Notes under the pieces: generated by a model
What the model was told of the DNA's origin: nothing
Database searches by the model: none
What the model saw: only the letters and a program-made list of their open reading frames with translations
Part shown: piece by piece, positions 1-57,502 of the stretch
How the letters are laid out: each line of letters begins with the position of its first letter
How positions within the stretch are numbered: the first letter of the stretch is position 1
Translations under genes and position numbers: made by a program
Origin: Spirochaetes bacterium ADurb.Bin218
GTDB taxonomy: Bacteria > Spirochaetota > UBA4802 > UBA5550
Direction of reading: 5' to 3'
NCBI GenBank assembly: GCA_002069965.1
Contig: MWCI01000016.1
Span: 1 to 57,502 of the forward strand
DNA length: 57,502 bases

Positions 1-477
1 CTCGGTTATAGCTGCATCTATAACAACTCCAGATTCCACAAAGCTACGAAGCCCTGTACTCCTCTCAATTACAATCAAAGAACCAACCTTTTCCTCTGCC
101 ATTGCAAAAACGGCATTAACAAGCTCATCCAGTTGAAAGGGATCTTTGGCAGAATCATTTACAAGCCAATTTCTCTGCCCAAATCTCGTAATGAGCCTGC
201 GCAACTCTGGCTGAAACAATATAATGACTGTTATAACAATATATGAAGTAAGATTGCGAATAAGCCAATTTAAAGTCTCCAGTTGAAGAAAACCAGAAAT
301 AACTGCAATTATAAAAATTACAATAACACCTTTAATAAGCTGAACAGCCTTTGTGTTTGTAAGGAAATTATAGGACCAGTAAAAAATATAAGCAACAATA
401 AGAATATCAATAACGTTCCGGAAATAATCCCAGAAAGAACTTATCCATGTAATAAAATTTGTCACCAATCCTTCCAT
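1..477 (-). CDS. cdaA: Diadenylate cyclase CdaA, N-terminal part (cut by window edge)
   Basis: This is the first 159 residues of a CdaA-type diadenylate cyclase, the membrane enzyme that makes the second messenger c-di-AMP from two ATP. Three hydrophobic segments (about residues 20-36, 47-66 and 76-89) are followed by a FQPELRR junction and the beginning of the DisA_N catalytic domain, including STGLRSFVESGVVIDA around 140-155. The catalytic DGA and RHR motifs would lie beyond base 1 and cannot be checked. The ATG at 477 is 3 bases after the folP stop, so the genes are co-transcribed; a folP-cdaA pairing is known from several bacterial groups. The reading frame is open to the window edge. Confidence 0.9.
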   Translation of the reverse strand, partial: MEGLVTNFITWISSFWDYFRNVIDILIVAYIFYWSYNFLTNTKAVQLIKGVIVIFIIAVISGFLQLETLNWLIRNLTSYIVITVIILFQPELRRLITRFGQRNWLVNDSAKDPFQLDELVNAVFAMAEEKVGSLIVIERSTGLRSFVESGVVIDAAITE

Positions 478-480
478 AAG

Positions 481-1287
481 TTAAATCCGGACCTTTTTCA
501 AAAAATCAATGCTTTTTATAGCAAGTATATGAGCTTTAACATCATGAACGCGAATTATACTGGCTCCATTTAATACTGCAACTGCATTTAAGGCTATGGT
601 TGCAGGCAATCTATCTTCATCGGACTCATACAACCTGCCAATGAGAGACTTCCTTGAAAGCCCGACAAGCACAGGGAAACCACTTTCAGCAAATCTCTTT
701 AATTCATTAATTATAATATAATTCTGCTCAAGGGTTTTTCCAAAACCAATACCAGGGTCAATTATGATTTTCCCCTTAGAGACTCCTTTATTGAGTGCAT
801 TTTTAATATTTGTGTCTAAAAAATCAAGAATATCTTTTATCAAATCATTATAAATAGGAGAATTTTGCATATTCTGTGGAGTCCCCTGTATGTGAGATAT
901 AACAAGATAGGCTCCATTTTCTGCAGCAACATCTGCAATCTCTGGATCAAAGGTCATACCACTTATATCGTTTATAATTGTTGCTCCTGCTTTGCATGCA
1001 GCTTTGGCCACTTCAGACTTAGTTGTATCTATAGATATGGTCACAGGGATTTCTCTTGCTATAGATTCAATCACCGGAACAACGCGCTCAAGTTCCTCAT
1101 CAAGGCTCACTGGCAAAGAGCCCGGTCTTGTAGATTCTCCTCCTATATCTATTATATCAGCACCATCTTTATACATCTCAATAGCATGTGTTAAGGCCTT
1201 TTCTCGTGAAAGGTATCTGCCTCCATCATAAAAAGAGTCTGGAGTAACATTGAGAATGCCCATTATTAAAGTCTTTCTAAAATCCAT
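481..1287 (-). CDS. folP: Dihydropteroate synthase
   Basis: Dihydropteroate synthase joins p-aminobenzoate to the pterin diphosphate in folate synthesis in the cytoplasm. The 268 residues are normal for the family and carry all signature blocks of the TIM barrel: ILNVTPDSFYDGG near the N-terminus, DIGGESTRPGS around residue 47, DPGIGFGK around 177, GLSRKSLIG around 210 and RVHDV near 246. The start codon overlaps the stop of the upstream PorV-like gene by one base (TGATG), which suggests translational coupling; cdaA follows after 3 bases. Other folate genes are not in the window. Identification is secure. Confidence 0.96.
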   Translation of the reverse strand: MDFRKTLIMGILNVTPDSFYDGGRYLSREKALTHAIEMYKDGADIIDIGGESTRPGSLPVSLDEELERVVPVIESIAREIPVTISIDTTKSEVAKAACKAGATIINDISGMTFDPEIADVAAENGAYLVISHIQGTPQNMQNSPIYNDLIKDILDFLDTNIKNALNKGVSKGKIIIDPGIGFGKTLEQNYIIINELKRFAESGFPVLVGLSRKSLIGRLYESDEDRLPATIALNAVAVLNGASIIRVHDVKAHILAIKSIDFLKKVRI

Positions 1288-2309
1288 CAGAAAAATACCG
1301 TTAAAGAAATTGTATTGTTATAGCCATAGTCAATCTTATCAAAATTTAAAGCATAGGAAATATCCATTTTAAATAGCTTCAAAGTGAAACCACAAGAAAA
1401 GTAACCATCATTTAATCCTGCACTTAACATCAAATTCTTAGAAAGATCAAACTCAACACCTGCTCCATAATCAAAATTATCCTGCTCAAGTTTACGAGAA
1501 CCACTTAGAGCAACTCGCACTCCCGCATCTGTAAGAAGAGCAAAAGCCACTTTTATTTCTGGTTTAAAAAAATCGTATGATTCCTCTGAATATTCCTCCT
1601 TTTGTGGCGATAGAAAGCCAACGCCATCTCTAATCATTATACCCATGCGAATAAAAGGCAGAAGATAAACAATAGCTCCAGCATCCGCACCAAAGCCATA
1701 GTATGTATACTCTCCTATCGCCTCGTAGTAAGACTTAACATTTAAGCCAAAGGATATAATATTTACTGGAAAAGCATAGGAAAGATAACCCACAGTGCCT
1801 GTATATCTTTCTTTATTATCTATAAGAGTTCCATTTTCATCTCTTGTTTCAATATTTCCAGAAGTTATTAAAAAACATCCAGCGCCTAAAACTCCACCAT
1901 AAAAATTAAAAGCAACCCCTCCAAATCCAGCATCTCTTTCTATATCCAGAGAGGTATAAGAAACACCAACATCAACAAAAAATGGATCATAGGTATTATC
2001 AGAAAAATTGAGCAAATCCTCTTCTGTAATTTCATCAACATTTCCTGATGAGGCTTTTTCTCTTATTTCAGTTTCTGTAAGTCGCTTTTTTGTTTTTAAT
2101 TCACTGAGTCCTGCTGGATTCCAGTATATGGCAAAAACATCATCCGATAGAACCTCCCCTGTCATTCCAGCAGCAGTATACCTTGCCCCAGCCCATCCTG
2201 CTCGGCTATAGGATCCCCTGCTGCCTGCATTCTCTGCCATAACTGACACTTCCCTAAGGCAAAAGGTAAGCAAAAAAATTACAACAAGGAAACTTCTGGA
2301 TCTTTTCAT
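1287..2309 (-). CDS. PorV/UPF0164-family outer-membrane protein
   Basis: A 340-residue exported protein with an N-terminal hydrophobic signal (about residues 5-25, then an MAENAG segment). The mature start GSRGSYSRAGWAGARYTAAGMTG and AIYWNPAGLSEL is the typical opening of PorV/UPF0164 beta-barrel proteins (FadL-related fold). Alternating polar/hydrophobic strands with many Gly and Tyr run to a C-terminal aromatic residue (TVFF), as expected for Bam-inserted barrels. It sits one base after a small FlgD-Ig-like secreted protein and overlaps folP by one base. Known relatives take part in export of surface proteins (PorV) or are uncharacterised; which role applies here is not visible. The function is inferred from family only. 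Confidence 0.78.
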   Translation of the reverse strand: MKRSRSFLVVIFLLTFCLREVSVMAENAGSRGSYSRAGWAGARYTAAGMTGEVLSDDVFAIYWNPAGLSELKTKKRLTETEIREKASSGNVDEITEEDLLNFSDNTYDPFFVDVGVSYTSLDIERDAGFGGVAFNFYGGVLGAGCFLITSGNIETRDENGTLIDNKERYTGTVGYLSYAFPVNIISFGLNVKSYYEAIGEYTYYGFGADAGAIVYLLPFIRMGIMIRDGVGFLSPQKEEYSEESYDFFKPEIKVAFALLTDAGVRVALSGSRKLEQDNFDYGAGVEFDLSKNLMLSAGLNDGYFSCGFTLKLFKMDISYALNFDKIDYGYNNTISLTVFF

Positions 2310-2310
2310 C

Positions 2311-2670
2311 TCAATAGTTCACCAATATTCTGATATTTTTTTTCCAGTAGGTGTTGTCATTTTCAGCAACAACTTTCAAAATATATAGGCCAGGCTTTAC
2401 ATGCCTTCCAGTAGAGTTTCTTCCGTTCCAGTAAAGAGGGAATGACGATGAATTTTTCTTTATAACCAAATCGCCATTTATATCAAAAATTTCCACCTTC
2501 ACATTATAATTAGCCCCACCAGCAAATCCTGAGGGATATCCAATTGTCAGTCTGGAATGTTTCTTTGGATTAAAAGGAACAGGGTATGCACATATATTAT
2601 CCAATTCACCTGCATATAGGAAAACAGAAAGAATTAAAACAATAATAATCGAAAAACAATACCTTTTCAT
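2311..2670 (-). CDS. Small secreted protein with FlgD-Ig-like C-terminal domain
   Basis: A 119-residue protein with a clear signal peptide (MKRYCFSIIIVLILSVFLYAG) followed by one domain: AYPVPFNPKKHSRLTIGYP, VKVEIFDINGDLV, YWNGRNSTGRHVKPGLYILKV. This is the pattern of FlgD Ig-like / secretion-signal-like modules that normally form the C-terminal end of long surface proteins. Here the module is the whole mature protein. It is the first gene of the operon with the PorV-like protein, folP and cdaA. Because PorV-type proteins handle proteins with C-terminal sorting modules of similar fold, a functional link with the next gene is plausible, but this is inference. Confidence 0.72.
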   Translation of the reverse strand: MKRYCFSIIIVLILSVFLYAGELDNICAYPVPFNPKKHSRLTIGYPSGFAGGANYNVKVEIFDINGDLVIKKNSSSFPLYWNGRNSTGRHVKPGLYILKVVAENDNTYWKKNIRILVNY

Positions 2671-2795
2671 TATAATTCTACCGTCTATTGCTAAATTTAT
2701 GCATACTTATAAGTTATTTTTATATCTTAAAAATCTTTGGTCAAGAACTATTCTCAAGGGGGCAAAATTTTAAGGAATTTATATAAATATAACAC

Positions 2796-2827
2796 AAAAA
2801 AATACCCCACCAAAAAGGTGGAGTATT
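2796..2827 (-). terminator. Intrinsic terminator of ackA
   Basis: An 11-bp stem (2801-2811 with 2817-2827) with a 5-base loop is followed on the minus strand by a run of seven T. Read on the minus strand every position pairs (one G-U); read on the plus strand the same position is a C-A mismatch, so the element is oriented for the minus-strand ackA transcript. Confidence 0.85.
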
Positions 2828-2853
2828 TTAAAAATCTATATCTCTATATAAGT

Positions 2854-4107
2854 TTACTTTTTAAGGAATGAATATTGATAAACCATGTGATCATCATAGG
2901 TTTTGTTAAGTATACCAACAACATCCTCTACAAATACAAGCTCTTCATTTGTTGGTATTACAAAAACCTTAATCTTGGAAGCTGGAGTAGAAATCAGAGT
3001 CTCTCCATTTTTTGCTCTTGTATTAAGATTTTTAGCTTTATCGATTTCGATTCCAAGGCAATCAAGTCCCTCTAAAACTCTCTGCCTGATTTCACCAGCA
3101 TTCTCACCAACACCTGCTGTGAAAACTATTGCATCTACATGACCAAGAGCTGCTGCATAAGCACCAAGTATTTTGCGGAGCTTGTAGCATTCCATATCAA
3201 CAGCAAGCTTACATCTCTTATCGCCAGCCTCAGCATTTGCAAGAATGTCTCTTCTATCTGTATACTGACCTGTAATTCCAAGGAGTCCTGATTTCTTGTT
3301 GAGAAGTGTATCCATTTCCTTTGGACCAACACCAAGTTCATTTTGCATAAACATAGGAATTGCAGGGTCAATATCTCCGCATCTTGTTCCCATTATTGCG
3401 CCCTCAAGAGGTGTAAGACCCATAGTTGTATCTACACTCACGCCATTCTTGATAGCTGTACAGGAAACACCATTACCTATGTGCATTGTGATGATGTTGC
3501 AATCCTTTGCAGGCTTACCAAGAAGATCTGCTGCTCTTTTGGATACATAAAGATGACTTGTTCCGTGGAAACCATATCTTCTTACAGAAAACTTTTCATA
3601 CCACTCATAAGGAACTGCATACATATAGGCATATTGAGGCATTGTTTGATGGAAAGCTGTATCAAAAATTGCCACCTGTGGACATCCTGGAAGAGCCTCC
3701 ATAGCTGCTTCAATACCAATAAGGTTAGCTGGATTGTGAAGAGGTGCCAGGTGAGAAACCTCTTTAATTGCTGCTATTACTCTATCGTCGATGAGAACGC
3801 TGTGATTGAATTTCTCTCCACCATGAACAACCCTGTGACCAACAGCAGAGATCTCCTTCATATCAGCGATAACCGCACCTTCTCCTTTAGTAAGAGCATC
3901 AAGAACTAACTTGATACCAACTTTATGATCTGGAATTGAAGCTTCTGTTTTGATTTCTTTGTCTTTTGCAGGCACTTCATGCTTGATAAAAGATCCCTCA
4001 ATGCCAATCCTCTCAACGATACCTACAGCAACAACCTCCTTTTTTTCCCAGTCATAGAGCTGGTATTTCAAAGAAGAGCTTCCACAATTTAAAGCTAAAA
4101 TTTTCAT
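2854..4107 (-). CDS. ackA: Acetate kinase
   Basis: Acetate kinase converts acetyl phosphate and ADP to acetate and ATP, the energy-yielding last step of acetate fermentation. All family signatures are present: LNCGSSSLKYQLYD at the N-terminus, GHRVVHGGE near residue 90, FHGTSH near 180, HIGNGVSC near 208, MGTRCGDIDPAI near 240 and VFTAGVGENA near 330. The 417 residues are slightly longer than the usual ~400, from a short C-terminal tail. The start has a good ribosome binding site (AAAGGAG) 7 bases upstream. It is monocistronic, with its own terminator; the usual partner pta is not adjacent. Confidence 0.97.
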   Translation of the reverse strand: MKILALNCGSSSLKYQLYDWEKKEVVAVGIVERIGIEGSFIKHEVPAKDKEIKTEASIPDHKVGIKLVLDALTKGEGAVIADMKEISAVGHRVVHGGEKFNHSVLIDDRVIAAIKEVSHLAPLHNPANLIGIEAAMEALPGCPQVAIFDTAFHQTMPQYAYMYAVPYEWYEKFSVRRYGFHGTSHLYVSKRAADLLGKPAKDCNIITMHIGNGVSCTAIKNGVSVDTTMGLTPLEGAIMGTRCGDIDPAIPMFMQNELGVGPKEMDTLLNKKSGLLGITGQYTDRRDILANAEAGDKRCKLAVDMECYKLRKILGAYAAALGHVDAIVFTAGVGENAGEIRQRVLEGLDCLGIEIDKAKNLNTRAKNGETLISTPASKIKVFVIPTNEELVFVEDVVGILNKTYDDHMVYQYSFLKK

Positions 4108-4148
4108 TAGATTGCTCCTTTTGATTGTTATTACACAAAAATATAATA

Positions 4149-4166
4149 TCAGGATTTATATCCTGA
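4149..4166. promoter_or_regulatory. Palindrome upstream of ackA, candidate operator
   Basis: TCAGGAT-TTAT-ATCCTGA is a perfect 7-bp inverted repeat about 42 bases before the ackA start. A TATTAT hexamer lies immediately downstream on the minus strand. The position would suit an operator, but no matching regulator is known from the sequence. Confidence 0.35.
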
Positions 4167-4380
4167 AATTGTCGTTCTTTAGTTTAAAAGATTAAGCCAC
4201 AAAGCCTATCTTATTAAAAAATAAAAGCAAAAGCAAAGATTGCTAACAACAACCGGCATTGTATATTTATCTATAAATTGTTGATTTTTTAAAAAACATG
4301 TTTAAAATTAGCAAGAATAAAAAATTTTTACAAGTAGAAAAACAAGAAAAAATTCGACTTTTTTAATGTTGATTATTTCC

Positions 4381-4409
4381 TTGACAGTAAGATAAAGAGA
4401 TTTTAAATA
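4381..4409 (+). promoter_or_regulatory. Sigma70-type promoter for the CorC-recO operon
   Basis: TTGACA (4381-4386), 17-base spacer, TAAATA (4404-4409). The -35 is perfect and the transcript would start about 40 bases before the CorC start codon, preceded by an AGAGGT ribosome binding site. Confidence 0.7.
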
Positions 4410-4458
4410 GATTTTAAGATGGTAAAAATTAGTTAATTTAGAGGTAATGCTGTAAAAA

Positions 4459-5307
4459 ATGACATCCGAAAACCCCGATCAGGCAAATTCGATTATCAAA
4501 TCAATTCTAAGTAATATCAAAAAAAAATTAGGACATGAGCCAGGATGCTTTGATACAGAGGCATATAACCAACTTGACACTCCAAGAAAGGACATGATCC
4601 GCGGAGTTATGATGCTTTCTGAACTCAATGCAAAGGACATAATGATTCCGAGAGTAGATGTAGTTGCCATTGAATCAGGAATAGACCTTAAATCTCTTGT
4701 TAAATTGATTCTTGAGGCAGGTCACTCAAGGATGCCTGTTTACGAGGAGACCATAGATAATATTATAGGTATTTTATACGTAAAGGACTTAATAAAATTT
4801 CTAACAGACCCAGGCAAAAAATTCAGCGTCAAAAAATTGCTCCACGAGCCTCTATTTATTCCAGAAACAATGCCTCTTGATGAACTTTTGAGGGATTTTA
4901 AAATAAAAAAGCTCCATCTGGCAATTGTAGTTGATGAATATGGTGGAGTCGGAGGAATTGTTACAATGGAAGATATCCTTGAAGTTATTGTAGGAGACAT
5001 AAACGATGAGTATGACGAGGTTGAAAAGCCTGAATGCGAAAGAATAGGTCCAAATACCTTTGAGGTAGATTCAAGGATGCTTATATCTGATTTCAACAGA
5101 GAAACAGGTCTTTCTATTACAACTGAAGATTTTGATACAATTGGTGGCTTTGTCTTTGATCTCTTTGGTAGAGTTCCCCAAAAGGATGAGTCAATTAAAT
5201 TTGACAACCTGACCTTTCGCATAAAAGAAATATCTGGCACAAAGATAGAACGACTAACTGTCACTATATCTAAATCCAAAAAAGAAGATGGCACAAAAAA
5301 AGACTAA
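4459..5307 (+). CDS. CorC/HlyC-type CBS-domain protein
   Basis: A 282-residue cytoplasmic protein of the CorC/YbeX type. After a polar N-terminus the motif LSELNAKDIMIPRVDVVAI opens a CBS-domain pair (about residues 45-185; second copy includes HEPLFIPETMPLDELL and VVDEYGGVGGIVTMEDILE). The C-terminal part (about 195-275) matches the CorC_HlyC domain (FEVDSRMLISDFN, DTIGGFVFDLFGRVP). It lacks the membrane-spanning DUF21 part of larger relatives. Relatives are linked to Mg/Co efflux or to ribosome maturation; they are often near ybeY, era and recO. Here recO overlaps its end by 20 bases, consistent with that neighbourhood. The exact substrate cannot be told. Confidence 0.9.
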   Translation: MTSENPDQANSIIKSILSNIKKKLGHEPGCFDTEAYNQLDTPRKDMIRGVMMLSELNAKDIMIPRVDVVAIESGIDLKSLVKLILEAGHSRMPVYEETIDNIIGILYVKDLIKFLTDPGKKFSVKKLLHEPLFIPETMPLDELLRDFKIKKLHLAIVVDEYGGVGGIVTMEDILEVIVGDINDEYDEVEKPECERIGPNTFEVDSRMLISDFNRETGLSITTEDFDTIGGFVFDLFGRVPQKDESIKFDNLTFRIKEISGTKIERLTVTISKSKKEDGTKKD

Positions 5308-6040
5308 GGGAATAGTTCTCTCACGCAATATATCAGGCGAGGCTGACTATGTATGCAGCATATTAACCGAGGACTGTGGTAAAGAAAAGTTTATATTCAA
5401 GGGATTAAAAAAATCACTCAAAAGGCCTAAAAGCGCATCAGAACCTGGCACATTCCTTGACTTAGTGTATTACTCAAGGGATTCTCTATCAATCAACACT
5501 GTATCGGAATTTTCTATATTCTTTGACAACTCTCAATTTCGAAAAAACGAAAAGACCATAAGCTCTCTCTATTACATAGTTGACTTAATTGACTCCACCA
5601 CTGCAACTTCTGATGCAAACACAAGCCTTTACAATTTAGTAGCCTACGGGCTTTATACTCTCTCAAAAACAGAAAATCATCTGCACTTTTTAATCTTTTT
5701 CATGGTAAGATATTTAATGATCCAAGGGATCCTTCCAGAATTAAGAGCATGCTCATGGTGTGGAGCATCAACAGGTGAAGAATTTTTTTTAAATAGAGCC
5801 AATTTAAAACTTTCATGCACAAAGTGCCTCTGTGATGATAACAGCATTAGCGGAAAGGCTGTTATCTTTTTGCAGCAAGCCCTTGATAAAAAATTTGTGA
5901 ATATAAAAATATCGCAGTTTCAAAATGGAGAAATTATACCACTCTTTGACTCTCTCCATAACTACATAGAAAGCTACTTTGGCACAAAACTAAAATCTTA
6001 CAAGATAATAAGGCAATATTTAGCCACTGATATATATTAA
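5288..6040 (+). CDS. recO: DNA repair protein RecO
   Basis: RecO loads RecA on SSB-coated single-strand DNA together with RecR in the RecF pathway. The 250 residues show the N-terminal OB-fold opening (KGIVLSRNISGEADYVCSIL, FIFKGLKKS) and a central zinc-binding cysteine set CSWCG...CTKC around residues 155-183, as in zinc-containing RecO proteins. The gene starts inside the end of the CorC gene (20-base overlap), so it is read from the promoter at 4381. Length and motifs are normal. Confidence 0.92.
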   Translation: MAQKKTKGIVLSRNISGEADYVCSILTEDCGKEKFIFKGLKKSLKRPKSASEPGTFLDLVYYSRDSLSINTVSEFSIFFDNSQFRKNEKTISSLYYIVDLIDSTTATSDANTSLYNLVAYGLYTLSKTENHLHFLIFFMVRYLMIQGILPELRACSWCGASTGEEFFLNRANLKLSCTKCLCDDNSISGKAVIFLQQALDKKFVNIKISQFQNGEIIPLFDSLHNYIESYFGTKLKSYKIIRQYLATDIY

Positions 6041-6045
6041 AGCTG

Positions 6046-6207
6046 TCACTTCTTGTTATCAAGAGGACAAGCCAGAACTTTATAATCACCTGCTTTTTCA
6101 TCAATAGCTGTAGCCATAGAGCTTAAAGAGCCCCCATAATTACAAAGAACCTGATAATTCCTTAACTCAACGTGATGTTTACACTTTTTACAATCAGAAA
6201 GCTTCAT
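6046..6207 (-). CDS. Small Cys-containing protein, 53 residues
   Basis: This short ORF begins MKLSDCKKCKHHVELRN and contains CKKC followed later by LCNYGG and VLACPL, four cysteines that could bind one zinc or an Fe-S cluster (C6, C9, C22, C47). Its GC content is like its neighbours and the pattern CxxC...C...CP resembles small rubredoxin-like or zinc-ribbon proteins found in anaerobes. It lies tail-to-tail with recO and upstream of rpsU on the minus strand side. A GGGG stretch lies about 9 bases before the ATG. I do not recognise a named family; coding status is likely but not certain. Confidence 0.55.
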   Translation of the reverse strand: MKLSDCKKCKHHVELRNYQVLCNYGGSLSSMATAIDEKAGDYKVLACPLDNKK

Positions 6208-6335
6208 CAAAGCAACCCCATATAATAGCTATATTTCTTATAATTTATATATTATGTCTCTTAATGGCAATATCAAAATGAAATTTTACTTTTACTATGT
6301 CAATAAATATATTAAAGAGAATTCCATGTTGCACT

Positions 6336-6360
6336 AAAAAAGGCTGCCATAAGACAGCCT
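6336..6360 (-). terminator. Intrinsic terminator of rpsU
   Basis: AGGCTG (6341-6346) pairs with CAGCCT (6355-6360) around an 8-base loop; on the minus strand a run of six T follows. It lies 24 bases after the rpsU stop. Confidence 0.85.
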
Positions 6361-6384
6361 CTTGATGACAAGTTGCAAAGAAGT

Positions 6385-6627
6385 TTATTCCTTAACCATA
6401 CGGCCTGCTTTTTTGCCGCGGGAAGACTGCATCTGCATACGTCTCATCTTTTTGATTCTACGTCTTTCAGCTTCTTCCCTTTTGCGTTTCTTCTCTTCAC
6501 TTGGCTTTTCATAATATCTCCTTCTTTTCAACTCCTTAAAGATACCTTCAAAAGCCATTTTCTTTTTGAGATTTTTAAACGCTTTCTCGATGTCGCCGTT
6601 TACATCTACTTCCAAAGGGCTTGTCAT
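6385..6627 (-). CDS. rpsU: Ribosomal protein bS21
   Basis: The small basic protein bS21 of the 30S subunit, 80 residues. The N-terminus PLEVDVNGDIEKAFKNLKKK and FEGIFKELKRRRYYEKPSE are the conserved bS21 blocks; the C-terminal half is the usual Lys/Arg-rich helix (KKRKREEAERRR), with a slightly longer tail ending GRMVKE. The gene has its own terminator at 6336-6360. A stem-loop followed by a T run lies upstream at 6691-6717 on the same strand and could be a leader attenuator. Identification is secure. Confidence 0.95.
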   Translation of the reverse strand: MTSPLEVDVNGDIEKAFKNLKKKMAFEGIFKELKRRRYYEKPSEEKKRKREEAERRRIKKMRRMQMQSSRGKKAGRMVKE

Positions 6628-6690
6628 TAAATCACATCCTTTATTTTAAAATTTTAAAATAACTCTTAAATTCAGATGCTTTTTGTCAAG

Positions 6691-6717
6691 AAAAAAATAT
6701 GCCAAAGCTCTGGCATA
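6691..6717 (-). terminator. Terminator-like stem-loop in the rpsU leader
   Basis: On the minus strand a 7-bp stem (TATGCCA with TGGCATA, 6-base loop) is followed by seven T. The nearest minus-strand gene upstream is about 6 kb away, so it either stops antisense transcription of the MoxR operon or acts as an attenuator in a long rpsU leader. A TTGACA at about 6683-6689 just downstream could give a second, terminator-free start. Confidence 0.6.
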
Positions 6718-6719
6718 GA

Positions 6720-6733
6720 AAGAGCATGCTCTT
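6720..6733. promoter_or_regulatory. 14-base perfect palindrome between rpsU and the MoxR operon
   Basis: AAGAGCATGCTCTT is self-complementary over 14 bases and lies in the shared divergent promoter region, next to the terminator-like stem-loop. It could be an operator for either direction. No regulator is identified. Confidence 0.35.
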
Positions 6734-6823
6734 GCAAGGATGAAAATTATCTAAAAAATTTTATGGACATAAGCAAATAGTCAATATTAATGACCATAGG
6801 ATTTTGAATTTGCGAGGTGAAAA

Positions 6824-7981
6824 GTGAAAAAATCTGCATCAGAGATCACAGTTCGAGAAATGACAGAAATAGTAAAAAAATACATAAGAGGTTCTCACAA
6901 CCTTAATTTTGCTATTAAAATACTTGGACATCCTGGAGTTGGAAAATCTGCTGTTGTCAAAAAAATTGCAGAGGAAGAAAACTTTTACTTCATAGATACA
7001 AGGCTTGCCTTTAAAGAAAACGTTGACCTTGGTGGTTATCCTGTGCCAGATCACAATAATAAACAGATGATCTATTTTAGACCAAAATTTATCCCTCCAG
7101 AAAAAATCCCTGAGGGCTATGATGGAATTCTCTGGTTTTTAGATGAATCTAACAGAGCTCACCCCACTGTAATACAAACCCTATTTCAAATTATCACTGA
7201 AAAACGCTGTGGAGAACACCTATTGCCTGAAAAAACATCTATAATACTTGCAGGTAACTTAGGGGAAGAAGACGATACCACTATAACTGAGTTTGATGAC
7301 TCTGCTCTTGATGGCAGGCTTGCAATATTCCATCTAAAGCCCTCTGCTGAGGACTGGCTCTCATGGGCAGCGGACAATAACATACACCCCTCTGTGATAC
7401 AATATATCTCTACATTCCCTGAAAGACTGTGGGATGAAAAAAATGTTAATCCCAACCCGAGAGGCTGGCATCAGGTTTCCAGTGCCCTTCTCCATGGATA
7501 TAACCTGAAAAGCCATGAGGATCTTAAGAATTTTCTTCAAAATAAAAAGGACTCCACCCTTGAAAAACTTATATACTCCCTTGTTGGTAACGTCGCAGGA
7601 ACTGATTTCTTTATGCAGCTACTTTCCCCAAGGCTCTTAAGCTCTGAGGATATAGTAATGGGAAATGAAGACAAGCTCACTCTCTTAAAAGAGAGAAAAA
7701 TTCCAGCAGAAGATATTCTCTGGGCTTTAAATGGAACTATTGAAATACTGAATGAAAGGGCTTTGCTAAAATCAGGAAACTTTGACTCAGATGATTTACT
7801 AGTAATAGGCAATATTTTAAAATTCATAGGTTACTCAAGGGGCGATATCCGAATGGCCTACTTCTTCCTCCTTGTGAAAGAATGTGGGATCTTTTCCATT
7901 ATTCCTGAGGCTATAAAAAGAATAGAGGATGCTTCAATACAAAATGAGCTTAAATCAAGATATGGAGATCTCCTTGTCTAA
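6824..7981 (+). CDS. MoxR-type AAA+ ATPase
   Basis: A 385-residue AAA+ protein of the MoxR/RavA class. Walker A is GHPGVGKSA (about residues 35-43), Walker B is ILWFLDESNRA (about 104-114), followed by sensor-1 IILAGN and the LDGRLAIFHL block with the Arg expected to act across subunits. The C-terminal third is helical without known domains. MoxR proteins remodel or activate partners together with VWA-domain proteins; the next gene is such a protein and starts within the stop codon of this one (TAATG), so the two form a pair. Start is GTG with GAGGTG 5 bases upstream. The target is unknown. Confidence 0.9.
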   Translation: MKKSASEITVREMTEIVKKYIRGSHNLNFAIKILGHPGVGKSAVVKKIAEEENFYFIDTRLAFKENVDLGGYPVPDHNNKQMIYFRPKFIPPEKIPEGYDGILWFLDESNRAHPTVIQTLFQIITEKRCGEHLLPEKTSIILAGNLGEEDDTTITEFDDSALDGRLAIFHLKPSAEDWLSWAADNNIHPSVIQYISTFPERLWDEKNVNPNPRGWHQVSSALLHGYNLKSHEDLKNFLQNKKDSTLEKLIYSLVGNVAGTDFFMQLLSPRLLSSEDIVMGNEDKLTLLKERKIPAEDILWALNGTIEILNERALLKSGNFDSDDLLVIGNILKFIGYSRGDIRMAYFFLLVKECGIFSIIPEAIKRIEDASIQNELKSRYGDLLV

Positions 7982-9441
7982 TGGAAGAAAAAGCTCTCAC
8001 AAAGCTTGAAGCCATACTTTCATCTCTCTGGAAGATGAGTAGATTTGTCTCTTACTTTTATCAGGGAACTGAATTTTTCCCAGATAAAAATCTGCCTACT
8101 ATTGCAATTACAATATACCATTCTCGTTTAACGCTTTTTTTTAATCCAGAATTTATACTCAAACTTCCTGATGAGCAGATCATAGGACTCCTTGTCCACG
8201 AGATGCTGCACGTTGTTCTAAATCATAATCACAGAGGAAATGAGGATGGGGACATTTACCTTCAGAATGTTGCGCAGGATATGGTAATAAACTCATACAT
8301 AATAGAAAATAAAAAAACCTTCTTTTCTAAAAAAAGCCTTTATCTCCATGACACTCCAGAAATAAACCTCCCTGCTGGGCTTCCAACAATTCCTGATGAT
8401 TTTTTTAGTGAAACCAAAACACTTGACCCTACATGGGAAGATGTTTATAAATGGCTAAGATCAAAGCCTGCTGAGGAATTAAAAAAAATAAGAAATCAAT
8501 ATGAGCAATTTGGCATTGGAATAAAAATTGATAGCAATTCCTTTATAGACCAGTTGAGCAATTCTCTCAATTCCCTTGATCTATCCTATAACACTGCTCC
8601 TAAGGAAAAATTTACAAAAATAAAAGATATGGATGGCCTATTTTTTGAAAGAGAGGATGGTGAAACAATGCCAACTGGCGTTCATATTATAAACAGAAAA
8701 ACAGATCTCAATGTCATGGATTCAAAGATTAATCACTTTATGACAATTGCCGAAAGAGATGACTTTTGCAGAGAAGAAAGAATTTTTCAAGAAGTCTCAT
8801 CTCTGATTTCACAGCCTCAAAAAACAGATCTGACATGGCAGGAAAGACTAAAAAGCATAGTTGATCTAACTGCTCAATCAAATGAATGGGAGTATACAAG
8901 CCGTAAATTTAATAAAAGATATTTTGCACAAGGAATCTACTCCCCTGGAAGAACCTTTAAAGACAAAGAGGCCATAACAGTAGTTGTTGATGTCTCCGGT
9001 TCAATGGTTACAAACCCTTCTGATATTGAATCAGCCTTTGGTATAATCGAAAACCTTCTTAAAAAATTCAAGGTCTATCTTCTCTGCATTGATGAGACAA
9101 TCTTTGTCCCTGAAAAGAAAGGCGATCGCTTTGTTAAAACAGAAACTCTGTCAAAACCTTATCAGTATAAAAAAGGTGACTGGAAGTACATAAAAACAGG
9201 AAGCAGTGGCACAACCTATTTCTCTTCACTATTTAACAACTATATGACAAACCACAACGAACTTTTAATTATCATAACGGACGGCTATATATACGACATC
9301 GACAGACTCAAAAAATATCAAAACACTCTGTGGCTCATAAGCGAAAACAGAAGTGATCCCTTTACCCCACCTTTTGGAAAGGCGATAAAAATAACCACCC
9401 CAAAAAAAGAACGAAGGTTAAAATACAAAGGTGAACTTTAA
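7981..9441 (+). CDS. Metallopeptidase-like/VWA-like protein (DUF2201 type)
   Basis: This 486-residue protein joins two parts typical of the DUF2201 family. The N-terminal part has a zinc-peptidase motif LLVHEMLHVVLNHNHRG (HEMLH near residue 72). The C-terminal part is a VWA-like fold with an intact MIDAS: DVSGSM near residue 338, a Thr in SSGTTYFSS near 412 and ITDGY near 431. A long charged linker (about 190-300) separates them. It overlaps the MoxR gene by one base, and the 28-residue-repeat gene begins right after its stop. By analogy with other MoxR-VWA pairs, the ATPase may act on this protein or through it; no substrate is evident. The protein has no signal or membrane segment, so it is cytoplasmic. 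Confidence 0.88.
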   Translation: MEEKALTKLEAILSSLWKMSRFVSYFYQGTEFFPDKNLPTIAITIYHSRLTLFFNPEFILKLPDEQIIGLLVHEMLHVVLNHNHRGNEDGDIYLQNVAQDMVINSYIIENKKTFFSKKSLYLHDTPEINLPAGLPTIPDDFFSETKTLDPTWEDVYKWLRSKPAEELKKIRNQYEQFGIGIKIDSNSFIDQLSNSLNSLDLSYNTAPKEKFTKIKDMDGLFFEREDGETMPTGVHIINRKTDLNVMDSKINHFMTIAERDDFCREERIFQEVSSLISQPQKTDLTWQERLKSIVDLTAQSNEWEYTSRKFNKRYFAQGIYSPGRTFKDKEAITVVVDVSGSMVTNPSDIESAFGIIENLLKKFKVYLLCIDETIFVPEKKGDRFVKTETLSKPYQYKKGDWKYIKTGSSGTTYFSSLFNNYMTNHNELLIIITDGYIYDIDRLKKYQNTLWLISENRSDPFTPPFGKAIKITTPKKERRLKYKGEL

Positions 9442-10134
9442 ATGGATGAAAAAAAACTTTCTGCTATGGAAATATACTCCCATGGGAAAAACGATCCACG
9501 TATAAGAAGAGATTATATGGATGAATTACTATCCTCAAATGATGCTGAGGCAATTCATCTTGCAGGAAGATACTGGCCTGAATTTGACTTTCACAGAGGG
9601 CTCAAACGTCTGATGGAACTGTGCGATCTTGAATTTGTCCATAAATCTGGAATTTTCTGGAAACATTTTGATTTTGACAGAGGCCTTGATTTCTTTATAA
9701 AAAATAAATCCCCTGAATATATTTACAGATCTGGTAGATTCTGGTCTGGCTATGACTATGAAAAAGGGCTTGATGCGCTGGGTGAACTTAAAAGTGGCAG
9801 ATACATATATTATGCAGGGAAAGAATGGAGGGTTTTTAATTTTTCAAAGGGCCTTGAATATTTGTTTAAGACAAATGATGCTGAGTTTATATTCTATGCT
9901 GGTGCTCACTGGAAGATTTTTGATTTCAAGAGAGGTCTGCAATATCTCTTTAAATCACGAAACTGCGAATTCATCTTTAAGGCAGGAGCTATGTGGAAAG
10001 AATTTGATTATGAGGCAGGATTAAAAATTCTGGAATCTGAAATCTCTGCAGGAAAAGAATGGAGAGCTAAACTTTTTGAAAACAAAAAATGGAAAGAAAA
10101 TCTAAAAATCATCTGGGATAAGATGTGGGAGTAG
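9442..10134 (+). CDS. Protein of six 28-residue tandem repeats, third gene of the MoxR-VWA unit
   Basis: The 230 residues consist of a 32-residue N-terminal segment, six tandem units of exactly 28 residues (33-200) and a Trp/Lys-rich tail. In every unit an AG or SG pair, a Trp four residues later, an aromatic/Asp stretch (FDF, YDY, FNF) and an RGL/KGL/AGL triplet recur; Trp stands at 45, 73, 101, 129, 157 and 185. A seventh, shifted AGKEW occurs at 203-207. Predicted short helices with a Trp-aromatic core suggest a solenoid-like binding scaffold. I do not recognise the repeat as a named family. The ATG directly abuts the VWA gene, with AAAGGTG as binding site, so it belongs to that operon. 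Confidence 0.85.
   Translation: MDEKKLSAMEIYSHGKNDPRIRRDYMDELLSSNDAEAIHLAGRYWPEFDFHRGLKRLMELCDLEFVHKSGIFWKHFDFDRGLDFFIKNKSPEYIYRSGRFWSGYDYEKGLDALGELKSGRYIYYAGKEWRVFNFSKGLEYLFKTNDAEFIFYAGAHWKIFDFKRGLQYLFKSRNCEFIFKAGAMWKEFDYEAGLKILESEISAGKEWRAKLFENKKWKENLKIIWDKMWE
9538..10041 (+). repeat. Six in-frame 84-base coding repeats
   Basis: Six units of 84 bases encode the 28-residue repeats. Protein spacing is invariant, while the DNA copies have diverged, which indicates old duplications held by selection on the protein rather than a recent expansion. Confidence 0.85.
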
Positions 10135-10174
10135 TTGCTAAATATCCTAAAATTTCCTTCTCTACATATTTGAC

Positions 10175-10203
10175 TTGACCTTTCTTTTTACATAATATAA
10201 AAT
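10175..10203 (+). promoter_or_regulatory. Promoter P1 of the flavoprotein gene
   Basis: TTGACC (10175-10180), 17-base spacer, TAAAAT (10198-10203). Both boxes match five of six consensus positions. Confidence 0.6.
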
Positions 10204-10219
10204 CACTTAATAAATAAGC

Positions 10220-10248
10220 TTAACTGTCTAATTCTTTGCAGGTATAAT
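10220..10248 (+). promoter_or_regulatory. Promoter P2 of the flavoprotein gene
   Basis: TTAACT (10220-10225), 17-base spacer, perfect TATAAT (10243-10248). The short leader that follows contains an imperfect hairpin (about 10250-10277) before the GGAGG binding site and the ATG at 10310. Confidence 0.65.
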
Positions 10249-10309
10249 CTATGGCTTTTGTTGCACAAGGCTATAGCAACTTGCCAATTCTAAGGCACCG
10301 GAGGTCTCA

Positions 10310-12589
10310 ATGAAATATCAACTCAAGCAATATGAGCTCACCTTAAAAAAATGGGAACAATACTTTGGCGATTGGTTTCTTGATAAGGGAACACTTCAAG
10401 GCGCCATGATGGAGAAAGATCTTTATCCCTACAGTGCACTATTTGAGCCAATAAAAATAAACTCTGTCACTTCAAAAAACAGAATCATCATGGCTCCCAT
10501 GGGAAACATATCCATGGCTGATGAAACAGGTAGACCTTCTGCTAAAATGATCAGCTATTTTGTAGAACGTGCAAAAGGTGGAGTTGGACTTATTACCTCC
10601 GGGCTTATACCGATAAGTCATGGCATAGACCCCTCTGTTACAGAAGCTGGTGAGCTTTCCATTTTTCCACGAATTGATCGTTCAAGAACTAATCTGGCTG
10701 GCTGGAGAGACCTATCTGAGGCTATCCATTCCTTTGGTTCCCTTTTTTTTGTTCAGCTTACACCCGGTCTTGGACGAGTTGGTTCCCCTGAGTGTCTGGT
10801 AAAAAAACACAAGCTCCCAGTATCTGCTTCATGGAATAATAACTTCTATATTAAGCAAATTCCATGCAGGCCTCTGTCTTTTCTTGAACTGAATAGAATT
10901 GTAAAAAACTGCGGTCAGGCTGCTGCTGATGTTAAGGCCATGCTTGCTGATGGAGTTTATCTCCATGGTCACGAGGGTTATCTCCTTGAGCAGATGACCA
11001 ATCCTGCATTTAATAGAAGGACCTTTGGCCCATACAAAGACTGGCAGAGCTTTGGGATTAAACTTGTAAAGGAAATCAGAAAGCGATGTGGAAATTCATT
11101 TCCTGTGATGTATAGGATAGATCTTTCGCTTATGCTCAATGCTACTTATGAAGATAGAATGAAAAATATCAGTGCCCTAAAAAAATTTCGCAATGAGAGA
11201 AGCGTTGCAATGGCTCTTGAATATATGGAAAATTTAGTTTATGCAGGAGTTGACATCTTTGACGTAGATTTAGGCTGTTATGACAACTGGTGGCTTCCTC
11301 ATCCCCCTGATGCCATGCCTCCTGGATGCTTTCTCTCTGTATCAGAGCTTGTGAGAAATCACTTCAGAGAAAAGGGTATAAAAACAAATACCGGCCAGGA
11401 TGTAATTGTTGCTGCTGTTGGAAAACTCGGATACCCCGATATTGCTGAAAAGGCTCTTCAAAAAGGGCTTTGCGATATGATTATGCTTGGCAGGCCTCTA
11501 CTTGCTGATCCCCACTGGCCAAACAAGGCCTATGCAGGTAAAGTTAAAGAGATAATCCCCTGTATAGGTGATCACGAAGGATGCTTCAAAGAATTTATTG
11601 ATGGAGGTCATCCTCAATGTGGAGTGAATCCTCGCACTGGCTTTGAGGATATATTCCCCAATATTTCAAAAGCTATCATAAAGAAAAGGATCGCAGTAAT
11701 TGGTGCTGGCCCTGCTGGTGTTATATGTGCATGCACTGCTGCAGAGCGTGGTCATGATGTAATTATCTTTGACAGTGGAAAAACAGCAGGAGGACTTTTA
11801 ATCCCTGGTTCAAAGCCAAAGATTAAATTTGATGTATATAATTATGTTAATTATCTCAACAACAGGCTCTCATCTGTATCAAAAGAATTTTCTCTCAAGG
11901 TTGAATTTGGCAAAACTATCACTGCAACATCTCTTAAGAGCGGACAATTTGATGCCATTGTTATTGCAACAGGAGCAAAGCCTATTACCCCGGATATCAG
12001 GGGAATAGATATGCCCCATGTTTATAAAGCCACAGATATTCTACTTAATCCTTCTAAGGCTTCAGGTAAATCCAATGCCCTTATCATAGGAGGAGGTACA
12101 GTTGGTTGCGAAACAGCTCATTTCCTTAAATATGAACTGGGTATTGGCGAAGTTACAGTAGTTGAAATTTCCCCATACATAATGAAAGAGGCATTCACTG
12201 CAAACAGAGGATATATGATTCATTACCTTGAAAAAGCAGGAGTAAAACTCTTAAACTGCTCAACTGTTACAGAGATAACCCCCTCTCATGTGGCACTTGA
12301 TATAAATACTCACAAGAGCGTTCCTGATCCATACAATACATGGTCGCCAATACTTCCAGAAAACATTCCAAATCCCTTTGCGCCAAAGATAAAGAACAGA
12401 TTTAAATCCATAGATATTCCTGCTGATTTAGTAATAATTGCTGCAGGTTATAAATCAGATCGCACTCTGTATGAAGAGTGTTTAAGGCGTCATATTGCAC
12501 CTGAGGTTTATCTTGCTGGAGATGTAAATAGACCAGGAAGAGTATTTGATGCAACTAAAAGTGGTTTTGCCATTGGAATGGCTATATAA
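10310..12589 (+). CDS. Old-yellow-enzyme type NADH:flavin oxidoreductase (2,4-dienoyl-CoA/enoate reductase-like)
   Basis: A 759-residue enzyme of the 2,4-dienoyl-CoA reductase/enoate reductase type: FMN-binding TIM barrel (about residues 45-400; KNRIIMAPMGN, GRPLLADPHWPNK), a cysteine region near 418-437, then an FAD/NAD(P) module with VIGAGPAGVICA near 463 and a second nucleotide fold LIIGGGTVGCE near 595. Such enzymes reduce activated C=C bonds using NAD(P)H. The [4Fe-4S] motif is altered: C418 and C425 and C437 are present, but the position of the second Cys of the usual CIGC is Asp421 (CIGDHEGC). An extra ~45-residue N-terminal segment precedes the barrel. Two promoters lie upstream and a shared terminator follows. 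The substrate is unknown. Confidence 0.88.
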   Translation: MKYQLKQYELTLKKWEQYFGDWFLDKGTLQGAMMEKDLYPYSALFEPIKINSVTSKNRIIMAPMGNISMADETGRPSAKMISYFVERAKGGVGLITSGLIPISHGIDPSVTEAGELSIFPRIDRSRTNLAGWRDLSEAIHSFGSLFFVQLTPGLGRVGSPECLVKKHKLPVSASWNNNFYIKQIPCRPLSFLELNRIVKNCGQAAADVKAMLADGVYLHGHEGYLLEQMTNPAFNRRTFGPYKDWQSFGIKLVKEIRKRCGNSFPVMYRIDLSLMLNATYEDRMKNISALKKFRNERSVAMALEYMENLVYAGVDIFDVDLGCYDNWWLPHPPDAMPPGCFLSVSELVRNHFREKGIKTNTGQDVIVAAVGKLGYPDIAEKALQKGLCDMIMLGRPLLADPHWPNKAYAGKVKEIIPCIGDHEGCFKEFIDGGHPQCGVNPRTGFEDIFPNISKAIIKKRIAVIGAGPAGVICACTAAERGHDVIIFDSGKTAGGLLIPGSKPKIKFDVYNYVNYLNNRLSSVSKEFSLKVEFGKTITATSLKSGQFDAIVIATGAKPITPDIRGIDMPHVYKATDILLNPSKASGKSNALIIGGGTVGCETAHFLKYELGIGEVTVVEISPYIMKEAFTANRGYMIHYLEKAGVKLLNCSTVTEITPSHVALDINTHKSVPDPYNTWSPILPENIPNPFAPKIKNRFKSIDIPADLVIIAAGYKSDRTLYEECLRRHIAPEVYLAGDVNRPGRVFDATKSGFAIGMAI

Positions 12590-12592
12590 TCT

Positions 12593-12624
12593 AAAAGAGG
12601 TGGTTTCCTGCAAGAAACCACCTC
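12593..12624. terminator. Bidirectional terminator between convergent units
   Basis: A perfect 11-bp stem (12597-12607 with 12614-12624) with a 6-base loop lies between the flavoprotein gene and the receiver-kinase gene. Four T follow on the minus strand; on the plus strand there is no T run, so it is better suited to the minus-strand hydrogenase transcript. Confidence 0.75.
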
Positions 12625-12631
12625 ATCACTG

Positions 12632-13693
12632 CTACAAGCGTTTTGGAATTGCAAAGAAGAAATTGACATATTCTCCAACAACAGAATCAACCCATATTTT
12701 ACCATTATGTTTTTCCACTATCTTCTTGCATATATAAAGTCCAAGGCCTGAGCCTTTTATGCCCTCTGTGCCTTTTTGCTTTAATCTTCCAAATTTACTA
12801 AAGAGCTTTGTTTCAATATCCTCTTTTGAAATTCCTACCCCTTCGTTGTAAATTGAAAACACAACATCATTTCCTTGGTTATATAATCTAACTTTTATCT
12901 CTGTGCCTTCTTTACCGTATTTGATAGCATTATTCACCAGATTGGTAACAACAATTTGAAGTAGATTTGGATCCCCATTGACTACTGTCTCCCCTTCAAA
13001 TGTCTTATTTATTGGCATCTTTTTAAGATTTGAGGCATACTCTGGAATTTCTGTCACAGAGTTTACAATATCCTTTAAGTCGATCTCCTGTTTAAAGGAT
13101 TCCAGATCATCCAACTCCATCTTTGACAGATCTATATAGCTTCTTATTATATCCTCAAGATACTGACAGTTTCGAATTATTGTCTCAAGTATTTCCTTTT
13201 GCTTTGGTTCAAGGTTACCAAAATATCCCTTTGCAAGTGTCTGAGCTGTGGTGTGTACCACTGCCACAGGGCTTTTTAACTCATGAGAAACTATTGCCAT
13301 GAGGTCAAGCATTGTCGTGTCACTATCCTCTCTTGACTTCATTGCATTGTGAACAACATCTCGAAATTCATCAGGGGTAAAAGGCTTTGGTATATAGTCA
13401 AAGGCTCCCATTTTGAGAGCTTCCCTTGCTGTCTCTGCCGTGGCATAACCGGTAAAAATTACCACAGTTAAATCAAGCTTTTTCTCTTTTATTGTTCGCA
13501 AAACATCCATCCCGCTCATTCCTGGCATCATTAAATCTGTAATTACAAGATCGTATTTTTTATTTGCAATCTTTGATAGTCCCTCTTCTCCAGAATAAGC
13601 TGTGTCAATTTCATAATCCTCATTTTTTAAAATCCTGAGGCAACTCTTAAGGACAATGTCTTCGTCATCGATGATTAAAATATTTTTACTCAT
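12632..13693 (-). CDS. Receiver domain-histidine kinase fusion
   Basis: A soluble 353-residue protein with an N-terminal receiver (DLVITDLMMPGMSG, phosphorylatable Asp; conserved KPF near residue 104), a HisKA dimerisation helix with VSHELKSPVAVV and an HATPase with NNAIKYG and GSGLGLYICKK. There is no membrane segment, so the input is probably phosphorylation of its own receiver. I place the start at the ATG at 13693, preceded by GAAGGA, rather than at an upstream TTG. It is the last gene of the hydrogenase unit, 103 bases after a lone receiver gene; a long inverted repeat lies between them. The kinase core resembles that of the GAF kinase at 31062 (both have SHELKSP and a GYFG motif). Confidence 0.9.
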   Translation of the reverse strand: MSKNILIIDDEDIVLKSCLRILKNEDYEIDTAYSGEEGLSKIANKKYDLVITDLMMPGMSGMDVLRTIKEKKLDLTVVIFTGYATAETAREALKMGAFDYIPKPFTPDEFRDVVHNAMKSREDSDTTMLDLMAIVSHELKSPVAVVHTTAQTLAKGYFGNLEPKQKEILETIIRNCQYLEDIIRSYIDLSKMELDDLESFKQEIDLKDIVNSVTEIPEYASNLKKMPINKTFEGETVVNGDPNLLQIVVTNLVNNAIKYGKEGTEIKVRLYNQGNDVVFSIYNEGVGISKEDIETKLFSKFGRLKQKGTEGIKGSGLGLYICKKIVEKHNGKIWVDSVVGEYVNFFFAIPKRL

Positions 13694-13738
13694 TTTTTTA
13701 TCCTTCAAACCGGTTATTAATTCTCACATCTAAAAGAT

Positions 13739-13780
13739 TTAGTTGAAAAGATCAATCAAAAGACCGATCTTTTCAACTAA
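13739..13780. repeat. Perfect 15-bp inverted repeat in the operon
   Basis: TTAGTTGAAAAGATC (13739-13753) is exactly complementary to 13766-13780 around a 12-base loop. On the minus strand only a weak TCTTTT follows, so it may be a partial terminator or an mRNA-stability/processing hairpin that lowers expression of the last gene relative to the hydrogenase genes. Confidence 0.7.
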
Positions 13781-13796
13781 AATAAAATTTTTTGGC

Positions 13797-14198
13797 TTAT
13801 ATGCACCTGTTGATCTTCTCTATAAGCTCATCAATATCAATGGGCTTTGTAAGAAAATCGTTAACTCCTGGTAAAAAACTCTGTTCAGAATTTAGGGAAA
13901 ATCTTGAATTTGTCACCTGGTTTATAGCTGTAAGCATTATAATAGGGACATCTTTAACTTCTTTAAATTTTGAATTTTCCCTTTTATTTCTTATCTGATA
14001 CACTGCCTCAAAACCAGCAGTGTCGTTTTCCATCATTACGTCCAGTATAAGCAGATCTGGTTTTTCACTCAAAAGCTTTTTTAATCCCTCTGCTGCACTA
14101 TAGGCCTCAACAACCTCAAAATTATTCATCTTCAAAGCCTGAGATAAAGTTGCAACAAGATCCTTATCATCATCAACAAGAAGTATTTTCTTTGCCAT
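13797..14198 (-). CDS. Single-domain response regulator
   Basis: A 133-residue stand-alone receiver: ILLVDDDKDLV acidic pocket, Asp in LLILDVMM, Thr in IIMLTAIN and the Lys of FLTKPID. About 20 additional residues between strand 3 and the Thr switch (RNKRENSKFKEVKD, then SRFSLNSEQSFLPG) make it longer than usual; similar insertions occur in receivers fused to or next to hydrogenase operons. It lacks an output domain and probably passes phosphate to or from the receiver-kinase encoded next. It lies 11 bases after the hydrogenase small-subunit gene with a strong GGGGGG-type binding site. Confidence 0.88.
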   Translation of the reverse strand: MAKKILLVDDDKDLVATLSQALKMNNFEVVEAYSAAEGLKKLLSEKPDLLILDVMMENDTAGFEAVYQIRNKRENSKFKEVKDVPIIMLTAINQVTNSRFSLNSEQSFLPGVNDFLTKPIDIDELIEKINRCI

Positions 14199-14209
14199 AC
14201 TCCCCCCTT

Positions 14210-14740
14210 TTAATCCTTGAGTAATTCATAAATAGAATTTCGGTTTTCCCAGGCCTGATTTCTTTCATATACATCTATAGGGAATTCCATCTGCTTGAGC
14301 TCTGTTGCTGCTACTTTCTTATCCACAAGTCCAAGGGCAAGGGCAACAGCATATATTATAGCCTCAGGCCGTGGAGGGCACCCTGGAATAAAATAATTTA
14401 CAGGGACAACTCCAGATGCACCTCCTGTGACGTTATATGAGTCAAACCAGCATCCACCTCCTGTTGCGCATGAACCTACTCCAAAAACAAGCTTTGGCTC
14501 TGGTAAAGCATCATAGGCTTTTTTAACCAACGGGAGTGTTGGCCTTGTTACTGCCCCTGAAAGCAACATAACATCTGCATGCCTGGGAGAGGCTACAAGC
14601 TTCATCCCAAACCTCTCAACATCATAATACGGGGTAAGGACGTTGAGAATCTCTATATCACAGCCATTGCAGGCTCCTGTGTTGCAGTGGTAAATCCACA
14701 ATGACTTTCCAAACAGTTTCTTTGAAAGATTTGCCAGCAT
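14210..14740 (-). CDS. Group 4 [NiFe] hydrogenase small subunit (HycG/EchC/NuoB-like)
   Basis: The 176-residue protein carries the single proximal [4Fe-4S] cluster of group 4 hydrogenases. The four ligands are visible: C24 and C27 (ACNGCDIE), C91 (GVGSCATGGG) and C121 (PGCPPRPEA). It lacks the twin-arginine signal and extra clusters of the small subunits of other hydrogenase groups. It passes electrons between the polyferredoxin and the Ni-Fe site of the large subunit on the cytoplasmic face of the membrane. It starts 2 bases after the ferredoxin stop, with GGAGAA as binding site. Confidence 0.92.
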   Translation of the reverse strand: MLANLSKKLFGKSLWIYHCNTGACNGCDIEILNVLTPYYDVERFGMKLVASPRHADVMLLSGAVTRPTLPLVKKAYDALPEPKLVFGVGSCATGGGCWFDSYNVTGGASGVVPVNYFIPGCPPRPEAIIYAVALALGLVDKKVAATELKQMEFPIDVYERNQAWENRNSIYELLKD

Positions 14741-14742
14741 GC

Positions 14743-15288
14743 CTATTCTCCTATCTTTGATGGTCTTTTATAATTTTTTGTTTTCGCAAGCATCTCAGGG
14801 TCAAACCTATCAGTTGTTTTTCTGATAAAGGCTCGTGCCTCGATATTATCATATCTATAACCCTGCAGATCCATCCTATCTATCATGTTTTTGTTTTCCA
14901 TGTCATAGCATCTTCCACATCTCTGACATGTGAGCATAAAAAGCTCCATTGTCTCATTAAGATCAGCTCTATCATCTGTTGCCAGTTCATATCTATCTGT
15001 CATTGTTATGGCCTTCTCAGGGCATACATCTGCGCACCTCCCACAATAAGTGCATCTTGAGCCATCATAAACCATAAGGCGTATTTCCTGGCATATATCT
15101 CTCACAAGTATTGTCCTTGCAGGGCAATGATTTGCACATCCTCCACAACCAATGCACTTTTCATGATCCCAGTAAGGTGCACCTCTAAAGTCTTTTGGTG
15201 CAGGTCTTGGCTCAAAGGGATACTTCAAAGTAACAACACCTGGTTTTGAAACCATAATCACCTGTTTTATTTTACTTAAAAGCCACAT
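14743..15288 (-). CDS. Hydrogenase polyferredoxin subunit (HycF/EchF/NuoI-like)
   Basis: A ferredoxin-like subunit with two complete [4Fe-4S] motifs, CIGCGGCANHCP and CTYCGRCADVCP, as in NuoI and HycF. A third partial set, CQRCGRC, lies near residue 125 and has no fourth Cys nearby. It connects the small subunit with the electron-input module. The ATG at 15300 lies directly at the preceding stop and its own sequence contains GGAGG; that GGAGG is correctly spaced for the next in-frame ATG at 15288, which I take as the start (181 residues). Confidence 0.9.
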   Translation of the reverse strand: MWLLSKIKQVIMVSKPGVVTLKYPFEPRPAPKDFRGAPYWDHEKCIGCGGCANHCPARTILVRDICQEIRLMVYDGSRCTYCGRCADVCPEKAITMTDRYELATDDRADLNETMELFMLTCQRCGRCYDMENKNMIDRMDLQGYRYDNIEARAFIRKTTDRFDPEMLAKTKNYKRPSKIGE

Positions 15289-15300
15289 ATAAACCTCCAT

Positions 15301-16200
15301 TTATATCCCATATACTGAGAGACCTACTGCACCCAGAGAAAGGATTATGAGCACAGAATAATACTTAACAGCCTGATCTATTCTAAGCCTCGGGTTGGTT
15401 GCACCAACAAGAGCTATAACCACATAGACAAGAGCAATTAGCACAAGCTGCACCGCAATGTTGACGATATATATCCCTGTATTAAAGAATGGGACAAATA
15501 CCATAACAAAGAGGGCTGCATAAAACATCTGCTTTAGCATCATAGCATATTTAAAGAGAGCATAATTTGGACCACTATACTCAATAAAAGGTCCCTCCAA
15601 TATCTCCTGCTCTGCCTCCGCTATATCAAAGGGCTGCTTGCCAACAAAGGCTTGCAAAGCCATGAGATAGAGAACAAGCATTAACACCACAGCCCAGGAA
15701 TATCCTGTATTCATTACGCTAAATATTGTTGAGTCAATAGCAAGGCTCTTTACCTTAACTGCGCCAACAAAGAAGGTCATTGCCAGAACAGGCTCAACCA
15801 TAATCATTGTGACCATTTCCCTGCTTGCACCCATCATGGCGTATGTATTTCTGCTGGAAAGAGCTCCAAGCAAAATAGAGACTCCTCCCATTGTAAGCAG
15901 ATATATAACAGTTATTACATCAGCATAATTGGTCAAAAAATTTGATTTATACCCAAAGGGAATAAAGCAAATTACAGAAACGATAGCTGCAAAGGAAAAC
16001 AGTGGAGCAATTTTAAAAGCCCAATTGTCCACAACAAGATTCTCTTTGCCAAGGAGCTTAATCAAATCATAATATGGCTGAACAATTGGTGGCCCCTGCC
16101 TTGACTGAACCTTTGCTGTTAGCTTTCGCACTATACCTTCAAAAAGTGGTGCAAAAGCAAGGAAAACAATTATATTGACAAGTATATAGATCATATCCAT
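15301..16200 (-). CDS. Hydrogenase membrane subunit (HycD/EchB/NuoH-like)
   Basis: A 299-residue membrane protein with about eight hydrophobic helices, corresponding to NuoH of complex I. Conserved loops are KVQSRQGPPIVQPYYDLIKLLGKEN (first loop) and QPFDIAEAEQEILEGP in the middle, plus SRNTYAMMGASREM. This subunit anchors the hydrogenase and forms the start of the proton (or Na) channel at the interface with the antiporter-like subunit. It lies between the large-subunit and ferredoxin genes with gaps of 12 and 0 bases. Confidence 0.92.
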   Translation of the reverse strand: MDMIYILVNIIVFLAFAPLFEGIVRKLTAKVQSRQGPPIVQPYYDLIKLLGKENLVVDNWAFKIAPLFSFAAIVSVICFIPFGYKSNFLTNYADVITVIYLLTMGGVSILLGALSSRNTYAMMGASREMVTMIMVEPVLAMTFFVGAVKVKSLAIDSTIFSVMNTGYSWAVVLMLVLYLMALQAFVGKQPFDIAEAEQEILEGPFIEYSGPNYALFKYAMMLKQMFYAALFVMVFVPFFNTGIYIVNIAVQLVLIALVYVVIALVGATNPRLRIDQAVKYYSVLIILSLGAVGLSVYGI

Positions 16201-16212
16201 AGTTTACCTTCC

Positions 16213-17883
16213 TTACCTGTTGCCTCTTGATATAAATTCTATCTCAGACTTAGAGAGAACTCTCTTTTGTCCTGATCTTATATTAACAACCTCAACCCTG
16301 TCTGTGCAGGAAAAGCATGGGTCAAGACTACCCACAATTATTGGAAAATCAGCAAACTGATCCCCAAGCAACATCTCTGGCACAGCCTGAAGATTTGGAT
16401 ACGTCGGGGCACGGACTCTCCATCTGTCGGGTCTGTTTTCCTCCCCTGTTATGACAAAGTGCACAGACTCACCACGTGGAGCCTCCACAACTGATATACC
16501 ATGTTTGAGCGCTGGTATCTCTTCATCAAGGGTAGTCAAAAGCTCTCCCTTTGGCATTTTATCAAGTATCTGACGGATAAGGCTCAAGGATTCATAGATC
16601 TCTAAAACACGGACCACCAGCGTCCCCCATACGTCACAGGTATCAACTACAGGGACGTTAAAATGGAGGTCGCTGTAGGCCGCATAAGGGTGATCTCTTC
16701 TGACATCGATATCAATGCCGCGAGCTCTTGCAACAGGACCAACAAGACTCCATTTAATTGCATCTTCTTTTGAAAGATAGCCGACTCCCTTTGTCCTCTT
16801 GTGCAAAGCTGTATCACCAATAATTGATTTATGTATTATTTTTACTTCCTCTTCTACCTTTGAACAGACTTTCAAAATGTCATCTGCAATCTCAGGAGTT
16901 ATATCCCTCCTGACCCCGCCTACTATGATCATCCCATAGGTCTTTCTGTTTCCTGTAATCCTTTCGCTAAGCCACATTATGTGCTCTCTGACTCGCCAGG
17001 ACTGCATAAAAACTGTATCAAAGCCTATGAGGTGACCTGCAACACCAAGCCACAGAAGATGCGAATGGAGTCTCTCTATTTCAAGGAGAAGGCTTCTTAT
17101 ATATTTTGCTCTCTCAGGGACAGGAATTCCCCCTGCCATTTCAACTGCCTGAGAGTATGCTGTCGCATGAACTGAACCACATATACCGCAAATTCTTTCT
17201 GCAATAAATGGTATTTCATTATAGCTTACCTGAGATTCGCAGAGCTTTTCTATACCTCTGTGAGTCATAAATCCGCGATAATCACAACCCTTTATGGTCT
17301 CACCATCTACATATACTGCAAAATGCTCAGGCTCATGCAAAGCTGTGTGGAATGGCCCCACTGGGATTACAGAACAGCCTTCTGGGCATTCGTCAAGCTG
17401 GTATGCAACATCCTCTGCAGAAGGAGGAACTAAATTATATGGGACTTCCTTCCTAAGGGGATATATGTCAGAGGGCCAATCATCTGCAACCACAAGTCTT
17501 TTTGGTTTTGGATGACCTTCAAATTTTAATCCAAGCAAATCCTGATATTCCCTTTCTGACCAGCCTGCCCCTGGAATATCTGGTGTAATTGAAGGCATCA
17601 CAGGATTACTTGCAGGCACAGCTGCCCTCAAATGAACTATGAAATTATCTCTATCAAAGCCAAAGGCGTGTATCATGCCGATATTGCCATCGCGAGCAAT
17701 ATTATCATAGCCTATGCCAACCAAATACCTTCCACCTTGAGCTACTACCTCTCGTGCTATTTCCCGGACACTATTAGCTTTTATGTCCACAAAAAGCCTT
17801 GTAGGTAGAGGGATCTCATGCCCTGTTATATTCTGGCCAAATTTATCTTTCAACACTTTTAAAAGTTTTTCCAATGAGTTCAT
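16213..17883 (-). CDS. Group 4 [NiFe] hydrogenase large subunit (HycE-like, NuoC/NuoD fusion)
   Basis: The 556-residue catalytic subunit fuses a NuoC-like N-terminal part (about 1-150, with GWSEREYQDLLGLKFEGHP) to the NuoD/HycE-like part. All four Ni ligands are present: C232 and C235 in RICGICGSVH, and C523 and C526 in DPCFSCTDR. The 27 residues after R529 form a C-terminal tail of the kind removed by a maturation endopeptidase once Ni is inserted, and such a protease is encoded two genes upstream. The fusion and the motifs are like formate-hydrogenlyase type hydrogenases (HycE). It should therefore produce or take up H2. A GAGAGG binding site precedes the ATG. Confidence 0.95.
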   Translation of the reverse strand: MNSLEKLLKVLKDKFGQNITGHEIPLPTRLFVDIKANSVREIAREVVAQGGRYLVGIGYDNIARDGNIGMIHAFGFDRDNFIVHLRAAVPASNPVMPSITPDIPGAGWSEREYQDLLGLKFEGHPKPKRLVVADDWPSDIYPLRKEVPYNLVPPSAEDVAYQLDECPEGCSVIPVGPFHTALHEPEHFAVYVDGETIKGCDYRGFMTHRGIEKLCESQVSYNEIPFIAERICGICGSVHATAYSQAVEMAGGIPVPERAKYIRSLLLEIERLHSHLLWLGVAGHLIGFDTVFMQSWRVREHIMWLSERITGNRKTYGMIIVGGVRRDITPEIADDILKVCSKVEEEVKIIHKSIIGDTALHKRTKGVGYLSKEDAIKWSLVGPVARARGIDIDVRRDHPYAAYSDLHFNVPVVDTCDVWGTLVVRVLEIYESLSLIRQILDKMPKGELLTTLDEEIPALKHGISVVEAPRGESVHFVITGEENRPDRWRVRAPTYPNLQAVPEMLLGDQFADFPIIVGSLDPCFSCTDRVEVVNIRSGQKRVLSKSEIEFISRGNR

Positions 17884-17912
17884 GTCTAACCTCTCACCTT
17901 ATTTTAGTTTCA

Positions 17913-19787
17913 TCACTTTTTAACATTCCCCCCTGTCCACCACAGGAAGTCTTTCAATGATGAGAACATACTCTTATCTGGATATCTATTTAGATTATTG
18001 AGTTCTGCATATCCGCATAGCCATGTAGGCACTTCCCTTTCCTTAGAATCGCCAGAGTCTCGCAGCATTTTTGCCAGAGCAAGTGCAATTAGCACTACTA
18101 CAAGAATTACTGCAGGAACTGCTGCAGATGAAACTATGCCTGCAACACCTGGAACGCTAAAGGCTACACCATTCATCGAAGAAAATATATGTTCACTTAA
18201 CTTTGTATTTTCAAAGGCTGCTGTAAGAGTTGATCTGCTTGCATTGTTAAACACTGTGATTATTACATTGTAATATACAAAGGGCAGCAATCCCTGAACT
18301 ATACACAGAAGTGTGAGTATTACCTTTGGAATTAACATCATAGCAGGGACTTCTTTTATATCCTTGCCAATAGTCCATTCTGTTCCAGTTGATGTAAAAC
18401 TCATACCAAAAAATTTAACATAACAGGATAGGGTTACTGCACTTGTAAAAAGTGCTATTATACCAAATATTGCCAGAAACATTACTTCACTTCCAGCAAG
18501 GACTGTTGATGATATAATTGTCCACTTGCTTGCAAATCCGCTAAAAGGTGGAACCCCTGCTATTGAGAGAGAAGCAATTCCTGCAATGACAGCAGATACT
18601 GGCATAAACTTAATAAGCCCGCCAAGTTTATTCAAATCCTTTGTCCCGGTTGTATACAATATACTTCCGCTAACAAGGAAGAGCAGTCCCTTAAACACTG
18701 CATGATTTATAACATGGTATAGAGCTCCTACTATTACAACAAGAGCAAGAAGCTTGAGGTAATCGCTCTCACTGTTTAAAAGCACAAGGGCTGAACCTGA
18801 TGCAAAGATTATATATCCAAGCTGTCCTATGGAGCTATAGGCAAGAAGTCTCTTTGCATCGCTTTGTTTCATTGACTGAACTGTTCCAACAAAAAGTGTT
18901 ACAACTCCAAAGGAAGCAATTACAACACCCCAGAAAAATCCGTCAAAATGAACGTTTTCTCCATGAGGTACCATCCAGAAGAATGTGCGCATTATGCCAT
19001 AGATACCAGTTTTAAGCATAACTCCAGAAAGCAGTGCACTTATTGGAGATGGAGCTATGGAGTGAGCATCTGGCAACCATAGTTGTCCAAAGGGGAACAT
19101 ACCAGCCTTAAATCCAAAGCCTACAAGGATCATTCCATAGACGACATATATAAAAGCCGGGGAGCTATTGCCAAGCTTTAATGTCACAGAGTGTAGAGAA
19201 TCCCCCATAGAGGAACCGCTTACAAAGAATGTTGCACCTACTATCAGAGCCCATGCAATTTCCATTAAAACAAGATATTTGTTTGCACCATAGACAACCC
19301 CCTTTTCCCTGAACTCAAACTTGATCAAGAAATAAGAGGCAATTGTCATAAGCTGCCAGCTGATGGTAAATCCTGTTGTAAGATCATCAACTGTTAAAAG
19401 AGCTATCATGCCAAGTATAAATATTGGCAGATTAAGGTAATATCCTCTGAGGCTATAATCATGATAATGATCCATATACTCAATTGAGTAAAAGGAACTC
19501 ATGACAGCCATGAAAGAAACAATTGCGATAAAAAAAGCGGAAAAGCTGTCCACAAGAAAATAAATACCAATAGGCCCCATGGTAATTAATACAGAATCTT
19601 GTGGAACAGCTTTAAAAATCACCGCAAAACTTATATGAAGGAGAAATATTGCAGCAACTGTTACCATTAAAAAGTTTATCCAGCCAGCAAGTTTTCTTCT
19701 TGAACCTGCAACAACAGAGGATATAACTGCTGAGGCAAGAAGTATAGCCATGGCGGTAAACAAGTTTCCGTAAATGTTCACGTTCAT
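17913..19787 (-). CDS. Antiporter-like membrane subunit of the hydrogenase (HyfB/HycC/NuoL-like)
   Basis: A 624-residue membrane protein with about 14-16 hydrophobic segments, of the proton-translocating NuoL/M/N/MrpA family. Recognisable blocks are MGPIGIYFLVDSFSAFF near residue 90, FGFKAGMFPFGQLWLPDAH near 225 (conserved Lys), YSSIGQLGYI near 315 and HVINHAVFKGLLFL near 355. It should couple H2 chemistry to ion movement. Only one antiporter-like subunit is present in the cluster. Its start overlaps the stop of the maturation-protease gene by four bases (ATGA). Confidence 0.92.
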   Translation of the reverse strand: MNVNIYGNLFTAMAILLASAVISSVVAGSRRKLAGWINFLMVTVAAIFLLHISFAVIFKAVPQDSVLITMGPIGIYFLVDSFSAFFIAIVSFMAVMSSFYSIEYMDHYHDYSLRGYYLNLPIFILGMIALLTVDDLTTGFTISWQLMTIASYFLIKFEFREKGVVYGANKYLVLMEIAWALIVGATFFVSGSSMGDSLHSVTLKLGNSSPAFIYVVYGMILVGFGFKAGMFPFGQLWLPDAHSIAPSPISALLSGVMLKTGIYGIMRTFFWMVPHGENVHFDGFFWGVVIASFGVVTLFVGTVQSMKQSDAKRLLAYSSIGQLGYIIFASGSALVLLNSESDYLKLLALVVIVGALYHVINHAVFKGLLFLVSGSILYTTGTKDLNKLGGLIKFMPVSAVIAGIASLSIAGVPPFSGFASKWTIISSTVLAGSEVMFLAIFGIIALFTSAVTLSCYVKFFGMSFTSTGTEWTIGKDIKEVPAMMLIPKVILTLLCIVQGLLPFVYYNVIITVFNNASRSTLTAAFENTKLSEHIFSSMNGVAFSVPGVAGIVSSAAVPAVILVVVLIALALAKMLRDSGDSKEREVPTWLCGYAELNNLNRYPDKSMFSSLKDFLWWTGGNVKK

Positions 19788-20284
19788 TTAGAAACTCCTT
19801 TATTACAATTTAAAGCATCTATTATCAAATTTATCAACATATCAGCGCTTTCCCTTACAGGAGTTGATAGCTCAGCGCCAAAATCAACATTATCAACAAC
19901 AACTCCGAGCAAATAGGTTTCCTTATTGTGCTCTCTAAAAATACTGCCAGACATCTTAAGAGCTAATTTGTGAGTTGAGAGAGTTCCTCCAAGCTCATCA
20001 AATTCATCTTCAAGTTTTCCAAATACTACTGAACCTACTTCCGCATCTGTTTTCACCGCATCTATAATCAAGATGTTTTTAAAATCAGATTCCGCAATTT
20101 TGAAAACATAGGCTTCAATAATATCCTCAACATTAAAGATAGCGCTTTTGTTATCTGCTATTTTTTTAACAGACTCAATAATGTAGAGACCAACTGCATC
20201 ATCACTTTTGAGGTAATTCCCCATACCAACAAGGCAGCAGTTATCTCTTACCACTTCTCTTATGTCAGACAGAATTGAGCTCAT
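19784..20284 (-). CDS. Hydrogenase maturation endopeptidase (HycI/HyaD family)
   Basis: A 166-residue protein of the Ni-dependent hydrogenase maturation protease family, which trims the C-terminal tail of the large subunit after metal insertion. The N-terminal GMGNYLKSDDAVGLYI is the family signature (GxGNxLxxDDxxG), with ILIIDAVKTDAEVGSV and LSTHKLALKM providing the other Ni-sensing positions (Asp and His). The gene overlaps both neighbours (1 and 4 bases) and its substrate is very likely the large subunit encoded at 16213-17883. Confidence 0.9.
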   Translation of the reverse strand: MSSILSDIREVVRDNCCLVGMGNYLKSDDAVGLYIIESVKKIADNKSAIFNVEDIIEAYVFKIAESDFKNILIIDAVKTDAEVGSVVFGKLEDEFDELGGTLSTHKLALKMSGSIFREHNKETYLLGVVVDNVDFGAELSTPVRESADMLINLIIDALNCNKGVSK

Positions 20285-21126
20285 CAGATTTCTTCACCCA
20301 AAGTTTTAATCTGTTTATAAGTATAAACAGGACCATCAGTGCACACAAGGGTTCTACCTATTGCACAATGCTGACACTTGCCTATCCCGCATTTCATGTG
20401 TCGCTCAAGAGTTGAAATTATACAGTCATCCTTAAGTCCTCTCTTCATGAGGTCATTTATAACTGAATTAAACATAACAGGAGGACCACAGACAAAAGCT
20501 ACAGTATTTTCCACAGGAATATTAGCCTTGTCTATGAGGCTGTTGACAAAGCCAGTATGTCCTGTCCATCCATCTGTTGGCTGATCCACTGTTACATAAC
20601 ACTCAAACCCAGGGATCTTAAGCCATTCCTCAATGTTATACTGATACATTAAATCCTTTGGAGTTCTTGCTCCAAGTAAAACAATAATCCTTCCAAACTC
20701 ATTTCTATGCTGCAGAGCATGGACAATGGAGGAGCGCAAAGGTATAAGTCCAATACCACCTGCAACATATATTATGTTTTTACCCTTTATCTCTTCAAAG
20801 GGGAATCCATTGCCAAAAGGTCCTCTTATACCAACTTTGTCTCCAACTTGAAGAGCATGCAAAGCGTCAGTTACCTTACCCACTCTCCTTACAGAGAGAT
20901 GAAATCTGTCATTTTCGGGGCTTGGCGGAAGTGATATTGCAGATTCACCAGCACCAAAGACTGTAAGCATAACAAACTGACCTGATTTTATCTTAAAGTT
21001 TTTTTCCACTTCTGGGTTATCAAACTTAAGATAAAAAGTCTTTACATCCTGAATCTCATCCTTAATTTCTTCTATGGTTGCTATTTCAGGAACAGTTACT
21101 ATTTTGCCATCTACTATATTATTCAT
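20284..21126 (-). CDS. FAD/NAD(P)H-binding electron-transfer subunit (HydG/AsrB-like)
   Basis: A ferredoxin-reductase type protein like the gamma subunit of archaeal sulfhydrogenase (HydG) and AsrB. An FAD-binding barrel (about residues 1-100; FVMLTVFGAGESAISL) is followed by an NAD(P)-binding fold (IIYVAGGIGLIPLRSS, VAFVCGPPVM) and a C-terminal [2Fe-2S] motif CGIGKCQHCAIG...VC. It would exchange electrons between NAD(P)H and the hydrogenase module. GTG, ATG and ATG starts lie at 21135, 21132 and 21126; AGGTGA is best spaced for the last, which I use. It directly follows the HydB-like gene, its usual partner. Confidence 0.88.
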   Translation of the reverse strand: MNNIVDGKIVTVPEIATIEEIKDEIQDVKTFYLKFDNPEVEKNFKIKSGQFVMLTVFGAGESAISLPPSPENDRFHLSVRRVGKVTDALHALQVGDKVGIRGPFGNGFPFEEIKGKNIIYVAGGIGLIPLRSSIVHALQHRNEFGRIIVLLGARTPKDLMYQYNIEEWLKIPGFECYVTVDQPTDGWTGHTGFVNSLIDKANIPVENTVAFVCGPPVMFNSVINDLMKRGLKDDCIISTLERHMKCGIGKCQHCAIGRTLVCTDGPVYTYKQIKTLGEEI

Positions 21127-21135
21127 AGCCATCAC

Positions 21136-22191
21136 CTACTCTGTTATTTCTCTTCTGATGTATGTGACAACATTTGGCAGACCTATATCACCAGGGCAAA
21201 CCCACTGACATCTGCCGCAACCCACACATCCTGGCCTCAAATATTTCTTTGATTGAGAATAAGAAAGCTTGCAGAAAAATCTTTTGTTTCTTCTATCCTC
21301 AACAGGATGGCGTGGATTGTGATCACCTGCCATCTTTGTATATCCCTCAAAGGAACAGGAATCCCATGTCCTTAACCTATCTGTTGTGCCATCAAATCTA
21401 TTGTGATCCTCAACATTAAAGCAGGAGCATGTAGGGCATACAAAGGTGCAGGCTCCACATTCAAAGCACTGCTTGCCTATATACTCCCATACATCTTCCT
21501 TTATAAAACCAGTAGTAATTCTATTCATTACTCTGGAAATCCATGCCTTATTATCTGTAGCAATGCTTTCAAAAAGCGATATGGACTTATCATTTGCTTT
21601 CTTCTTCATCTCAGCATAAGATGGATCTGCAGATTTCAGCCCGAGCCTCTGGACTAATTCCTTACCCTTATCACTTCCAGCCTCCACAAGATAATAATCT
21701 CCAAGGAGTGTAAGGTTTAGATCATATCCCTCATCTGCAAAGGGACCACTATCTGTGCACACACAAAAGCATTGCTTAAAAGGAGCTATACAGTTTTGAG
21801 AAACAATAAACATCCTCTTTCTGTGCTCCCTGTAAATCTCATCAACAAACTCCTGCCCCAAAAAGAATCTATCAAGGACAATAAGCCCTGTGAGATCACA
21901 TGGTCTTATGCCAAAAATAGCCTTACTTCTGTTATCAAGAATTGCCTCAATCTCAGCTTTTTTTGCACTGCGATCGTATTTATATTTCATTATCCTCTCA
22001 ATCTGAGGAAAAACAACATGCTTTGGAGGAATTGCAGGGATCTCTGCAGAAAGACTGATCTCAGAGGAATCATTCACTCTGTCAAAGAAAACCTGCCCTG
22101 TCCCTTTATCTACAACAGGTCCAAAGAGCTCATAGTTTTTTGCAAGCTCCTCGGCTATTTTCATAACATTTTCTTTTTCTATAAGATACAT
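21136..22191 (-). CDS. Iron-sulfur electron-transfer subunit (HydB/AsrA-like)
   Basis: The 351-residue protein matches the beta subunit of sulfhydrogenase (HydB) and anaerobic sulfite reductase A. The N-terminal half has FGIRPCDLTGLIVLDRFF and a CIAPFKQCFCVCTD cysteine group; the C-terminal half has two [4Fe-4S] motifs, CFECGACTFVCPTC and CVGCGRCQWVCP. It is expected to bridge the flavin subunit and the rest of the complex. It starts 3 bases after the molybdopterin-subunit stop. Identification is by motif order and gene pairing with the HydG-like gene. Confidence 0.88.
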   Translation of the reverse strand: MYLIEKENVMKIAEELAKNYELFGPVVDKGTGQVFFDRVNDSSEISLSAEIPAIPPKHVVFPQIERIMKYKYDRSAKKAEIEAILDNRSKAIFGIRPCDLTGLIVLDRFFLGQEFVDEIYREHRKRMFIVSQNCIAPFKQCFCVCTDSGPFADEGYDLNLTLLGDYYLVEAGSDKGKELVQRLGLKSADPSYAEMKKKANDKSISLFESIATDNKAWISRVMNRITTGFIKEDVWEYIGKQCFECGACTFVCPTCSCFNVEDHNRFDGTTDRLRTWDSCSFEGYTKMAGDHNPRHPVEDRRNKRFFCKLSYSQSKKYLRPGCVGCGRCQWVCPGDIGLPNVVTYIRREITE

Positions 22192-22194
22192 AAG

Positions 22195-24204
22195 CTATAC
22201 CCTCTCTATCCTAACTGGAATAGTTGCATCTAACCCCATGTCACTTTTATCACTATGACCAAGGAGAAAATCTGTAATCATCTCTTTGATAAAATAAGGG
22301 ACGTAAGCTGTTCCAGGCTTAACATCTTCTGAAATCTTAACGCTTACATTCATGGAACCCTTATCTGAAGAAATCTTCACAGTCCAGTGCTCTCTCACCT
22401 GAAGCTTCTTTGCATCTTCGCTGTTTATCTCAATGAATCCCTTAGGATAGACAAGAAGAGTTGCATTGTATTCTCTCTTAGGAATATAGCTCTTCTTCAT
22501 GATATTATTTTGATGCCAGAAATACTCCCCTCTTCCAGGTATAAGTAAAAATGGGAAGGCTTCACTTACATTAACAGCAGGGAATGTTCCAGAAACCTTT
22601 GCAAAGGAGAGAGCTGTTCCTGACTTGAGCAAAAAGCTTTTGCATCCATTGGGATATTCACTGTTGCATGGCCACTGAATTCCTGTGGAGTTTATTAATT
22701 TATCATAAGAAAGTCCTGAGTATGATGGAGTGAGAGAAGCTATTTCTTTGAAAACATCCTCAGAGGAATTATAGCTCCATTTAACCCCAGACTTTGCAGC
22801 AATCATCGAAAAGAGTTCCCTTACACTAAGTACACCATTAAAGGCTTGAATTCTCTTTTGAGAGATCTGAACTCTTCTCTCTGTGTTTGTATATGTCCCA
22901 TCATCCTCAATCAGTGCAGCAATAGGGAATACAACATCTGCATGATTTACAAAGGGATTGTCATAGGAGCCAAAATATACTACAAAATCAAGGTTTGCAA
23001 TTTCCTTTTCATATTTAACAATTCCCTCGTCATGTTCTGCTACAAAGAGTACTTTGAGATCCTTATTTTTATTTTCAAGTAACTGGTAAACATCATTGCC
23101 AACTTCTGCTGGCAATTGCACCTGCCATGCCTTTTCAAATTTAGATCTCACTGCACCATCACTATAGCTTTGAAATCCTGTAAGCAAATCAGGAGCAACA
23201 CCCATATCGTATCCCCCCTGAAGATTTGCAAGGCCAGTGATAGAATTAAGACCGCAATTTTCCTTTCCAACTTTCCCTGCAATTAAAAATAGATTAGCAA
23301 TATAGCTCACAGTATCTTCGTCAGCTCCAGAAATGCCAGTAGACCAGAAAGCCATAGCAGATTCACTTCCACAGAGTTCCTTAGCCACAGAGTCAATATC
23401 ATCCAGAGAAATTCCTGTAGAACCAATTGCCTCTGCCATGTTAATTGCTGCAAGAGAAGATGCAAAGTCATTGAAACCTGCCATAGAAGATGCAGAATTT
23501 TTATCCATGTAGCCCTTTTCAATTGCAACTTTTGCGATGAGTGCTATTGTGAGCTTCAATGTCCCAGGTCTGCATTGCAGATGCAAATTAGAAAGTTTCG
23601 CCATCTGAGTTTTTCTACTTCCCAAAGTTACAACCTTTGTTCCTGCCATCTGCGCCTTGTGGATCTCACTGCCTATTATGGGATTTATCCGTGTGAGATC
23701 AGAGCCTATGACCATTATAAATTTTGTCTTTTCTATTTGTTCAAGGGAGCCAGTCATCGCCGGAAATCCGGTTACCTTAGATAAAACATTAAGGCTTCCC
23801 CTATGCCCTGACTCTGAATCAAGTGTGATATTATTTGTTTTAAAAACAGAACGTGCCAGTTTCATGAAGAGATAGTTATTCTCATTGGACCACCTTGGCG
23901 CTCCTAAAAAGCCAATAGCCTTTGCTGAGCTGCCCATGTATGGTGAGAGCTTTTCCATCATGAAGTTAACTGCCTCTTCATAAGTCACATTCTTAAAAGA
24001 GCCATCAACTTTAATCATGGGAGAGGATATCCTCTGATCTGTCATTAACCACTCATGGATATGCCACCCCCTGACACAAAGCCGACCCTTACTAACCGGA
24101 TGATTGCGAGATGAGTATACTCCCGTAATCTTGCCATCAGAAATCCTGAGGTAGTTTCCACATCCGGTTCCACAGAAATTACATACTCCAGACTTATAAT
24201 CCAT
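22195..24204 (-). CDS. Molybdopterin oxidoreductase-family subunit (formate dehydrogenase/NuoG-like) lacking the Mo-ligating Cys/Sec
   Basis: The 669-residue protein has the standard order of the formate dehydrogenase/NuoG superfamily: N-terminal [4Fe-4S] motif with C8, C11, C15 and C43 (CNFCGTGC...GRLC), molybdopterin domains, and a C-terminal dinucleotide-binding barrel (from about 555: FPFLLIPGRGEYFWHQNN). The segment where formate dehydrogenases carry Cys or selenocysteine reads NITLDSESGHRGSLNV (residues 125-140), with no Cys and no in-frame TGA. Direct formate oxidation is therefore doubtful; an electron-relay or altered catalytic role is possible. It is first in the hydrogenase unit, with AGGGG 6 bases before the ATG, after a strong promoter and a structured leader. 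Confidence 0.85.
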   Translation of the reverse strand: MDYKSGVCNFCGTGCGNYLRISDGKITGVYSSRNHPVSKGRLCVRGWHIHEWLMTDQRISSPMIKVDGSFKNVTYEEAVNFMMEKLSPYMGSSAKAIGFLGAPRWSNENNYLFMKLARSVFKTNNITLDSESGHRGSLNVLSKVTGFPAMTGSLEQIEKTKFIMVIGSDLTRINPIIGSEIHKAQMAGTKVVTLGSRKTQMAKLSNLHLQCRPGTLKLTIALIAKVAIEKGYMDKNSASSMAGFNDFASSLAAINMAEAIGSTGISLDDIDSVAKELCGSESAMAFWSTGISGADEDTVSYIANLFLIAGKVGKENCGLNSITGLANLQGGYDMGVAPDLLTGFQSYSDGAVRSKFEKAWQVQLPAEVGNDVYQLLENKNKDLKVLFVAEHDEGIVKYEKEIANLDFVVYFGSYDNPFVNHADVVFPIAALIEDDGTYTNTERRVQISQKRIQAFNGVLSVRELFSMIAAKSGVKWSYNSSEDVFKEIASLTPSYSGLSYDKLINSTGIQWPCNSEYPNGCKSFLLKSGTALSFAKVSGTFPAVNVSEAFPFLLIPGRGEYFWHQNNIMKKSYIPKREYNATLLVYPKGFIEINSEDAKKLQVREHWTVKISSDKGSMNVSVKISEDVKPGTAYVPYFIKEMITDFLLGHSDKSDMGLDATIPVRIERV

Positions 24205-24233
24205 ATCTAACCCCTAAGCCAGTATTGTTTTCC

Positions 24234-24281
24234 ATGGAGTCACGGTTTATAAAAAGTGCTCGGCACCCAAAACCGCTCCAT
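24234..24281 (-). ncRNA. Structured leader hairpin of the hydrogenase operon
   Basis: On the minus strand three nested helices can form: ATGGAG with CTCCAT, CGGTTT with AAACCG, and GTGC with GCAC around a CGA loop, separated by small internal loops. There is no T run after it, so it is not a simple terminator. It lies between the promoter at 24311-24339 and the first gene. I do not recognise it as a named riboswitch class; a cofactor-sensing or mRNA-stabilising element is possible. Confidence 0.5.
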
Positions 24282-24310
24282 CCACCTAAGTAACAGCAAT
24301 GTCTGATGGG

Positions 24311-24339
24311 AATATAGGCTAAATGAAGGTCAATGTAAA
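24311..24339 (-). promoter_or_regulatory. Promoter of the hydrogenase operon
   Basis: On the minus strand TTTACA (24339-24334), a 17-base spacer and TATATT (24316-24311). Each box matches five of six consensus bases. It would give a leader of about 100 bases before the molybdopterin-subunit gene. Confidence 0.68.
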
Positions 24340-24365
24340 TAGGGGAAAAAACTTTTTACACTTAG

Positions 24366-24377
24366 GGGGAATTCCCC
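24366..24377. promoter_or_regulatory. Palindrome GGGGAATTCCCC, candidate activator site
   Basis: This 12-base perfect palindrome is centred about 67 bases upstream of the likely start of the hydrogenase transcript, a usual position for activator binding. It also lies just after the stop of the gene for a LuxR-type fusion regulator. Confidence 0.42.
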
Positions 24378-24394
24378 TATAAAATTGTGGTATC

Positions 24395-27280
24395 TCAGGA
24401 GGTTTTGCTAAGGATCCACTGCACGGCAAATTGCACCAATTCAGAGGAAGAGTCGATATTAAGCCTTGTTTTGATCTTTTCACGGTAATTTTCAACAGTT
24501 TTTACACTGATATGCAGTTTATCTGCAATATGTTTATTCCCAAGCCCATGACCAATGAGCTGAAAAACCTCAAACTCTCTATCTGTAAGGGAATCCACCA
24601 GAGCTGTTTTTTCATCTTTAGAGGGGGATGAGAGCTTATCAAGAAGTCTCTCTTTGAGATTATCGCTCATATACTGACGACCATCCAGCACTGTTCTGAT
24701 GGCATTTACAATTACAGCAGGAGATTCATCTTTCATAACATACCCACGGGCTCCAGCTCTAATTGATCTCTCTGCATAAATAGACTCCTCATAGATTGAA
24801 AGCACAAGTATTGGCAAAGTGGGATAGCGCTCTTTACATGCCTTTATAAGTTCAAGACCACCTGTGCCACTTAAGGATATATCCGTAACCATAATCTCTG
24901 GTCTTAAGCGACCAATTAACTTTAAAGCCTCCTCGGCATTTCCTGTTTCTCCAACAACCTCAAGATCATTTTCTATCTCAAGGATTTGCCTAAGTCCCTG
25001 ACGCACCACAGGATGGGAATCCACAAGCAAAACTCTATATTTTGCCTTGCCTCTTATTTTTTTCTTTGAAGGCCACTTCGCAACATCTTCCTGTAGGCTT
25101 TCACCTGTTAACTTAAAACGGCAAGAAACAATGGCTCCACCTGCTGGATTGCTGCGTATTTCACTGGATGCACCCATAAGCCATGATCTGTATTTGAGCA
25201 TACTCTGAAAGAGAGAATTTTTTTCTTTATCTATGGAATCAAAACTCAGCCCATCATCAATGATTTCAATAACTCCAAGGTTGCCATCTTTTGATGATGC
25301 TATAATTATATTCTTTGCCCTGTTAACTTCGATCGAATTATAGATAGATTCTCGGATGATATAATAAAGATTGGATAGCTCAAGTTTGCCTGATAGATTG
25401 AGATTTTTATCCCATCGTATAAGAATATTTACATTATGATTTTCCCCAATCTCATCTTTAAGATTCTCTACAGCAGTCAAAAGTCCACCATCACCAATTT
25501 CAACAGGGCAGAGCTCCTTTGCTATTTCCCGAGTTTTATTGACAGCCATATTTACCATATTGATAATTTCATCAACATCAGAAATCACATCAGGCATGGC
25601 ATCTCCAATTTTTAATTTAAGGAGTTCCCCTCTGAATGTAATACCTGCGAGATGCTGAGCTAACCTATCATGGAGATCCTGCCCAATCTTTAATCTCTCA
25701 GCTGCATTAGTCTCCATCACAGCCTTTTCAAGACGCTTTCGCTCTGTAATATCAATACCAACAAAGAATATAAAATCAACCTGACCATTAACCTTTAAGA
25801 CAGGCTTTCCATGCCATTCCACCATAATCTCTTCGCCATTTCGTGTGAGCAAAGTCGTCTCTACAACTACAACCTTTTTTTTATTAACTATTTTCAAAAA
25901 ATCCTGACGCTGCAATTGACGATCACTTTCTGAAAAGAGAAGATCTATATAGTTTTTACCAACAACCTCACTTAAAGAATATCCAAGGCTAAAAAGCATT
26001 GCCCTGTTCATTGAGAGAATATTTCCCGATGAGTTTATAGCTACATAAAAGGCAGGATTTATCTCATCTAAGTTTTTTAAAAAATCCTTGCCTTTTCTAA
26101 TTTTTTCTATGGCACGCTGTTCCTGAGTGACATCTCTTTCAATAATGGAAGCACCTATTATATCACCAAGGGAATCCCGTATAGGAACAATCTTGAGAGT
26201 CAAATACAGAACCTCCCCATTTTTCGACAAACCCTCTGTCTCATAGTGATCTATCTTTTCTCCATGCCTTATGCGCTCCAGCAGATAAGGGAAAAAATCA
26301 TGTTGATGAGGTGGGATTAACTTTGAATAGAGGGAGCCTATAATCTCATCGGCTCGATATCCAAAAATTCTTTCTGCGCTGTGATTCCAGCTTACGATCT
26401 CTCCACTCAATGTTAAACCTACAACAGCATCATCGGAATCTTCTATAAGCAGAGAAATAAGCCTCTTTAGCTCTGTGCTATCGTGTTTTTCTCTAACATC
26501 CCTAAAAAGACTTAATATTGCATAGTCATTGTTATATTCAACAAGCCTGCTTGATACCTCAACAGGGACAATCTCTCCTTCTGCATTTTTTATTGTTGTC
26601 TCTATAATCTTTCGATCTATAGAAGAAAAGCTCATAATGTTAGAGGCTATATCTGTTATTCGCTGATAATTAAATAGAGTTAAAACAGATCGACCAATAA
26701 GATCCTCATCCTTCAGACCAAAGTATTCACAAGCTCTCTCATTTACCTCAAGAATCATCCCTTCAAGATCGTGTATAATTACAATGTCGTTTATGCTGTT
26801 AAAAAGAGACTGGTAATTTATCTCCTTTTCTCTAAGTCTCTCACTTTTTTCTGACAGAAGTTCAGCAAGCTTTTTGTTAGCCTCTTTAAGGGAATCCTCT
26901 GCCTTTTTGATTCTAATCATTGCTTTAAGCTCAGCAACAAGCTCAACCTCATCAATAGGTTTTGTAACAAAGGCATCAGCTCCAGATTCAAGAGCAGAGG
27001 CACGCAACTTTGAGGTTGTATTTGCAGCAGTGATAAGGATTACAGGAATAAATGAAGTTTCAGGATTATTTTTAATACGAACACAAAAATCATTGCCATT
27101 CATCTCTGGCATATAATAATCAACAAGCACAACATCAGGTAAATTATTATTGATCTCCTCAAGAGCCTTGATTGGAGAATCAAAAGTAACAACCTCTGCC
27201 TCAGGGAAAAAATCTCCAAGCAAAGCCTCCATGGCAATAAGGTTATCAGCATTATCATCAATAACAAAAATTCTAAGCAT
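24395..27280 (-). CDS. Receiver-PAS-PAS-PAS-histidine kinase-receiver-LuxR fusion regulator
   Basis: A 961-residue soluble protein that holds a whole signalling chain: receiver (1-125; Asp in VVLVDYYMP), a coiled linker, three PAS domains (about 155-270, 285-400, 410-530), a NarX-type HisKA_3 with QDLHDRLAQHL near 550, an ATPase domain (about 640-740), a second receiver (about 765-885; MVTDISLSGTGG) and a NarL/LuxR DNA-binding domain (LTDREFEVFQLIGHG, KTVENYREKIKTRL). The ATPase G-boxes are unusual: after DDGLSFD the expected GxGL stretch reads NSLFQSMLKYRSWLMGA, so ATP binding may be altered. It ends just upstream of the hydrogenase promoter region and is a candidate direct regulator. It overlaps the preceding gene by 8 bases. 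Confidence 0.88.
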   Translation of the reverse strand: MLRIFVIDDNADNLIAMEALLGDFFPEAEVVTFDSPIKALEEINNNLPDVVLVDYYMPEMNGNDFCVRIKNNPETSFIPVILITAANTTSKLRASALESGADAFVTKPIDEVELVAELKAMIRIKKAEDSLKEANKKLAELLSEKSERLREKEINYQSLFNSINDIVIIHDLEGMILEVNERACEYFGLKDEDLIGRSVLTLFNYQRITDIASNIMSFSSIDRKIIETTIKNAEGEIVPVEVSSRLVEYNNDYAILSLFRDVREKHDSTELKRLISLLIEDSDDAVVGLTLSGEIVSWNHSAERIFGYRADEIIGSLYSKLIPPHQHDFFPYLLERIRHGEKIDHYETEGLSKNGEVLYLTLKIVPIRDSLGDIIGASIIERDVTQEQRAIEKIRKGKDFLKNLDEINPAFYVAINSSGNILSMNRAMLFSLGYSLSEVVGKNYIDLLFSESDRQLQRQDFLKIVNKKKVVVVETTLLTRNGEEIMVEWHGKPVLKVNGQVDFIFFVGIDITERKRLEKAVMETNAAERLKIGQDLHDRLAQHLAGITFRGELLKLKIGDAMPDVISDVDEIINMVNMAVNKTREIAKELCPVEIGDGGLLTAVENLKDEIGENHNVNILIRWDKNLNLSGKLELSNLYYIIRESIYNSIEVNRAKNIIIASSKDGNLGVIEIIDDGLSFDSIDKEKNSLFQSMLKYRSWLMGASSEIRSNPAGGAIVSCRFKLTGESLQEDVAKWPSKKKIRGKAKYRVLLVDSHPVVRQGLRQILEIENDLEVVGETGNAEEALKLIGRLRPEIMVTDISLSGTGGLELIKACKERYPTLPILVLSIYEESIYAERSIRAGARGYVMKDESPAVIVNAIRTVLDGRQYMSDNLKERLLDKLSSPSKDEKTALVDSLTDREFEVFQLIGHGLGNKHIADKLHISVKTVENYREKIKTRLNIDSSSELVQFAVQWILSKTS

Positions 27281-28358
27281 TCTTTGTGACCCAGTATTTT
27301 AGTCTTGCAACAAAGTCATCTATATTAAAAGGCTTGTGTATAATATCATTAAATCCAGCTTTTGCAATATCCTCCTGTTCTGCAATATGAGCTGTAAAAG
27401 CAATAACTGCAACTTTTTCTCCCCCAAAAAAATTTCTTATGCTGCGCACAAGGGAAAGACCACTTATATCTGGCAGAGAGATATCAAGCAAAACAATATC
27501 TGGCTTTATCTGATTGATAAGATCTATTCCATCATGCCCGGTGCTGGCAAAGAAAACTTTACCTCTTCCATTAAACTCATGGTCAATGATCGCCTTTATT
27601 GGAATATGATTATCAAGATCATCATCAATTACCACAACTAAAAAATCTCTAAGCTCAATCTCCTGTGAATCCCCCTTAGAAAGAGGCAAGGAATTCACCT
27701 CCTTATCAAGAGAAGGGAACTCCAAACAACAGCAGAAAAAACCAGAGCTGCTTTTTATAAAAAAGCTACCACCACTTACCTTCACCATCTGATCCAGTAG
27801 ATAAAGACCCAAAGCTGCATTTTCAGAAAAATTATGACTCTTAAGATTAAAAGCAGAAAAACCATCAAGGCAATCATCATCAAATTCATGAGAATTTGCA
27901 GCATAAAAAACTGCGCCCTGAGCATTTAATTTAATTTTTATATTTATTTTATTATATCCAAAAATTTTATACAAGTCTATCAAATCATCAAAAATAGTTT
28001 TTAAAATAGTAGCATCAAAATTAAATACACCAGGGCTCTGTGACAAAAACTCAAAGGTAAGATCAAAAGGATTATCATCTACAAGGTGAAGAAAGAAATC
28101 ATTAAGGTTAAGAGATGAAAAGTATGGCTTAATGACATTATGCTTCAATTTACTTATAAGAGAAATCTGTTCAATGATCTTAAGTATTTTCTTGCTGTTT
28201 CTGTTTATTATCTCAAAATATTCTTTCTCTTTACTGGAAAATCTATTATCCTTATCTCTCCCCAAAATTCCAGAAAGAGCAATAATTGGATTAAGACTAT
28301 TTTTAATCTCATGGCTTATAATTGCCGTAATCTTAGCATTATCTGGATCTGTAAACAC
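27273..28358 (-). CDS. Histidine kinase-receiver hybrid without sensor domain
   Basis: A 361-residue protein with a HisKA region carrying the phospho-acceptor in IISHEIKNSLNPIIALSG near residue 16, an ATPase domain that is poorly conserved (only NAALGLYLLDQMVKVSGG recalls the G2 box) and a C-terminal receiver (FLVVVIDDD, IVLLDISLPDISG, HKPF). With no sensor it must get its signal from partners. The start is GTG at 28358, 6 bases after the preceding stop. It lies between a helical protein of unknown function and the large fusion regulator in one operon. Confidence 0.82.
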   Translation of the reverse strand: MFTDPDNAKITAIISHEIKNSLNPIIALSGILGRDKDNRFSSKEKEYFEIINRNSKKILKIIEQISLISKLKHNVIKPYFSSLNLNDFFLHLVDDNPFDLTFEFLSQSPGVFNFDATILKTIFDDLIDLYKIFGYNKINIKIKLNAQGAVFYAANSHEFDDDCLDGFSAFNLKSHNFSENAALGLYLLDQMVKVSGGSFFIKSSSGFFCCCLEFPSLDKEVNSLPLSKGDSQEIELRDFLVVVIDDDLDNHIPIKAIIDHEFNGRGKVFFASTGHDGIDLINQIKPDIVLLDISLPDISGLSLVRSIRNFFGGEKVAVIAFTAHIAEQEDIAKAGFNDIIHKPFNIDDFVARLKYWVTKNA

Positions 28359-28364
28359 TTTACA

Positions 28365-28859
28365 TCAACCTTCAAGTTTTTCAATTGTCTTTTTGATTAT
28401 ATAGATTGTATTGTAAAAAACGCTTATTCCTCCAGTCCATCTTTCTTTTATAACACCATTTGATATTGTATCCACTGTCTCTTTTAGTTCCTTTATTCTT
28501 TTGTCCAAGGAGTTGGCAATTGAAAGGAGTTTTTCTTTGCCACGGGATTTAACAAGTCCGGGGATAATTTGAGATATGGCATTGGCAGATAATAAAATTT
28601 CCCTGAAAGCTTTTTTTAATTCATCATCCAGATCTTTTATAATATGCTCAATTATTACAAAGCGGACAATTTTATAGCCAGCCTGCACCTGAGCAGAATC
28701 AGAATGATCCACAGAATCAGGATATAGCTTGCAATAGACCTCACCAAGGCTAATCATAGAATCAATTGAAAAATCAAAATCGCCATTTAATTTCACCAGA
28801 GCCTCTCTAAAGCCCTCCGGGGTTATTCTCTCGTTCAAGATATCTGCAATTTTATTCAT
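28365..28859 (-). CDS. Uncharacterised helical protein in a kinase operon
   Basis: The 164 residues show no signal, no membrane segment and no motif that I recognise. The sequence is predicted almost entirely helical, with amphipathic stretches such as IIEHIIKDLDDELKKAFREIL and LLSIANSLDKRIKELKETVDTI. It overlaps the sensor-kinase gene by 8 bases and precedes the hybrid kinase, so it is co-translated with signalling proteins. A role as phosphotransfer or kinase-binding adaptor is possible, but no conserved HPt His motif is visible. Coding status is supported by both overlaps and by codon use. Confidence 0.72.
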   Translation of the reverse strand: MNKIADILNERITPEGFREALVKLNGDFDFSIDSMISLGEVYCKLYPDSVDHSDSAQVQAGYKIVRFVIIEHIIKDLDDELKKAFREILLSANAISQIIPGLVKSRGKEKLLSIANSLDKRIKELKETVDTISNGVIKERWTGGISVFYNTIYIIKKTIEKLEG

Positions 28860-30771
28860 GAAAATCCTCTGCTGGCAATTTTATTATAAACTCAGTTCCC
28901 TCTCCCACCTTACTCCTGACTGAGATGGTTCCATTGTGTTTTTCTATTATTCCATATATAACAGAAAGCCCAAGACCTGTTCCTTTTCCCGGCTCTTTGG
29001 TTGTAAAAAATGGATCAAAGATCTTGTTCAAGTTTTCCTCTGGGATTCCAATTCCAGTATCTTTAAAAGAAACAGTAATAAATCCATCACCACTATAAAA
29101 TGTAGAAATAGTGAGCTCTCCACCGCCAGGCATAGCATCAGCAGCATTAACCATCAGGTTGTTAAATACAGACTTCATCTGATTGAGATCAACATTTACC
29201 TGAGGAATATTCTCTTGAAAATTCTTGTTAATCTTTATGTTTCTAAAATTAACGTGCCTTTCTATTATCTTTATGGCCTTTTCAAGCTCAGCGTTAATGT
29301 CGTATAATTTTTTTTCTGGCTTTGACTCTCTGGCAAAATCAAGAATCCCTCGGACAATCTTTCTACACCTCAGGGTTTCGTCAATTATCACCTGAAGATC
29401 TGCGGCATATTCACTATCAACCAATTCCTCTTTAAGCATACTGCTATATGTTAAAATCCCTGTTAATGGATTATTTATCTCGTGAGCTATACCTGAGGCA
29501 AGCCTTCCAAGGGAAGCAAGCTTTTCGGACTGAGCAATCTGACTCTCGGCAGAGATCTTTATCTTCTCATCCCTCTGGGCAATTGCTCCTATCATATTGT
29601 TGAAGGCAAGAGCCATTCGGGAAAGTTCATATTCGTCAAAATCTCCAAGCTTCACATTGTAATCACCACCTGCCAGCTTTTCTGAAGCCTCCACAACCTC
29701 ATTTATAGGATGAATAATCTTTTTGATGATATAAATAGAGATAAAAAATGCAGAAAAAGCAGTAATAAAAATTATAAGAACAATAAACCAGAAGGTAGAG
29801 CTTTTTATCCAGGAATAGTTTGAATATGGCACACCGACATATAAAATTCCAACAATATGACCTCCTGTATCATATAACGGGGTATAGCCTGCAATATATA
29901 ATCGATCTACAACAAAAGCCAGATCAATCCACGTTTGTCCTTTTTCAAAGACCTGTCTATAAACATCTTCAGAGACAAGGGTTCCAAGACTTCTCTCGCC
30001 AACACTGTCCTTTACATTTGTGGATATTCTTACATCCTCAAGAAATATGGTTACAGTCCCTATCTCAACTCCCTTTTCACCTTTTTTAAAAAATAAATTC
30101 TGGATGCGGTCAACTATCTCAAAATTGTTGTTCTTAATAGTAGCTCCATAAATCACTGCTATCAGCTTTCCATTGTCAAAAACAGGAGTTGCTGTGTTAA
30201 GCACAAGTGCTCTTGTTTCAAAATCTTTATGAGGTTTTCTGCCTTTGGGAGTTGGTATAATCTTTATAGGCACTCTTTTGGCAATTTCCTCCCCCTCTCT
30301 CTTTATTATTTCGTAGGAGAGAATCCCTGTGCCTGAAATTTGTTTTCCTGTTTCAATTGCTTGCTTTATTGCAAGAATTTCCAGCAGATTATCACCACGG
30401 AGATCTCTATTATTCATCCTCTGAATAACATTGCCACGACTATCTGTTACAATAATTATATCTGTTCCAAGAAAATCCTTTACATCTCTAAATTTATTAT
30501 ACAAAAAGTCATACTTTCTATTTTTTACAGCATCTTTGAGATAATCAAGAGTGGCCATGTATCCCACAGCCATACGGTTTTGATAAAGCCTGTTATAATA
30601 GAGATACTCTGCAGTTTTTAAATCACTGCGAACAGTCTCAAAGGCCTGACTTAAGATCCCTCTATAAATTGTAAAATATCCAATAAATAAAGCTGACCCA
30701 CCAGTAATAAGCACAAGCATAATAAAGCCAGACAAAATTTTAAAGCGTAATGTCTTAGAATTAAATTTCAT
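28852..30771 (-). CDS. Membrane sensor histidine kinase with extracellular Cache-like domain and HAMP
   Basis: A 639-residue sensor kinase. Two membrane helices (about residues 8-31 and 325-348) enclose a ~290-residue extracytoplasmic domain of Cache type, which binds small ligands (YAGYTPLYDTGGHIVGILYVGVP near its end is typical). HAMP (IIHPINEVVEASEKLAGGDY), HisKA (LASGIAHEINNPLTGILTYS) and HATPase (NNLMVNAADAMPGGGE, GKGTGLGLSVIYGI) follow. It heads the operon of four signalling genes on the minus strand and is probably its membrane sensor. The ligand is unknown. There is no receiver on this protein, so the cognate partner may be a receiver of the following genes. Confidence 0.9.
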   Translation of the reverse strand: MKFNSKTLRFKILSGFIMLVLITGGSALFIGYFTIYRGILSQAFETVRSDLKTAEYLYYNRLYQNRMAVGYMATLDYLKDAVKNRKYDFLYNKFRDVKDFLGTDIIIVTDSRGNVIQRMNNRDLRGDNLLEILAIKQAIETGKQISGTGILSYEIIKREGEEIAKRVPIKIIPTPKGRKPHKDFETRALVLNTATPVFDNGKLIAVIYGATIKNNNFEIVDRIQNLFFKKGEKGVEIGTVTIFLEDVRISTNVKDSVGERSLGTLVSEDVYRQVFEKGQTWIDLAFVVDRLYIAGYTPLYDTGGHIVGILYVGVPYSNYSWIKSSTFWFIVLIIFITAFSAFFISIYIIKKIIHPINEVVEASEKLAGGDYNVKLGDFDEYELSRMALAFNNMIGAIAQRDEKIKISAESQIAQSEKLASLGRLASGIAHEINNPLTGILTYSSMLKEELVDSEYAADLQVIIDETLRCRKIVRGILDFARESKPEKKLYDINAELEKAIKIIERHVNFRNIKINKNFQENIPQVNVDLNQMKSVFNNLMVNAADAMPGGGELTISTFYSGDGFITVSFKDTGIGIPEENLNKIFDPFFTTKEPGKGTGLGLSVIYGIIEKHNGTISVRSKVGEGTEFIIKLPAEDFHE

Positions 30772-31061
30772 TTAAACCAGCTTTTATCTGTATATTTTTA
30801 GTAATATGTGATATTTTAAAGGAAAAATTTAGCGATATCCAACAAATCTTCCTTAAGTATACATATTTTTACCCAGCTGATAATAAAGTTATTGAAAACT
30901 TTTATATATTAAAACAGTAATACTTCTCAAATCTAACCTCAGGCATAGACTCTGAAGTTAGAATTTAAAAATTTCTATTCATAAAAATTTTTAAGAAATA
31001 GCTACTGAACTTAAAAAGAATTAATAAACTTAAGTCAAGAATAAAACATAAGGAAGGTGCA
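30772..31061. other. Divergent intergenic region between two signalling operons
   Basis: This AT-rich stretch has no ORF with a credible start. It contains an imperfect 10-bp inverted repeat (CTAACCTCAG with CTGAAGTTAG, 30933-30961) that could be an operator for one or both directions. No promoter of good quality was recognised. Confidence 0.45.
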
Positions 31062-32348
31062 ATGAAAAGCCAGGGATTGCCAATAGATTTTACACCTCAG
31101 AATAAACTCAGCCATAAAATTTCAGAGGAAGCCAGGAAAACTATTGATTTCATAAACCAGAAAATTGCTGCTATTGAAAGCCTTCCTCAAATTATAGACT
31201 TTCTCTTTGAAAAAATGCAGATAATTATCCCCTGTCACAGACTTGCTGTTTCCTTCTTTGAAGAAGACGGCAAAAGGCTAACTATCTACTATGTCAAAGC
31301 AAGCTATGAACCCCTTTATCTTAACCCTGGGTATAGTGCTGATATTGACAACAGTTCCTTAGAAAGAGTCTTTGCTTCTGGAGAGATAAGAATTATAAAT
31401 AATCTTATGCTCTATCTAAAAGATCACCCTGCAAGTGACACAACAAAGCTTCTTATTCAGGAGGGGATAAACTCAAGTATCACAATACCTCTTAATGTAG
31501 ATGGAAGACCTGTTGGTCTTCTTTTTATCAGTTCAAGAGATATACAGTCCTACAACCTTGAGAGTGTTGAGATTACAAAGATGATCATAGAAAGAATTGG
31601 CCAGGCTGTGGAAAAAACCTATAGAATACAAAAACTCTCAGAGGCCATAAACTCATATATGGAAATGCTAAGCTTTGTAAGCCATGAACTAAAAAGCCCT
31701 CTTGACTCAATAATATCTCTTGGCACTACTCTAGCGGAGGGATATTTTGGCAAAATGGATGAAAGGCACAGAGAATATGTCTGGAGAATGATAAAAAAGG
31801 CAAAATACTTAAGAGAGATGGTTTCTGAGTATCTCACCCTGTCGCGATTTGAAAACAATAACATAGGAATCTACATACAAGATTGCAATTTTTATAAAGA
31901 CATCATAGAAGAGATATATGACATCATAAAACCTCAGGCAAATGAAAAGAATATAAAAATAAATCTGCACTTAGAGCAGGATTTAACTCTTCAGTGCGAT
32001 ATAAACTTAATAAAAATTGTAATGAATAACTTGATGAGCAATGCTGTAAAATATGGAAATGAAAATGGCACAATTGACTTGAAGGCATGGAAGGATGAGG
32101 AAAATATTTATGTATCTGTAAAAAATACAGGACCTGGATTTCCTCCTGAGGCAAAGAGCAAGCTATTTAGAAAATTTTCCAGAATAGAGACTGATGAGCT
32201 TATGAAGAGAAAAGGAACAGGTGTTGGACTTTATACTACATGGAAGATAATACAGATGCACAAAGGACACATAAAGGCAGAGTCAAAACTCAATGAATGG
32301 GCAGAGTTCTCATTTAATCTGCCTCTAAAGCAAGCAGTTCAGAAATAA
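31062..32348 (+). CDS. GAF-domain histidine kinase
   Basis: A soluble 428-residue kinase with a GAF-type sensor domain (about residues 45-190; SSITIPLNVDGRPVGLLFISS is its core strand pair), a HisKA helix (SFVSHELKSPLDSIISLGTT near 212) and a HATPase (NNLMSNAVKYGNENG, GTGVGLYTTWKII). Its kinase core is of the same subfamily as the receiver-kinase of the hydrogenase unit (both SHELKSP and GYFG). GAF domains bind small molecules or redox cofactors; two Cys are not arranged like a haem or Fe-S site. AAGGAAGG precedes the ATG. It is transcribed away from the large kinase operon. Confidence 0.9.
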   Translation: MKSQGLPIDFTPQNKLSHKISEEARKTIDFINQKIAAIESLPQIIDFLFEKMQIIIPCHRLAVSFFEEDGKRLTIYYVKASYEPLYLNPGYSADIDNSSLERVFASGEIRIINNLMLYLKDHPASDTTKLLIQEGINSSITIPLNVDGRPVGLLFISSRDIQSYNLESVEITKMIIERIGQAVEKTYRIQKLSEAINSYMEMLSFVSHELKSPLDSIISLGTTLAEGYFGKMDERHREYVWRMIKKAKYLREMVSEYLTLSRFENNNIGIYIQDCNFYKDIIEEIYDIIKPQANEKNIKINLHLEQDLTLQCDINLIKIVMNNLMSNAVKYGNENGTIDLKAWKDEENIYVSVKNTGPGFPPEAKSKLFRKFSRIETDELMKRKGTGVGLYTTWKIIQMHKGHIKAESKLNEWAEFSFNLPLKQAVQK

Positions 32349-32385
32349 AAAACAAAAATACTTACAACTGAATGGGGGGAATTGC

Positions 32386-33444
32386 GTGTTAGTAGAGAAA
32401 TATAAAGATAAAGGACTGATATACCTTTGCGAAAAAACAAAGGAAGGAAGAGCCACAAACTTTGCAAATACCTACATTCTTGCCATAAATAATAAAGCCT
32501 TTATCATTGATACATCATGCAAAAAAGACCGCCTCAAAGAAATTAAGGCTATTTTAAAAAATTATAGTGCCTATGTAATATTGTGTAGCCACTACCACAA
32601 CGACCATATAGCAAACAATGGCAGGCTTGCATCAAAAAAATCTCCAATAATCTATCATGAAAATGCCGCCTCAAAGGTAAGATATCTCAGAACAAACAGC
32701 ACAGGGCAGATGCTTGAGATGTTTGCTCAAATGGATAAAAAAGACTTTTTACTAAGAATTGGTTTTTTTGGTAAAAGACTGCCTCATATTCTCACAAAGA
32801 GAAAAATCTATTCTGACTATATTGCAAGATCTATTTTATTTATAACCTCATACCTATACTCAGTTATAAACATTGGAATAATATACTCAGGGAAAAAATA
32901 CATAACCTACCTTAAAGATAAAGAACAAAGGCCATTGCACCTTAAAGTCAAAAATATAATGGGCTGGGAATTAGATGATAATCTTTTTGCCATATCAACG
33001 CCAGGCCATACAGACTGTCACCTATGCTTTTATGACAAAAAAAATAAAATTTTTTTTGCAGGTGATAGCCTTAACTTTTTAAATCCCAATGATATTCAAT
33101 TTGGGAATATCAGGGAAAGTGCACTATCCAGAAAAAAAATTCTTGATATTGTAAAAGCAGAAAAAATAAAAATACTATGCCAGGGGCATTATCCACCCAT
33201 AGAGGGAACAGAAAATATCATAAGGTATATAACAGCTGTTATAGAAAATCACAATAAAGTCTATAATCTTATAAAAACTGAAGCAAAAAGACAAAAAACT
33301 CTCCCCTTCAAAGAGCTATATAAAAAAATATACTCAATAAAAGATCCATTAATTCAAAAATTAAAAAAAATTACTTTTCCACGTTCGACTCTGGTTTTTC
33401 TTGATGTATATTTATTAAAGATATTACAGGAAGAGGATTTATAA
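32386..33444 (+). CDS. Metallo-beta-lactamase-fold hydrolase
   Basis: A 352-residue metal hydrolase with the signature SHYHNDH (H69, H71, D73, H74), a second metal region STPGHTDCHLCFYD near residue 210, FFAGDSL near 225 and CQGHYPP near 266. The central ~100 residues (about 100-200) are an extra Lys-rich, helical insertion that relatives usually lack; it contains FITSYLYSVINIGIIY, a hydrophobic stretch. It begins at GTG with a GGGGGGA binding site and lies between two kinase genes, 37 and 19 bases away. Substrate unknown; glyoxalase-like or flavodiiron-like roles cannot be separated by sequence. Confidence 0.84.
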   Translation: MLVEKYKDKGLIYLCEKTKEGRATNFANTYILAINNKAFIIDTSCKKDRLKEIKAILKNYSAYVILCSHYHNDHIANNGRLASKKSPIIYHENAASKVRYLRTNSTGQMLEMFAQMDKKDFLLRIGFFGKRLPHILTKRKIYSDYIARSILFITSYLYSVINIGIIYSGKKYITYLKDKEQRPLHLKVKNIMGWELDDNLFAISTPGHTDCHLCFYDKKNKIFFAGDSLNFLNPNDIQFGNIRESALSRKKILDIVKAEKIKILCQGHYPPIEGTENIIRYITAVIENHNKVYNLIKTEAKRQKTLPFKELYKKIYSIKDPLIQKLKKITFPRSTLVFLDVYLLKILQEEDL

Positions 33445-33463
33445 AAAGGACTTTAATTTTTCT

Positions 33464-35623
33464 ATGGAAAATGATATTTCTAAAAAGCTAAAAAAACTCA
33501 AGCTGGATATATTATATATCAATGGCTATCAAAGTGTAGTTGCTCTTACTGTTCTTGCTCTTCTTATTGCCTATTTTTATAAAGCTGAATTTGGTCAATG
33601 GACATATACCAGGCTTGTATATGAATTATGGCTGCCATTGTCTCTCACTGCCTATGGGATTAAGCTATTTGCAACAGTTGCATATCACAAAAAATTTTTT
33701 AAAGCAGACAAACAATCTTTCTGGAGAGCTATCTTTTACTTTACAACAACCCTCTCTGGCCTCACTGCAGGTTCAACTTTTCTATTTGTCTCTCAAATGA
33801 GCAACTATACATATATGACCTTTATAATTCTACTTATAAGTGCAATATGCTCAGGATCTGTAAGCGTCCTTGCTACAAGTTTTCTCTCCTTTTGCATTTT
33901 TAATTCTCTGGCTCTGGGTCCATATTTTGTATTTTTTATCTCATCACCTATTAAAGAATTCAACATCATAGGCTATCTTTTGATTCTCTTTATATTTACA
34001 ATTGGGCTCACTGCTTACAGAAATAACAAAAGTTTATCTAAGCTACTCAGGCTTACAATTGAAAATGACCTCATAGTAGAAGCTCTGCGCCAGGTTGAAG
34101 ATAAATTCCGCAAGTCCTTCTACTCTGGTATAGCTCCAATGGCAATAGTGGATTTTAAAAAAGCAAAGATTGTTGATATAAACGATGCAATGCTTGAGCT
34201 AATTGAATACAAAAAAAGCGAAATAATAGATAAAAATCCATACGAACTGCTCTTAACAGAATCCCCTACAGAAATCATAGAATTGGCAAAAGAAACATAC
34301 AGACAGGGCTATCATAAAGGGAAGGAATTAAAAATAATAACAAAATCCGGTATGGTGCGTATATGTATAGCAAGGATTGAAACCTTTAAAGTCAACGATT
34401 CCATACTTGCCCTTTTTATGCTTCAGGATTTAACAGAGAGAATAAAATACGAAGAAGAGCTCAAGGAAGAGAGGGAAAAGGCATTGGCTGCATCACAGGC
34501 AAAGGCCAGATTCCTTGCATCAATGACTCATGAGATAAGAACACCAATGAGCACAATACTTGGAATGGCAAACCTATCCCTTGCAGAAGAAAATAAAGAA
34601 GAGCAAATCGAAGAATTAAATGCAATTAAAGAATCGGCAGAATATTTACTCAATCTCATAAACGATATTCTTGACCTGTCAAAATTAGAGGCAGGCAAAT
34701 TGGAAATAGAATACATAGACTCTGAGCTAAAATCCATAATAGAAAGCGTTTACTATCTTATGGAGCTCCATGCAAAAACCAGAGGCCTTGAACTGAACTA
34801 TGAAATAGATCCGGCTCTTCCTCCTTACATAAAAACATCCCCTGTTAGATTAAAGCAAGTATTAATAAACTTAGTTGGCAATGCCATCAAATTTACTCAA
34901 AAGGGATACGTCTGCATAAGGGTAACTTGTTGCGATGGCAGTGGATACGATGTAGAAAAAGCCGATGATGGCTTTATAGAGATATCTGTCTCTGATTCAG
35001 GGATAGGGATAGCACCTGATAAATTAGATCTAATATTCGAAAGTTTTACTCAGGCAGATGTAAGCACATTCCGTAAATATGGTGGCACAGGCCTTGGACT
35101 ATCAATCTCAAAGCAAATTATAAAGGCAATGAATGGCGACATTAAGGTTGAAAGCACCTTAGGTAAAGGCAGCAATTTTAAATTTGTTATTCCTCTCATC
35201 AAAGGAGAAAAACCAGCCGAGCAGGAGCTTGATGTTTTTATTGATAGGTGTGGAATTGATAAAAGAATCCTCATTGCAGAGGATAACATGCTCAATAAAA
35301 TGCTCCTTGAAAAATTCGTGAGCAAAATTGGAATAGACTTTGACATTGTAGAAAATGGTGAGCAGGCAATCGAGGCTTTAAAACATAATTGTTACAATTT
35401 AGTTTTTATGGATCTTGAAATGCCCATATGCGATGGTCATGAGGCTATGAAGAGAATAAGAAAAGGCGAAGCTGGAGAGGCTAATAAAGATATCCCAATA
35501 TATGCAATGACTGCCCATGTAATGAAAGATACTCTGGAAAAATGTATAGCAGAGGGATTTAATGGCTATATAACTAAACCAGTGGATTTTAAAAAGCTTA
35601 AGGAACTCCTGGAAAAGCTCTAA
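33464..35623 (+). CDS. Membrane-anchored PAS hybrid histidine kinase
   Basis: A 719-residue hybrid kinase. The N-terminal 190 residues hold about six hydrophobic helices (a MASE-like membrane sensor), followed by PAS (about 210-330; FYSGIAPMAIVDFKKAKIVDIN), a coiled segment, HisKA (ASMTHEIRTPMSTILGMANL near 345), HATPase (NLVGNAIKFTQKG, GGTGLGLSISKQI) and a C-terminal receiver (LVFMDLEMPICDG, AMTAHV, ITKPVD). All catalytic boxes are intact. It is the third gene of the plus-strand group with the GAF kinase and the metallo-hydrolase. No output partner with a DNA-binding domain is encoded in this group. Confidence 0.9.
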   Translation: MENDISKKLKKLKLDILYINGYQSVVALTVLALLIAYFYKAEFGQWTYTRLVYELWLPLSLTAYGIKLFATVAYHKKFFKADKQSFWRAIFYFTTTLSGLTAGSTFLFVSQMSNYTYMTFIILLISAICSGSVSVLATSFLSFCIFNSLALGPYFVFFISSPIKEFNIIGYLLILFIFTIGLTAYRNNKSLSKLLRLTIENDLIVEALRQVEDKFRKSFYSGIAPMAIVDFKKAKIVDINDAMLELIEYKKSEIIDKNPYELLLTESPTEIIELAKETYRQGYHKGKELKIITKSGMVRICIARIETFKVNDSILALFMLQDLTERIKYEEELKEEREKALAASQAKARFLASMTHEIRTPMSTILGMANLSLAEENKEEQIEELNAIKESAEYLLNLINDILDLSKLEAGKLEIEYIDSELKSIIESVYYLMELHAKTRGLELNYEIDPALPPYIKTSPVRLKQVLINLVGNAIKFTQKGYVCIRVTCCDGSGYDVEKADDGFIEISVSDSGIGIAPDKLDLIFESFTQADVSTFRKYGGTGLGLSISKQIIKAMNGDIKVESTLGKGSNFKFVIPLIKGEKPAEQELDVFIDRCGIDKRILIAEDNMLNKMLLEKFVSKIGIDFDIVENGEQAIEALKHNCYNLVFMDLEMPICDGHEAMKRIRKGEAGEANKDIPIYAMTAHVMKDTLEKCIAEGFNGYITKPVDFKKLKELLEKL

Positions 35624-35740
35624 TGCCAACTTTGTGACTATTCACATTAAACAAAAAAAGCAAAACCTATAATCAATTTAAAAGTTGCAGAGATATCAAT
35701 TGATAATAACATGACAAAAAAATTTCATGGAGAGTATAAT

Positions 35741-36559
35741 ATGAGCTATGAGTTTTATTCTGTGGAAAAAAAGGGGCATATTGCATGGGTATGGTTAAAT
35801 AGACCTGATAAAAAAAATAGCATGAATCCTCCAGCATGGACAGAGACTATTCCAATATTTAAAGAGCTGGACGAGGACGACGAAATAAGAGTAATAATCA
35901 TGGCTGGCAAAGGCTCATGCTTTTCTGCAGGGATTGATCTACCATCCATGGTGCCACTTTTTAGCGAGCTTCTTGAAAAACAACAGTATGGCGGCATAAA
36001 AAGAAAGTTCTTTGAAAAGATCCTTATGCTCCAGGAAGGCATATCTGCCATGGAAAAATGTCGCAAGCCAGTAATAGCAGCAATCCACTCCTACTGTATA
36101 GGCGGAGGTCTTGATGTTGTAACAGCTTGCGATATTAGAATATGCACAAAGGATGCAATATTTTCTCTCAGAGAGGCAGCCATAGGATTTGTTGCAGATG
36201 TTGGGGTGCTTCAGAGAATACCAACAATTGTTGGCCAGGGTATTGCAAGAGAGCTTGCCTTCACAGCAAAAAATATTGATGCCCAGAGGGCTAAGGAGAT
36301 AAATCTTGTAAGCGAGGTCTATGATACATACGAAGATCTCCTTGCAGGTGCAGAGAAAATGGCAACTGAGATTGCAGAAAACTCACCACTGGCGGTCCAG
36401 GCATCAAAGTTGGTGCTTAAATATGGTATAGGTAAATCAATTGAGGATTCACTAAAATTCAATGCTGCAGTAAGCAATTACACTATACCATCAAACGATC
36501 TTCTGGCAGCCTTTGAATCCTTTGCCAAAAGAACAAAGCCTCAATTTCCAGGAACATAA
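35741..36559 (+). CDS. Enoyl-CoA hydratase/isomerase family protein
   Basis: A crotonase-fold enzyme acting on acyl-CoA thioesters. The oxyanion-hole segments are seen as KGSCFSAGIDLPSM near residue 55 and HSYCIGGGLDVVTACDIRI near 115, with SLREAAIGFVADVGVLQRIP after them; Glu/Asp acid positions there (E in REAAIGF, D in VADVG) resemble dienoyl-CoA isomerases. Length is about 272 residues. I choose the ATG at 35741 because GGAGAG lies 6 bases upstream; an upstream in-frame ATG at 35711 would add ten residues. It is a monocistronic gene followed by a strong terminator, and may work with the flavoprotein at 10310, though they are far apart. Confidence 0.9.
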   Translation: MSYEFYSVEKKGHIAWVWLNRPDKKNSMNPPAWTETIPIFKELDEDDEIRVIIMAGKGSCFSAGIDLPSMVPLFSELLEKQQYGGIKRKFFEKILMLQEGISAMEKCRKPVIAAIHSYCIGGGLDVVTACDIRICTKDAIFSLREAAIGFVADVGVLQRIPTIVGQGIARELAFTAKNIDAQRAKEINLVSEVYDTYEDLLAGAEKMATEIAENSPLAVQASKLVLKYGIGKSIEDSLKFNAAVSNYTIPSNDLLAAFESFAKRTKPQFPGT

Positions 36560-36585
36560 AACATAAGCGGGAATAGGTTATAATC

Positions 36586-36614
36586 AAATCGGCCGGGGTC
36601 TCCGGCCGATTTTT
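36586..36614 (+). terminator. Intrinsic terminator after the enoyl-CoA hydratase gene
   Basis: A GC-rich 9-bp stem (ATCGGCCGG with CCGGCCGAT) with a GGTCT loop is followed by TTTTA. It stands out in this AT-rich region and probably also serves the convergent gene at 36619 on the minus strand. Confidence 0.88.
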
Positions 36615-36618
36615 ATTC

Positions 36619-37311
36619 TTAGTATTGAATTGCCTTTTTGAGGAAGTCAGTCATCTTGATATCAAGATCCTTATATTCTTTTTTATTGGATTCAACAATT
36701 AGCAATAGGTTATTATAAAGTATTGTAAGATTAGGTATCATAAACTGAATTTTAATCTCATTCCTTAAGGGTAAATCAGTTGTATTCTTTACATCTGCAA
36801 GTTTTTTCTGATCTATAACCTTTCTACCATTGTAGGAATGAGTAAATGTGACATCATCTGTTGATTCTGTCATTGGTGATGGATCTGTGACAGTAACATT
36901 TTCAACTTCCTGGGTTTTAAAATTTTTTGTTTGGATTATTGTTTCAAGTTTGGTGATGGTATTTCCATTGGTATAAATTCTTAGAATTTTTTCTTCAAGG
37001 CCTACTGGAGTGGATGAAAAAAGTCCATCTCTTATATATATATGTTTAATAAGCTCCACATATTGAGGATTTTTGCTATCAGGTCCAAAATTAATCTCAG
37101 TTTGGTATGGCAAGGTTTTATAATTCTTATTATTCATAAAATTATTATCAGAAATAAGCTTTTGAATTGTATTGTAAAGCTCAAGGATCTGCCTGTCATA
37201 GGATTTTCCCTGTTCATCAATTCTCTGAGAATTTAACCTATCTTCCTGAGCAAATACTAAAAGTGGCATTAAGATCAATGCTACAAGTCCTGAAATAAAT
37301 ATTCGTTTCAT
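36619..37311 (-). CDS. Secreted protein of unknown function
   Basis: A 230-residue protein with a clear signal peptide (MKRIFISGLVALILMPLLVFA, cleavage after AQ or before EDRL). The mature part has a helical start (YDRQILELYNTIQKLISDN), a beta-rich centre (YVELIKHIYIRDGLF, ILRIYTNGNTITKLETI) and a helical end. No cysteines and no known motif are seen; I do not recognise a family. The GGAGG binding site is well placed. A TTGACA at 37361-37356 upstream may be its -35 box. It shares a terminator with the preceding convergent gene. Confidence 0.75.
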   Translation of the reverse strand: MKRIFISGLVALILMPLLVFAQEDRLNSQRIDEQGKSYDRQILELYNTIQKLISDNNFMNNKNYKTLPYQTEINFGPDSKNPQYVELIKHIYIRDGLFSSTPVGLEEKILRIYTNGNTITKLETIIQTKNFKTQEVENVTVTDPSPMTESTDDVTFTHSYNGRKVIDQKKLADVKNTTDLPLRNEIKIQFMIPNLTILYNNLLLIVESNKKEYKDLDIKMTDFLKKAIQY

Positions 37312-37646
37312 AAGTCCTCCAGATTTTTTATAAGTAAAACCTATAAATTAAGTTTTGTCAATTATTATTATAAAAAAGAGCTAAACTCTTAAAAGCCCTT
37401 GAGCTTAAAAGATAAAATTCTTTTAGAATTATCGGTTTTTTCTGTTAATAAACTTAAGCTCTTTTAAAAATTGTTCGACTTTTATAGTATATTATCGTTT
37501 GTATTTTTTGTAAATTTTTTGAACAGGAAATGTTTTATATTCCTCACCTGAGTTGGTGCATATAATTCATTACCTTAAAGTGAAAAATTTTCAGGGAATT
37601 AATACTAAAATAATTTTAAGAATTATCCAGAGGCATAAAATTTTCT
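37312..37646. other. AT-rich divergent intergenic region
   Basis: It holds about 330 bases without a gene. There is a minus-strand TTGACA at 37356-37361 serving the secreted-protein gene, and short inverted repeats (AAGAG/CTCTT near 37376-37390; GAGCTTAA at 37401-37408 with TTAAGCTC at 37454-37461). I see no ORF with a start and binding site. Confidence 0.5.
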
Positions 37647-38594
37647 ATGAAAAAGATCTTGGTTGTAGATAACTCCGACTATAGTAACAAAATAAAAAAT
37701 ATCTTTGAAAAAAATGGATATGATGTGGTTATCTGTGACTCTGCTTTTGGAGCAATTTCTAAGCTAAGGGCCTTTGACTTTGATCTCCTTGTGACAGAGG
37801 TTGATTTACCTGGCTCAAACTCCTTTGAGCTATATGAGTATATAAAAGAGCACTACCCATACATACCAATCATAATGTTAACAGAAAAAAATATTGATTC
37901 CTTATTCAGCAATATAATCTCCCGGGGGATAGGAAATGTTCTCCATAAACCTTTGAATGAAGCAGAATTTATAAAGCTCTCGGAAAAATTGATTAACCTT
38001 GAAAATATCTTTGGTCTGGAAAATTACCTTCCAGATATATCTCAGATGAAGAGAATAAGAATAACAAAATCAGCTCAAATAAAAAAAGCTGTCATTATTG
38101 CAATTGAGACAATCAAAAGTTGGGGCTTTACAATTAGATCAGAAACCACCCTTAACCTTATGCTCAATGAAATGGCGATAAATGCAGTATATCACTCCCA
38201 TGGCCTCACAGAGGAAAAGCTAAAAAGAATACCTGTAGTTTTGCAGGAGGATAAATTTGTAGACATACACTTTGGGCACAGCAAAAAAAGCTTTGCAATT
38301 TCAATTACAGATTACAACGGTAAGCTTACAAAAGAAAGAATTCTTGAGAGCATACACAATGTAATTAAGCAGAATGAATTGATGGACAGATGCCTTCAGA
38401 CAGGGGAGGATTTTACAGAATTTATATCAGAATCAGGCAGAGGCATTGACCTTGTGAGAAAACTGGCTGGTGAGTATTACTTTATAATCAAAAGAGACTT
38501 TAAAACAGAAATAATCCTTGTATTTCAAGATAATGAATCAACTACTCCAGGATTTTCTTCTTTAAAAATCATTGAGGATAGATCACATTTTTAA
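37647..38594 (+). CDS. Pseudo-receiver/RsbW-like ATPase protein
   Basis: A 315-residue protein with an N-terminal receiver-like domain (1-120) and a C-terminal serine-kinase type HATPase of the anti-sigma/RsbW kind (about 150-305). In the receiver, the Asp that takes phosphate is Glu51 (LLVTEVDLPGS) and the acidic pair is DN (VVDNS), while the Lys of LHKPL is kept, so it cannot be phosphorylated in the usual way. The ATPase shows the N box LNEMAINAVYHSHG, a DYNG box and SGRGIDLVRKLAGEY. Such a domain may phosphorylate or bind a partner such as an anti-anti-sigma factor; none is encoded nearby. It is tail-to-tail with the next gene, 1 base apart. Confidence 0.85.
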   Translation: MKKILVVDNSDYSNKIKNIFEKNGYDVVICDSAFGAISKLRAFDFDLLVTEVDLPGSNSFELYEYIKEHYPYIPIIMLTEKNIDSLFSNIISRGIGNVLHKPLNEAEFIKLSEKLINLENIFGLENYLPDISQMKRIRITKSAQIKKAVIIAIETIKSWGFTIRSETTLNLMLNEMAINAVYHSHGLTEEKLKRIPVVLQEDKFVDIHFGHSKKSFAISITDYNGKLTKERILESIHNVIKQNELMDRCLQTGEDFTEFISESGRGIDLVRKLAGEYYFIIKRDFKTEIILVFQDNESTTPGFSSLKIIEDRSHF

Positions 38595-38595
38595 A

Positions 38596-39432
38596 TCACA
38601 ATCTTTTAAAAAAATCATCCACATCCTTAATTGATAAAGGATTACCCGGAGAAACTTCCCTATTTAACTCTTTTTTTTGCTTTGCAGGTAGATAGACTTC
38701 ATTGTAAAAATTTGCAATTTTAAAAATCTCATGATCTTTTAGAACTCTATTGAACTTTATAACTCTGTAAAAGCCTCTCTTTCTAAATCCTCTATTCATG
38801 AGGTATAAGGGACTGGATATTAAGCGATCAAAATGCCTGCCATAAGCCAATAGAGAAAGAAAACAAATCAATGCAATAAAAATGAAAGATAAGATAATAT
38901 AGTGAATTGCATAATCACCACTTATTTTGCTAAAGAGAAGACACAAGAAAAAGTGAGCAATGGCAATTGGTATAAAACAGAAAAATAAGATATATGAGAG
39001 ATGATAACGCTTCATAGGAGACATCTCTCTGTGAATATAACCATAAAGCCATGGAATAGATGCAATTCGAGTGAGTCTAAACATGCTCAACCCAAAAAAT
39101 AAAGCAGAATAGGAGCTACTTAAATTAAAAGAATTTTTCAGGATAAAAACGACCCCTGGAATTGAATGAAAGAATAAAACTACAAAGGAAAAAAATAAGT
39201 TAACCAGTTGAGGAGAGGAATTTAAATAGGACCTAAAGCTATTGCTCTTAACAATGACGGTCATCTCTCCTGTCAATAGTGCACTCCAGATAATATCATT
39301 AAAAAACTGCGCAATAAAAATACTATTAGTCCATCTCTGATCATAATTTTTTATAATACCATATTCATATAGCACCATGAGTATTATGGTAAGTAAAATA
39401 GAACATAAATTTGCAATAGCTAATTTTTTCAT
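38596..39432 (-). CDS. Multi-spanning membrane protein of unknown function
   Basis: A 278-residue membrane protein with about six hydrophobic helices in the first 205 residues and a cytoplasmic, basic C-terminal part (LMNRGFRKRGFYRVIKFNRVLKDHEIFKIANFYNEVY) resembling a linker after a membrane domain. The fourth segment carries regularly placed Arg residues (MFRLTRIASIPWLYGYIHRE), reminiscent of a voltage-sensor S4 helix but short. No catalytic domain follows. GGTGAGGT precedes the ATG. It is the last of three co-directional genes, 4 bases after a helical cytoplasmic protein gene. Confidence 0.72.
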   Translation of the reverse strand: MKKLAIANLCSILLTIILMVLYEYGIIKNYDQRWTNSIFIAQFFNDIIWSALLTGEMTVIVKSNSFRSYLNSSPQLVNLFFSFVVLFFHSIPGVVFILKNSFNLSSSYSALFFGLSMFRLTRIASIPWLYGYIHREMSPMKRYHLSYILFFCFIPIAIAHFFLCLLFSKISGDYAIHYIILSFIFIALICFLSLLAYGRHFDRLISSPLYLMNRGFRKRGFYRVIKFNRVLKDHEIFKIANFYNEVYLPAKQKKELNREVSPGNPLSIKDVDDFFKRL

Positions 39433-39436
39433 TACC

Positions 39437-40282
39437 TCACCAGCAGTTATTCATAGATAGATCGTAAAGATCTTTGATTATTCGCCTCTGGTATGTAGAA
39501 AAAAAGTTATTTCGCAATGCAACATAAAACCAGCTTGCCTCCTGGCTCAAAGACAAATTCCCATGGTCAGTCTTTTTATAAGATCTTGCAAGCAAGCATA
39601 AAATAGCAACAATAGATGAAGCTGGATCTTCCCCATTGCCTTTTAATGAATAAATAGCAGTCTTGATTAAAGCATCAGGAATGCCCTGTATTTTGATATT
39701 ATCTATTGAATTTCCATCAAACCTACAGCATATGCTGCGCAATAAAATAGATATCTTGATATAAGAGGATATATAATTAAAACTTGCAAGCTCAGTGAAA
39801 AACTTTAAAAGCTCTTCATATATAAAACCCTTTTGATTTTCAATCTTTTCAAGGTATCTATCTGCAATGTTATATAGAAAGGAATTTAGTATTTCGTCAA
39901 GATAGAGCCTGAGGTCTCTTCGATAAATTATTTCTGTTATAAGCTCTGAGATCCTTTCTCTGCAAAACTCTTCCTGTAAAGTTCCTGCATCATGAATCTT
40001 ATTTATAAATGATAGATCTACAACATTAAGGAATTTGCTTATGATTCCAAAAGTTTCAAACTTGAGTTTATTACCAATTTCTTTATGCAAAAACTCTTCA
40101 AAGGATGATAAAGAAACACCAGATTTAATCAGGTATTTTTTTATATAATCCTTATTTTTTTCTAAAAAAGTTTCTGTCTGCATTGCAGAAATTACAGGAG
40201 GGTTTCCCCGTTTTAAGCATAAATTAAAAAGGAAATCAACCAATTTAGAAAATAAAACTTCTTCCACAACAGGGTTATTCAT
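39437..40282 (-). CDS. Helical cytoplasmic protein of unknown function
   Basis: This 281-residue protein has no signal or long membrane segment. It is rich in Leu, Ile, Phe and Lys and appears all-helical with possible repeat-like helix pairs (FLHKEIGNKLKFETFGIISK, ELITEIIYRRDLRLYLDEIL). Several cysteines are scattered without a metal-binding pattern. It begins 7 bases after the beta-barrel-like gene and ends 4 bases before the membrane protein gene, so the three belong to one transcript. No family recognised. Confidence 0.7.
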   Translation of the reverse strand: MNNPVVEEVLFSKLVDFLFNLCLKRGNPPVISAMQTETFLEKNKDYIKKYLIKSGVSLSSFEEFLHKEIGNKLKFETFGIISKFLNVVDLSFINKIHDAGTLQEEFCRERISELITEIIYRRDLRLYLDEILNSFLYNIADRYLEKIENQKGFIYEELLKFFTELASFNYISSYIKISILLRSICCRFDGNSIDNIKIQGIPDALIKTAIYSLKGNGEDPASSIVAILCLLARSYKKTDHGNLSLSQEASWFYVALRNNFFSTYQRRIIKDLYDLSMNNCW

Positions 40283-40289
40283 CTTGAGA

Positions 40290-41102
40290 TTAAAACCATG
40301 CAGTGATGCCTATTGTTGGTACAATTATATTTTGAAAGCCATCAACATTTTCTCCAAGATTATCAAAGACAAGTTGAACCCCTGCATTTAATATCACACC
40401 ACTTGTCATAACAAATTTCAAGCCTATACCATTTGAATATCTATACCCCAGCTTATTGCTCACCTGAGTATTTTTGCTTACCCCTGCCATCATATCTGCA
40501 TAAAAGCATACATCATTCTTTTTTGTTATACCAAAAACAAACTGAGGCCCTGCACCGCCTGCATAGGCCTGGGTATCATTTGTGAGGTTAAACTCAGCCT
40601 CTCCCTTTATAGCAAAGGCTATGTTATCTGCAAGGAAAAGAGCAAATTGAGGGAAAACTCTCAGTATGTTGTTATTATCCTGCTCATTGGAATCAACACC
40701 CTTTGCCTGATAAGAAACAAATCCCCCTATTTCTACTGTCCATTTTTTAAGATATCTGCTCTGCTTTATTTTTATTGCATCTTCAATCTCTTCTCGAATT
40801 ATAGCTCTCACTTCTTCAACAAATTGGCTTTCACTTACCTTTTTTTCTTTTTGAGTTTTTTCTTCTTTAAGGCTTTGATCAAGCTCCTCTCTTACAGCTC
40901 CACGTAACTCATCAAGTATGCTTTCCTTTTCTGAAGGATCTATCTCTGAAAGAGGCTTATCCCTTTTTATAATAACAGAGCTATCCTTTTTAGATTTACG
41001 CTCCATATAGTCTTCATAGCTCTCACGGGCATTAATATTAATACTTGTAGACAAAACTCCAATTACCAAGCAAAGGAGATATATAGATATTTTTTTTAAC
41101 AT
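40290..41102 (-). CDS. Outer-membrane beta-barrel-like protein with periplasmic coiled coil
   Basis: A 270-residue exported protein. The signal peptide (MLKKISIYLLCLVIGVLSTS) is followed by about 90 charged residues with coiled-coil character (ESILDELRGAVREELDQSL, EEVRAIIREEIEDAIKIKQ) and then a beta-rich half with alternating strands (KKWTVEIGGFVSYQ, YSNGIGLKFVMTSGVILNAG) ending in Phe (ITAWF), the usual Bam recognition end. The coiled coil may reach across the periplasm or bind peptidoglycan. I use the ATG at 41102, for which GGAG is well spaced. It heads a three-gene envelope cluster of unknown role. Confidence 0.78.
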   Translation of the reverse strand: MLKKISIYLLCLVIGVLSTSININARESYEDYMERKSKKDSSVIIKRDKPLSEIDPSEKESILDELRGAVREELDQSLKEEKTQKEKKVSESQFVEEVRAIIREEIEDAIKIKQSRYLKKWTVEIGGFVSYQAKGVDSNEQDNNNILRVFPQFALFLADNIAFAIKGEAEFNLTNDTQAYAGGAGPQFVFGITKKNDVCFYADMMAGVSKNTQVSNKLGYRYSNGIGLKFVMTSGVILNAGVQLVFDNLGENVDGFQNIIVPTIGITAWF

Positions 41103-41249
41103 AAGCATACTCCAGCCATTATTTTTATTTATCGCCATTTTTGGGCAATATTTTTAAAAAATAATTCCGATTATATTTATATAGTATTATTTTATAGATA
41201 TTAATATTATTTAAGAAAAAAATTAAAAGCAGAAAAGGTTCTATTTTAT

Positions 41250-42617
41250 ATGAAAAAATTTTTTAAAAGTAAAAATATAATTCCATGGATAACAACTACT
41301 CTGATATTATCTGCTATATTGATGGCAATTGCAGGTTTTACCTCATCAAGTGAATTTCAAAATGCAGGTCAAAGGATTAATACAAACGGGGATGATTTTG
41401 CTCCATCAATAACAGCTGACGGATCTATTATTATATTTAACTCAAAAGCTCTGGAAGAGAGATCTCACAATATATTTATATCCAGAAAAATCAAGGGTTC
41501 ATGGAGCGATCCAGTTCCTATTCCCGAGATATGCTCTCTGTCAAATGATGAAACACCATTCATTTCACATGACGGCAAAATCCTCTTATTTGCATCAGAA
41601 AGACCAGGGGGCTTTTCACCTCCTGCAACAGCTGATAATATAAAACGAATAACCTTTGACATATACATATCTTACTTTGACGGAGTTCAGTGGAGTGCTC
41701 CAATTCTTTTGCCAGGCGATGTCAACACATCAATGAATGAGAGAGCCCCATCACTGAGCCCTGATGGAAAATTCTTATTCTTTACCCGATGGCCCTATAA
41801 AAATCTTTCAAAATCAAAAATTTATATGGCAGAATTAACAAATGGTAAATATGAAAACATCAGAGAGCTACCATCTTCAATAAACTCTGGAAGCTATGAA
41901 ATAGGATTTTACCCCTCATACAAAGAAAAAAATAAATATTACTTCGCATCAAAGCGTGAAGGTGGTTATGGTGGCTGGGATATATACTCCGTTTTGTTTG
42001 ATGGGAAAAATTTTAGTGCTGTAAAAAATGCAGGACCTTCAATAAATACAGTATTTGATGAAGTATTTTTTGCTGAAAGTCAATTTGATGCAGTCCTCAG
42101 CTCAAACAGAGTTGGAGGTTATGGCGGATATGATCTCTATCTTAAAACAGATTCAAAGATTGACTATAGCCCTCAAAAAATATCACCTAAAAATGAAGAT
42201 AATCCTGAAAAGTGGGAACCCCTCAAGGAGACAGATAAATCTTCCTCCGATTTGAAAAAAGAATTCTTAGAAAAAAAAAGTTACATATCCCCTACAATAT
42301 ATTTTGACTTTGGTTCTTATAAAATCAAACCCGACTATATCCCTGAGCTGTATAAATTAGTAGAATTTCTAAGGGCGCATCCAGATAAATGGATAGTGAT
42401 TAAGGGATTTGCAGATCCTCCAGGAACTAAAAGGACAAACAAACGCTTAAGTTACAAGAGAGCTCAAGCAGTGAAAGATTACCTCGTGGAGATGGGAATT
42501 GACTGCTCCAGAATTTCTATTACTGCAGAAGGGGAAAAACCCATAAAAGCAAAAAGATTAAAAAACAAAAAAGATCCTATGGCAAGACGAGTGAATATTA
42601 TAATCAAAAGCAGGTGA
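41250..42617 (+). CDS. PD40-repeat protein with C-terminal OmpA domain
   Basis: A 455-residue envelope protein. After an N-terminal hydrophobic segment (about residues 11-30) come five PD40/TolB-like beta-propeller repeats (APSITADGSIIIFNS, ETPFISHDGKILLFAS, RAPSLSPDGKFLFFTR, YYFASKREGGYGGWDIY, AVLSSNRVGGYGGYDLY) and, from about 345, an OmpA_C peptidoglycan-binding domain (TIYFDFGSYKIKP, KGFADPPGTKRTNKRLSYKRAQAV). In it the usual GHTD is replaced by GFAD, with the Asp kept. It resembles PD40-OmpA proteins that link outer-membrane machines to the wall. It is divergent to the three-gene envelope cluster and followed by a hairpin shared with ftsZ. Confidence 0.9.
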   Translation: MKKFFKSKNIIPWITTTLILSAILMAIAGFTSSSEFQNAGQRINTNGDDFAPSITADGSIIIFNSKALEERSHNIFISRKIKGSWSDPVPIPEICSLSNDETPFISHDGKILLFASERPGGFSPPATADNIKRITFDIYISYFDGVQWSAPILLPGDVNTSMNERAPSLSPDGKFLFFTRWPYKNLSKSKIYMAELTNGKYENIRELPSSINSGSYEIGFYPSYKEKNKYYFASKREGGYGGWDIYSVLFDGKNFSAVKNAGPSINTVFDEVFFAESQFDAVLSSNRVGGYGGYDLYLKTDSKIDYSPQKISPKNEDNPEKWEPLKETDKSSSDLKKEFLEKKSYISPTIYFDFGSYKIKPDYIPELYKLVEFLRAHPDKWIVIKGFADPPGTKRTNKRLSYKRAQAVKDYLVEMGIDCSRISITAEGEKPIKAKRLKNKKDPMARRVNIIIKSR

Positions 42618-42638
42618 GGGATAACTCCACTCACCTGC
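42606..42638 (-). terminator. Terminator hairpin between ftsZ and the OmpA gene
   Basis: A 9-bp stem (GCAGGTGAG at 42610-42618 with CTCACCTGC at 42630-42638) is followed by TTTT on the minus strand. It overlaps the stop codon of the plus-strand gene and has no T run in that direction, so it mainly serves the end of the dcw cluster. Confidence 0.7.
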
Positions 42639-42664
42639 AAGATTGGACTGGGCACATGTAATTA

Positions 42665-43873
42665 CTATTCGCTTTTTCTTCTTAAGAAGGCGGGTATATC
42701 TAAGTTATCATGGGCATACTCTCGCTTTACCTTCTTATTCTCCTGCTGCTCTAAATCATAATGTATGTTAAAAGTTCTTTCATTGTGGACAGTTCTGCCT
42801 TTTGAAGCAACACTTTTACCATCAATCACAGTCAAAGGAACAGAGGGGATAGTTTCTCTAATAGGATCTGAGACCTGAGTTACAGACTTTGAAGTATTAA
42901 CTGAAAGCATATTCCTCTTGCGATCAAAGCCTGTGGCAATAACAGTTACTCTAACCTTATCATCAAGAGCTGGATCTACAGTTGCTCCTACTATTATAGT
43001 TGCATCAGGATCAACCTGCTTGGTCACCTCACTTGTAACATCATTAATCTCATGAAGAGATAAGTCATTTCCACCAGCGACATTAATCAACACAGCCTTA
43101 GCTCCCTCTATGCCTGCCTCTTCAAGTAGTGGACTATTTATTGCCATGTGTATTGCATCAATTGCCTTATTCTCCCCGGAGGCAAGACCAACACCCATTA
43201 TAGCATCTCCCTTTTCTTTCATCACTGTCTTGACATCTGCAAAGTCAACATTTACCACACCTGTTACCATAATCAAATCAGCTATACCCTGAACTCCCTG
43301 ACGCAAAATATCATCTGCTAATTTGAAGGCATCCTCAAGTGGAGTCTTCCTATCAATTATCTTAAGAAGCATATCATTGGGGATTGTAATTAATGTATCC
43401 ACTTTGGATTTAAGATTAGAGATCCCCTCTTCAGCCTGAGCCATTCTCTTTTTCCCTTCAACCTTAAAAGGCTTTGTAACAACCCCAACGACAAGAGCTC
43501 CTAAATCTTTTGCTATCTCTGCTACAACAGGAGCTGCCCCTGTCCCTGTTCCGCCACCCATACCAGAGGTTATAAAGACCATATCTGCTCCCTTAAGAGC
43601 CTTTTCTATATTGTCTCTATCTTCAAGTGCTGCCTCTCTTCCGATCTCTGGATTAGCACCTGCACCAAGTCCTTTGGTTAATTTTGCACCGAGTTGAATC
43701 TTCACAGGGGCAAGACTGTTTCTTAATTGCTGCGCATCAGTATTGGCAACAATGAACTCAACAGCCTCCATGCCTGTGGCAATCATTCTATTAACTGCAT
43801 TTGTTCCTGCACCACCCACACCTATGACCTTAATAATGGTGCTAAGTTGATTCTCCTCTTCGTATTTTAACAT
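42665..43873 (-). CDS. ftsZ: Cell division protein FtsZ
   Basis: The tubulin-like GTPase that forms the division ring, 402 residues. It has [13 protein letters not shown] near the N-terminus, the [13 protein letters not shown] tubulin signature, the T7 loop [11 protein letters not shown] and the conserved C-terminal peptide LDIPAFLRR that binds FtsA. The start is the ATG at 43873, preceded by GGAGG; an in-frame TTG four codons upstream overlaps the binding site and is unlikely. A separate strong promoter lies at 44073-44101 in the 286-base gap after ftsA, so ftsZ can be made in excess of the other division proteins. Confidence 0.98.
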
Positions 43874-44072
43874 GTACCCTCCCAATCAAACTGCATACAA
43901 ATATTATGTCTCATCAGAAAACCCAGAAATTAAAAAAATTTTTTGACCCCTGAGTCTATAATTTATATATAAACGACCTTTAAATAAAGCAAAAATTAGA
44001 TTGTCCAAAAGATAGAAAACTTATAAATTAATTTATATAGAATCAATGCAGAATATAAGTAATAAATAATTT

Positions 44073-44101
44073 ATATTAAAACATTAATCCTATTTTGTCA
44101 A
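44073..44101 (-). promoter_or_regulatory. Promoter of ftsZ
   Basis: On the minus strand a perfect TTGACA (44101-44096), a 17-base spacer and TAATAT (44078-44073). The transcript would carry a leader of about 190 AT-rich bases before ftsZ. Confidence 0.7.
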
Positions 44102-44159
44102 ACATGTTTTCTTCTTTAATTAATAATATTTAAAAAATAATTAAAAACTCCTTAATTTA

Positions 44160-45386
44160 TCAAAAATATTGAGTAAAACCTCTTTTTATTTTATCAAGGA
44201 ACGACTCCTTGGATCTCCCAAAGCGACCCTGGCTCCTAAATTGGCTCATCCTTATCCCGTATTTTAAGAGACCCACACCATTGGCATATTGAGGAGTGCT
44301 CACCTCATCCTTGAGACCGCCAACTATGTCCAGAGGCAGACCTATGCGAACAGGCATAGCAAAGACCCTCTCCGCTGCTTCAATGCATCCCTCAAGCATA
44401 CTCCCACCACCGGTTAAGACTATACCAGCAGAGAGCATATCCTTTTTACCACTTTTAAGCAGTTCATGATCTACCATTTCCATTATCTCTGCAACCCTTG
44501 GCTGTATAATCTGAGTAAGTTCCTGACGGAAAAGTCTTCTTGGAGCTCTACCTCCAACAGATGGCACCTCGACAATCTCAGAGGCATCAACAAGAGAAAG
44601 ATCTGCACATCCATATTTCTTCTTTATCATCTCTGCTGATTCTATGGAGGTTCTCAATCCTATGGATATATCATTTGTTATATGAATGCTGCCAACTGGC
44701 AGGACTGCAGAGTATGCGACACCACCTTCCATATATACAATTATATCCGTGGTGCCTCCTCCTATATCTATTAAGGCAACTCCCAATTCCTTTTCATCCT
44801 TTGAAAGCACAGCATCAGCAGATGCAAGGGCATTGAAAACTATATCCCTGTGCTGAAATCCAGCTTTTGCAACAGCCTTAATCATATTTTGAATGCTTGC
44901 AGTAGCAGCAGTGATTATATGAACCTCAGCCTCAAGGCGCACGGCACTCATCCCAACAGGATCCTTAATGCCGCTTTGGTCATCAACAGTAAACTCCTTG
45001 GAGAGCACGTGCATTATCTCCCTATCCACAGGAATTACTATAGCCTGAGCAGCTTCTATAACTCGCTTTACCTCAGACTGAGTAATGGTTCTATTTCTAT
45101 TGGTTATGGCAACAACACCTTTTGAATTTTCCCCTTTTATGTGTTGACCACTTACACCAACAAAAACGCTGCTAACCTCATAGCCTGCACTGGTTTCAGC
45201 ATTCTCAATGGCCTTAACAATAGAAGCTGAGGTATTTTCTATATTGACAATAACCCCATTTTTTAGACCTTTTGAAGGAGCAACACCTACCCCTGCAACC
45301 TCTACCTGATTGTTTTCATTCAAAAAACCTATTACAGCACACGTTTTGGTTGTTCCTATGTCAAGACCTACAATTATATCTTCCAT
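44160..45386 (-). CDS. ftsA: Cell division protein FtsA
   Basis: The actin-like ATPase that ties FtsZ filaments to the membrane. The 408 residues show IVGLDIGTTKTCAVIG at the N-terminus, ALIDIGGGTTDIIVY in the middle (second phosphate loop), LTGGGSMLEG near residue 335 and a C-terminal amphipathic helix (ESFLDKIKRGFTQYF) that serves as the membrane anchor. It lies 17 bases after ftsQ and is the penultimate gene of the cluster. Confidence 0.97.
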   Translation of the reverse strand: MEDIIVGLDIGTTKTCAVIGFLNENNQVEVAGVGVAPSKGLKNGVIVNIENTSASIVKAIENAETSAGYEVSSVFVGVSGQHIKGENSKGVVAITNRNRTITQSEVKRVIEAAQAIVIPVDREIMHVLSKEFTVDDQSGIKDPVGMSAVRLEAEVHIITAATASIQNMIKAVAKAGFQHRDIVFNALASADAVLSKDEKELGVALIDIGGGTTDIIVYMEGGVAYSAVLPVGSIHITNDISIGLRTSIESAEMIKKKYGCADLSLVDASEIVEVPSVGGRAPRRLFRQELTQIIQPRVAEIMEMVDHELLKSGKKDMLSAGIVLTGGGSMLEGCIEAAERVFAMPVRIGLPLDIVGGLKDEVSTPQYANGVGLLKYGIRMSQFRSQGRFGRSKESFLDKIKRGFTQYF

Positions 45387-45403
45387 CCTTACCCTCTTGC
45401 ATT

Positions 45404-46084
45404 CTACTTTACGAGAACCATATTACCTCTTAAATCCAATGTAGCAGGATAAAGAGAAATACTGTCAAGATAAGCCGCTGTTTTGCTGAGCCTAAAAAAA
45501 CCAGAGGAATCATTTCTAATTATAAAATAGGTTGACCGCCTTTTAAGCTTAACACGACAGGTATCTCTATTATTAATAAAAATCTCTTCAAGCTCTCCTG
45601 CAAATAGCCCATCGCTATCTTTCAGATTTTTCAATCTTTCAAAGAGATTCAATAGCGCACTATAGCCTTCCTCAGCATCTAAAAAATTCCTCTGTAAAAT
45701 AATTATCGGCATATCTGTTTTAAAAAAAAGGCCACTTTCAACAATATTAATTTTTTCATCAACAAGAGTTGGAACGCTTTGATTATCATCAACAACAAGC
45801 AACATAAACATAGGGTATTTTTCCTCCACCTCTACAATAAGAAGCGCCCCCTCTTTCTTGATAGAATATCTTTCAACAATTATCTCTCTCTTCAAAACCT
45901 CATTAAGCGCATCAGTATCAAGGGCTATTGAATCTCTTACAATCCTGGCATTGCTTTTCTTTAGCACCGCTATACGATCAAGATTTTTAACGCCTCGAAA
46001 ATCAACCCGTGAAAATAGCTCAATTGATTCAGCAAAGGCTATGGTATTTACCATAACAATAAATATGAAAAGCAATCTTTTCAA
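45404..46084 (-). CDS. ftsQ: FtsQ/DivIB-like division protein
   Basis: A 226-residue bitopic protein at the usual ftsQ position between murC and ftsA. It has a short N-terminal hydrophobic segment (MKRLLFIFIVMVNTIAFA) and then a POTRA-like region (FSRVDFRGVKNLDRIAVL, VERYSIKKEGALLIVEVEEKYPMF), followed by a beta domain. Sequence similarity to named FtsQ proteins is weak by eye, so the call leans on position and architecture. I choose TTG at 46084 as the start: GGAG lies 6 bases upstream and the stop of murC ends one base before; a TTG at 46096 would place the start inside that binding site. Confidence 0.8.
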   Translation of the reverse strand: MKRLLFIFIVMVNTIAFAESIELFSRVDFRGVKNLDRIAVLKKSNARIVRDSIALDTDALNEVLKREIIVERYSIKKEGALLIVEVEEKYPMFMLLVVDDNQSVPTLVDEKINIVESGLFFKTDMPIIILQRNFLDAEEGYSALLNLFERLKNLKDSDGLFAGELEEIFINNRDTCRVKLKRRSTYFIIRNDSSGFFRLSKTAAYLDSISLYPATLDLRGNMVLVK

Positions 46085-46085
46085 C

Positions 46086-47453
46086 TCAATCTCCAATCTT
46101 TTTCAGGATCATTGGACCTGCCTTATATATATCCCCTGCCCCAAGTGTTAACACTATATCCCCCTCTTTTAAATGAGGAAGAACACTTGAAGGGATATCC
46201 TCGAATTTACCAATCAAGGTCGCCTTTCTGTTTTCGTGTTTTTCTATGGATTCACATATCAGTCTTGAAGATACCCCCTCTATTGGGGATTCCCCTGCAG
46301 GGTATATCTCAGTAAGAAAAATCATATCTGCATTTGCAAAGCACTGGCCAAACTCATCCCACAGCAATTCAGTTCTGCTATATCTATGGGGCTGAAATAT
46401 TACTACTATTCTTCTTCCAAGATTTTTAAGAGCTGATAAAGTTGCCCTTATCTCTGTTGGATGATGGCCATAATCATCCATTACAAGAATGCTATTTTTC
46501 TCACCAATCTTTTCAAGTCTTCTGCCAACACCTCTAAAATTTGCAAGGCCATCCCTTATTTTATCAACAGAAAGTCCCAGTTCAAGACTCACTGCTATTA
46601 CAGCAAGAGAATTCAAAACATTATGCCTACCAAGTTGTTGCAATGAAAAATCACCAAGTGTATCCTTTTTATATCTACATGTAAAGAAAGTTCTGCCGCC
46701 TTCCATGCGAATATTATCAGCACTGAAATCTGCCTCATCTGTAAATCCATAAGTATAATAAGGTCTTTCAACCTTTGGCAATAAATCTCTCACTACCCTA
46801 TCATCAATACACAAAACAGAGTATCCATAAAAAGGTATATTATTTATATATGTAAGGAAGGCATCCTTAAGACCTTCAAAATATTTATAGTGATCGAGGT
46901 GATCTGAGTCAATATTTGTAACAATACCTATAGTGGGCAAAAGTTTTAAAAAGGAACCATCGGACTCATCTGCCTCAAAGACAATATATTCACCCTGTCC
47001 TACTAAAGCATTTGAACCAAAATTTAAAACCTTCCCACCTATTATTGCTGTAGGATTAAGCCCCCCATCACTTAAAACAGATGCAAGCATGGAAGATGTT
47101 GTTGTCTTGCCATGAGTCCCTGCTATACCTATACCATGCTTGAGACGGACAAGTTCAGCCAGCATCTCTGATCTGTGAATAATAGGAATTTTTCTCTTCC
47201 TTGCCTCAATGATCTCGGGATTAGAAAAATCTATAGCACTGGAGGTAACAACAACATTGTAATCTCTTATATTTGAAGGGAAATGCCCTATACAGATCTT
47301 TGCACCAAGACTTTGAAGCCGCTTTGTCTGTTCAGACTCCTTAAGATCAGAACCTGAAACCTCATAGCCAAGATTGATAAGTATCTCGGCGATTCCACTC
47401 ATACCAATTCCACCGATTCCGATGAAATGCATTTTTTTTGAATTCCTGAACAA
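46086..47453 (-). CDS. murC: UDP-N-acetylmuramate-L-alanine ligase
   Basis: MurC adds L-Ala to UDP-MurNAc, the first step of stem-peptide synthesis. The 455 residues contain the N-terminal HFIGIGGIGMSGIAEIL nucleotide fold, the ATP loop GIAGTHGKTTTSSML near residue 110, EADESDGSFL near 170 and the ligase C-terminal block DDYGHHPTEIRATL. The start is TTG at 47453, supported by GAGG 5 to 8 bases upstream and by the MF..KK.HFIG opening seen in the family; an ATG at 47432 is the alternative. murB is not found next to it. Confidence 0.96.
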   Translation of the reverse strand: MFRNSKKMHFIGIGGIGMSGIAEILINLGYEVSGSDLKESEQTKRLQSLGAKICIGHFPSNIRDYNVVVTSSAIDFSNPEIIEARKRKIPIIHRSEMLAELVRLKHGIGIAGTHGKTTTSSMLASVLSDGGLNPTAIIGGKVLNFGSNALVGQGEYIVFEADESDGSFLKLLPTIGIVTNIDSDHLDHYKYFEGLKDAFLTYINNIPFYGYSVLCIDDRVVRDLLPKVERPYYTYGFTDEADFSADNIRMEGGRTFFTCRYKKDTLGDFSLQQLGRHNVLNSLAVIAVSLELGLSVDKIRDGLANFRGVGRRLEKIGEKNSILVMDDYGHHPTEIRATLSALKNLGRRIVVIFQPHRYSRTELLWDEFGQCFANADMIFLTEIYPAGESPIEGVSSRLICESIEKHENRKATLIGKFEDIPSSVLPHLKEGDIVLTLGAGDIYKAGPMILKKIGD

Positions 47454-47461
47454 CTTTTACC

Positions 47462-48571
47462 TCACTTTATCAATTCAGTCTTTATGCTGCGGACAATAAT
47501 CTCTGCTGCATCAGGTTTTGCAACTCTGCGAGCACAATCAGACATATTCTTAAGCTTTGATTTATTATTAAGCAACTCAAATAAAACAGGCGCTACATTT
47601 TCAGGAGTTGCCTCTTTATCGCTAATCTTAACAGCAGCACCAGCCTCAACAAAGGCATCTGCATTTTTTTCCTGATGGTTATCTGCTGCATAAGGGTAAG
47701 GTATCAAAATAGATGGAACTCCAGCAGCAGCAAGCTCCATCATCACTCCAGAGCCCGACCGTGATATACATAAATCACATGCCCTATATGCTCTTCCTAC
47801 TTTTTTTATATAAGGAGAAATATATACAGAACCTGCATCAATCTCATTCTTTGCTCTCTCTTTATATTCTTCATAAGAAAAATCTCCAGTGCTCCATATA
47901 ACTCCTATATTCTTAAAATCCTTATGATACTTTTTCTTCAAACCAAGCACAAGTTCATTAAGCCTAAGAGCTCCCTGACTTCCTCCTATTACCAGGATAA
48001 TCTTTTGACAATGGGAAAGATGAAAATTCTTCTTTGCCTCTTCCTTTGGTATATCCACAAGAATATTATTCCTTATGGGATTTCCGGCAAGAATAAACTT
48101 AGAAGGGGACATTAAATATTTTCTTGATTCATCAAAGGTTGCAAAGATCTTTACAGCATGAACTTCCATCTTTACAGTAACTTTACCTGGAACAGAATTT
48201 TGTTCACACAAAAAAATAGGAATCTTCTTAATTTTTGCTGCAACCAAAGCAGGAGCAGAGGCATAACCTCCCATGCCAACAACAGCATCAATTCTGTTTT
48301 TTCGCAAAATGCTCATGGCCTTTAACATAGCCTTGAAAAACTTCACAGAAAAAAGTGGAAGCTTCAAAATATTGGTAGTAAGCGCAGGAGGTTCATAGGT
48401 AAATAGCCTATCAGGATCAATATCTCCAAAAGAGGCAAATCGCATGTCATTGGAGCCTGTCAAAAAAATTGGATTAAGACTTCCATCTTCACTCATTTTT
48501 TCATAAAGAGCAATACCTGGACTTATATGGCCTCCAGTGCCTCCTCCAACTATCAGTATATTTTTACTCAT
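47462..48571 (-). CDS. murG: Lipid II synthase (UDP-GlcNAc transferase) MurG
   Basis: MurG adds GlcNAc to lipid I to form lipid II on the inner face of the membrane. The 369 residues carry GGGTGGHISPGIAL at the N-terminus, GMGGYASAPALVAA near residue 97, a UDP-sugar region VIGGSQGALRLNEL near 190 and the acceptor block CISRSGSGVMMELAAAGVPSILIPYP. The gene overlaps ftsW by 8 bases and murC follows 8 bases later. Confidence 0.97.
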   Translation of the reverse strand: MSKNILIVGGGTGGHISPGIALYEKMSEDGSLNPIFLTGSNDMRFASFGDIDPDRLFTYEPPALTTNILKLPLFSVKFFKAMLKAMSILRKNRIDAVVGMGGYASAPALVAAKIKKIPIFLCEQNSVPGKVTVKMEVHAVKIFATFDESRKYLMSPSKFILAGNPIRNNILVDIPKEEAKKNFHLSHCQKIILVIGGSQGALRLNELVLGLKKKYHKDFKNIGVIWSTGDFSYEEYKERAKNEIDAGSVYISPYIKKVGRAYRACDLCISRSGSGVMMELAAAGVPSILIPYPYAADNHQEKNADAFVEAGAAVKISDKEATPENVAPVLFELLNNKSKLKNMSDCARRVAKPDAAEIIVRSIKTELIK

Positions 48572-49721
48572 TTATCCATACCTCGTCAAAATTTAATCCC
48601 CTCAAGGCAACCTCTCTGTATCTGGAAATATTGAGCAATATTCCAGAAGCAATCATAGATGTAAGCAAGGAAGAACCTCCATAACTTATAAAGGGCAATG
48701 GAATACCTGTTGTTGGCAATGAGCCAGTAACAACCCCAATATTTATAAATGCCTGAACAACAATAAGTAAAGTCATCCCAACAGCAAGAAGCCTTCCAAA
48801 ACTATCTGGTGCGCTGAGGGCAATATTTATACCCCTCCAAAAGAAGAAACAAAAAAGCATTAGCAGACAAACAGTTCCAACAAGACCTACTTCCTCGGCA
48901 ATTACAGCAAAAATAAAATCAGTATGAGGTTCAGGAAGCCTGCTAATCTTTTGAGTCCCAAAGCCAAGTCCAACACCAAGGAGCCCACCTTTTTTAAAAG
49001 CCGTAAAAGATTGAATAACGTGATAGCCAATACCATATCTATCATGCCATGGATTTATATAAGAAATTATTCTGTTCCACCTGTATGGAACCTGATATAT
49101 CAAAAGATAAAACATTGGGATACTCAAAAAAAATAAAAGAGCAATATATGTAAATGGAAATCCCGAGACAAAAATCAACAACACAGAAAGAATCAAAAGA
49201 TCCATAGCAGTCCCAAAATCTGGCTGGATCATGATAAGAATAAAAATCAAGCCAATAACCATCATTGGTATGAGAAGCTGAAGCACATGATTTGCAGTCT
49301 CTTCCATAGAATATATTTTGACAATATAAATAACACAGACAAGCTTTGCAAACTCAGATGGCTGAATCCTTAAAAATCCAAACTCTATCCATCTTGAGGA
49401 TCCCTTCGCTGCGCTTCCAATACCAGGGATCAGAACAAGTATGAGCATTATAAAAACAATAAGAAGCATAAACCTTGTCAGCTTCAAAAAATTTCTGTAA
49501 TCATAATTTTGAAAAAATATCAAAGCAGCAAATCCTATGATAAACCACAAAACCTGCCTCTTCAAAAAGTAAAAGGAATCTCCAAAAACCTTCAGAGCAT
49601 AGACAGCACTTGCACTGTAGCTCATTGCAAGTCCAAATCCAGCAAGAGCAAAGACAGTAACATATAATGCAATGTCTGGCTCTCCTCTTCGCCTTGTATC
49701 TATGGTCTTGGACAATTCCAT
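48564..49721 (-). CDS. ftsW: Peptidoglycan glycosyltransferase FtsW
   Basis: FtsW is the SEDS-family polymerase that builds septal glycan strands from lipid II. The 385 residues have about ten membrane helices; conserved loops include SRWIEFGFLRIQPSEFAKL, MIQPDFGTAMDLLIL with the catalytic Asp region, and GIPLPFISYGGSSLL near the end. It normally works with the transpeptidase FtsI, which is absent from this cluster. It overlaps murD by one base (TGATG) and murG by 8. Confidence 0.97.
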   Translation of the reverse strand: MELSKTIDTRRRGEPDIALYVTVFALAGFGLAMSYSASAVYALKVFGDSFYFLKRQVLWFIIGFAALIFFQNYDYRNFLKLTRFMLLIVFIMLILVLIPGIGSAAKGSSRWIEFGFLRIQPSEFAKLVCVIYIVKIYSMEETANHVLQLLIPMMVIGLIFILIMIQPDFGTAMDLLILSVLLIFVSGFPFTYIALLFFLSIPMFYLLIYQVPYRWNRIISYINPWHDRYGIGYHVIQSFTAFKKGGLLGVGLGFGTQKISRLPEPHTDFIFAVIAEEVGLVGTVCLLMLFCFFFWRGINIALSAPDSFGRLLAVGMTLLIVVQAFINIGVVTGSLPTTGIPLPFISYGGSSLLTSMIASGILLNISRYREVALRGLNFDEVWINE

Positions 49722-51097
49722 CAGTTTAATTCCTCTGATAGTTTTTTAACGCAAGCTTTAAAGACCTTTCCTCTTTCATCATAGGAGCTAAACATATCAA
49801 AGGAGGCACATGCTGGTGAAAGCAAAATCATATCACCTTCACAGGATTCGCTAAGGGCCTTAGCAACAGCATCTTCCATGTTAGTTGCTCTTACACAACG
49901 AAAATCCTTGAAAATCTCTGCAAAGAGTTCACTTGATTCACCTATTAGCACAATTGCACGAGCCTTGCCTCTCACTACATCTGCAAGGCGTGTGTAATCA
50001 TCTCCCTTTGTTCTGCCACCTATTATAAGCACTCCTTTATCTTTTATGCTCTTGACAGCCATCTCAACTGCACCAATTGTAGTGGCCTTTGAGTCATTGA
50101 CAAAGGTTCGCCCCTTAATAACACCTGCAAACTCCATTCTATGCTCAAGCCCCTTAAAGCAGTAGCAAGCCTGCGCTACCTTATCGTAATCTATTTTAAT
50201 ACCCCTTTTATCAAAGAGTGCAAAGATCATAAGAAGAGCTGCCATGACATTTTGAATATTATGGATACCGATTATATTTAATTTTTCAGCCTCAACAACA
50301 GGGATATAGTTGCCTTCTCTTTTAAACCATATTTTATTATCTCTAAAAAAAGCATCTCTGCTTTCATTGGTTGTTGAAAAGCTAAGAGTTTTAGGGGGAT
50401 ATAAATTTTTGTCCCTTTCAAGATACTCATTATCTGCATTATAGATAAAATAGTCGTCATCACCTTGATTTTTAAAAATTCTCTTTTTGGCAGCAAAGTA
50501 ATCTTCCATAGAGTTATATCTGTCAAGGTGATCTGGAGTAAGATTTAATATTGAAGAGACATCTGGTTTAAAGCTATCTATTGTCTCCAGTTGAAAAGAG
50601 GAAAGCTCAATAACAGCAACCGAGTCATCGGAGGTTTCTCCAACAAGAGAAATAAGAGGTATTCCTATATTACCTCCAACAATAGCCTTAAATCCAAGCT
50701 CCTTCAGCACATGCCCCGTAAGACTGGTAGTAGTAGATTTACCATCAGTGCCTGTTATGCCTATAATCATGCCCTTCATATATCTATATGCAAGCTCTAT
50801 CTCTGCGACTACAGGAATATCCCTCTTCAGTGCCTCCTGAATAAGAGGAATAGTTACAGGAACTCCCGGACTCAAAACAATTAAATCAAATCCTTCATCA
50901 AGAATTGAAGGGGATTGAAAACCAGCAATGACCTTAACCCCTGAAGAAAGCTTTTCTATTATATCCCTTAGTTCATCATGAGTCTTTATATCAGTAACAG
51001 TGACGTCCTTGCCAAGTTTAGCCAAAAAGTTTGCACTTGCAAGACCTGTTCTAAACCCAAGGCCAACTACCAGCACCTTTTGAAAATCATCATCCAT
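49721..51097 (-). CDS. murD: UDP-N-acetylmuramoylalanine-D-glutamate ligase
   Basis: MurD adds D-Glu to the growing precursor. The 458 residues have VVGLGFRTGLASANFL at the N-terminus, ATP loop GITGTDGKSTTTSL near residue 115, ELSSFQLETI near 165, LTPDHLDRY near 185 and the C-terminal FVNDSKATTIGAVEMA. All are standard for MurD. The stop overlaps the ftsW start. Confidence 0.97.
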   Translation of the reverse strand: MDDDFQKVLVVGLGFRTGLASANFLAKLGKDVTVTDIKTHDELRDIIEKLSSGVKVIAGFQSPSILDEGFDLIVLSPGVPVTIPLIQEALKRDIPVVAEIELAYRYMKGMIIGITGTDGKSTTTSLTGHVLKELGFKAIVGGNIGIPLISLVGETSDDSVAVIELSSFQLETIDSFKPDVSSILNLTPDHLDRYNSMEDYFAAKKRIFKNQGDDDYFIYNADNEYLERDKNLYPPKTLSFSTTNESRDAFFRDNKIWFKREGNYIPVVEAEKLNIIGIHNIQNVMAALLMIFALFDKRGIKIDYDKVAQACYCFKGLEHRMEFAGVIKGRTFVNDSKATTIGAVEMAVKSIKDKGVLIIGGRTKGDDYTRLADVVRGKARAIVLIGESSELFAEIFKDFRCVRATNMEDAVAKALSESCEGDMILLSPACASFDMFSSYDERGKVFKACVKKLSEELN

Positions 51098-51109
51098 GCT
51101 AAATCTACC

Positions 51110-52195
51110 TTATAGAATTTTAAGAGACGCAAGTCCCATAATTGCAAGAACAATACCAAGGATCCACATGCGCACCACAACCTTTTGTTCAGGCCACCCA
51201 GAAAGCTCAAAGTGGTGATGAATGGGAGCCATTTTAAAAACACGCTTCCCTCTCAACTTAAAGGAACCAACCTGTATTATAACAGAGAGGGCTTCTATTA
51301 CAAAAATTCCTCCTACAATAAATAGAAAGAACTCTTTCTTTATCATCACAGCAACGATTCCAATTACTCCACCAAGTGCAAGGGATCCAGTGTCTCCCAT
51401 AAACACAGATGCTGGATTGCTATTAAACCACAAAAATCCTATTAAGGCACCTGCAAGAGCAGACAAAAATACAGTGAGCTCTGCACTGTGAGCAATATAT
51501 GGAATGCCAAGATAATCTGCTATCTTTACATTTCCTGTTAAATACGTCATTATTGCAAGAGTAGAAACAACAATACCAACAGTCCCTGCAGCAAGTCCAT
51601 CAAGCCCATCTGTAAGATTCACGGCATTGGAGCTTCCAATAATTACAACGACAGAAAAGATTATCCATAGCCAACCCATATCAAATATGGCCTGATTGAT
51701 AAAAGGCACATAAAGAGTTGAAAGTTCCTTTTGATTTGATGGAAATAGATATATCACAATGGCAACAAAAAGAGCTATAGCTATCTGGACAATTAACTTG
51801 CCCTTAGGGTTTACACCATCTTTTTTCTTCTTAACAGTCTTTATATAATCATCAACAAAGCCCAGTGCGCCAAGGCCAATAGTTGCAAGCAAGAGAAGAA
51901 CCACATAGTGATTTTTGAAATTACCCCAAAAGAGCATTGATAAAACAACAGAGCCAAGAATAAGCACACCACCCATAGTGGGAGTTCCGGCTTTTGTCTT
52001 GTGGCTTTCAGGACCAAGATTTCTAATCTGTTCACCAAGTTTAAGCCTACGCAACCATGAAATAACAAATCTACCAAAAATCAAAACAAGCAAAAGCGCA
52101 GTAAGAGCAGCAAAGGCTGATCTAAAAGTAATATATTGAAAAAGTCTCAAGAATGAGACATACTCCTTCAGAGGGAGTATAAAATGATAAAACAT
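51110..52195 (-). CDS. mraY: Phospho-MurNAc-pentapeptide translocase MraY
   Basis: MraY transfers the precursor to undecaprenyl phosphate, giving lipid I. The 361-residue, roughly ten-helix membrane protein has KTKAGTPTMGGVLIL, the catalytic FVDDYIK, NLTDGLDGLAAG, GDTGSLALGG and MAPIHHHFELSGW. All metal-binding Asp and the HHH loop are present. GAGGTGAAG precedes the ATG and overlaps the end region of the gap after murF. Confidence 0.98.
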   Translation of the reverse strand: MFYHFILPLKEYVSFLRLFQYITFRSAFAALTALLLVLIFGRFVISWLRRLKLGEQIRNLGPESHKTKAGTPTMGGVLILGSVVLSMLFWGNFKNHYVVLLLLATIGLGALGFVDDYIKTVKKKKDGVNPKGKLIVQIAIALFVAIVIYLFPSNQKELSTLYVPFINQAIFDMGWLWIIFSVVVIIGSSNAVNLTDGLDGLAAGTVGIVVSTLAIMTYLTGNVKIADYLGIPYIAHSAELTVFLSALAGALIGFLWFNSNPASVFMGDTGSLALGGVIGIVAVMIKKEFFLFIVGGIFVIEALSVIIQVGSFKLRGKRVFKMAPIHHHFELSGWPEQKVVVRMWILGIVLAIMGLASLKIL

Positions 52196-52204
52196 TTCTT
52201 CACC

Positions 52205-53593
52205 TCAGGAAATTAATCTTTGCACAACATCTTCCATCTTCATGGAACGAGATCCCTTTACCAGAACAACATCCCTTTCTGTAAGCTTTTCACGAAGATA
52301 GAGAGCTAAAGCCATTTTATCATCAAAAATCATAATCTTATCTGCTTTCATCCCAGCAGAGAGAGCACCTTTTTGATAATACTGTGCCATATCTCCAAAG
52401 AGCAATAGCTCCTTAAAATTTCTCGCAGCAACAAACTCACCAACCTTGATATGATAAAGAGGAGCAAGCTCTCCCAGTTCCTTCATGTCTGCAAGAACTG
52501 CAATTTTTCTTCTTGAAGGGAAAACCTCACAGAGCGACTCCAGTGCATAAAGAGAAGACAAAGGATTTGAGTTATAAGTATCGTTGATCACAATAAAACC
52601 CCTGTCAATAATCTCACTTCTTCCAGCTACATTTTCAAAAGATGCAAGCCTCTCTTTAACTTCAGACAAAGAAATACCAACAAGGTCAGCAATCGCAATT
52701 GCAGCAAGCAAGTTATAAAGATTATGCTTGCCATATAAAGGAACAGAAAAATCGATGCCAGAATAAACAAGGCTCACCCCTGCTTGAGTCATTTTATATG
52801 ATTCTGGCTTAAAGTTGCACCTCTGATTTAACCCATAGGTCAAAACCTTCAGCTCAGCAGAAACGGCAAGTTCATGGACAATATTAAGGCATTCAGTATC
52901 GCCGTTTACAAGCAATAGAGAATCCTTTTTCATGCCAGATACAATTTCTGATTTAGCACGGGCAACATTTTCCACAGTTCCAAGGAACTCAAGATGCCCT
53001 GCACCAATACTTGTAATCACACCAATCTCTGGCATAACCATTTTTGACAATCTTTCTATTTCACCTCTGTGATTCATTCCCATTTCAATCACAGCAGCCT
53101 CATGGCTTTTATCCATTTCAAGCAGTGTAAAGGGCACGCCTATTTCATTGTTATAGTTCTTTTTATTTTTAAGAGTTTTATATTTGACAGATAAAACTTC
53201 TGCAATTAATTCTTTTGTTGTAGTCTTACCGTTTGTTCCTGTCACTCCAACAATAAAAGGAGAATACTTCATTCTATTAAATCTCCCAAGTCTACCAAGG
53301 GCACATAAAGTATCATCGCATCTTATAAGGGTTGCCCCATTTTTCTCTGCAGATTCTTCAAAGCCATCAGCCATTGTAAGAGAACACAAAATCTTTTTTT
53401 CATCAAAAAGTGGAGCTATAAAATCATGCCCGTCAAAATTTTCGCCTTTAATGGGGATAAATAAATTATCCTCTCCCAGTTCCCTTGAGTCAGAGGTTAT
53501 TGTTTTGATATTGACATCAGTGCTCCCAGATAATATTTTTCCATTGGTAATGGCAGCAACCTCACCTGATGTAATTTCAAAAGAAACCTTCAC
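52205..53593 (-). CDS. murF: UDP-MurNAc-tripeptide-D-Ala-D-Ala ligase
   Basis: MurF adds D-Ala-D-Ala to complete the pentapeptide. The 462 residues show FIPIKGENFDGHDFI, ATP loop GVTGTNGKTTTKEL near residue 115, EMGMNHRGEIERL, and VINDTYNSNPLSSLYAL in the C-terminal part. The start is GTG at 53593, overlapping the murE stop by 3 bases, so translation is likely coupled. ddl is not in the cluster. Confidence 0.97.
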   Translation of the reverse strand: MKVSFEITSGEVAAITNGKILSGSTDVNIKTITSDSRELGEDNLFIPIKGENFDGHDFIAPLFDEKKILCSLTMADGFEESAEKNGATLIRCDDTLCALGRLGRFNRMKYSPFIVGVTGTNGKTTTKELIAEVLSVKYKTLKNKKNYNNEIGVPFTLLEMDKSHEAAVIEMGMNHRGEIERLSKMVMPEIGVITSIGAGHLEFLGTVENVARAKSEIVSGMKKDSLLLVNGDTECLNIVHELAVSAELKVLTYGLNQRCNFKPESYKMTQAGVSLVYSGIDFSVPLYGKHNLYNLLAAIAIADLVGISLSEVKERLASFENVAGRSEIIDRGFIVINDTYNSNPLSSLYALESLCEVFPSRRKIAVLADMKELGELAPLYHIKVGEFVAARNFKELLLFGDMAQYYQKGALSAGMKADKIMIFDDKMALALYLREKLTERDVVLVKGSRSMKMEDVVQRLIS

Positions 53594-55110
53594 TTTACAA
53601 CTTCCCTCATATATTTTAAAACCACTTCTCTATCATCGAAGTGATGCTTTTCTTTCCCAAGGATCTGATAATCCTCATGACCTTTACCTGCAATTACTAT
53701 CACATCTCCCCTGGCGGCCATAGAAACAGCCTTTGCTATTGCCTTCTCTCGATCCTGCTCCACAATATAATTATCAGAGGAAATACCTGCAACTATATCC
53801 TTAATTATAAGAGCTGGATCCTCTGTCCTTGGATTATCACTTGTTACAATTGCAAAATCAGAATGGGAAACTGCAATCTGCCCCATAAGTGGTCTTTTTG
53901 TTTTATCTCTATCACCACCACATCCAAAAACAGTAATCACTTTATTGTGAGGCATTTCATTTATGGATTGCAAGAGCTTAAGCAGAGCATCTCCTGTATG
54001 AGCATAGTCCACAACAGCATAAAAACCTACTCCAGCATCAACCACCTGAAGCCTACCTGGAACAGACTCCAGGGCCTCAAGACCTGCGACAACATCCATC
54101 GGAGATATACCTGTAAAAACACCAGCACCAAAGGCAGCCAAGGAATTATAGACCTGAAATCTGCCCGCAATCTTAAGGTTGAGATTAAACTCACCTGACG
54201 CACAAATTAGCTTATAGCTTAAACCTGTGATATTATTTTTTATAGTAAGGGGATCTGCAAAAAAATCAGCTTCAGAGGTTTCTCCAAAGGATTGTAATTT
54301 AAAAGAATATTTACTTGCACAATTTAAAATCTCCAGGCCATAGGTGTCATCAATATTTACAAGGCCAAGTTTATTCTTCTTTGGACTTTTATCTATCAAT
54401 TCAAAGAGCTTCTTTTTTGCCAAGAAATAGCAATCAAAGGTTTTATGAAAATCAAGATGATCCTGAGTTAGATTCGTAAAAATACCACAATCAAAAGCTA
54501 CATCATCAACTCTATTTAGCTCCAGAGCATGAGATGAGACTTCCATTATAACATGGGTAAGGCCATCATCTAACATTCTGCGGAGCAATTCCTGGATATC
54601 CTTTGACTCAGGAGTGGTATTTGGTGCAGGAATACAGACATCATTCCATCTATAGTTGATTGTTCCTATAACACCACACTTTATGCCATTTGATTTAAAG
54701 ACAGACTCAAGCAGATAAGTTATTGAGGTTTTCCCATTTGTTCCTGTTACACCAATAACACAAAGACTCTCTGATGGCCTACCATAAAATACAGAAGAAA
54801 TATAAGAGAGAGCCCTTCTTGTATCGTGAGATACAAGAATAATCACACCCTTGTCTTCCAGATAAATAAAATCAGAAACTCTATCTTCAGATAAAAGAAT
54901 AACTTTGCATCCCTTTTCTACAGCAGCCTCTATATAATTATGCCCATCAGTTTCAAAACCCTTAACTGCTACAAAAATACAATCACCATTTGCCTTACGG
55001 GAATCGTATTCAATTGATTTTATCTCAAGGGAATCAACATCTCTATCCCCTGCTACACTAAGAAGATATTTACAATCTCTTAATAGCTCACTTAACTTCA
55101 TAATCTTCAT
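53590..55110 (-). CDS. murE: UDP-MurNAc-dipeptide ligase MurE, probably meso-DAP specific
   Basis: MurE adds the third amino acid of the stem peptide. The 506 residues include SRKANGDCIFVAVKG, ATP loop GVTGTNGKTSITYLL near residue 120, NLTQDHLDFH and the specificity loop TSDNPRTEDP near 415. DNPR is the motif of enzymes using meso-diaminopimelate, which fits a Gram-negative type wall. The gene starts inside the end of ftsL (23-base overlap); an ATG three codons later is also possible. ftsI, usually found just before murE, is missing. Confidence 0.97.
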   Translation of the reverse strand: MKIMKLSELLRDCKYLLSVAGDRDVDSLEIKSIEYDSRKANGDCIFVAVKGFETDGHNYIEAAVEKGCKVILLSEDRVSDFIYLEDKGVIILVSHDTRRALSYISSVFYGRPSESLCVIGVTGTNGKTSITYLLESVFKSNGIKCGVIGTINYRWNDVCIPAPNTTPESKDIQELLRRMLDDGLTHVIMEVSSHALELNRVDDVAFDCGIFTNLTQDHLDFHKTFDCYFLAKKKLFELIDKSPKKNKLGLVNIDDTYGLEILNCASKYSFKLQSFGETSEADFFADPLTIKNNITGLSYKLICASGEFNLNLKIAGRFQVYNSLAAFGAGVFTGISPMDVVAGLEALESVPGRLQVVDAGVGFYAVVDYAHTGDALLKLLQSINEMPHNKVITVFGCGGDRDKTKRPLMGQIAVSHSDFAIVTSDNPRTEDPALIIKDIVAGISSDNYIVEQDREKAIAKAVSMAARGDVIVIAGKGHEDYQILGKEKHHFDDREVVLKYMREVVK

Positions 55111-55375
55111 CTTTATTTTTATCTTTATCCTTTACCACAAGAACATCCTGTGGCAAAATCCTTCTCAGAGCTTTTCCTGAAAGGTTTGCCTCAACTTTGT
55201 CTATATTCCGTTCTCTTTCTATAGAAAGTATTAATCTTTTATTTTCCTCAGAGACAGTCTTCTCAATAGATGCAAGCTTTCTATAATCCATCTTAAGACG
55301 CATCATTTCAATATTCTGCCATACATAAAGCAAAACAAAAACGCTAATCATGGAAACAATGGCAAAATATTTCAT
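55088..55375 (-). CDS. ftsL: FtsL-like small bitopic division protein
   Basis: A 95-residue protein with one N-terminal membrane helix (FAIVSMISVFVLLYVWQNIE) and a coiled-coil periplasmic part (RKLASIEKTVSEENKRLILSI), the plan of FtsL, which forms a complex with FtsQ/DivIB and DivIC. The very C-terminus is unusually charged (KDKDKNKDEDYEVK). Sequence conservation in this family is low, so the call rests on size, topology and the place between rsmH and murE. Confidence 0.82.
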   Translation of the reverse strand: MKYFAIVSMISVFVLLYVWQNIEMMRLKMDYRKLASIEKTVSEENKRLILSIERERNIDKVEANLSGKALRRILPQDVLVVKDKDKNKDEDYEVK

Positions 55376-55378
55376 AGC

Positions 55379-56347
55379 TCATATCTCTCTTATTTTACAA
55401 GCTGCTCTTAGCTTGGCACTTCTTGCTCTGTTATTCCAGAGAAGCTCATCATCACAAGCCATTAGAGGCTTCCTGGTTATTATCTCCACAACAGGATCTT
55501 TCTTACCATAAATATCAAAATCAATTGAAGGAGAGTTGTTTAGATCACGAAAAAAATTCTTAACCAGCCTATCCTCAAGAGAATGAAAGGATATACACAA
55601 CATCAACCCGCCCTTTTGCAAGACCTTTATCCCTCCAGATAAGCCCTTTTCAATTGCAATCAATTCTTTATTAACCTCAATCCTCAGGGCCTGGAAAATC
55701 CTTGTTGCAGGATGAATATTTTTCACATGAAATTTTTTGGGAATTGCAGCCAGCACTATTGATGCAAGCTCCCCAGTCGTCTTTATTGGATTGATAGCTC
55801 TCCTTTCAACAATAACCTTTGCAATTTTAACAGCCCAATTCTCCTGGCCATAGTCTTTAAATATTCTTGCAAGTTCTCTTTCTTCATAAGAATTTACCAC
55901 ATCAAAAGCACTTATCTCACAGCCGCCAAGTCTCATATCCAGAGGCTCATCCTTTGCAAAGGCAAAACCTCTGCCACTGCTATCAAAGTGATAAGAAGAA
56001 ATACCAAAATCATAAAGAAGAACATCAATCCCTTCACTTATAGAAAGATACTTTTCTATATTAGAAAAATTATCATTTATAAAACGCACTTTCCCATCAA
56101 AAGGAGAGAGTCTTTTTTTAGCAATGTCTAAGATTTCTCCATCCCTCTCAAAGGCAGTAACCCTGCAATCTTTATAATACTTCAAAAAAACCTCACTGTG
56201 GCCACCCTCCCCAAGGGTGCAATCCACAATGTGCAAATTATCCCTTTTCAAATAAGAATCAACTATGTCAATAATTTCTCTCCATAAAACAGGCTTATGA
56301 ACATATTCCTTATTAAAAAAATGATCTACTGACAGATTATGTCCCAT
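55379..56347 (-). CDS. rsmH: 16S rRNA m4C1402 methyltransferase RsmH
   Basis: RsmH (MraW) methylates N4 of C1402 in 16S rRNA. The 322 residues have YVHKPVLWREII, the SAM-binding VDCTLGEGGHSEVFL near residue 42, YDFGISSYHFDSSGRGFAF and RRAINPIKTTGELA, and ICFHSLEDRLVKNFF-type C-terminal block (ISFHSLEDR). It is the second gene of the cluster, 14 bases after mraZ. Confidence 0.97.
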   Translation of the reverse strand: MGHNLSVDHFFNKEYVHKPVLWREIIDIVDSYLKRDNLHIVDCTLGEGGHSEVFLKYYKDCRVTAFERDGEILDIAKKRLSPFDGKVRFINDNFSNIEKYLSISEGIDVLLYDFGISSYHFDSSGRGFAFAKDEPLDMRLGGCEISAFDVVNSYEERELARIFKDYGQENWAVKIAKVIVERRAINPIKTTGELASIVLAAIPKKFHVKNIHPATRIFQALRIEVNKELIAIEKGLSGGIKVLQKGGLMLCISFHSLEDRLVKNFFRDLNNSPSIDFDIYGKKDPVVEIITRKPLMACDDELLWNNRARSAKLRAACKIREI

Positions 56348-56361
56348 TAGCCTGCCTTTTT

Positions 56362-56799
56362 CTAAATTCCAAGTTCATTTGCAAAGGAATCTACGAATTT
56401 GCCATCAGGCCTGCACTCCTCATAAACTTCCTTTGCCCAGATTTCAATTTTATTAAAAAGCCCCAAAATTATAACCTCACTTTTAATCCCTGCATACCTA
56501 AGAAGATTTGATGGGATTAAAATTCTCCCCTGCTTATCCAGTTCACACTCACTTGCCCCTCCAACAAGAAAGCGAAGACTCATTCTATTTTTGGGATCTG
56601 ACTGAGGAAGAGGCATAAGCTTTTTTTCAACAAACTCCTTCCAATCCTCTTCCCTAAAAGCCATAATACATCTGTCAAAACCATGGGTAACCACAAGCTT
56701 TTCAACGAGGCAATCCTCGCCAAAAGCCTTTCGCAATTTCATCGGGATTGCCACCCTGCCCTTTTCATCAAGGGCAGGTGAATACTCACCCATAAACAT
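56362..56799 (-). CDS. mraZ: Transcriptional regulator MraZ
   Basis: MraZ is an AbrB-fold DNA-binding protein that represses its own dcw operon. The 145 residues contain the two tandem SpoVT/AbrB-like units: MGEYSPALDEKGRVAIPMKLR at the N-terminus and ECELDKQGRILIPSNLLRYAGI in the second half. Three repeated boxes of the MraZ-binding type lie over its promoter (56844-56868). It is the first gene of the division and wall cluster. Confidence 0.97.
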   Translation of the reverse strand: MFMGEYSPALDEKGRVAIPMKLRKAFGEDCLVEKLVVTHGFDRCIMAFREEDWKEFVEKKLMPLPQSDPKNRMSLRFLVGGASECELDKQGRILIPSNLLRYAGIKSEVIILGLFNKIEIWAKEVYEECRPDGKFVDSFANELGI

Positions 56800-56843
56800 A
56801 TACTATACCATAGCCCCATGGAATGGAATTATTAAACAAAAAT

Positions 56844-56868
56844 CACCACTTTTCCCCATTTTTAACCA
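56844..56868 (-). promoter_or_regulatory. Three MraZ-type boxes with 10-bp period
   Basis: On the minus strand TGGTT, TGGGG and TGGTG (56868-56864, 56858-56854, 56848-56844) start exactly 10 bases apart. This is the spacing and core of the TGGGN repeats bound by MraZ in E. coli. The boxes overlap and follow the -10 region, as expected for autorepression. Confidence 0.72.
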
Positions 56869-56887
56869 CATAAGTTCCAAATGTCAA
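56859..56887 (-). promoter_or_regulatory. Promoter of the dcw cluster
   Basis: On the minus strand a perfect TTGACA (56887-56882), a 17-base spacer and TAAAAA (56864-56859). It lies about 60 bases before mraZ and its -10 overlaps the MraZ boxes. Confidence 0.7.
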
Positions 56888-56978
56888 CCATAAAACAGTT
56901 TTTTTGCAAGATTTCAAAAAAAGAAGACTAACGCTTCCAGGCAAGGCATTTAACTAAAAAGTTACAGATCAAAGGGGA

Positions 56979-57020
56979 GATTACTTGTTTAACATTACTG
57001 TTTTAATATTACTGTCATGG
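56979..57020. repeat. Three tandem 14-bp direct repeats
   Basis: GATTACTTGTTTAA, CATTACTGTTTTAA and TATTACTGTCATGG follow each other without gaps at 56979, 56993 and 57007. The shared core is ATTACT(T)GT. They lie between the dcw promoter and the tRNA promoter and could be protein-binding iterons. Confidence 0.6.
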
Positions 57021-57083
57021 AATTTAAGGAAAGTATAACCCTGTGGACATTTAAAAATTTTTCAGATTAAAAAATTTTTTTAA

Positions 57084-57112
57084 TTGACGTGAAAGCCCTT
57101 AAATTATTTATT
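57084..57112 (+). promoter_or_regulatory. Promoter of tRNA-Gly
   Basis: TTGACG (57084-57089), 17-base spacer, TTTATT (57107-57112); the start would be a few bases before the tRNA 5' end. Confidence 0.6.
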
Positions 57113-57125
57113 AACTTCAGTTTTT

Positions 57126-57196
57126 GCGGGTGTAGTTCAATGGTAGAACTTTAGCCTTCCAAGCTAATAGCGTGGGTTCGATTCCCATCACCCGCT
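57126..57196 (+). tRNA. tRNA-Gly (anticodon UCC)
   Basis: A full cloverleaf can be drawn: acceptor GCGGGTG with CACCCGC, D stem GTTC/GAAC, anticodon stem TTAGC/GCTAA with loop CTTCCAA (anticodon TCC) and T arm GTGGG TTCGATT CCCAT. The discriminator base is T and the CCA end is not encoded. A terminator follows within ten bases. Confidence 0.97.
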
Positions 57197-57203
57197 CATA
57201 AAA

Positions 57204-57228
57204 GTCCTGATTTAATCAGGATTTTTTT
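57204..57228 (+). terminator. Terminator after tRNA-Gly
   Basis: GTCCTGAT-TTA-ATCAGGA forms a 7-bp stem with a short loop, followed by seven T. Confidence 0.88.
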
Positions 57229-57240
57229 ATACCCTCTTTT

Positions 57241-57257
57241 AATTTGTAGTACAAATT
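57241..57257. repeat. 7-bp inverted repeat with 3-base spacer beside tRNA-Gly
   Basis: AATTTGT-AGT-ACAAATT is a perfect inverted repeat. Its form and position next to a tRNA gene and a mobile-element fragment resemble a recombinase core site, but neither the matching copy nor an integrase is in the window. Confidence 0.4.
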
Positions 57258-57288
57258 AATATATATTTACAGATAAATCACAGATAAA

Positions 57289-57502
57289 TTAAAAACTCTC
57301 ACAATTATATTGATAATCAGTTTTCATAATGTAAAAGTACCCCGGTGCTGCTTTCTGTTCAATAGTTTTTACCTTTGCGATTGTGTCGTGACTAACTCCT
57401 GCAATGGAAGCGAGCTCTTTTTTTGTATCAACATTTGTCAGATTTCTGACAGAAGTTATATCTGTTCTTGTGCCCTGATTTTCTTTCGCCTTCTTCGCAA
57501 TC
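57289..57502 (-). CDS. C-terminal end of a ParB/plasmid replication-like protein (cut by window edge)
   Basis: The last 70 codons of a minus-strand gene that enters from the right edge. The translation has KKAKENQGTRTDI, then TKKELASIAGVSHDTIAKVK, a helix-turn-helix region well known from ParB-domain proteins and replication/methylase proteins of plasmids, phages and integrative elements. After IEQKA, where relatives continue with a charged helix, the sequence changes to APGYFYIMKTDYQYNCESF and stops, so the end appears rearranged or degenerate. It lies 92 bases downstream of tRNA-Gly, a common integration site, and may be part of an element or its remnant. No ribosome binding site or start is within the window. 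Confidence 0.7.
   Translation of the reverse strand, partial: IAKKAKENQGTRTDITSVRNLTNVDTKKELASIAGVSHDTIAKVKTIEQKAAPGYFYIMKTDYQYNCESF

Follow-up and report, generated by a model that had tools for sequence, protein, structure and literature searches.

Results

Three contiguous genes encode a MoxR ATPase, a DUF2201/VWA protein, and a repeat protein

The DNA analyzed here (the window) is 57,502 bases long and represents one whole contig, C16 of genome G000. Three of its genes are arranged head to tail (Table 1) and encode a MoxR-type AAA+ ATPase, a protein that combines a DUF2201 domain with a von Willebrand-type VWA domain (the VWA protein), and a repeat protein that we term REP. The MoxR and VWA open reading frames share one base (CTAATGG), and those of the VWA protein and REP meet with a 0-base gap at the junction TTTAAATGG. 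A first-pass annotation had described three compact genes with this overlap and this abutment, an intact MoxR, and an HEMLH sequence together with a full metal ion-dependent adhesion site (MIDAS) in the second protein, and we confirmed both the coordinates and the motifs. Scans for promoters and terminators around the trio gave no signal clearly exceeding chance, and an Rfam scan of the 5-12.7 kb portion of the window gave no match. The gene for a FadH/BaiCD-type oxidoreductase starts at position 10310, 175 bp past the trio; neither this gene nor recO, corC, or ackA was close to the trio in the loci fetched from relatives. The neighbors of the trio are metabolic genes.

Table 1. Features of the trio locus, numbered by position in the window
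Feature	Position	Strand	Remarks
rpsU (ribosomal protein S21)	6385-6627	-	Upstream neighbor of the trio
Divergent rpsU/trio intergenic region	6628-6823		196 bp; presumed promoter region
Ribosome-binding site of the MoxR gene	6814-6819		GAGGTG
MoxR-type AAA+ ATPase	6824-7981	+	385 aa, GTG start; predicted ring motor
Walker A, GHPGVGKS	6926-6949	+	Residues 35-42; G35, P37, G38, G40, K41, and S42 invariant in 18 orthologs
Walker B, WFLDE	7133-7147	+	Residues 104-108; invariant
DUF2201/VWA protein	7981-9441	+	486 aa, ATG start; zincin-like N-terminal DUF2201 domain and C-terminal VWA domain; predicted motor partner
Zinc-site motif, HEMLH	8197-8211	+	Residues 73-77; H73, E74, and H77 invariant in 20 orthologs
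MIDAS, DVSGS	8989-9003	+	Residues 337-341; D337, S339, and S341 invariant
REP	9442-10134	+	230 aa, ATG start; predicted alpha-solenoid; proposed client adaptor
Six consecutive repeats of REP	9544-10047	+	Residues 35-202; exactly 28 residues each (sequence, AF2)

The features of the MoxR clade (Walker A, Walker B, sensor 1, and arginine finger) are present in the ATPase, with the sensor-1 residue N145 and R165, the latter within a DGRL sequence, invariant among the 18 orthologs. Judged by these motifs, the MoxR of the window is intact. The segment FIDTRLAFKENVDLGGYPVPD that follows Walker A is compatible, at the level of sequence, with a helix-2 insert. The protein scored 22.2 bits against Pfam AAA_5 (cut-off 22), fell below the cut-off for bpMoxR, and matched PHROG 1297, annotated as "ATPase", with an E value of 6e-57. 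A sequence search for a solved MoxR structure found none.

The VWA protein matched Pfam DUF2201_N (PF13203) with an E value of 4.9e-13 and 49.8 bits (cut-off 23.2). Two histidines after the HEMLH motif, H82 and H84, were also invariant among its 20 orthologs, as were T412 and D434, which complete the MIDAS. The VWA domain forms the C-terminal end of the protein, with no effector domain beyond it. The AF2 model was of moderate quality (pLDDT 70). Its top Foldseek matches in the PDB were VWA structures, the best being NorD of the NorQD complex (9qhe_G), with Spartan-type proteases and other zincins lower among the matches; the E values of about 5e-3 and worse and the low TM-scores mean that these matches support the fold class only.

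The zincin-like domain raises the question of whether the trio is an ATP-dependent protease, in which MoxR would unfold, REP would select, and the zincin domain would cut, with the acyl-CoA dehydrogenases described below or their regulator undergoing regulated turnover as substrates instead of being activated as clients. The invariance of H73, E74, H77, and the histidines that follow is consistent with this reading, and the conserved HExxH would suit a protease equally well. Pfam labels DUF2201_N a "putative metallopeptidase", and proteases are found among the fold matches. However, the scores of those matches are weak, the open-access literature that we searched reports no peptidase activity for DUF2201, and the MoxR-VWA systems cited below remodel their targets rather than degrade them. 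We consider a protease unlikely, although it is a rival to be taken seriously in view of the invariant HExxH.

REP is a predicted alpha-solenoid with individually conserved repeats

The six repeats of REP follow the consensus xEyIyxAGxxWKxFDyxrGxxxLxxxxx. The AF2 model of the protein (pLDDT 94.8) consists of paired helices throughout, with a period equal to the 28-residue repeat, and REP is thus predicted to be an alpha-solenoid. No family match was obtained in Pfam or PADLOC, and a Foldseek search of the model against the PDB gave no match at E<=0.001, with TM-scores of 0.4 or less. Matches in PHROG (E 7.7e-4) and NCBIfam (E 0.035) that would relate REP to ferredoxin or RNA polymerase span only about 20 residues and were attributed to chance; a NucT match in the PDB (E 9e-4) was treated likewise.

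The number of repeats was constant throughout the ortholog alignment. Equivalent repeats were 50% identical between species, compared to 36% for different repeats inside one protein, so that each repeat has its own conserved sequence. The dN/dS ratios of REP in three close species pairs were 0.13, 0.09, and 0.11, near the values of its partners; the ratio for a fourth pair was not computable because dS was saturated. Mean pairwise identities were 0.46 for REP, 0.48 for the VWA protein, and 0.61 for MoxR, and the identity matrices of the three proteins correlated at 0.91-0.94. All three proteins are under purifying selection, with their motifs intact. The earlier suggestion that REP is a variable recognition part did not hold in view of its fixed repeat number, the 50% versus 36% identities, and the low dN/dS (0.09-0.13).

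The trio is inherited as a unit within one order of Spirochaetota

REP was detected in 25 of the 393 genomes of a phylum-wide sample (Spirochaetota), all in one order, and its named matches were uncultured metagenome-assembled genomes (MAGs), nearly all titled Spirochaetes. When 59 genomes (the window's own and relatives) were searched for all three proteins, REP was found in 25, an ortholog of the VWA protein in the same 25, and a MoxR ortholog in all of these but one (24). The exception was G044, where no MoxR was seen and the contig with REP and VWA ends at 3.3 kb. The distant genome G058 possessed only remote homologs of the VWA protein and MoxR; a 1154-aa third gene that adjoins this pair shows no relation to REP. 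Within the order, the occurrence of the trio is patchy.

Gene order and strand were identical in all 18 relatives for which the three genes were callable, and in most of these both junctions overlap or are less than 60 bases apart. The MoxR-VWA step of locus L039 measures 391 bases, and genes of kilobase size are inserted within the trio in L035, L036, and L047, with a fourth insertion in contig C411 of G035. The inserted genes were considered as further components and rejected: those of L035 and L036 are PutA and a chemotaxis protein by Pfam, and the remaining two are not conserved. We conclude that the trio is a real, conserved, and co-inherited three-gene unit, with linkage far beyond chance. 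The prior proposal of a single unit was therefore upheld by the shared genomes and by the common order and strand in 18 of 18 callable relatives, and REP was not mostly alone or beside unrelated genes when its co-occurrence with adjacent MoxR and DUF2201 genes was checked. From the overlap, the gap length, and the synteny, we infer that the three genes are co-transcribed.

Pairs of MoxR and DUF2201 genes that lack REP occur in distant spirochaetes and in phages, which makes REP a third part, specific to the order, that has joined a more widespread pair. Such pairs of PHROG 1297 and PHROG 1314 members, known from phage and spirochaete genomes, are homologous to both core proteins and are likewise encoded close together, but they are very distant (HMM E values of about 1e-9 to 1e-29) and have no REP.

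The three-part MoxR-vWA architecture and the patchy occurrence would also fit a conflict or defense system with REP as its variable recognition part, as the first-pass annotation had it. In the ternary conflict systems described for MoxR and vWA (PMC7159879), a third conserved protein accompanies the two as in the trio, but that protein (VMAP, iSTAND, FtsH, or beta-propeller) is unrelated to REP, a predicted alpha-solenoid with no Pfam match, and the trio is devoid of effectors, diversification, and a defense context. No effector domain or PADLOC match was found, nor any plasmid or phage copy; these results, the constant repeats, the dN/dS near 0.1, and the metabolic neighbors speak against the earlier proposal and leave a conflict system very improbable.

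The trio co-occurs with a pair of acyl-CoA dehydrogenases

Clustering of the genes in the trio neighborhoods revealed genes for acyl-CoA dehydrogenases (ACADs) of about 570 aa that are divergent from the trio and usually form a tandem pair. This divergent adjacency was observed in 11 trio genomes (G002, G004, G005, G007, G011, G016, G019, G020, G027, G035, and G036) that span four families (f1, f2, f4, and f5). A TetR gene lies between the ACADs and the trio in eight of the 11 and probably co-regulates the two gene sets. The ACADs of G013 are located about 4 kb or less from the trio. The adjacency is absent in the window genome and in half of the other trio genomes; in most of the remaining trio genomes the ACADs are on other contigs, that of the window genome being C27.

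Counted genome-wide, 24 of the 25 trio genomes possessed two ACAD copies, as did one of the 21 further genomes in the order (Fisher p 7.6e-11). The only trio genome in which no pair was found, G039, is 69% complete. The one genome with the pair and no trio, G032, has a contig that opens with 29 codons from the start of the MoxR gene; next to this fragment lies the same cytochrome c552 gene as is found beside the trio in its sister species. By these flanking sequences, the G032 trio fell into an assembly gap; with G032 counted as a trio genome, the figures become 25 of 26 versus 0 of 20. Mapped onto an RpoB tree of 42 genomes, the trio shows 8 changes and the ACAD pair 7. Pagel's test, with G032 scored as trio-less, gave a likelihood ratio of 38.2 (p 1e-7), and a strict independent-pairs test yielded only five usable pairs, of which four agree and none disagree (p 0.125).

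The association could reflect lifestyle alone, with both gene sets marking one metabolic niche and their adjacency arising by chance or shared regulation. A control group, another long ACAD subfamily, was present in 19 of 25 trio genomes versus six of 21 others (p 0.003; Pagel likelihood ratio 11.6, p 0.02), and because this control correlates too, more weakly, a lifestyle component exists in the correlation; in addition, every genome used is an incomplete MAG. Set against this explanation, the ACAD pair is far tighter than the control, its gains and losses coincide repeatedly with those of the trio, and the divergent adjacency recurs in four families. Total ACADs (PF00441) are high in many trio-less genomes (18 in G014 and 25 each in G017 and G028), so the link is not simply one of beta-oxidation capacity. 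We assign a pure lifestyle correlation a small chance.

Across genomes, the members of the ACAD pairs fall into four paralog groups and therefore do not constitute one orthologous pair. Proteins of the subfamily are also found without the trio in 23 genomes from outside the order and, as single copies, in G006, G008, and G017 within it; thus, the trio is not a universal requirement of these ACADs.

It is also conceivable, although rather improbable, that the trio and the ACADs are members of a single co-regulated pathway but that the client is a different enzyme, e.g., a membrane complex or a partner in electron transfer. The TetR-linked locus, shared in part of the order, agrees with such an arrangement, as do the precedents of the RavA-ViaA kind, which target respiratory complexes (PMC10585395). 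However, no further neighbor was conserved across families in the loci read, which cover part of each genome.

Discussion

CbbQ-CbbO is a MoxR-VWA pair that serves as a Rubisco activase and repairs a dedicated enzyme. What we propose for the ACADs is of the same nature, with a different client, and the trio is likened to this pair by its description (PMC13036017). NorQ has been proposed to twist and stretch NorD, thereby inserting metal into NO reductase (PMC13036017). NorQ-NorD, like the trio, joins a MoxR AAA+ motor to a MIDAS-bearing VWA partner, the genes being adjacent in our case, but it acts on a membrane enzyme that depends on metal, and the complex was described without an alpha-solenoid third protein; given the low Foldseek TM-scores, only the VWA core of NorD is comparable to the protein of the window. 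In the RavA-ViaA pair of Escherichia coli, contact with the flavoprotein FrdA, a flavoenzyme subunit, is made through the VWA domain (PMC10585395). ViaA has a helical VAN domain at its N terminus, whereas the window protein has a zincin-like one, and no alpha-solenoid partner has been described for RavA-ViaA.

On the basis of these comparisons, our tentative reading, which falls somewhat short of an even chance, is that the trio is an ATP-driven remodeling machine of the MoxR-VWA chaperone kind with the ACAD pair, or its complex, as candidate client. The co-inheritance with the ACAD pair is more suggestive of a machine dedicated to enzyme activation than of a defense system, and from this statistical link we infer a maturase, activase, or quality-control machine for ACAD flavoenzymes resembling NorQD, CbbQO, and RavA-ViaA. 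The first-pass annotation had envisaged a three-part machine with an unknown target; the third part stands, as REP added to MoxR-DUF2201, and a candidate client can now be named. In the proposed mechanism, the MoxR ring would engage the VWA protein in the way that NorQ takes hold of NorD, via a finger in the pore, and REP would serve as a non-variable adaptor, docking as client either the ACAD pair or a complex formed by both. Powered by ATP, a pull or twist on the VWA protein might then open the flavoenzyme so that a cofactor can be loaded, the enzyme assembled or repaired, or an inhibitor released. This full version, a three-component machine whose MoxR ring, zincin-VWA lever, and alpha-solenoid adaptor for the client are devoted to the activation or repair of paired ACADs, is possible yet doubtful. 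Counting against an ACAD client, ACADs need FAD only and usually fold with general chaperones.

REP is an undescribed family, solenoid by prediction, added to a known kind of MoxR-VWA pair. By title and abstract, no functional study of such a MoxR/DUF2201/ACAD system was apparent in the open-access literature searched, where DUF2201 was named in work on coral genomics and on a Lactobacillus compound, and MoxR, acyl-CoA dehydrogenase, and von Willebrand appeared together in work on an erythromycin producer; we know of no earlier AAA+ activase for fatty-acid beta-oxidation. MoxR-VWA pairs are widespread, few have a known client, and those that have been studied mostly serve metal or respiratory enzymes. 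The trio provides a concrete and testable case, drawn from the phyletic profiles of uncultured bacteria, in which a conserved third protein is combined with a statistically supported candidate client. If the proposal is true, it would extend AAA+ remodeling to acyl-CoA metabolism and would provide fatty-acid beta-oxidation with an AAA+ activase analogous to Rubisco activase.

Distant homologs of the DUF2201/VWA and MoxR proteins

The Cyanophage S-TIM5 homolog of the DUF2201/VWA protein fits the zincin-VWA profile, and a MoxR-like ATPase gene adjoins it. Because of this profile match and the neighboring ATPase gene, the label that the phage protein carries, shared by the phage family PHROG 1314, is probably a misannotation. 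In a distant spirochaete (G058), the protein encoded after the DUF2201 and MoxR genes had no Pfam match; it seems helical-repeat-like when judged by eye, and profile comparison showed no relation between it and REP, the third protein of the trio.

Genomic surroundings of the trio and of acyl-CoA dehydrogenase genes

An NrfA-type cytochrome c552 gene adjoins the trio upstream of MoxR at three loci (L048, L049, and L045) of family f5 genomes. In the window, the hydrogenase-like cluster resembles formate hydrogenlyase, and the row of signaling genes adjoins it. On the contig of the window genome that carries acyl-CoA dehydrogenase genes, the split GntP permease reflects a frameshift or assembly error. 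At L131 (G008:C270), a TetR gene and one acyl-CoA dehydrogenase gene were found with a glycosyltransferase gene occupying the expected place of the trio; this locus is a natural instance of the dehydrogenase without the trio.

Coordinates of features in the window and at other loci
Feature	Location	Strand	Remarks
rpsU (ribosomal protein S21)	window 6385-6627	-	divergent from trio, immediately upstream; the span given in the note starts shortly past this gene
Hydrogenase-like cluster	window 14743-24204	-	complex-I/group-4 hydrogenase-type subunits, iron-sulfur proteins, molybdopterin oxidoreductase
Histidine kinases and response regulators in a row	window 24395-38594		PAS, GAF, HAMP, Cache domains
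dcw-type cell-wall cluster	window 49721-56347	-	Mur ligases, MraW methylase
GntP permease	L130:4413-5818 (G000:C27)		broken into two adjacent ORFs (169 + 294 aa)
G058 DUF2201 and MoxR genes, then 1154-aa protein gene	L123:6753-12778		distant spirochaete
Cyanophage S-TIM5 homolog of DUF2201/VWA protein	L221:4959-6107		labeled 'HNH endonuclease'

Follow-up and report, generated by a model that had tools for sequence, protein, structure and literature searches.

The question raised by this locus is whether a group 4 [NiFe] hydrogenase, NAD(P)H subunits of the sulfhydrogenase type and a formate dehydrogenase (FDH)-like molybdopterin subunit, encoded side by side, act as one enzyme, and which electron donor such an enzyme would use. 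We analyzed a window of 57,502 nt (positions 1–57,502 of contig MWCI01000016.1 of Spirochaetes bacterium ADurb.Bin218, a 3.03-Mb assembly), in which the first-pass annotation had described nine tightly ordered genes for a HycE-like hydrogenase with one antiporter-like subunit, HydB, HydG and an FDH-like protein. This description was borne out in coordinates, strand and families: all nine ORFs lie at 14210–24204 on the minus strand with intergenic gaps of −4 to +29 bases, and the family calls were backed by Pfam/NCBIfam and by matches to solved structures. The order of transcription, from 24204 down to 14210, is the molybdopterin subunit (Mop), HydB, HydG, a HycI-type protease, a HyfB-like antiporter subunit, HycE, HycD, HycF and HycG. 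From the gene set, the gene order and the motif states we infer a physical complex, its electron path, its use of NAD(P)H and its coupling to ions; the likely reading is that these genes, with a tenth, encode a single energy-converting NAD(P)H:H2 oxidoreductase bound to the membrane, in which an FdhA has been turned into a structural or relay subunit.

The tenth gene encodes a stand-alone response-regulator receiver domain (133 aa, 13797–14198, minus strand) and starts 11 bases past HycG, which makes the unit one gene longer than first annotated. The gene keeps its place in the unit across phyla, adjoining HycG in 54 of 60 loci under a strict test, and its product has invariant D9, D11 and K118, with the phosphoacceptor D53 present in 78/85 proteins and replaced by Glu in 7/85. 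A scan for sigma-54 (FhlA-like) promoters was uninformative, with 45 matches at two or fewer mismatches against 28 expected and none of them in the intergenic region (24205–24394) that precedes the first gene. On either side the unit is bordered by genes for sensor kinases and receiver domains (12632–13708 and 24395–28358), and similar kinase genes stand beside it in several Spirochaetota relatives. Elsewhere in the window, an ORF at 9442–10134 consists of repeats of about 30 residues of the type FDFxRGLxYLF.

The combination of group 4 hydrogenase, HydB/HydG and Mop proved to be conserved across phyla, and in these relatives the HydB, HydG and Mop genes were not separated from the hydrogenase. 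A close HycE orthologue (66–100% identity) was found in 24 of the 39 sampled genomes of the source's order, its own genome counted, and in the loci fetched from this sample the gene order was identical wherever the contig was long enough. A single scan of a species-level genome collection with two HycE peptide patterns returned 65 loci with the unit; since the patterns fit this clade, this number describes conservation inside the clade and not across all group 4 hydrogenases. All nine families were present in 56 of these loci, the remainder being mostly cut by contig ends. Three loci were rearranged or divergent: L125 (Zipacnadia) has extra antiporters and no protease was found there, and in L077 and L126 the HycD gene precedes Mop, and the contig yielded no HyfB. 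The hosts are Spirochaetota, Acidobacteriota/Aminicenantes, purple and chitin-degrading Pseudomonadota (Lamprocystis, Thiodictyon, Rhodocyclus, Chitinibacteraceae) and others. Some taxon labels of metagenome-assembled genomes (MAGs) may be wrong, a problem that does not touch the isolates carrying the unit (Chitiniphilus, Chitinilyticum, Chitinibacter, Deefgea, Lamprocystis and Rhodocyclus). The source HycE is 90% identical to that of the Spirochaetia MAG UBA5763. The identical order on independent assemblies ruled out an assembly chimera.

The catalytic core is that of a group 4 enzyme. The large and small subunits are of the HycE/HycG type, not group 3 HydA/HydD. HycE (556 aa, 16213–17883) carries a fused 30-kDa domain, the [NiFe] ligands C232/C235/C523/C526, which are invariant wherever aligned (86–89 relatives), and a C-terminal extension after R529; the equivalents of E. 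coli E193, R478 and D529 are also invariant where aligned. The HycI-type maturation protease (166 aa, 19784–20284) matches PF01750, TIGR00072 and TIGR00142. Electron transfer subunits are HycF/NuoI-like with 2×[4Fe-4S] and a C-terminal CxxCxxC (185 aa, 14743–15300) and HycG/NuoB-like with the proximal [4Fe-4S] cluster (176 aa, 14210–14740). The best match of HycE among solved structures was the HycE of E. coli formate hydrogenlyase (FHL; 432 bits), followed by Pyrococcus MBH (261 bits). In an IQ-TREE phylogeny, which holds few named references and from which group 3b large subunits were dropped for long-branch placement in a first tree, the clade is sister to E. coli HycE/HyfG together with a Spirochaete FHL-type enzyme, L024 (96.3/99), and another HydB/HydG-linked group 4 pair, L139/L145, falls just outside (99.5/100). 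The likeness to E. coli FHL-1/FHL-2 (Hyc/Hyf, group 4a; PMC9474812) extends to HycD, HycF, HycG, the antiporter-like subunit, the HycI-type protease and an FdhF homologue. Unlike FHL, the unit has HydB and HydG, and within the cluster, to which this search was limited, no ORF corresponds to the four-cluster linker HycB/HyfA; its HycF lacks the second CPxC of the metal site. Matches to [FeFe] hydrogenases also occur in the source genome, as do additional [NiFe] hydrogenase matches (contigs C24 and C3) and, on contig C21 (L033), a group 4 hydrogenase-related complex with a HycE-like protein devoid of CxxC motifs and two antiporter subunits.

The FdhF homologue, Mop (pseudo-FdhA, MopB family; 669 aa, 22195–24204), has lost the FDH active site. 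It scores 414 bits against TIGR01591, under the family cut-off of 666, and retains the [4Fe-4S] cysteines C8/C11/C15/C43, but has G133 at the position of the molybdenum-ligating Sec140 of FdhH and T323 at that of Arg333; HMMER alignment to 9t1s_L and 7bkb_D agrees on this loss. With E. coli FdhH as the alignment reference and some genomes counted twice, once per collection, the Sec140 position among relatives is occupied by Gly in 76 and by Trp in 2 of 78 readable sites, the Arg333 position is Ala, Thr, Pro, Val or Ser and never Arg (0/79), and the four Fe-S cysteines are retained in 79/79. The loss reaches into the surrounding pocket: five FDHs share 154 invariant columns, of which 41 are retained in at least 90% of Mop members and 47 in less than 10%; D134, C136, R138, Q301, Q335, Q428 and D478 belong to these 47. 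As controls, intact Sec FDHs with both motifs occur elsewhere in the source genome (L043) and in the genus (L024, L025), and in the latter two loci the Sec FDH stands beside a separate FHL-type cluster.

These data bear on the reading that the complex is an FHL with an added NAD(P)H branch, in which Mop oxidizes formate. Such an enzyme would suit a large subunit that is sister to that of FHL and a Mop that is most FDH-like by family and by fold, its AF2 model having FdhH as the nearest fold (mean pLDDT 77 from 14 rows, which is only fair, with residues 1–16, 34–53, 431–453 and 557–580, covering the Fe-S region and the new motif described below, unreliable). The reading is nevertheless highly improbable, as Cys/Sec and Arg are gone in every Mop along with much of the FDH-invariant pocket, and as the genus has its own FHL-type cluster with a Sec FDH. 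Formate in the role of the possible third donor that the first-pass annotation had raised was rejected on the ground of the Cys/Sec and Arg loss in all Mop members; judged by these residues, formate is very probably not what powers the enzyme.

Loss of the formate site leaves room for a new catalytic role of Mop, with a Mo/W-bisMGD that has no protein ligand, or with another cofactor, acting on some other substrate. Arsenite oxidase binds its Mo cofactor without a protein ligand. Family-specific conserved residues (W563, H564, N566 and M569 plus an inserted P575/R577/E578/Y579 motif), which suggest that Mop is under selection, and the retained R104/N107/E108 would fit such a role. The many lost pocket residues and the variable His141 position (H, Q, L, Y or D) speak against it, as does the faster divergence of Mop, whose identity to the Pseudomonadota and Saccharicenans members is 40–43% compared with 59–80% for HydB, HydG, HycE, HycF and HycG. 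On balance we regard a catalytic Mop as unlikely.

The module next to Mop is related to Pyrococcus sulfhydrogenase I (SHI). HydG (AsrB-like; 283 aa, GTG start, 20284–21135) matches SHI gamma (9nez_C, 1e-56) with invariant FAD, NAD and [2Fe-2S] motifs, and HydB (AsrA-like; 351 aa, 21136–22191) matches SHI beta (9nez_B, 3e-40), with 16 of its 17 invariant cysteines common to both; the scores of both proteins are below the curated equivalog cut-offs. The motif of HydG was considered as an indicator of NAD versus NADP, and the sequence does not settle this choice. Pyrococcus SHI and group 3b enzymes have the HydB-HydG NAD(P)H module in common with the unit but differ in their cytoplasmic group 3 catalytic subunits and in having neither a membrane arm nor Mop. 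Weak matches (8e-6 and 8e-4) also connect the Fe-S domain of HydB with beta subunits of F420-dependent FDHs, which would fit a contact of the FdhA-FdhB kind between Mop and HydB. In the HydB tree, the protein of the complex is the sister of the HydB of L133, an FdhA-HydB-HydG cluster (96.5/99); the HydG tree did not resolve the branching. The L133 trio (2963–6941 of that locus) retains the FDH Cys and Arg (HCARLCH, LRGQNN), has no hydrogenase genes and is, by its motifs, a candidate NAD(P)H-dependent FDH. In Desulfurivibrio dismutans, a 2025 study proposed that HydB/HydG next to FdhA and without hydrogenase subunits supply NAD(P)H electrons for the reduction of CO2 (PMC12142623). Both modules are the same Mop-HydB-HydG trio without hydrogenase genes, and the Cys and Arg that are intact in L133 are lost in the unit. 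In other Spirochaetota, the neighbour of HydB-HydG is a group 4 hydrogenase in L139 and L145 and an antiporter gene in L140 (a short contig), with no Mop in the fetched stretch.

In other clusters, HydB/HydG pairs are found beside various partners (group 3b, FDH, other group 4 and unidentified ones), as one would expect if the operon encoded two enzymes, a ferredoxin hydrogenase and a HydB-HydG-Mop enzyme passing NAD(P)H electrons, for instance, to sulfur or sulfite. The gene order held as one unit across phyla and the lack of a HycB/HyfA-like linker in the cluster argue against this division. So does the HydB type itself: in the sampled phylum it is set apart from all others by score (at least 622 versus at most 221 bits), and every fetched instance lies inside this hydrogenase unit. 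Moreover, with Mop inactive, a separate FdhA-HydBG enzyme would have no substrate, which favors one complex. Two independent enzymes therefore seem improbable to us, and the case for complex formation comes from gene order and its conservation.

The membrane arm consists of HycD/NuoH (PF00146; 299 aa, 15301–16200), in which most E-channel Glu residues are conserved, and one HyfB/HycC-like antiporter-like subunit (624 aa, 17913–19787), in which the Lys residues of TM7 (Lys227), TM8 and TM12 are present and conserved (K227, K259 and K421 in the source protein). In this subunit the TM5 Glu is replaced by Gln (Gln145) in 81 of 82 aligned members, so that the TM5 Glu/TM7 Lys pair of ion-pumping group 4 complexes is incomplete, with Gln145 paired with Lys227. 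E. coli HycC likewise lacks one member of this pair. TM5 Gln and TM12 Lys set the unit apart from E. coli FHL. The other antiporter-like subunits sampled retain the Glu except those of L125 and L139, both HydB/HydG-linked, which have Gly; loss of the TM5 Glu appears, from these alignments, to track with the HydB/HydG module. The ion coupling suggested in the first-pass annotation is plausible from the presence of a membrane arm and is weakened by the conserved Glu-to-Gln change: because this key residue is Gln in 81/82 members, ion pumping is uncertain, and the change could point to weaker or altered pumping. With reserve, we also entertain the possibility of an NAD(P)H hydrogenase that is anchored in the membrane and pumps no ions, which is compatible with a single NAD(P)H:H2 oxidoreductase and not exclusive of it. 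The Gln, the Gly of L139 and L125 and the Glu kept in the other subunits would fit it; the conserved Lys residues and E-channel Glu would be odd for a pure anchor.

In the single NAD(P)H:H2 oxidoreductase that we prefer, HydG would exchange electrons with NAD(P)H through its FAD and [2Fe-2S], HydB, with several [4Fe-4S] clusters, would hand them onward, and HycF and HycG would relay them to the [NiFe] site of HycE, with HycD and the antiporter-like subunit as the membrane arm. Such a complex probably originated from the union of an FdhA-HydB-HydG module with a hydrogenase that is the sister of the FHL enzyme. The FdhA would then have given up formate chemistry but kept its [4Fe-4S] cluster, and would serve as a structural or relay subunit through which HydB is docked on the hydrogenase, with HydB taking the place of the HycB of FHL; the Mop cluster may lie on the electron path or off it, like the N7 cluster of complex I. 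NADPH-driven H2 release is feasible at low H2, and the reverse at high H2. The complex could vent NAD(P)H electrons as H2 at low H2 and make NAD(P)H at high H2 or with a membrane potential. Inactive FDH- or Mop-type domains kept in redox complexes have precedents in different complexes that are not group 4 hydrogenases: the FdhF domain of StnC in the Stn transhydrogenase is described as catalytically inactive, with Fe-S clusters that are needed for assembly (PMC10482914), the Stn complex did not oxidize formate (PMC7483475), and QrcB is said to contain no redox cofactors (PMC13059093). More tentatively, the unit may represent a widespread class of energy-converting NAD(P)H:H2 oxidoreductases that combines a remodelled antiporter devoid of the TM5 Glu with a decayed FDH selected for a new role, either as a cofactor-free docking subunit or with a new active site marked by the WHQNN...PKREYN motif; this whole reading is a less probable one.

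A close published counterpart is the cluster of Saganbacteria RX5A, where, in the passages of Matheus Carnevali et al. (2019) that concern it, a group 4 hydrogenase accompanied by CooF, AsrA, AsrB and an unclassified molybdopterin oxidoreductase was called enigmatic, and the molybdopterin protein was assigned to FDH by HMMs but not by phylogeny (PMC6349859). Compared by gene content, it shares with the unit the group 4 hydrogenase, the unclassified Mop, asrA and asrB but has Mrp-type antiporters and CooF; L125, with its extra antiporters, is the locus nearest to it in gene content. The active-site loss and the breadth are not described in those passages. Among the titles and abstracts on hydrogenases of Aminicenantes, Saccharicenans, group 4f and Chitinibacter, none describes the ten-gene cluster. 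Relative to the literature searched, the breadth, the loss of Mop residues and the fixed ten-gene unit are new, and the ingredients were already known.

If the proposal is true, anaerobes such as the source, whose assembly has no RnfC above the cut-off, would be able to connect H2 with NAD(P)H directly at the membrane, in parallel to complex I. HMM-based labels of FDH or formate hydrogenlyase would be wrong for the whole clade, and such mislabelling would carry over into metabolic models of, among others, Spirochaetota and Aminicenantes. Some hosts are in culture, so the claim is open to testing now. If confirmed, the complex would join NuoG of complex I as an example, within the complex I superfamily, of an FDH-type subunit that was put to a new use and no longer carries out its original chemistry.
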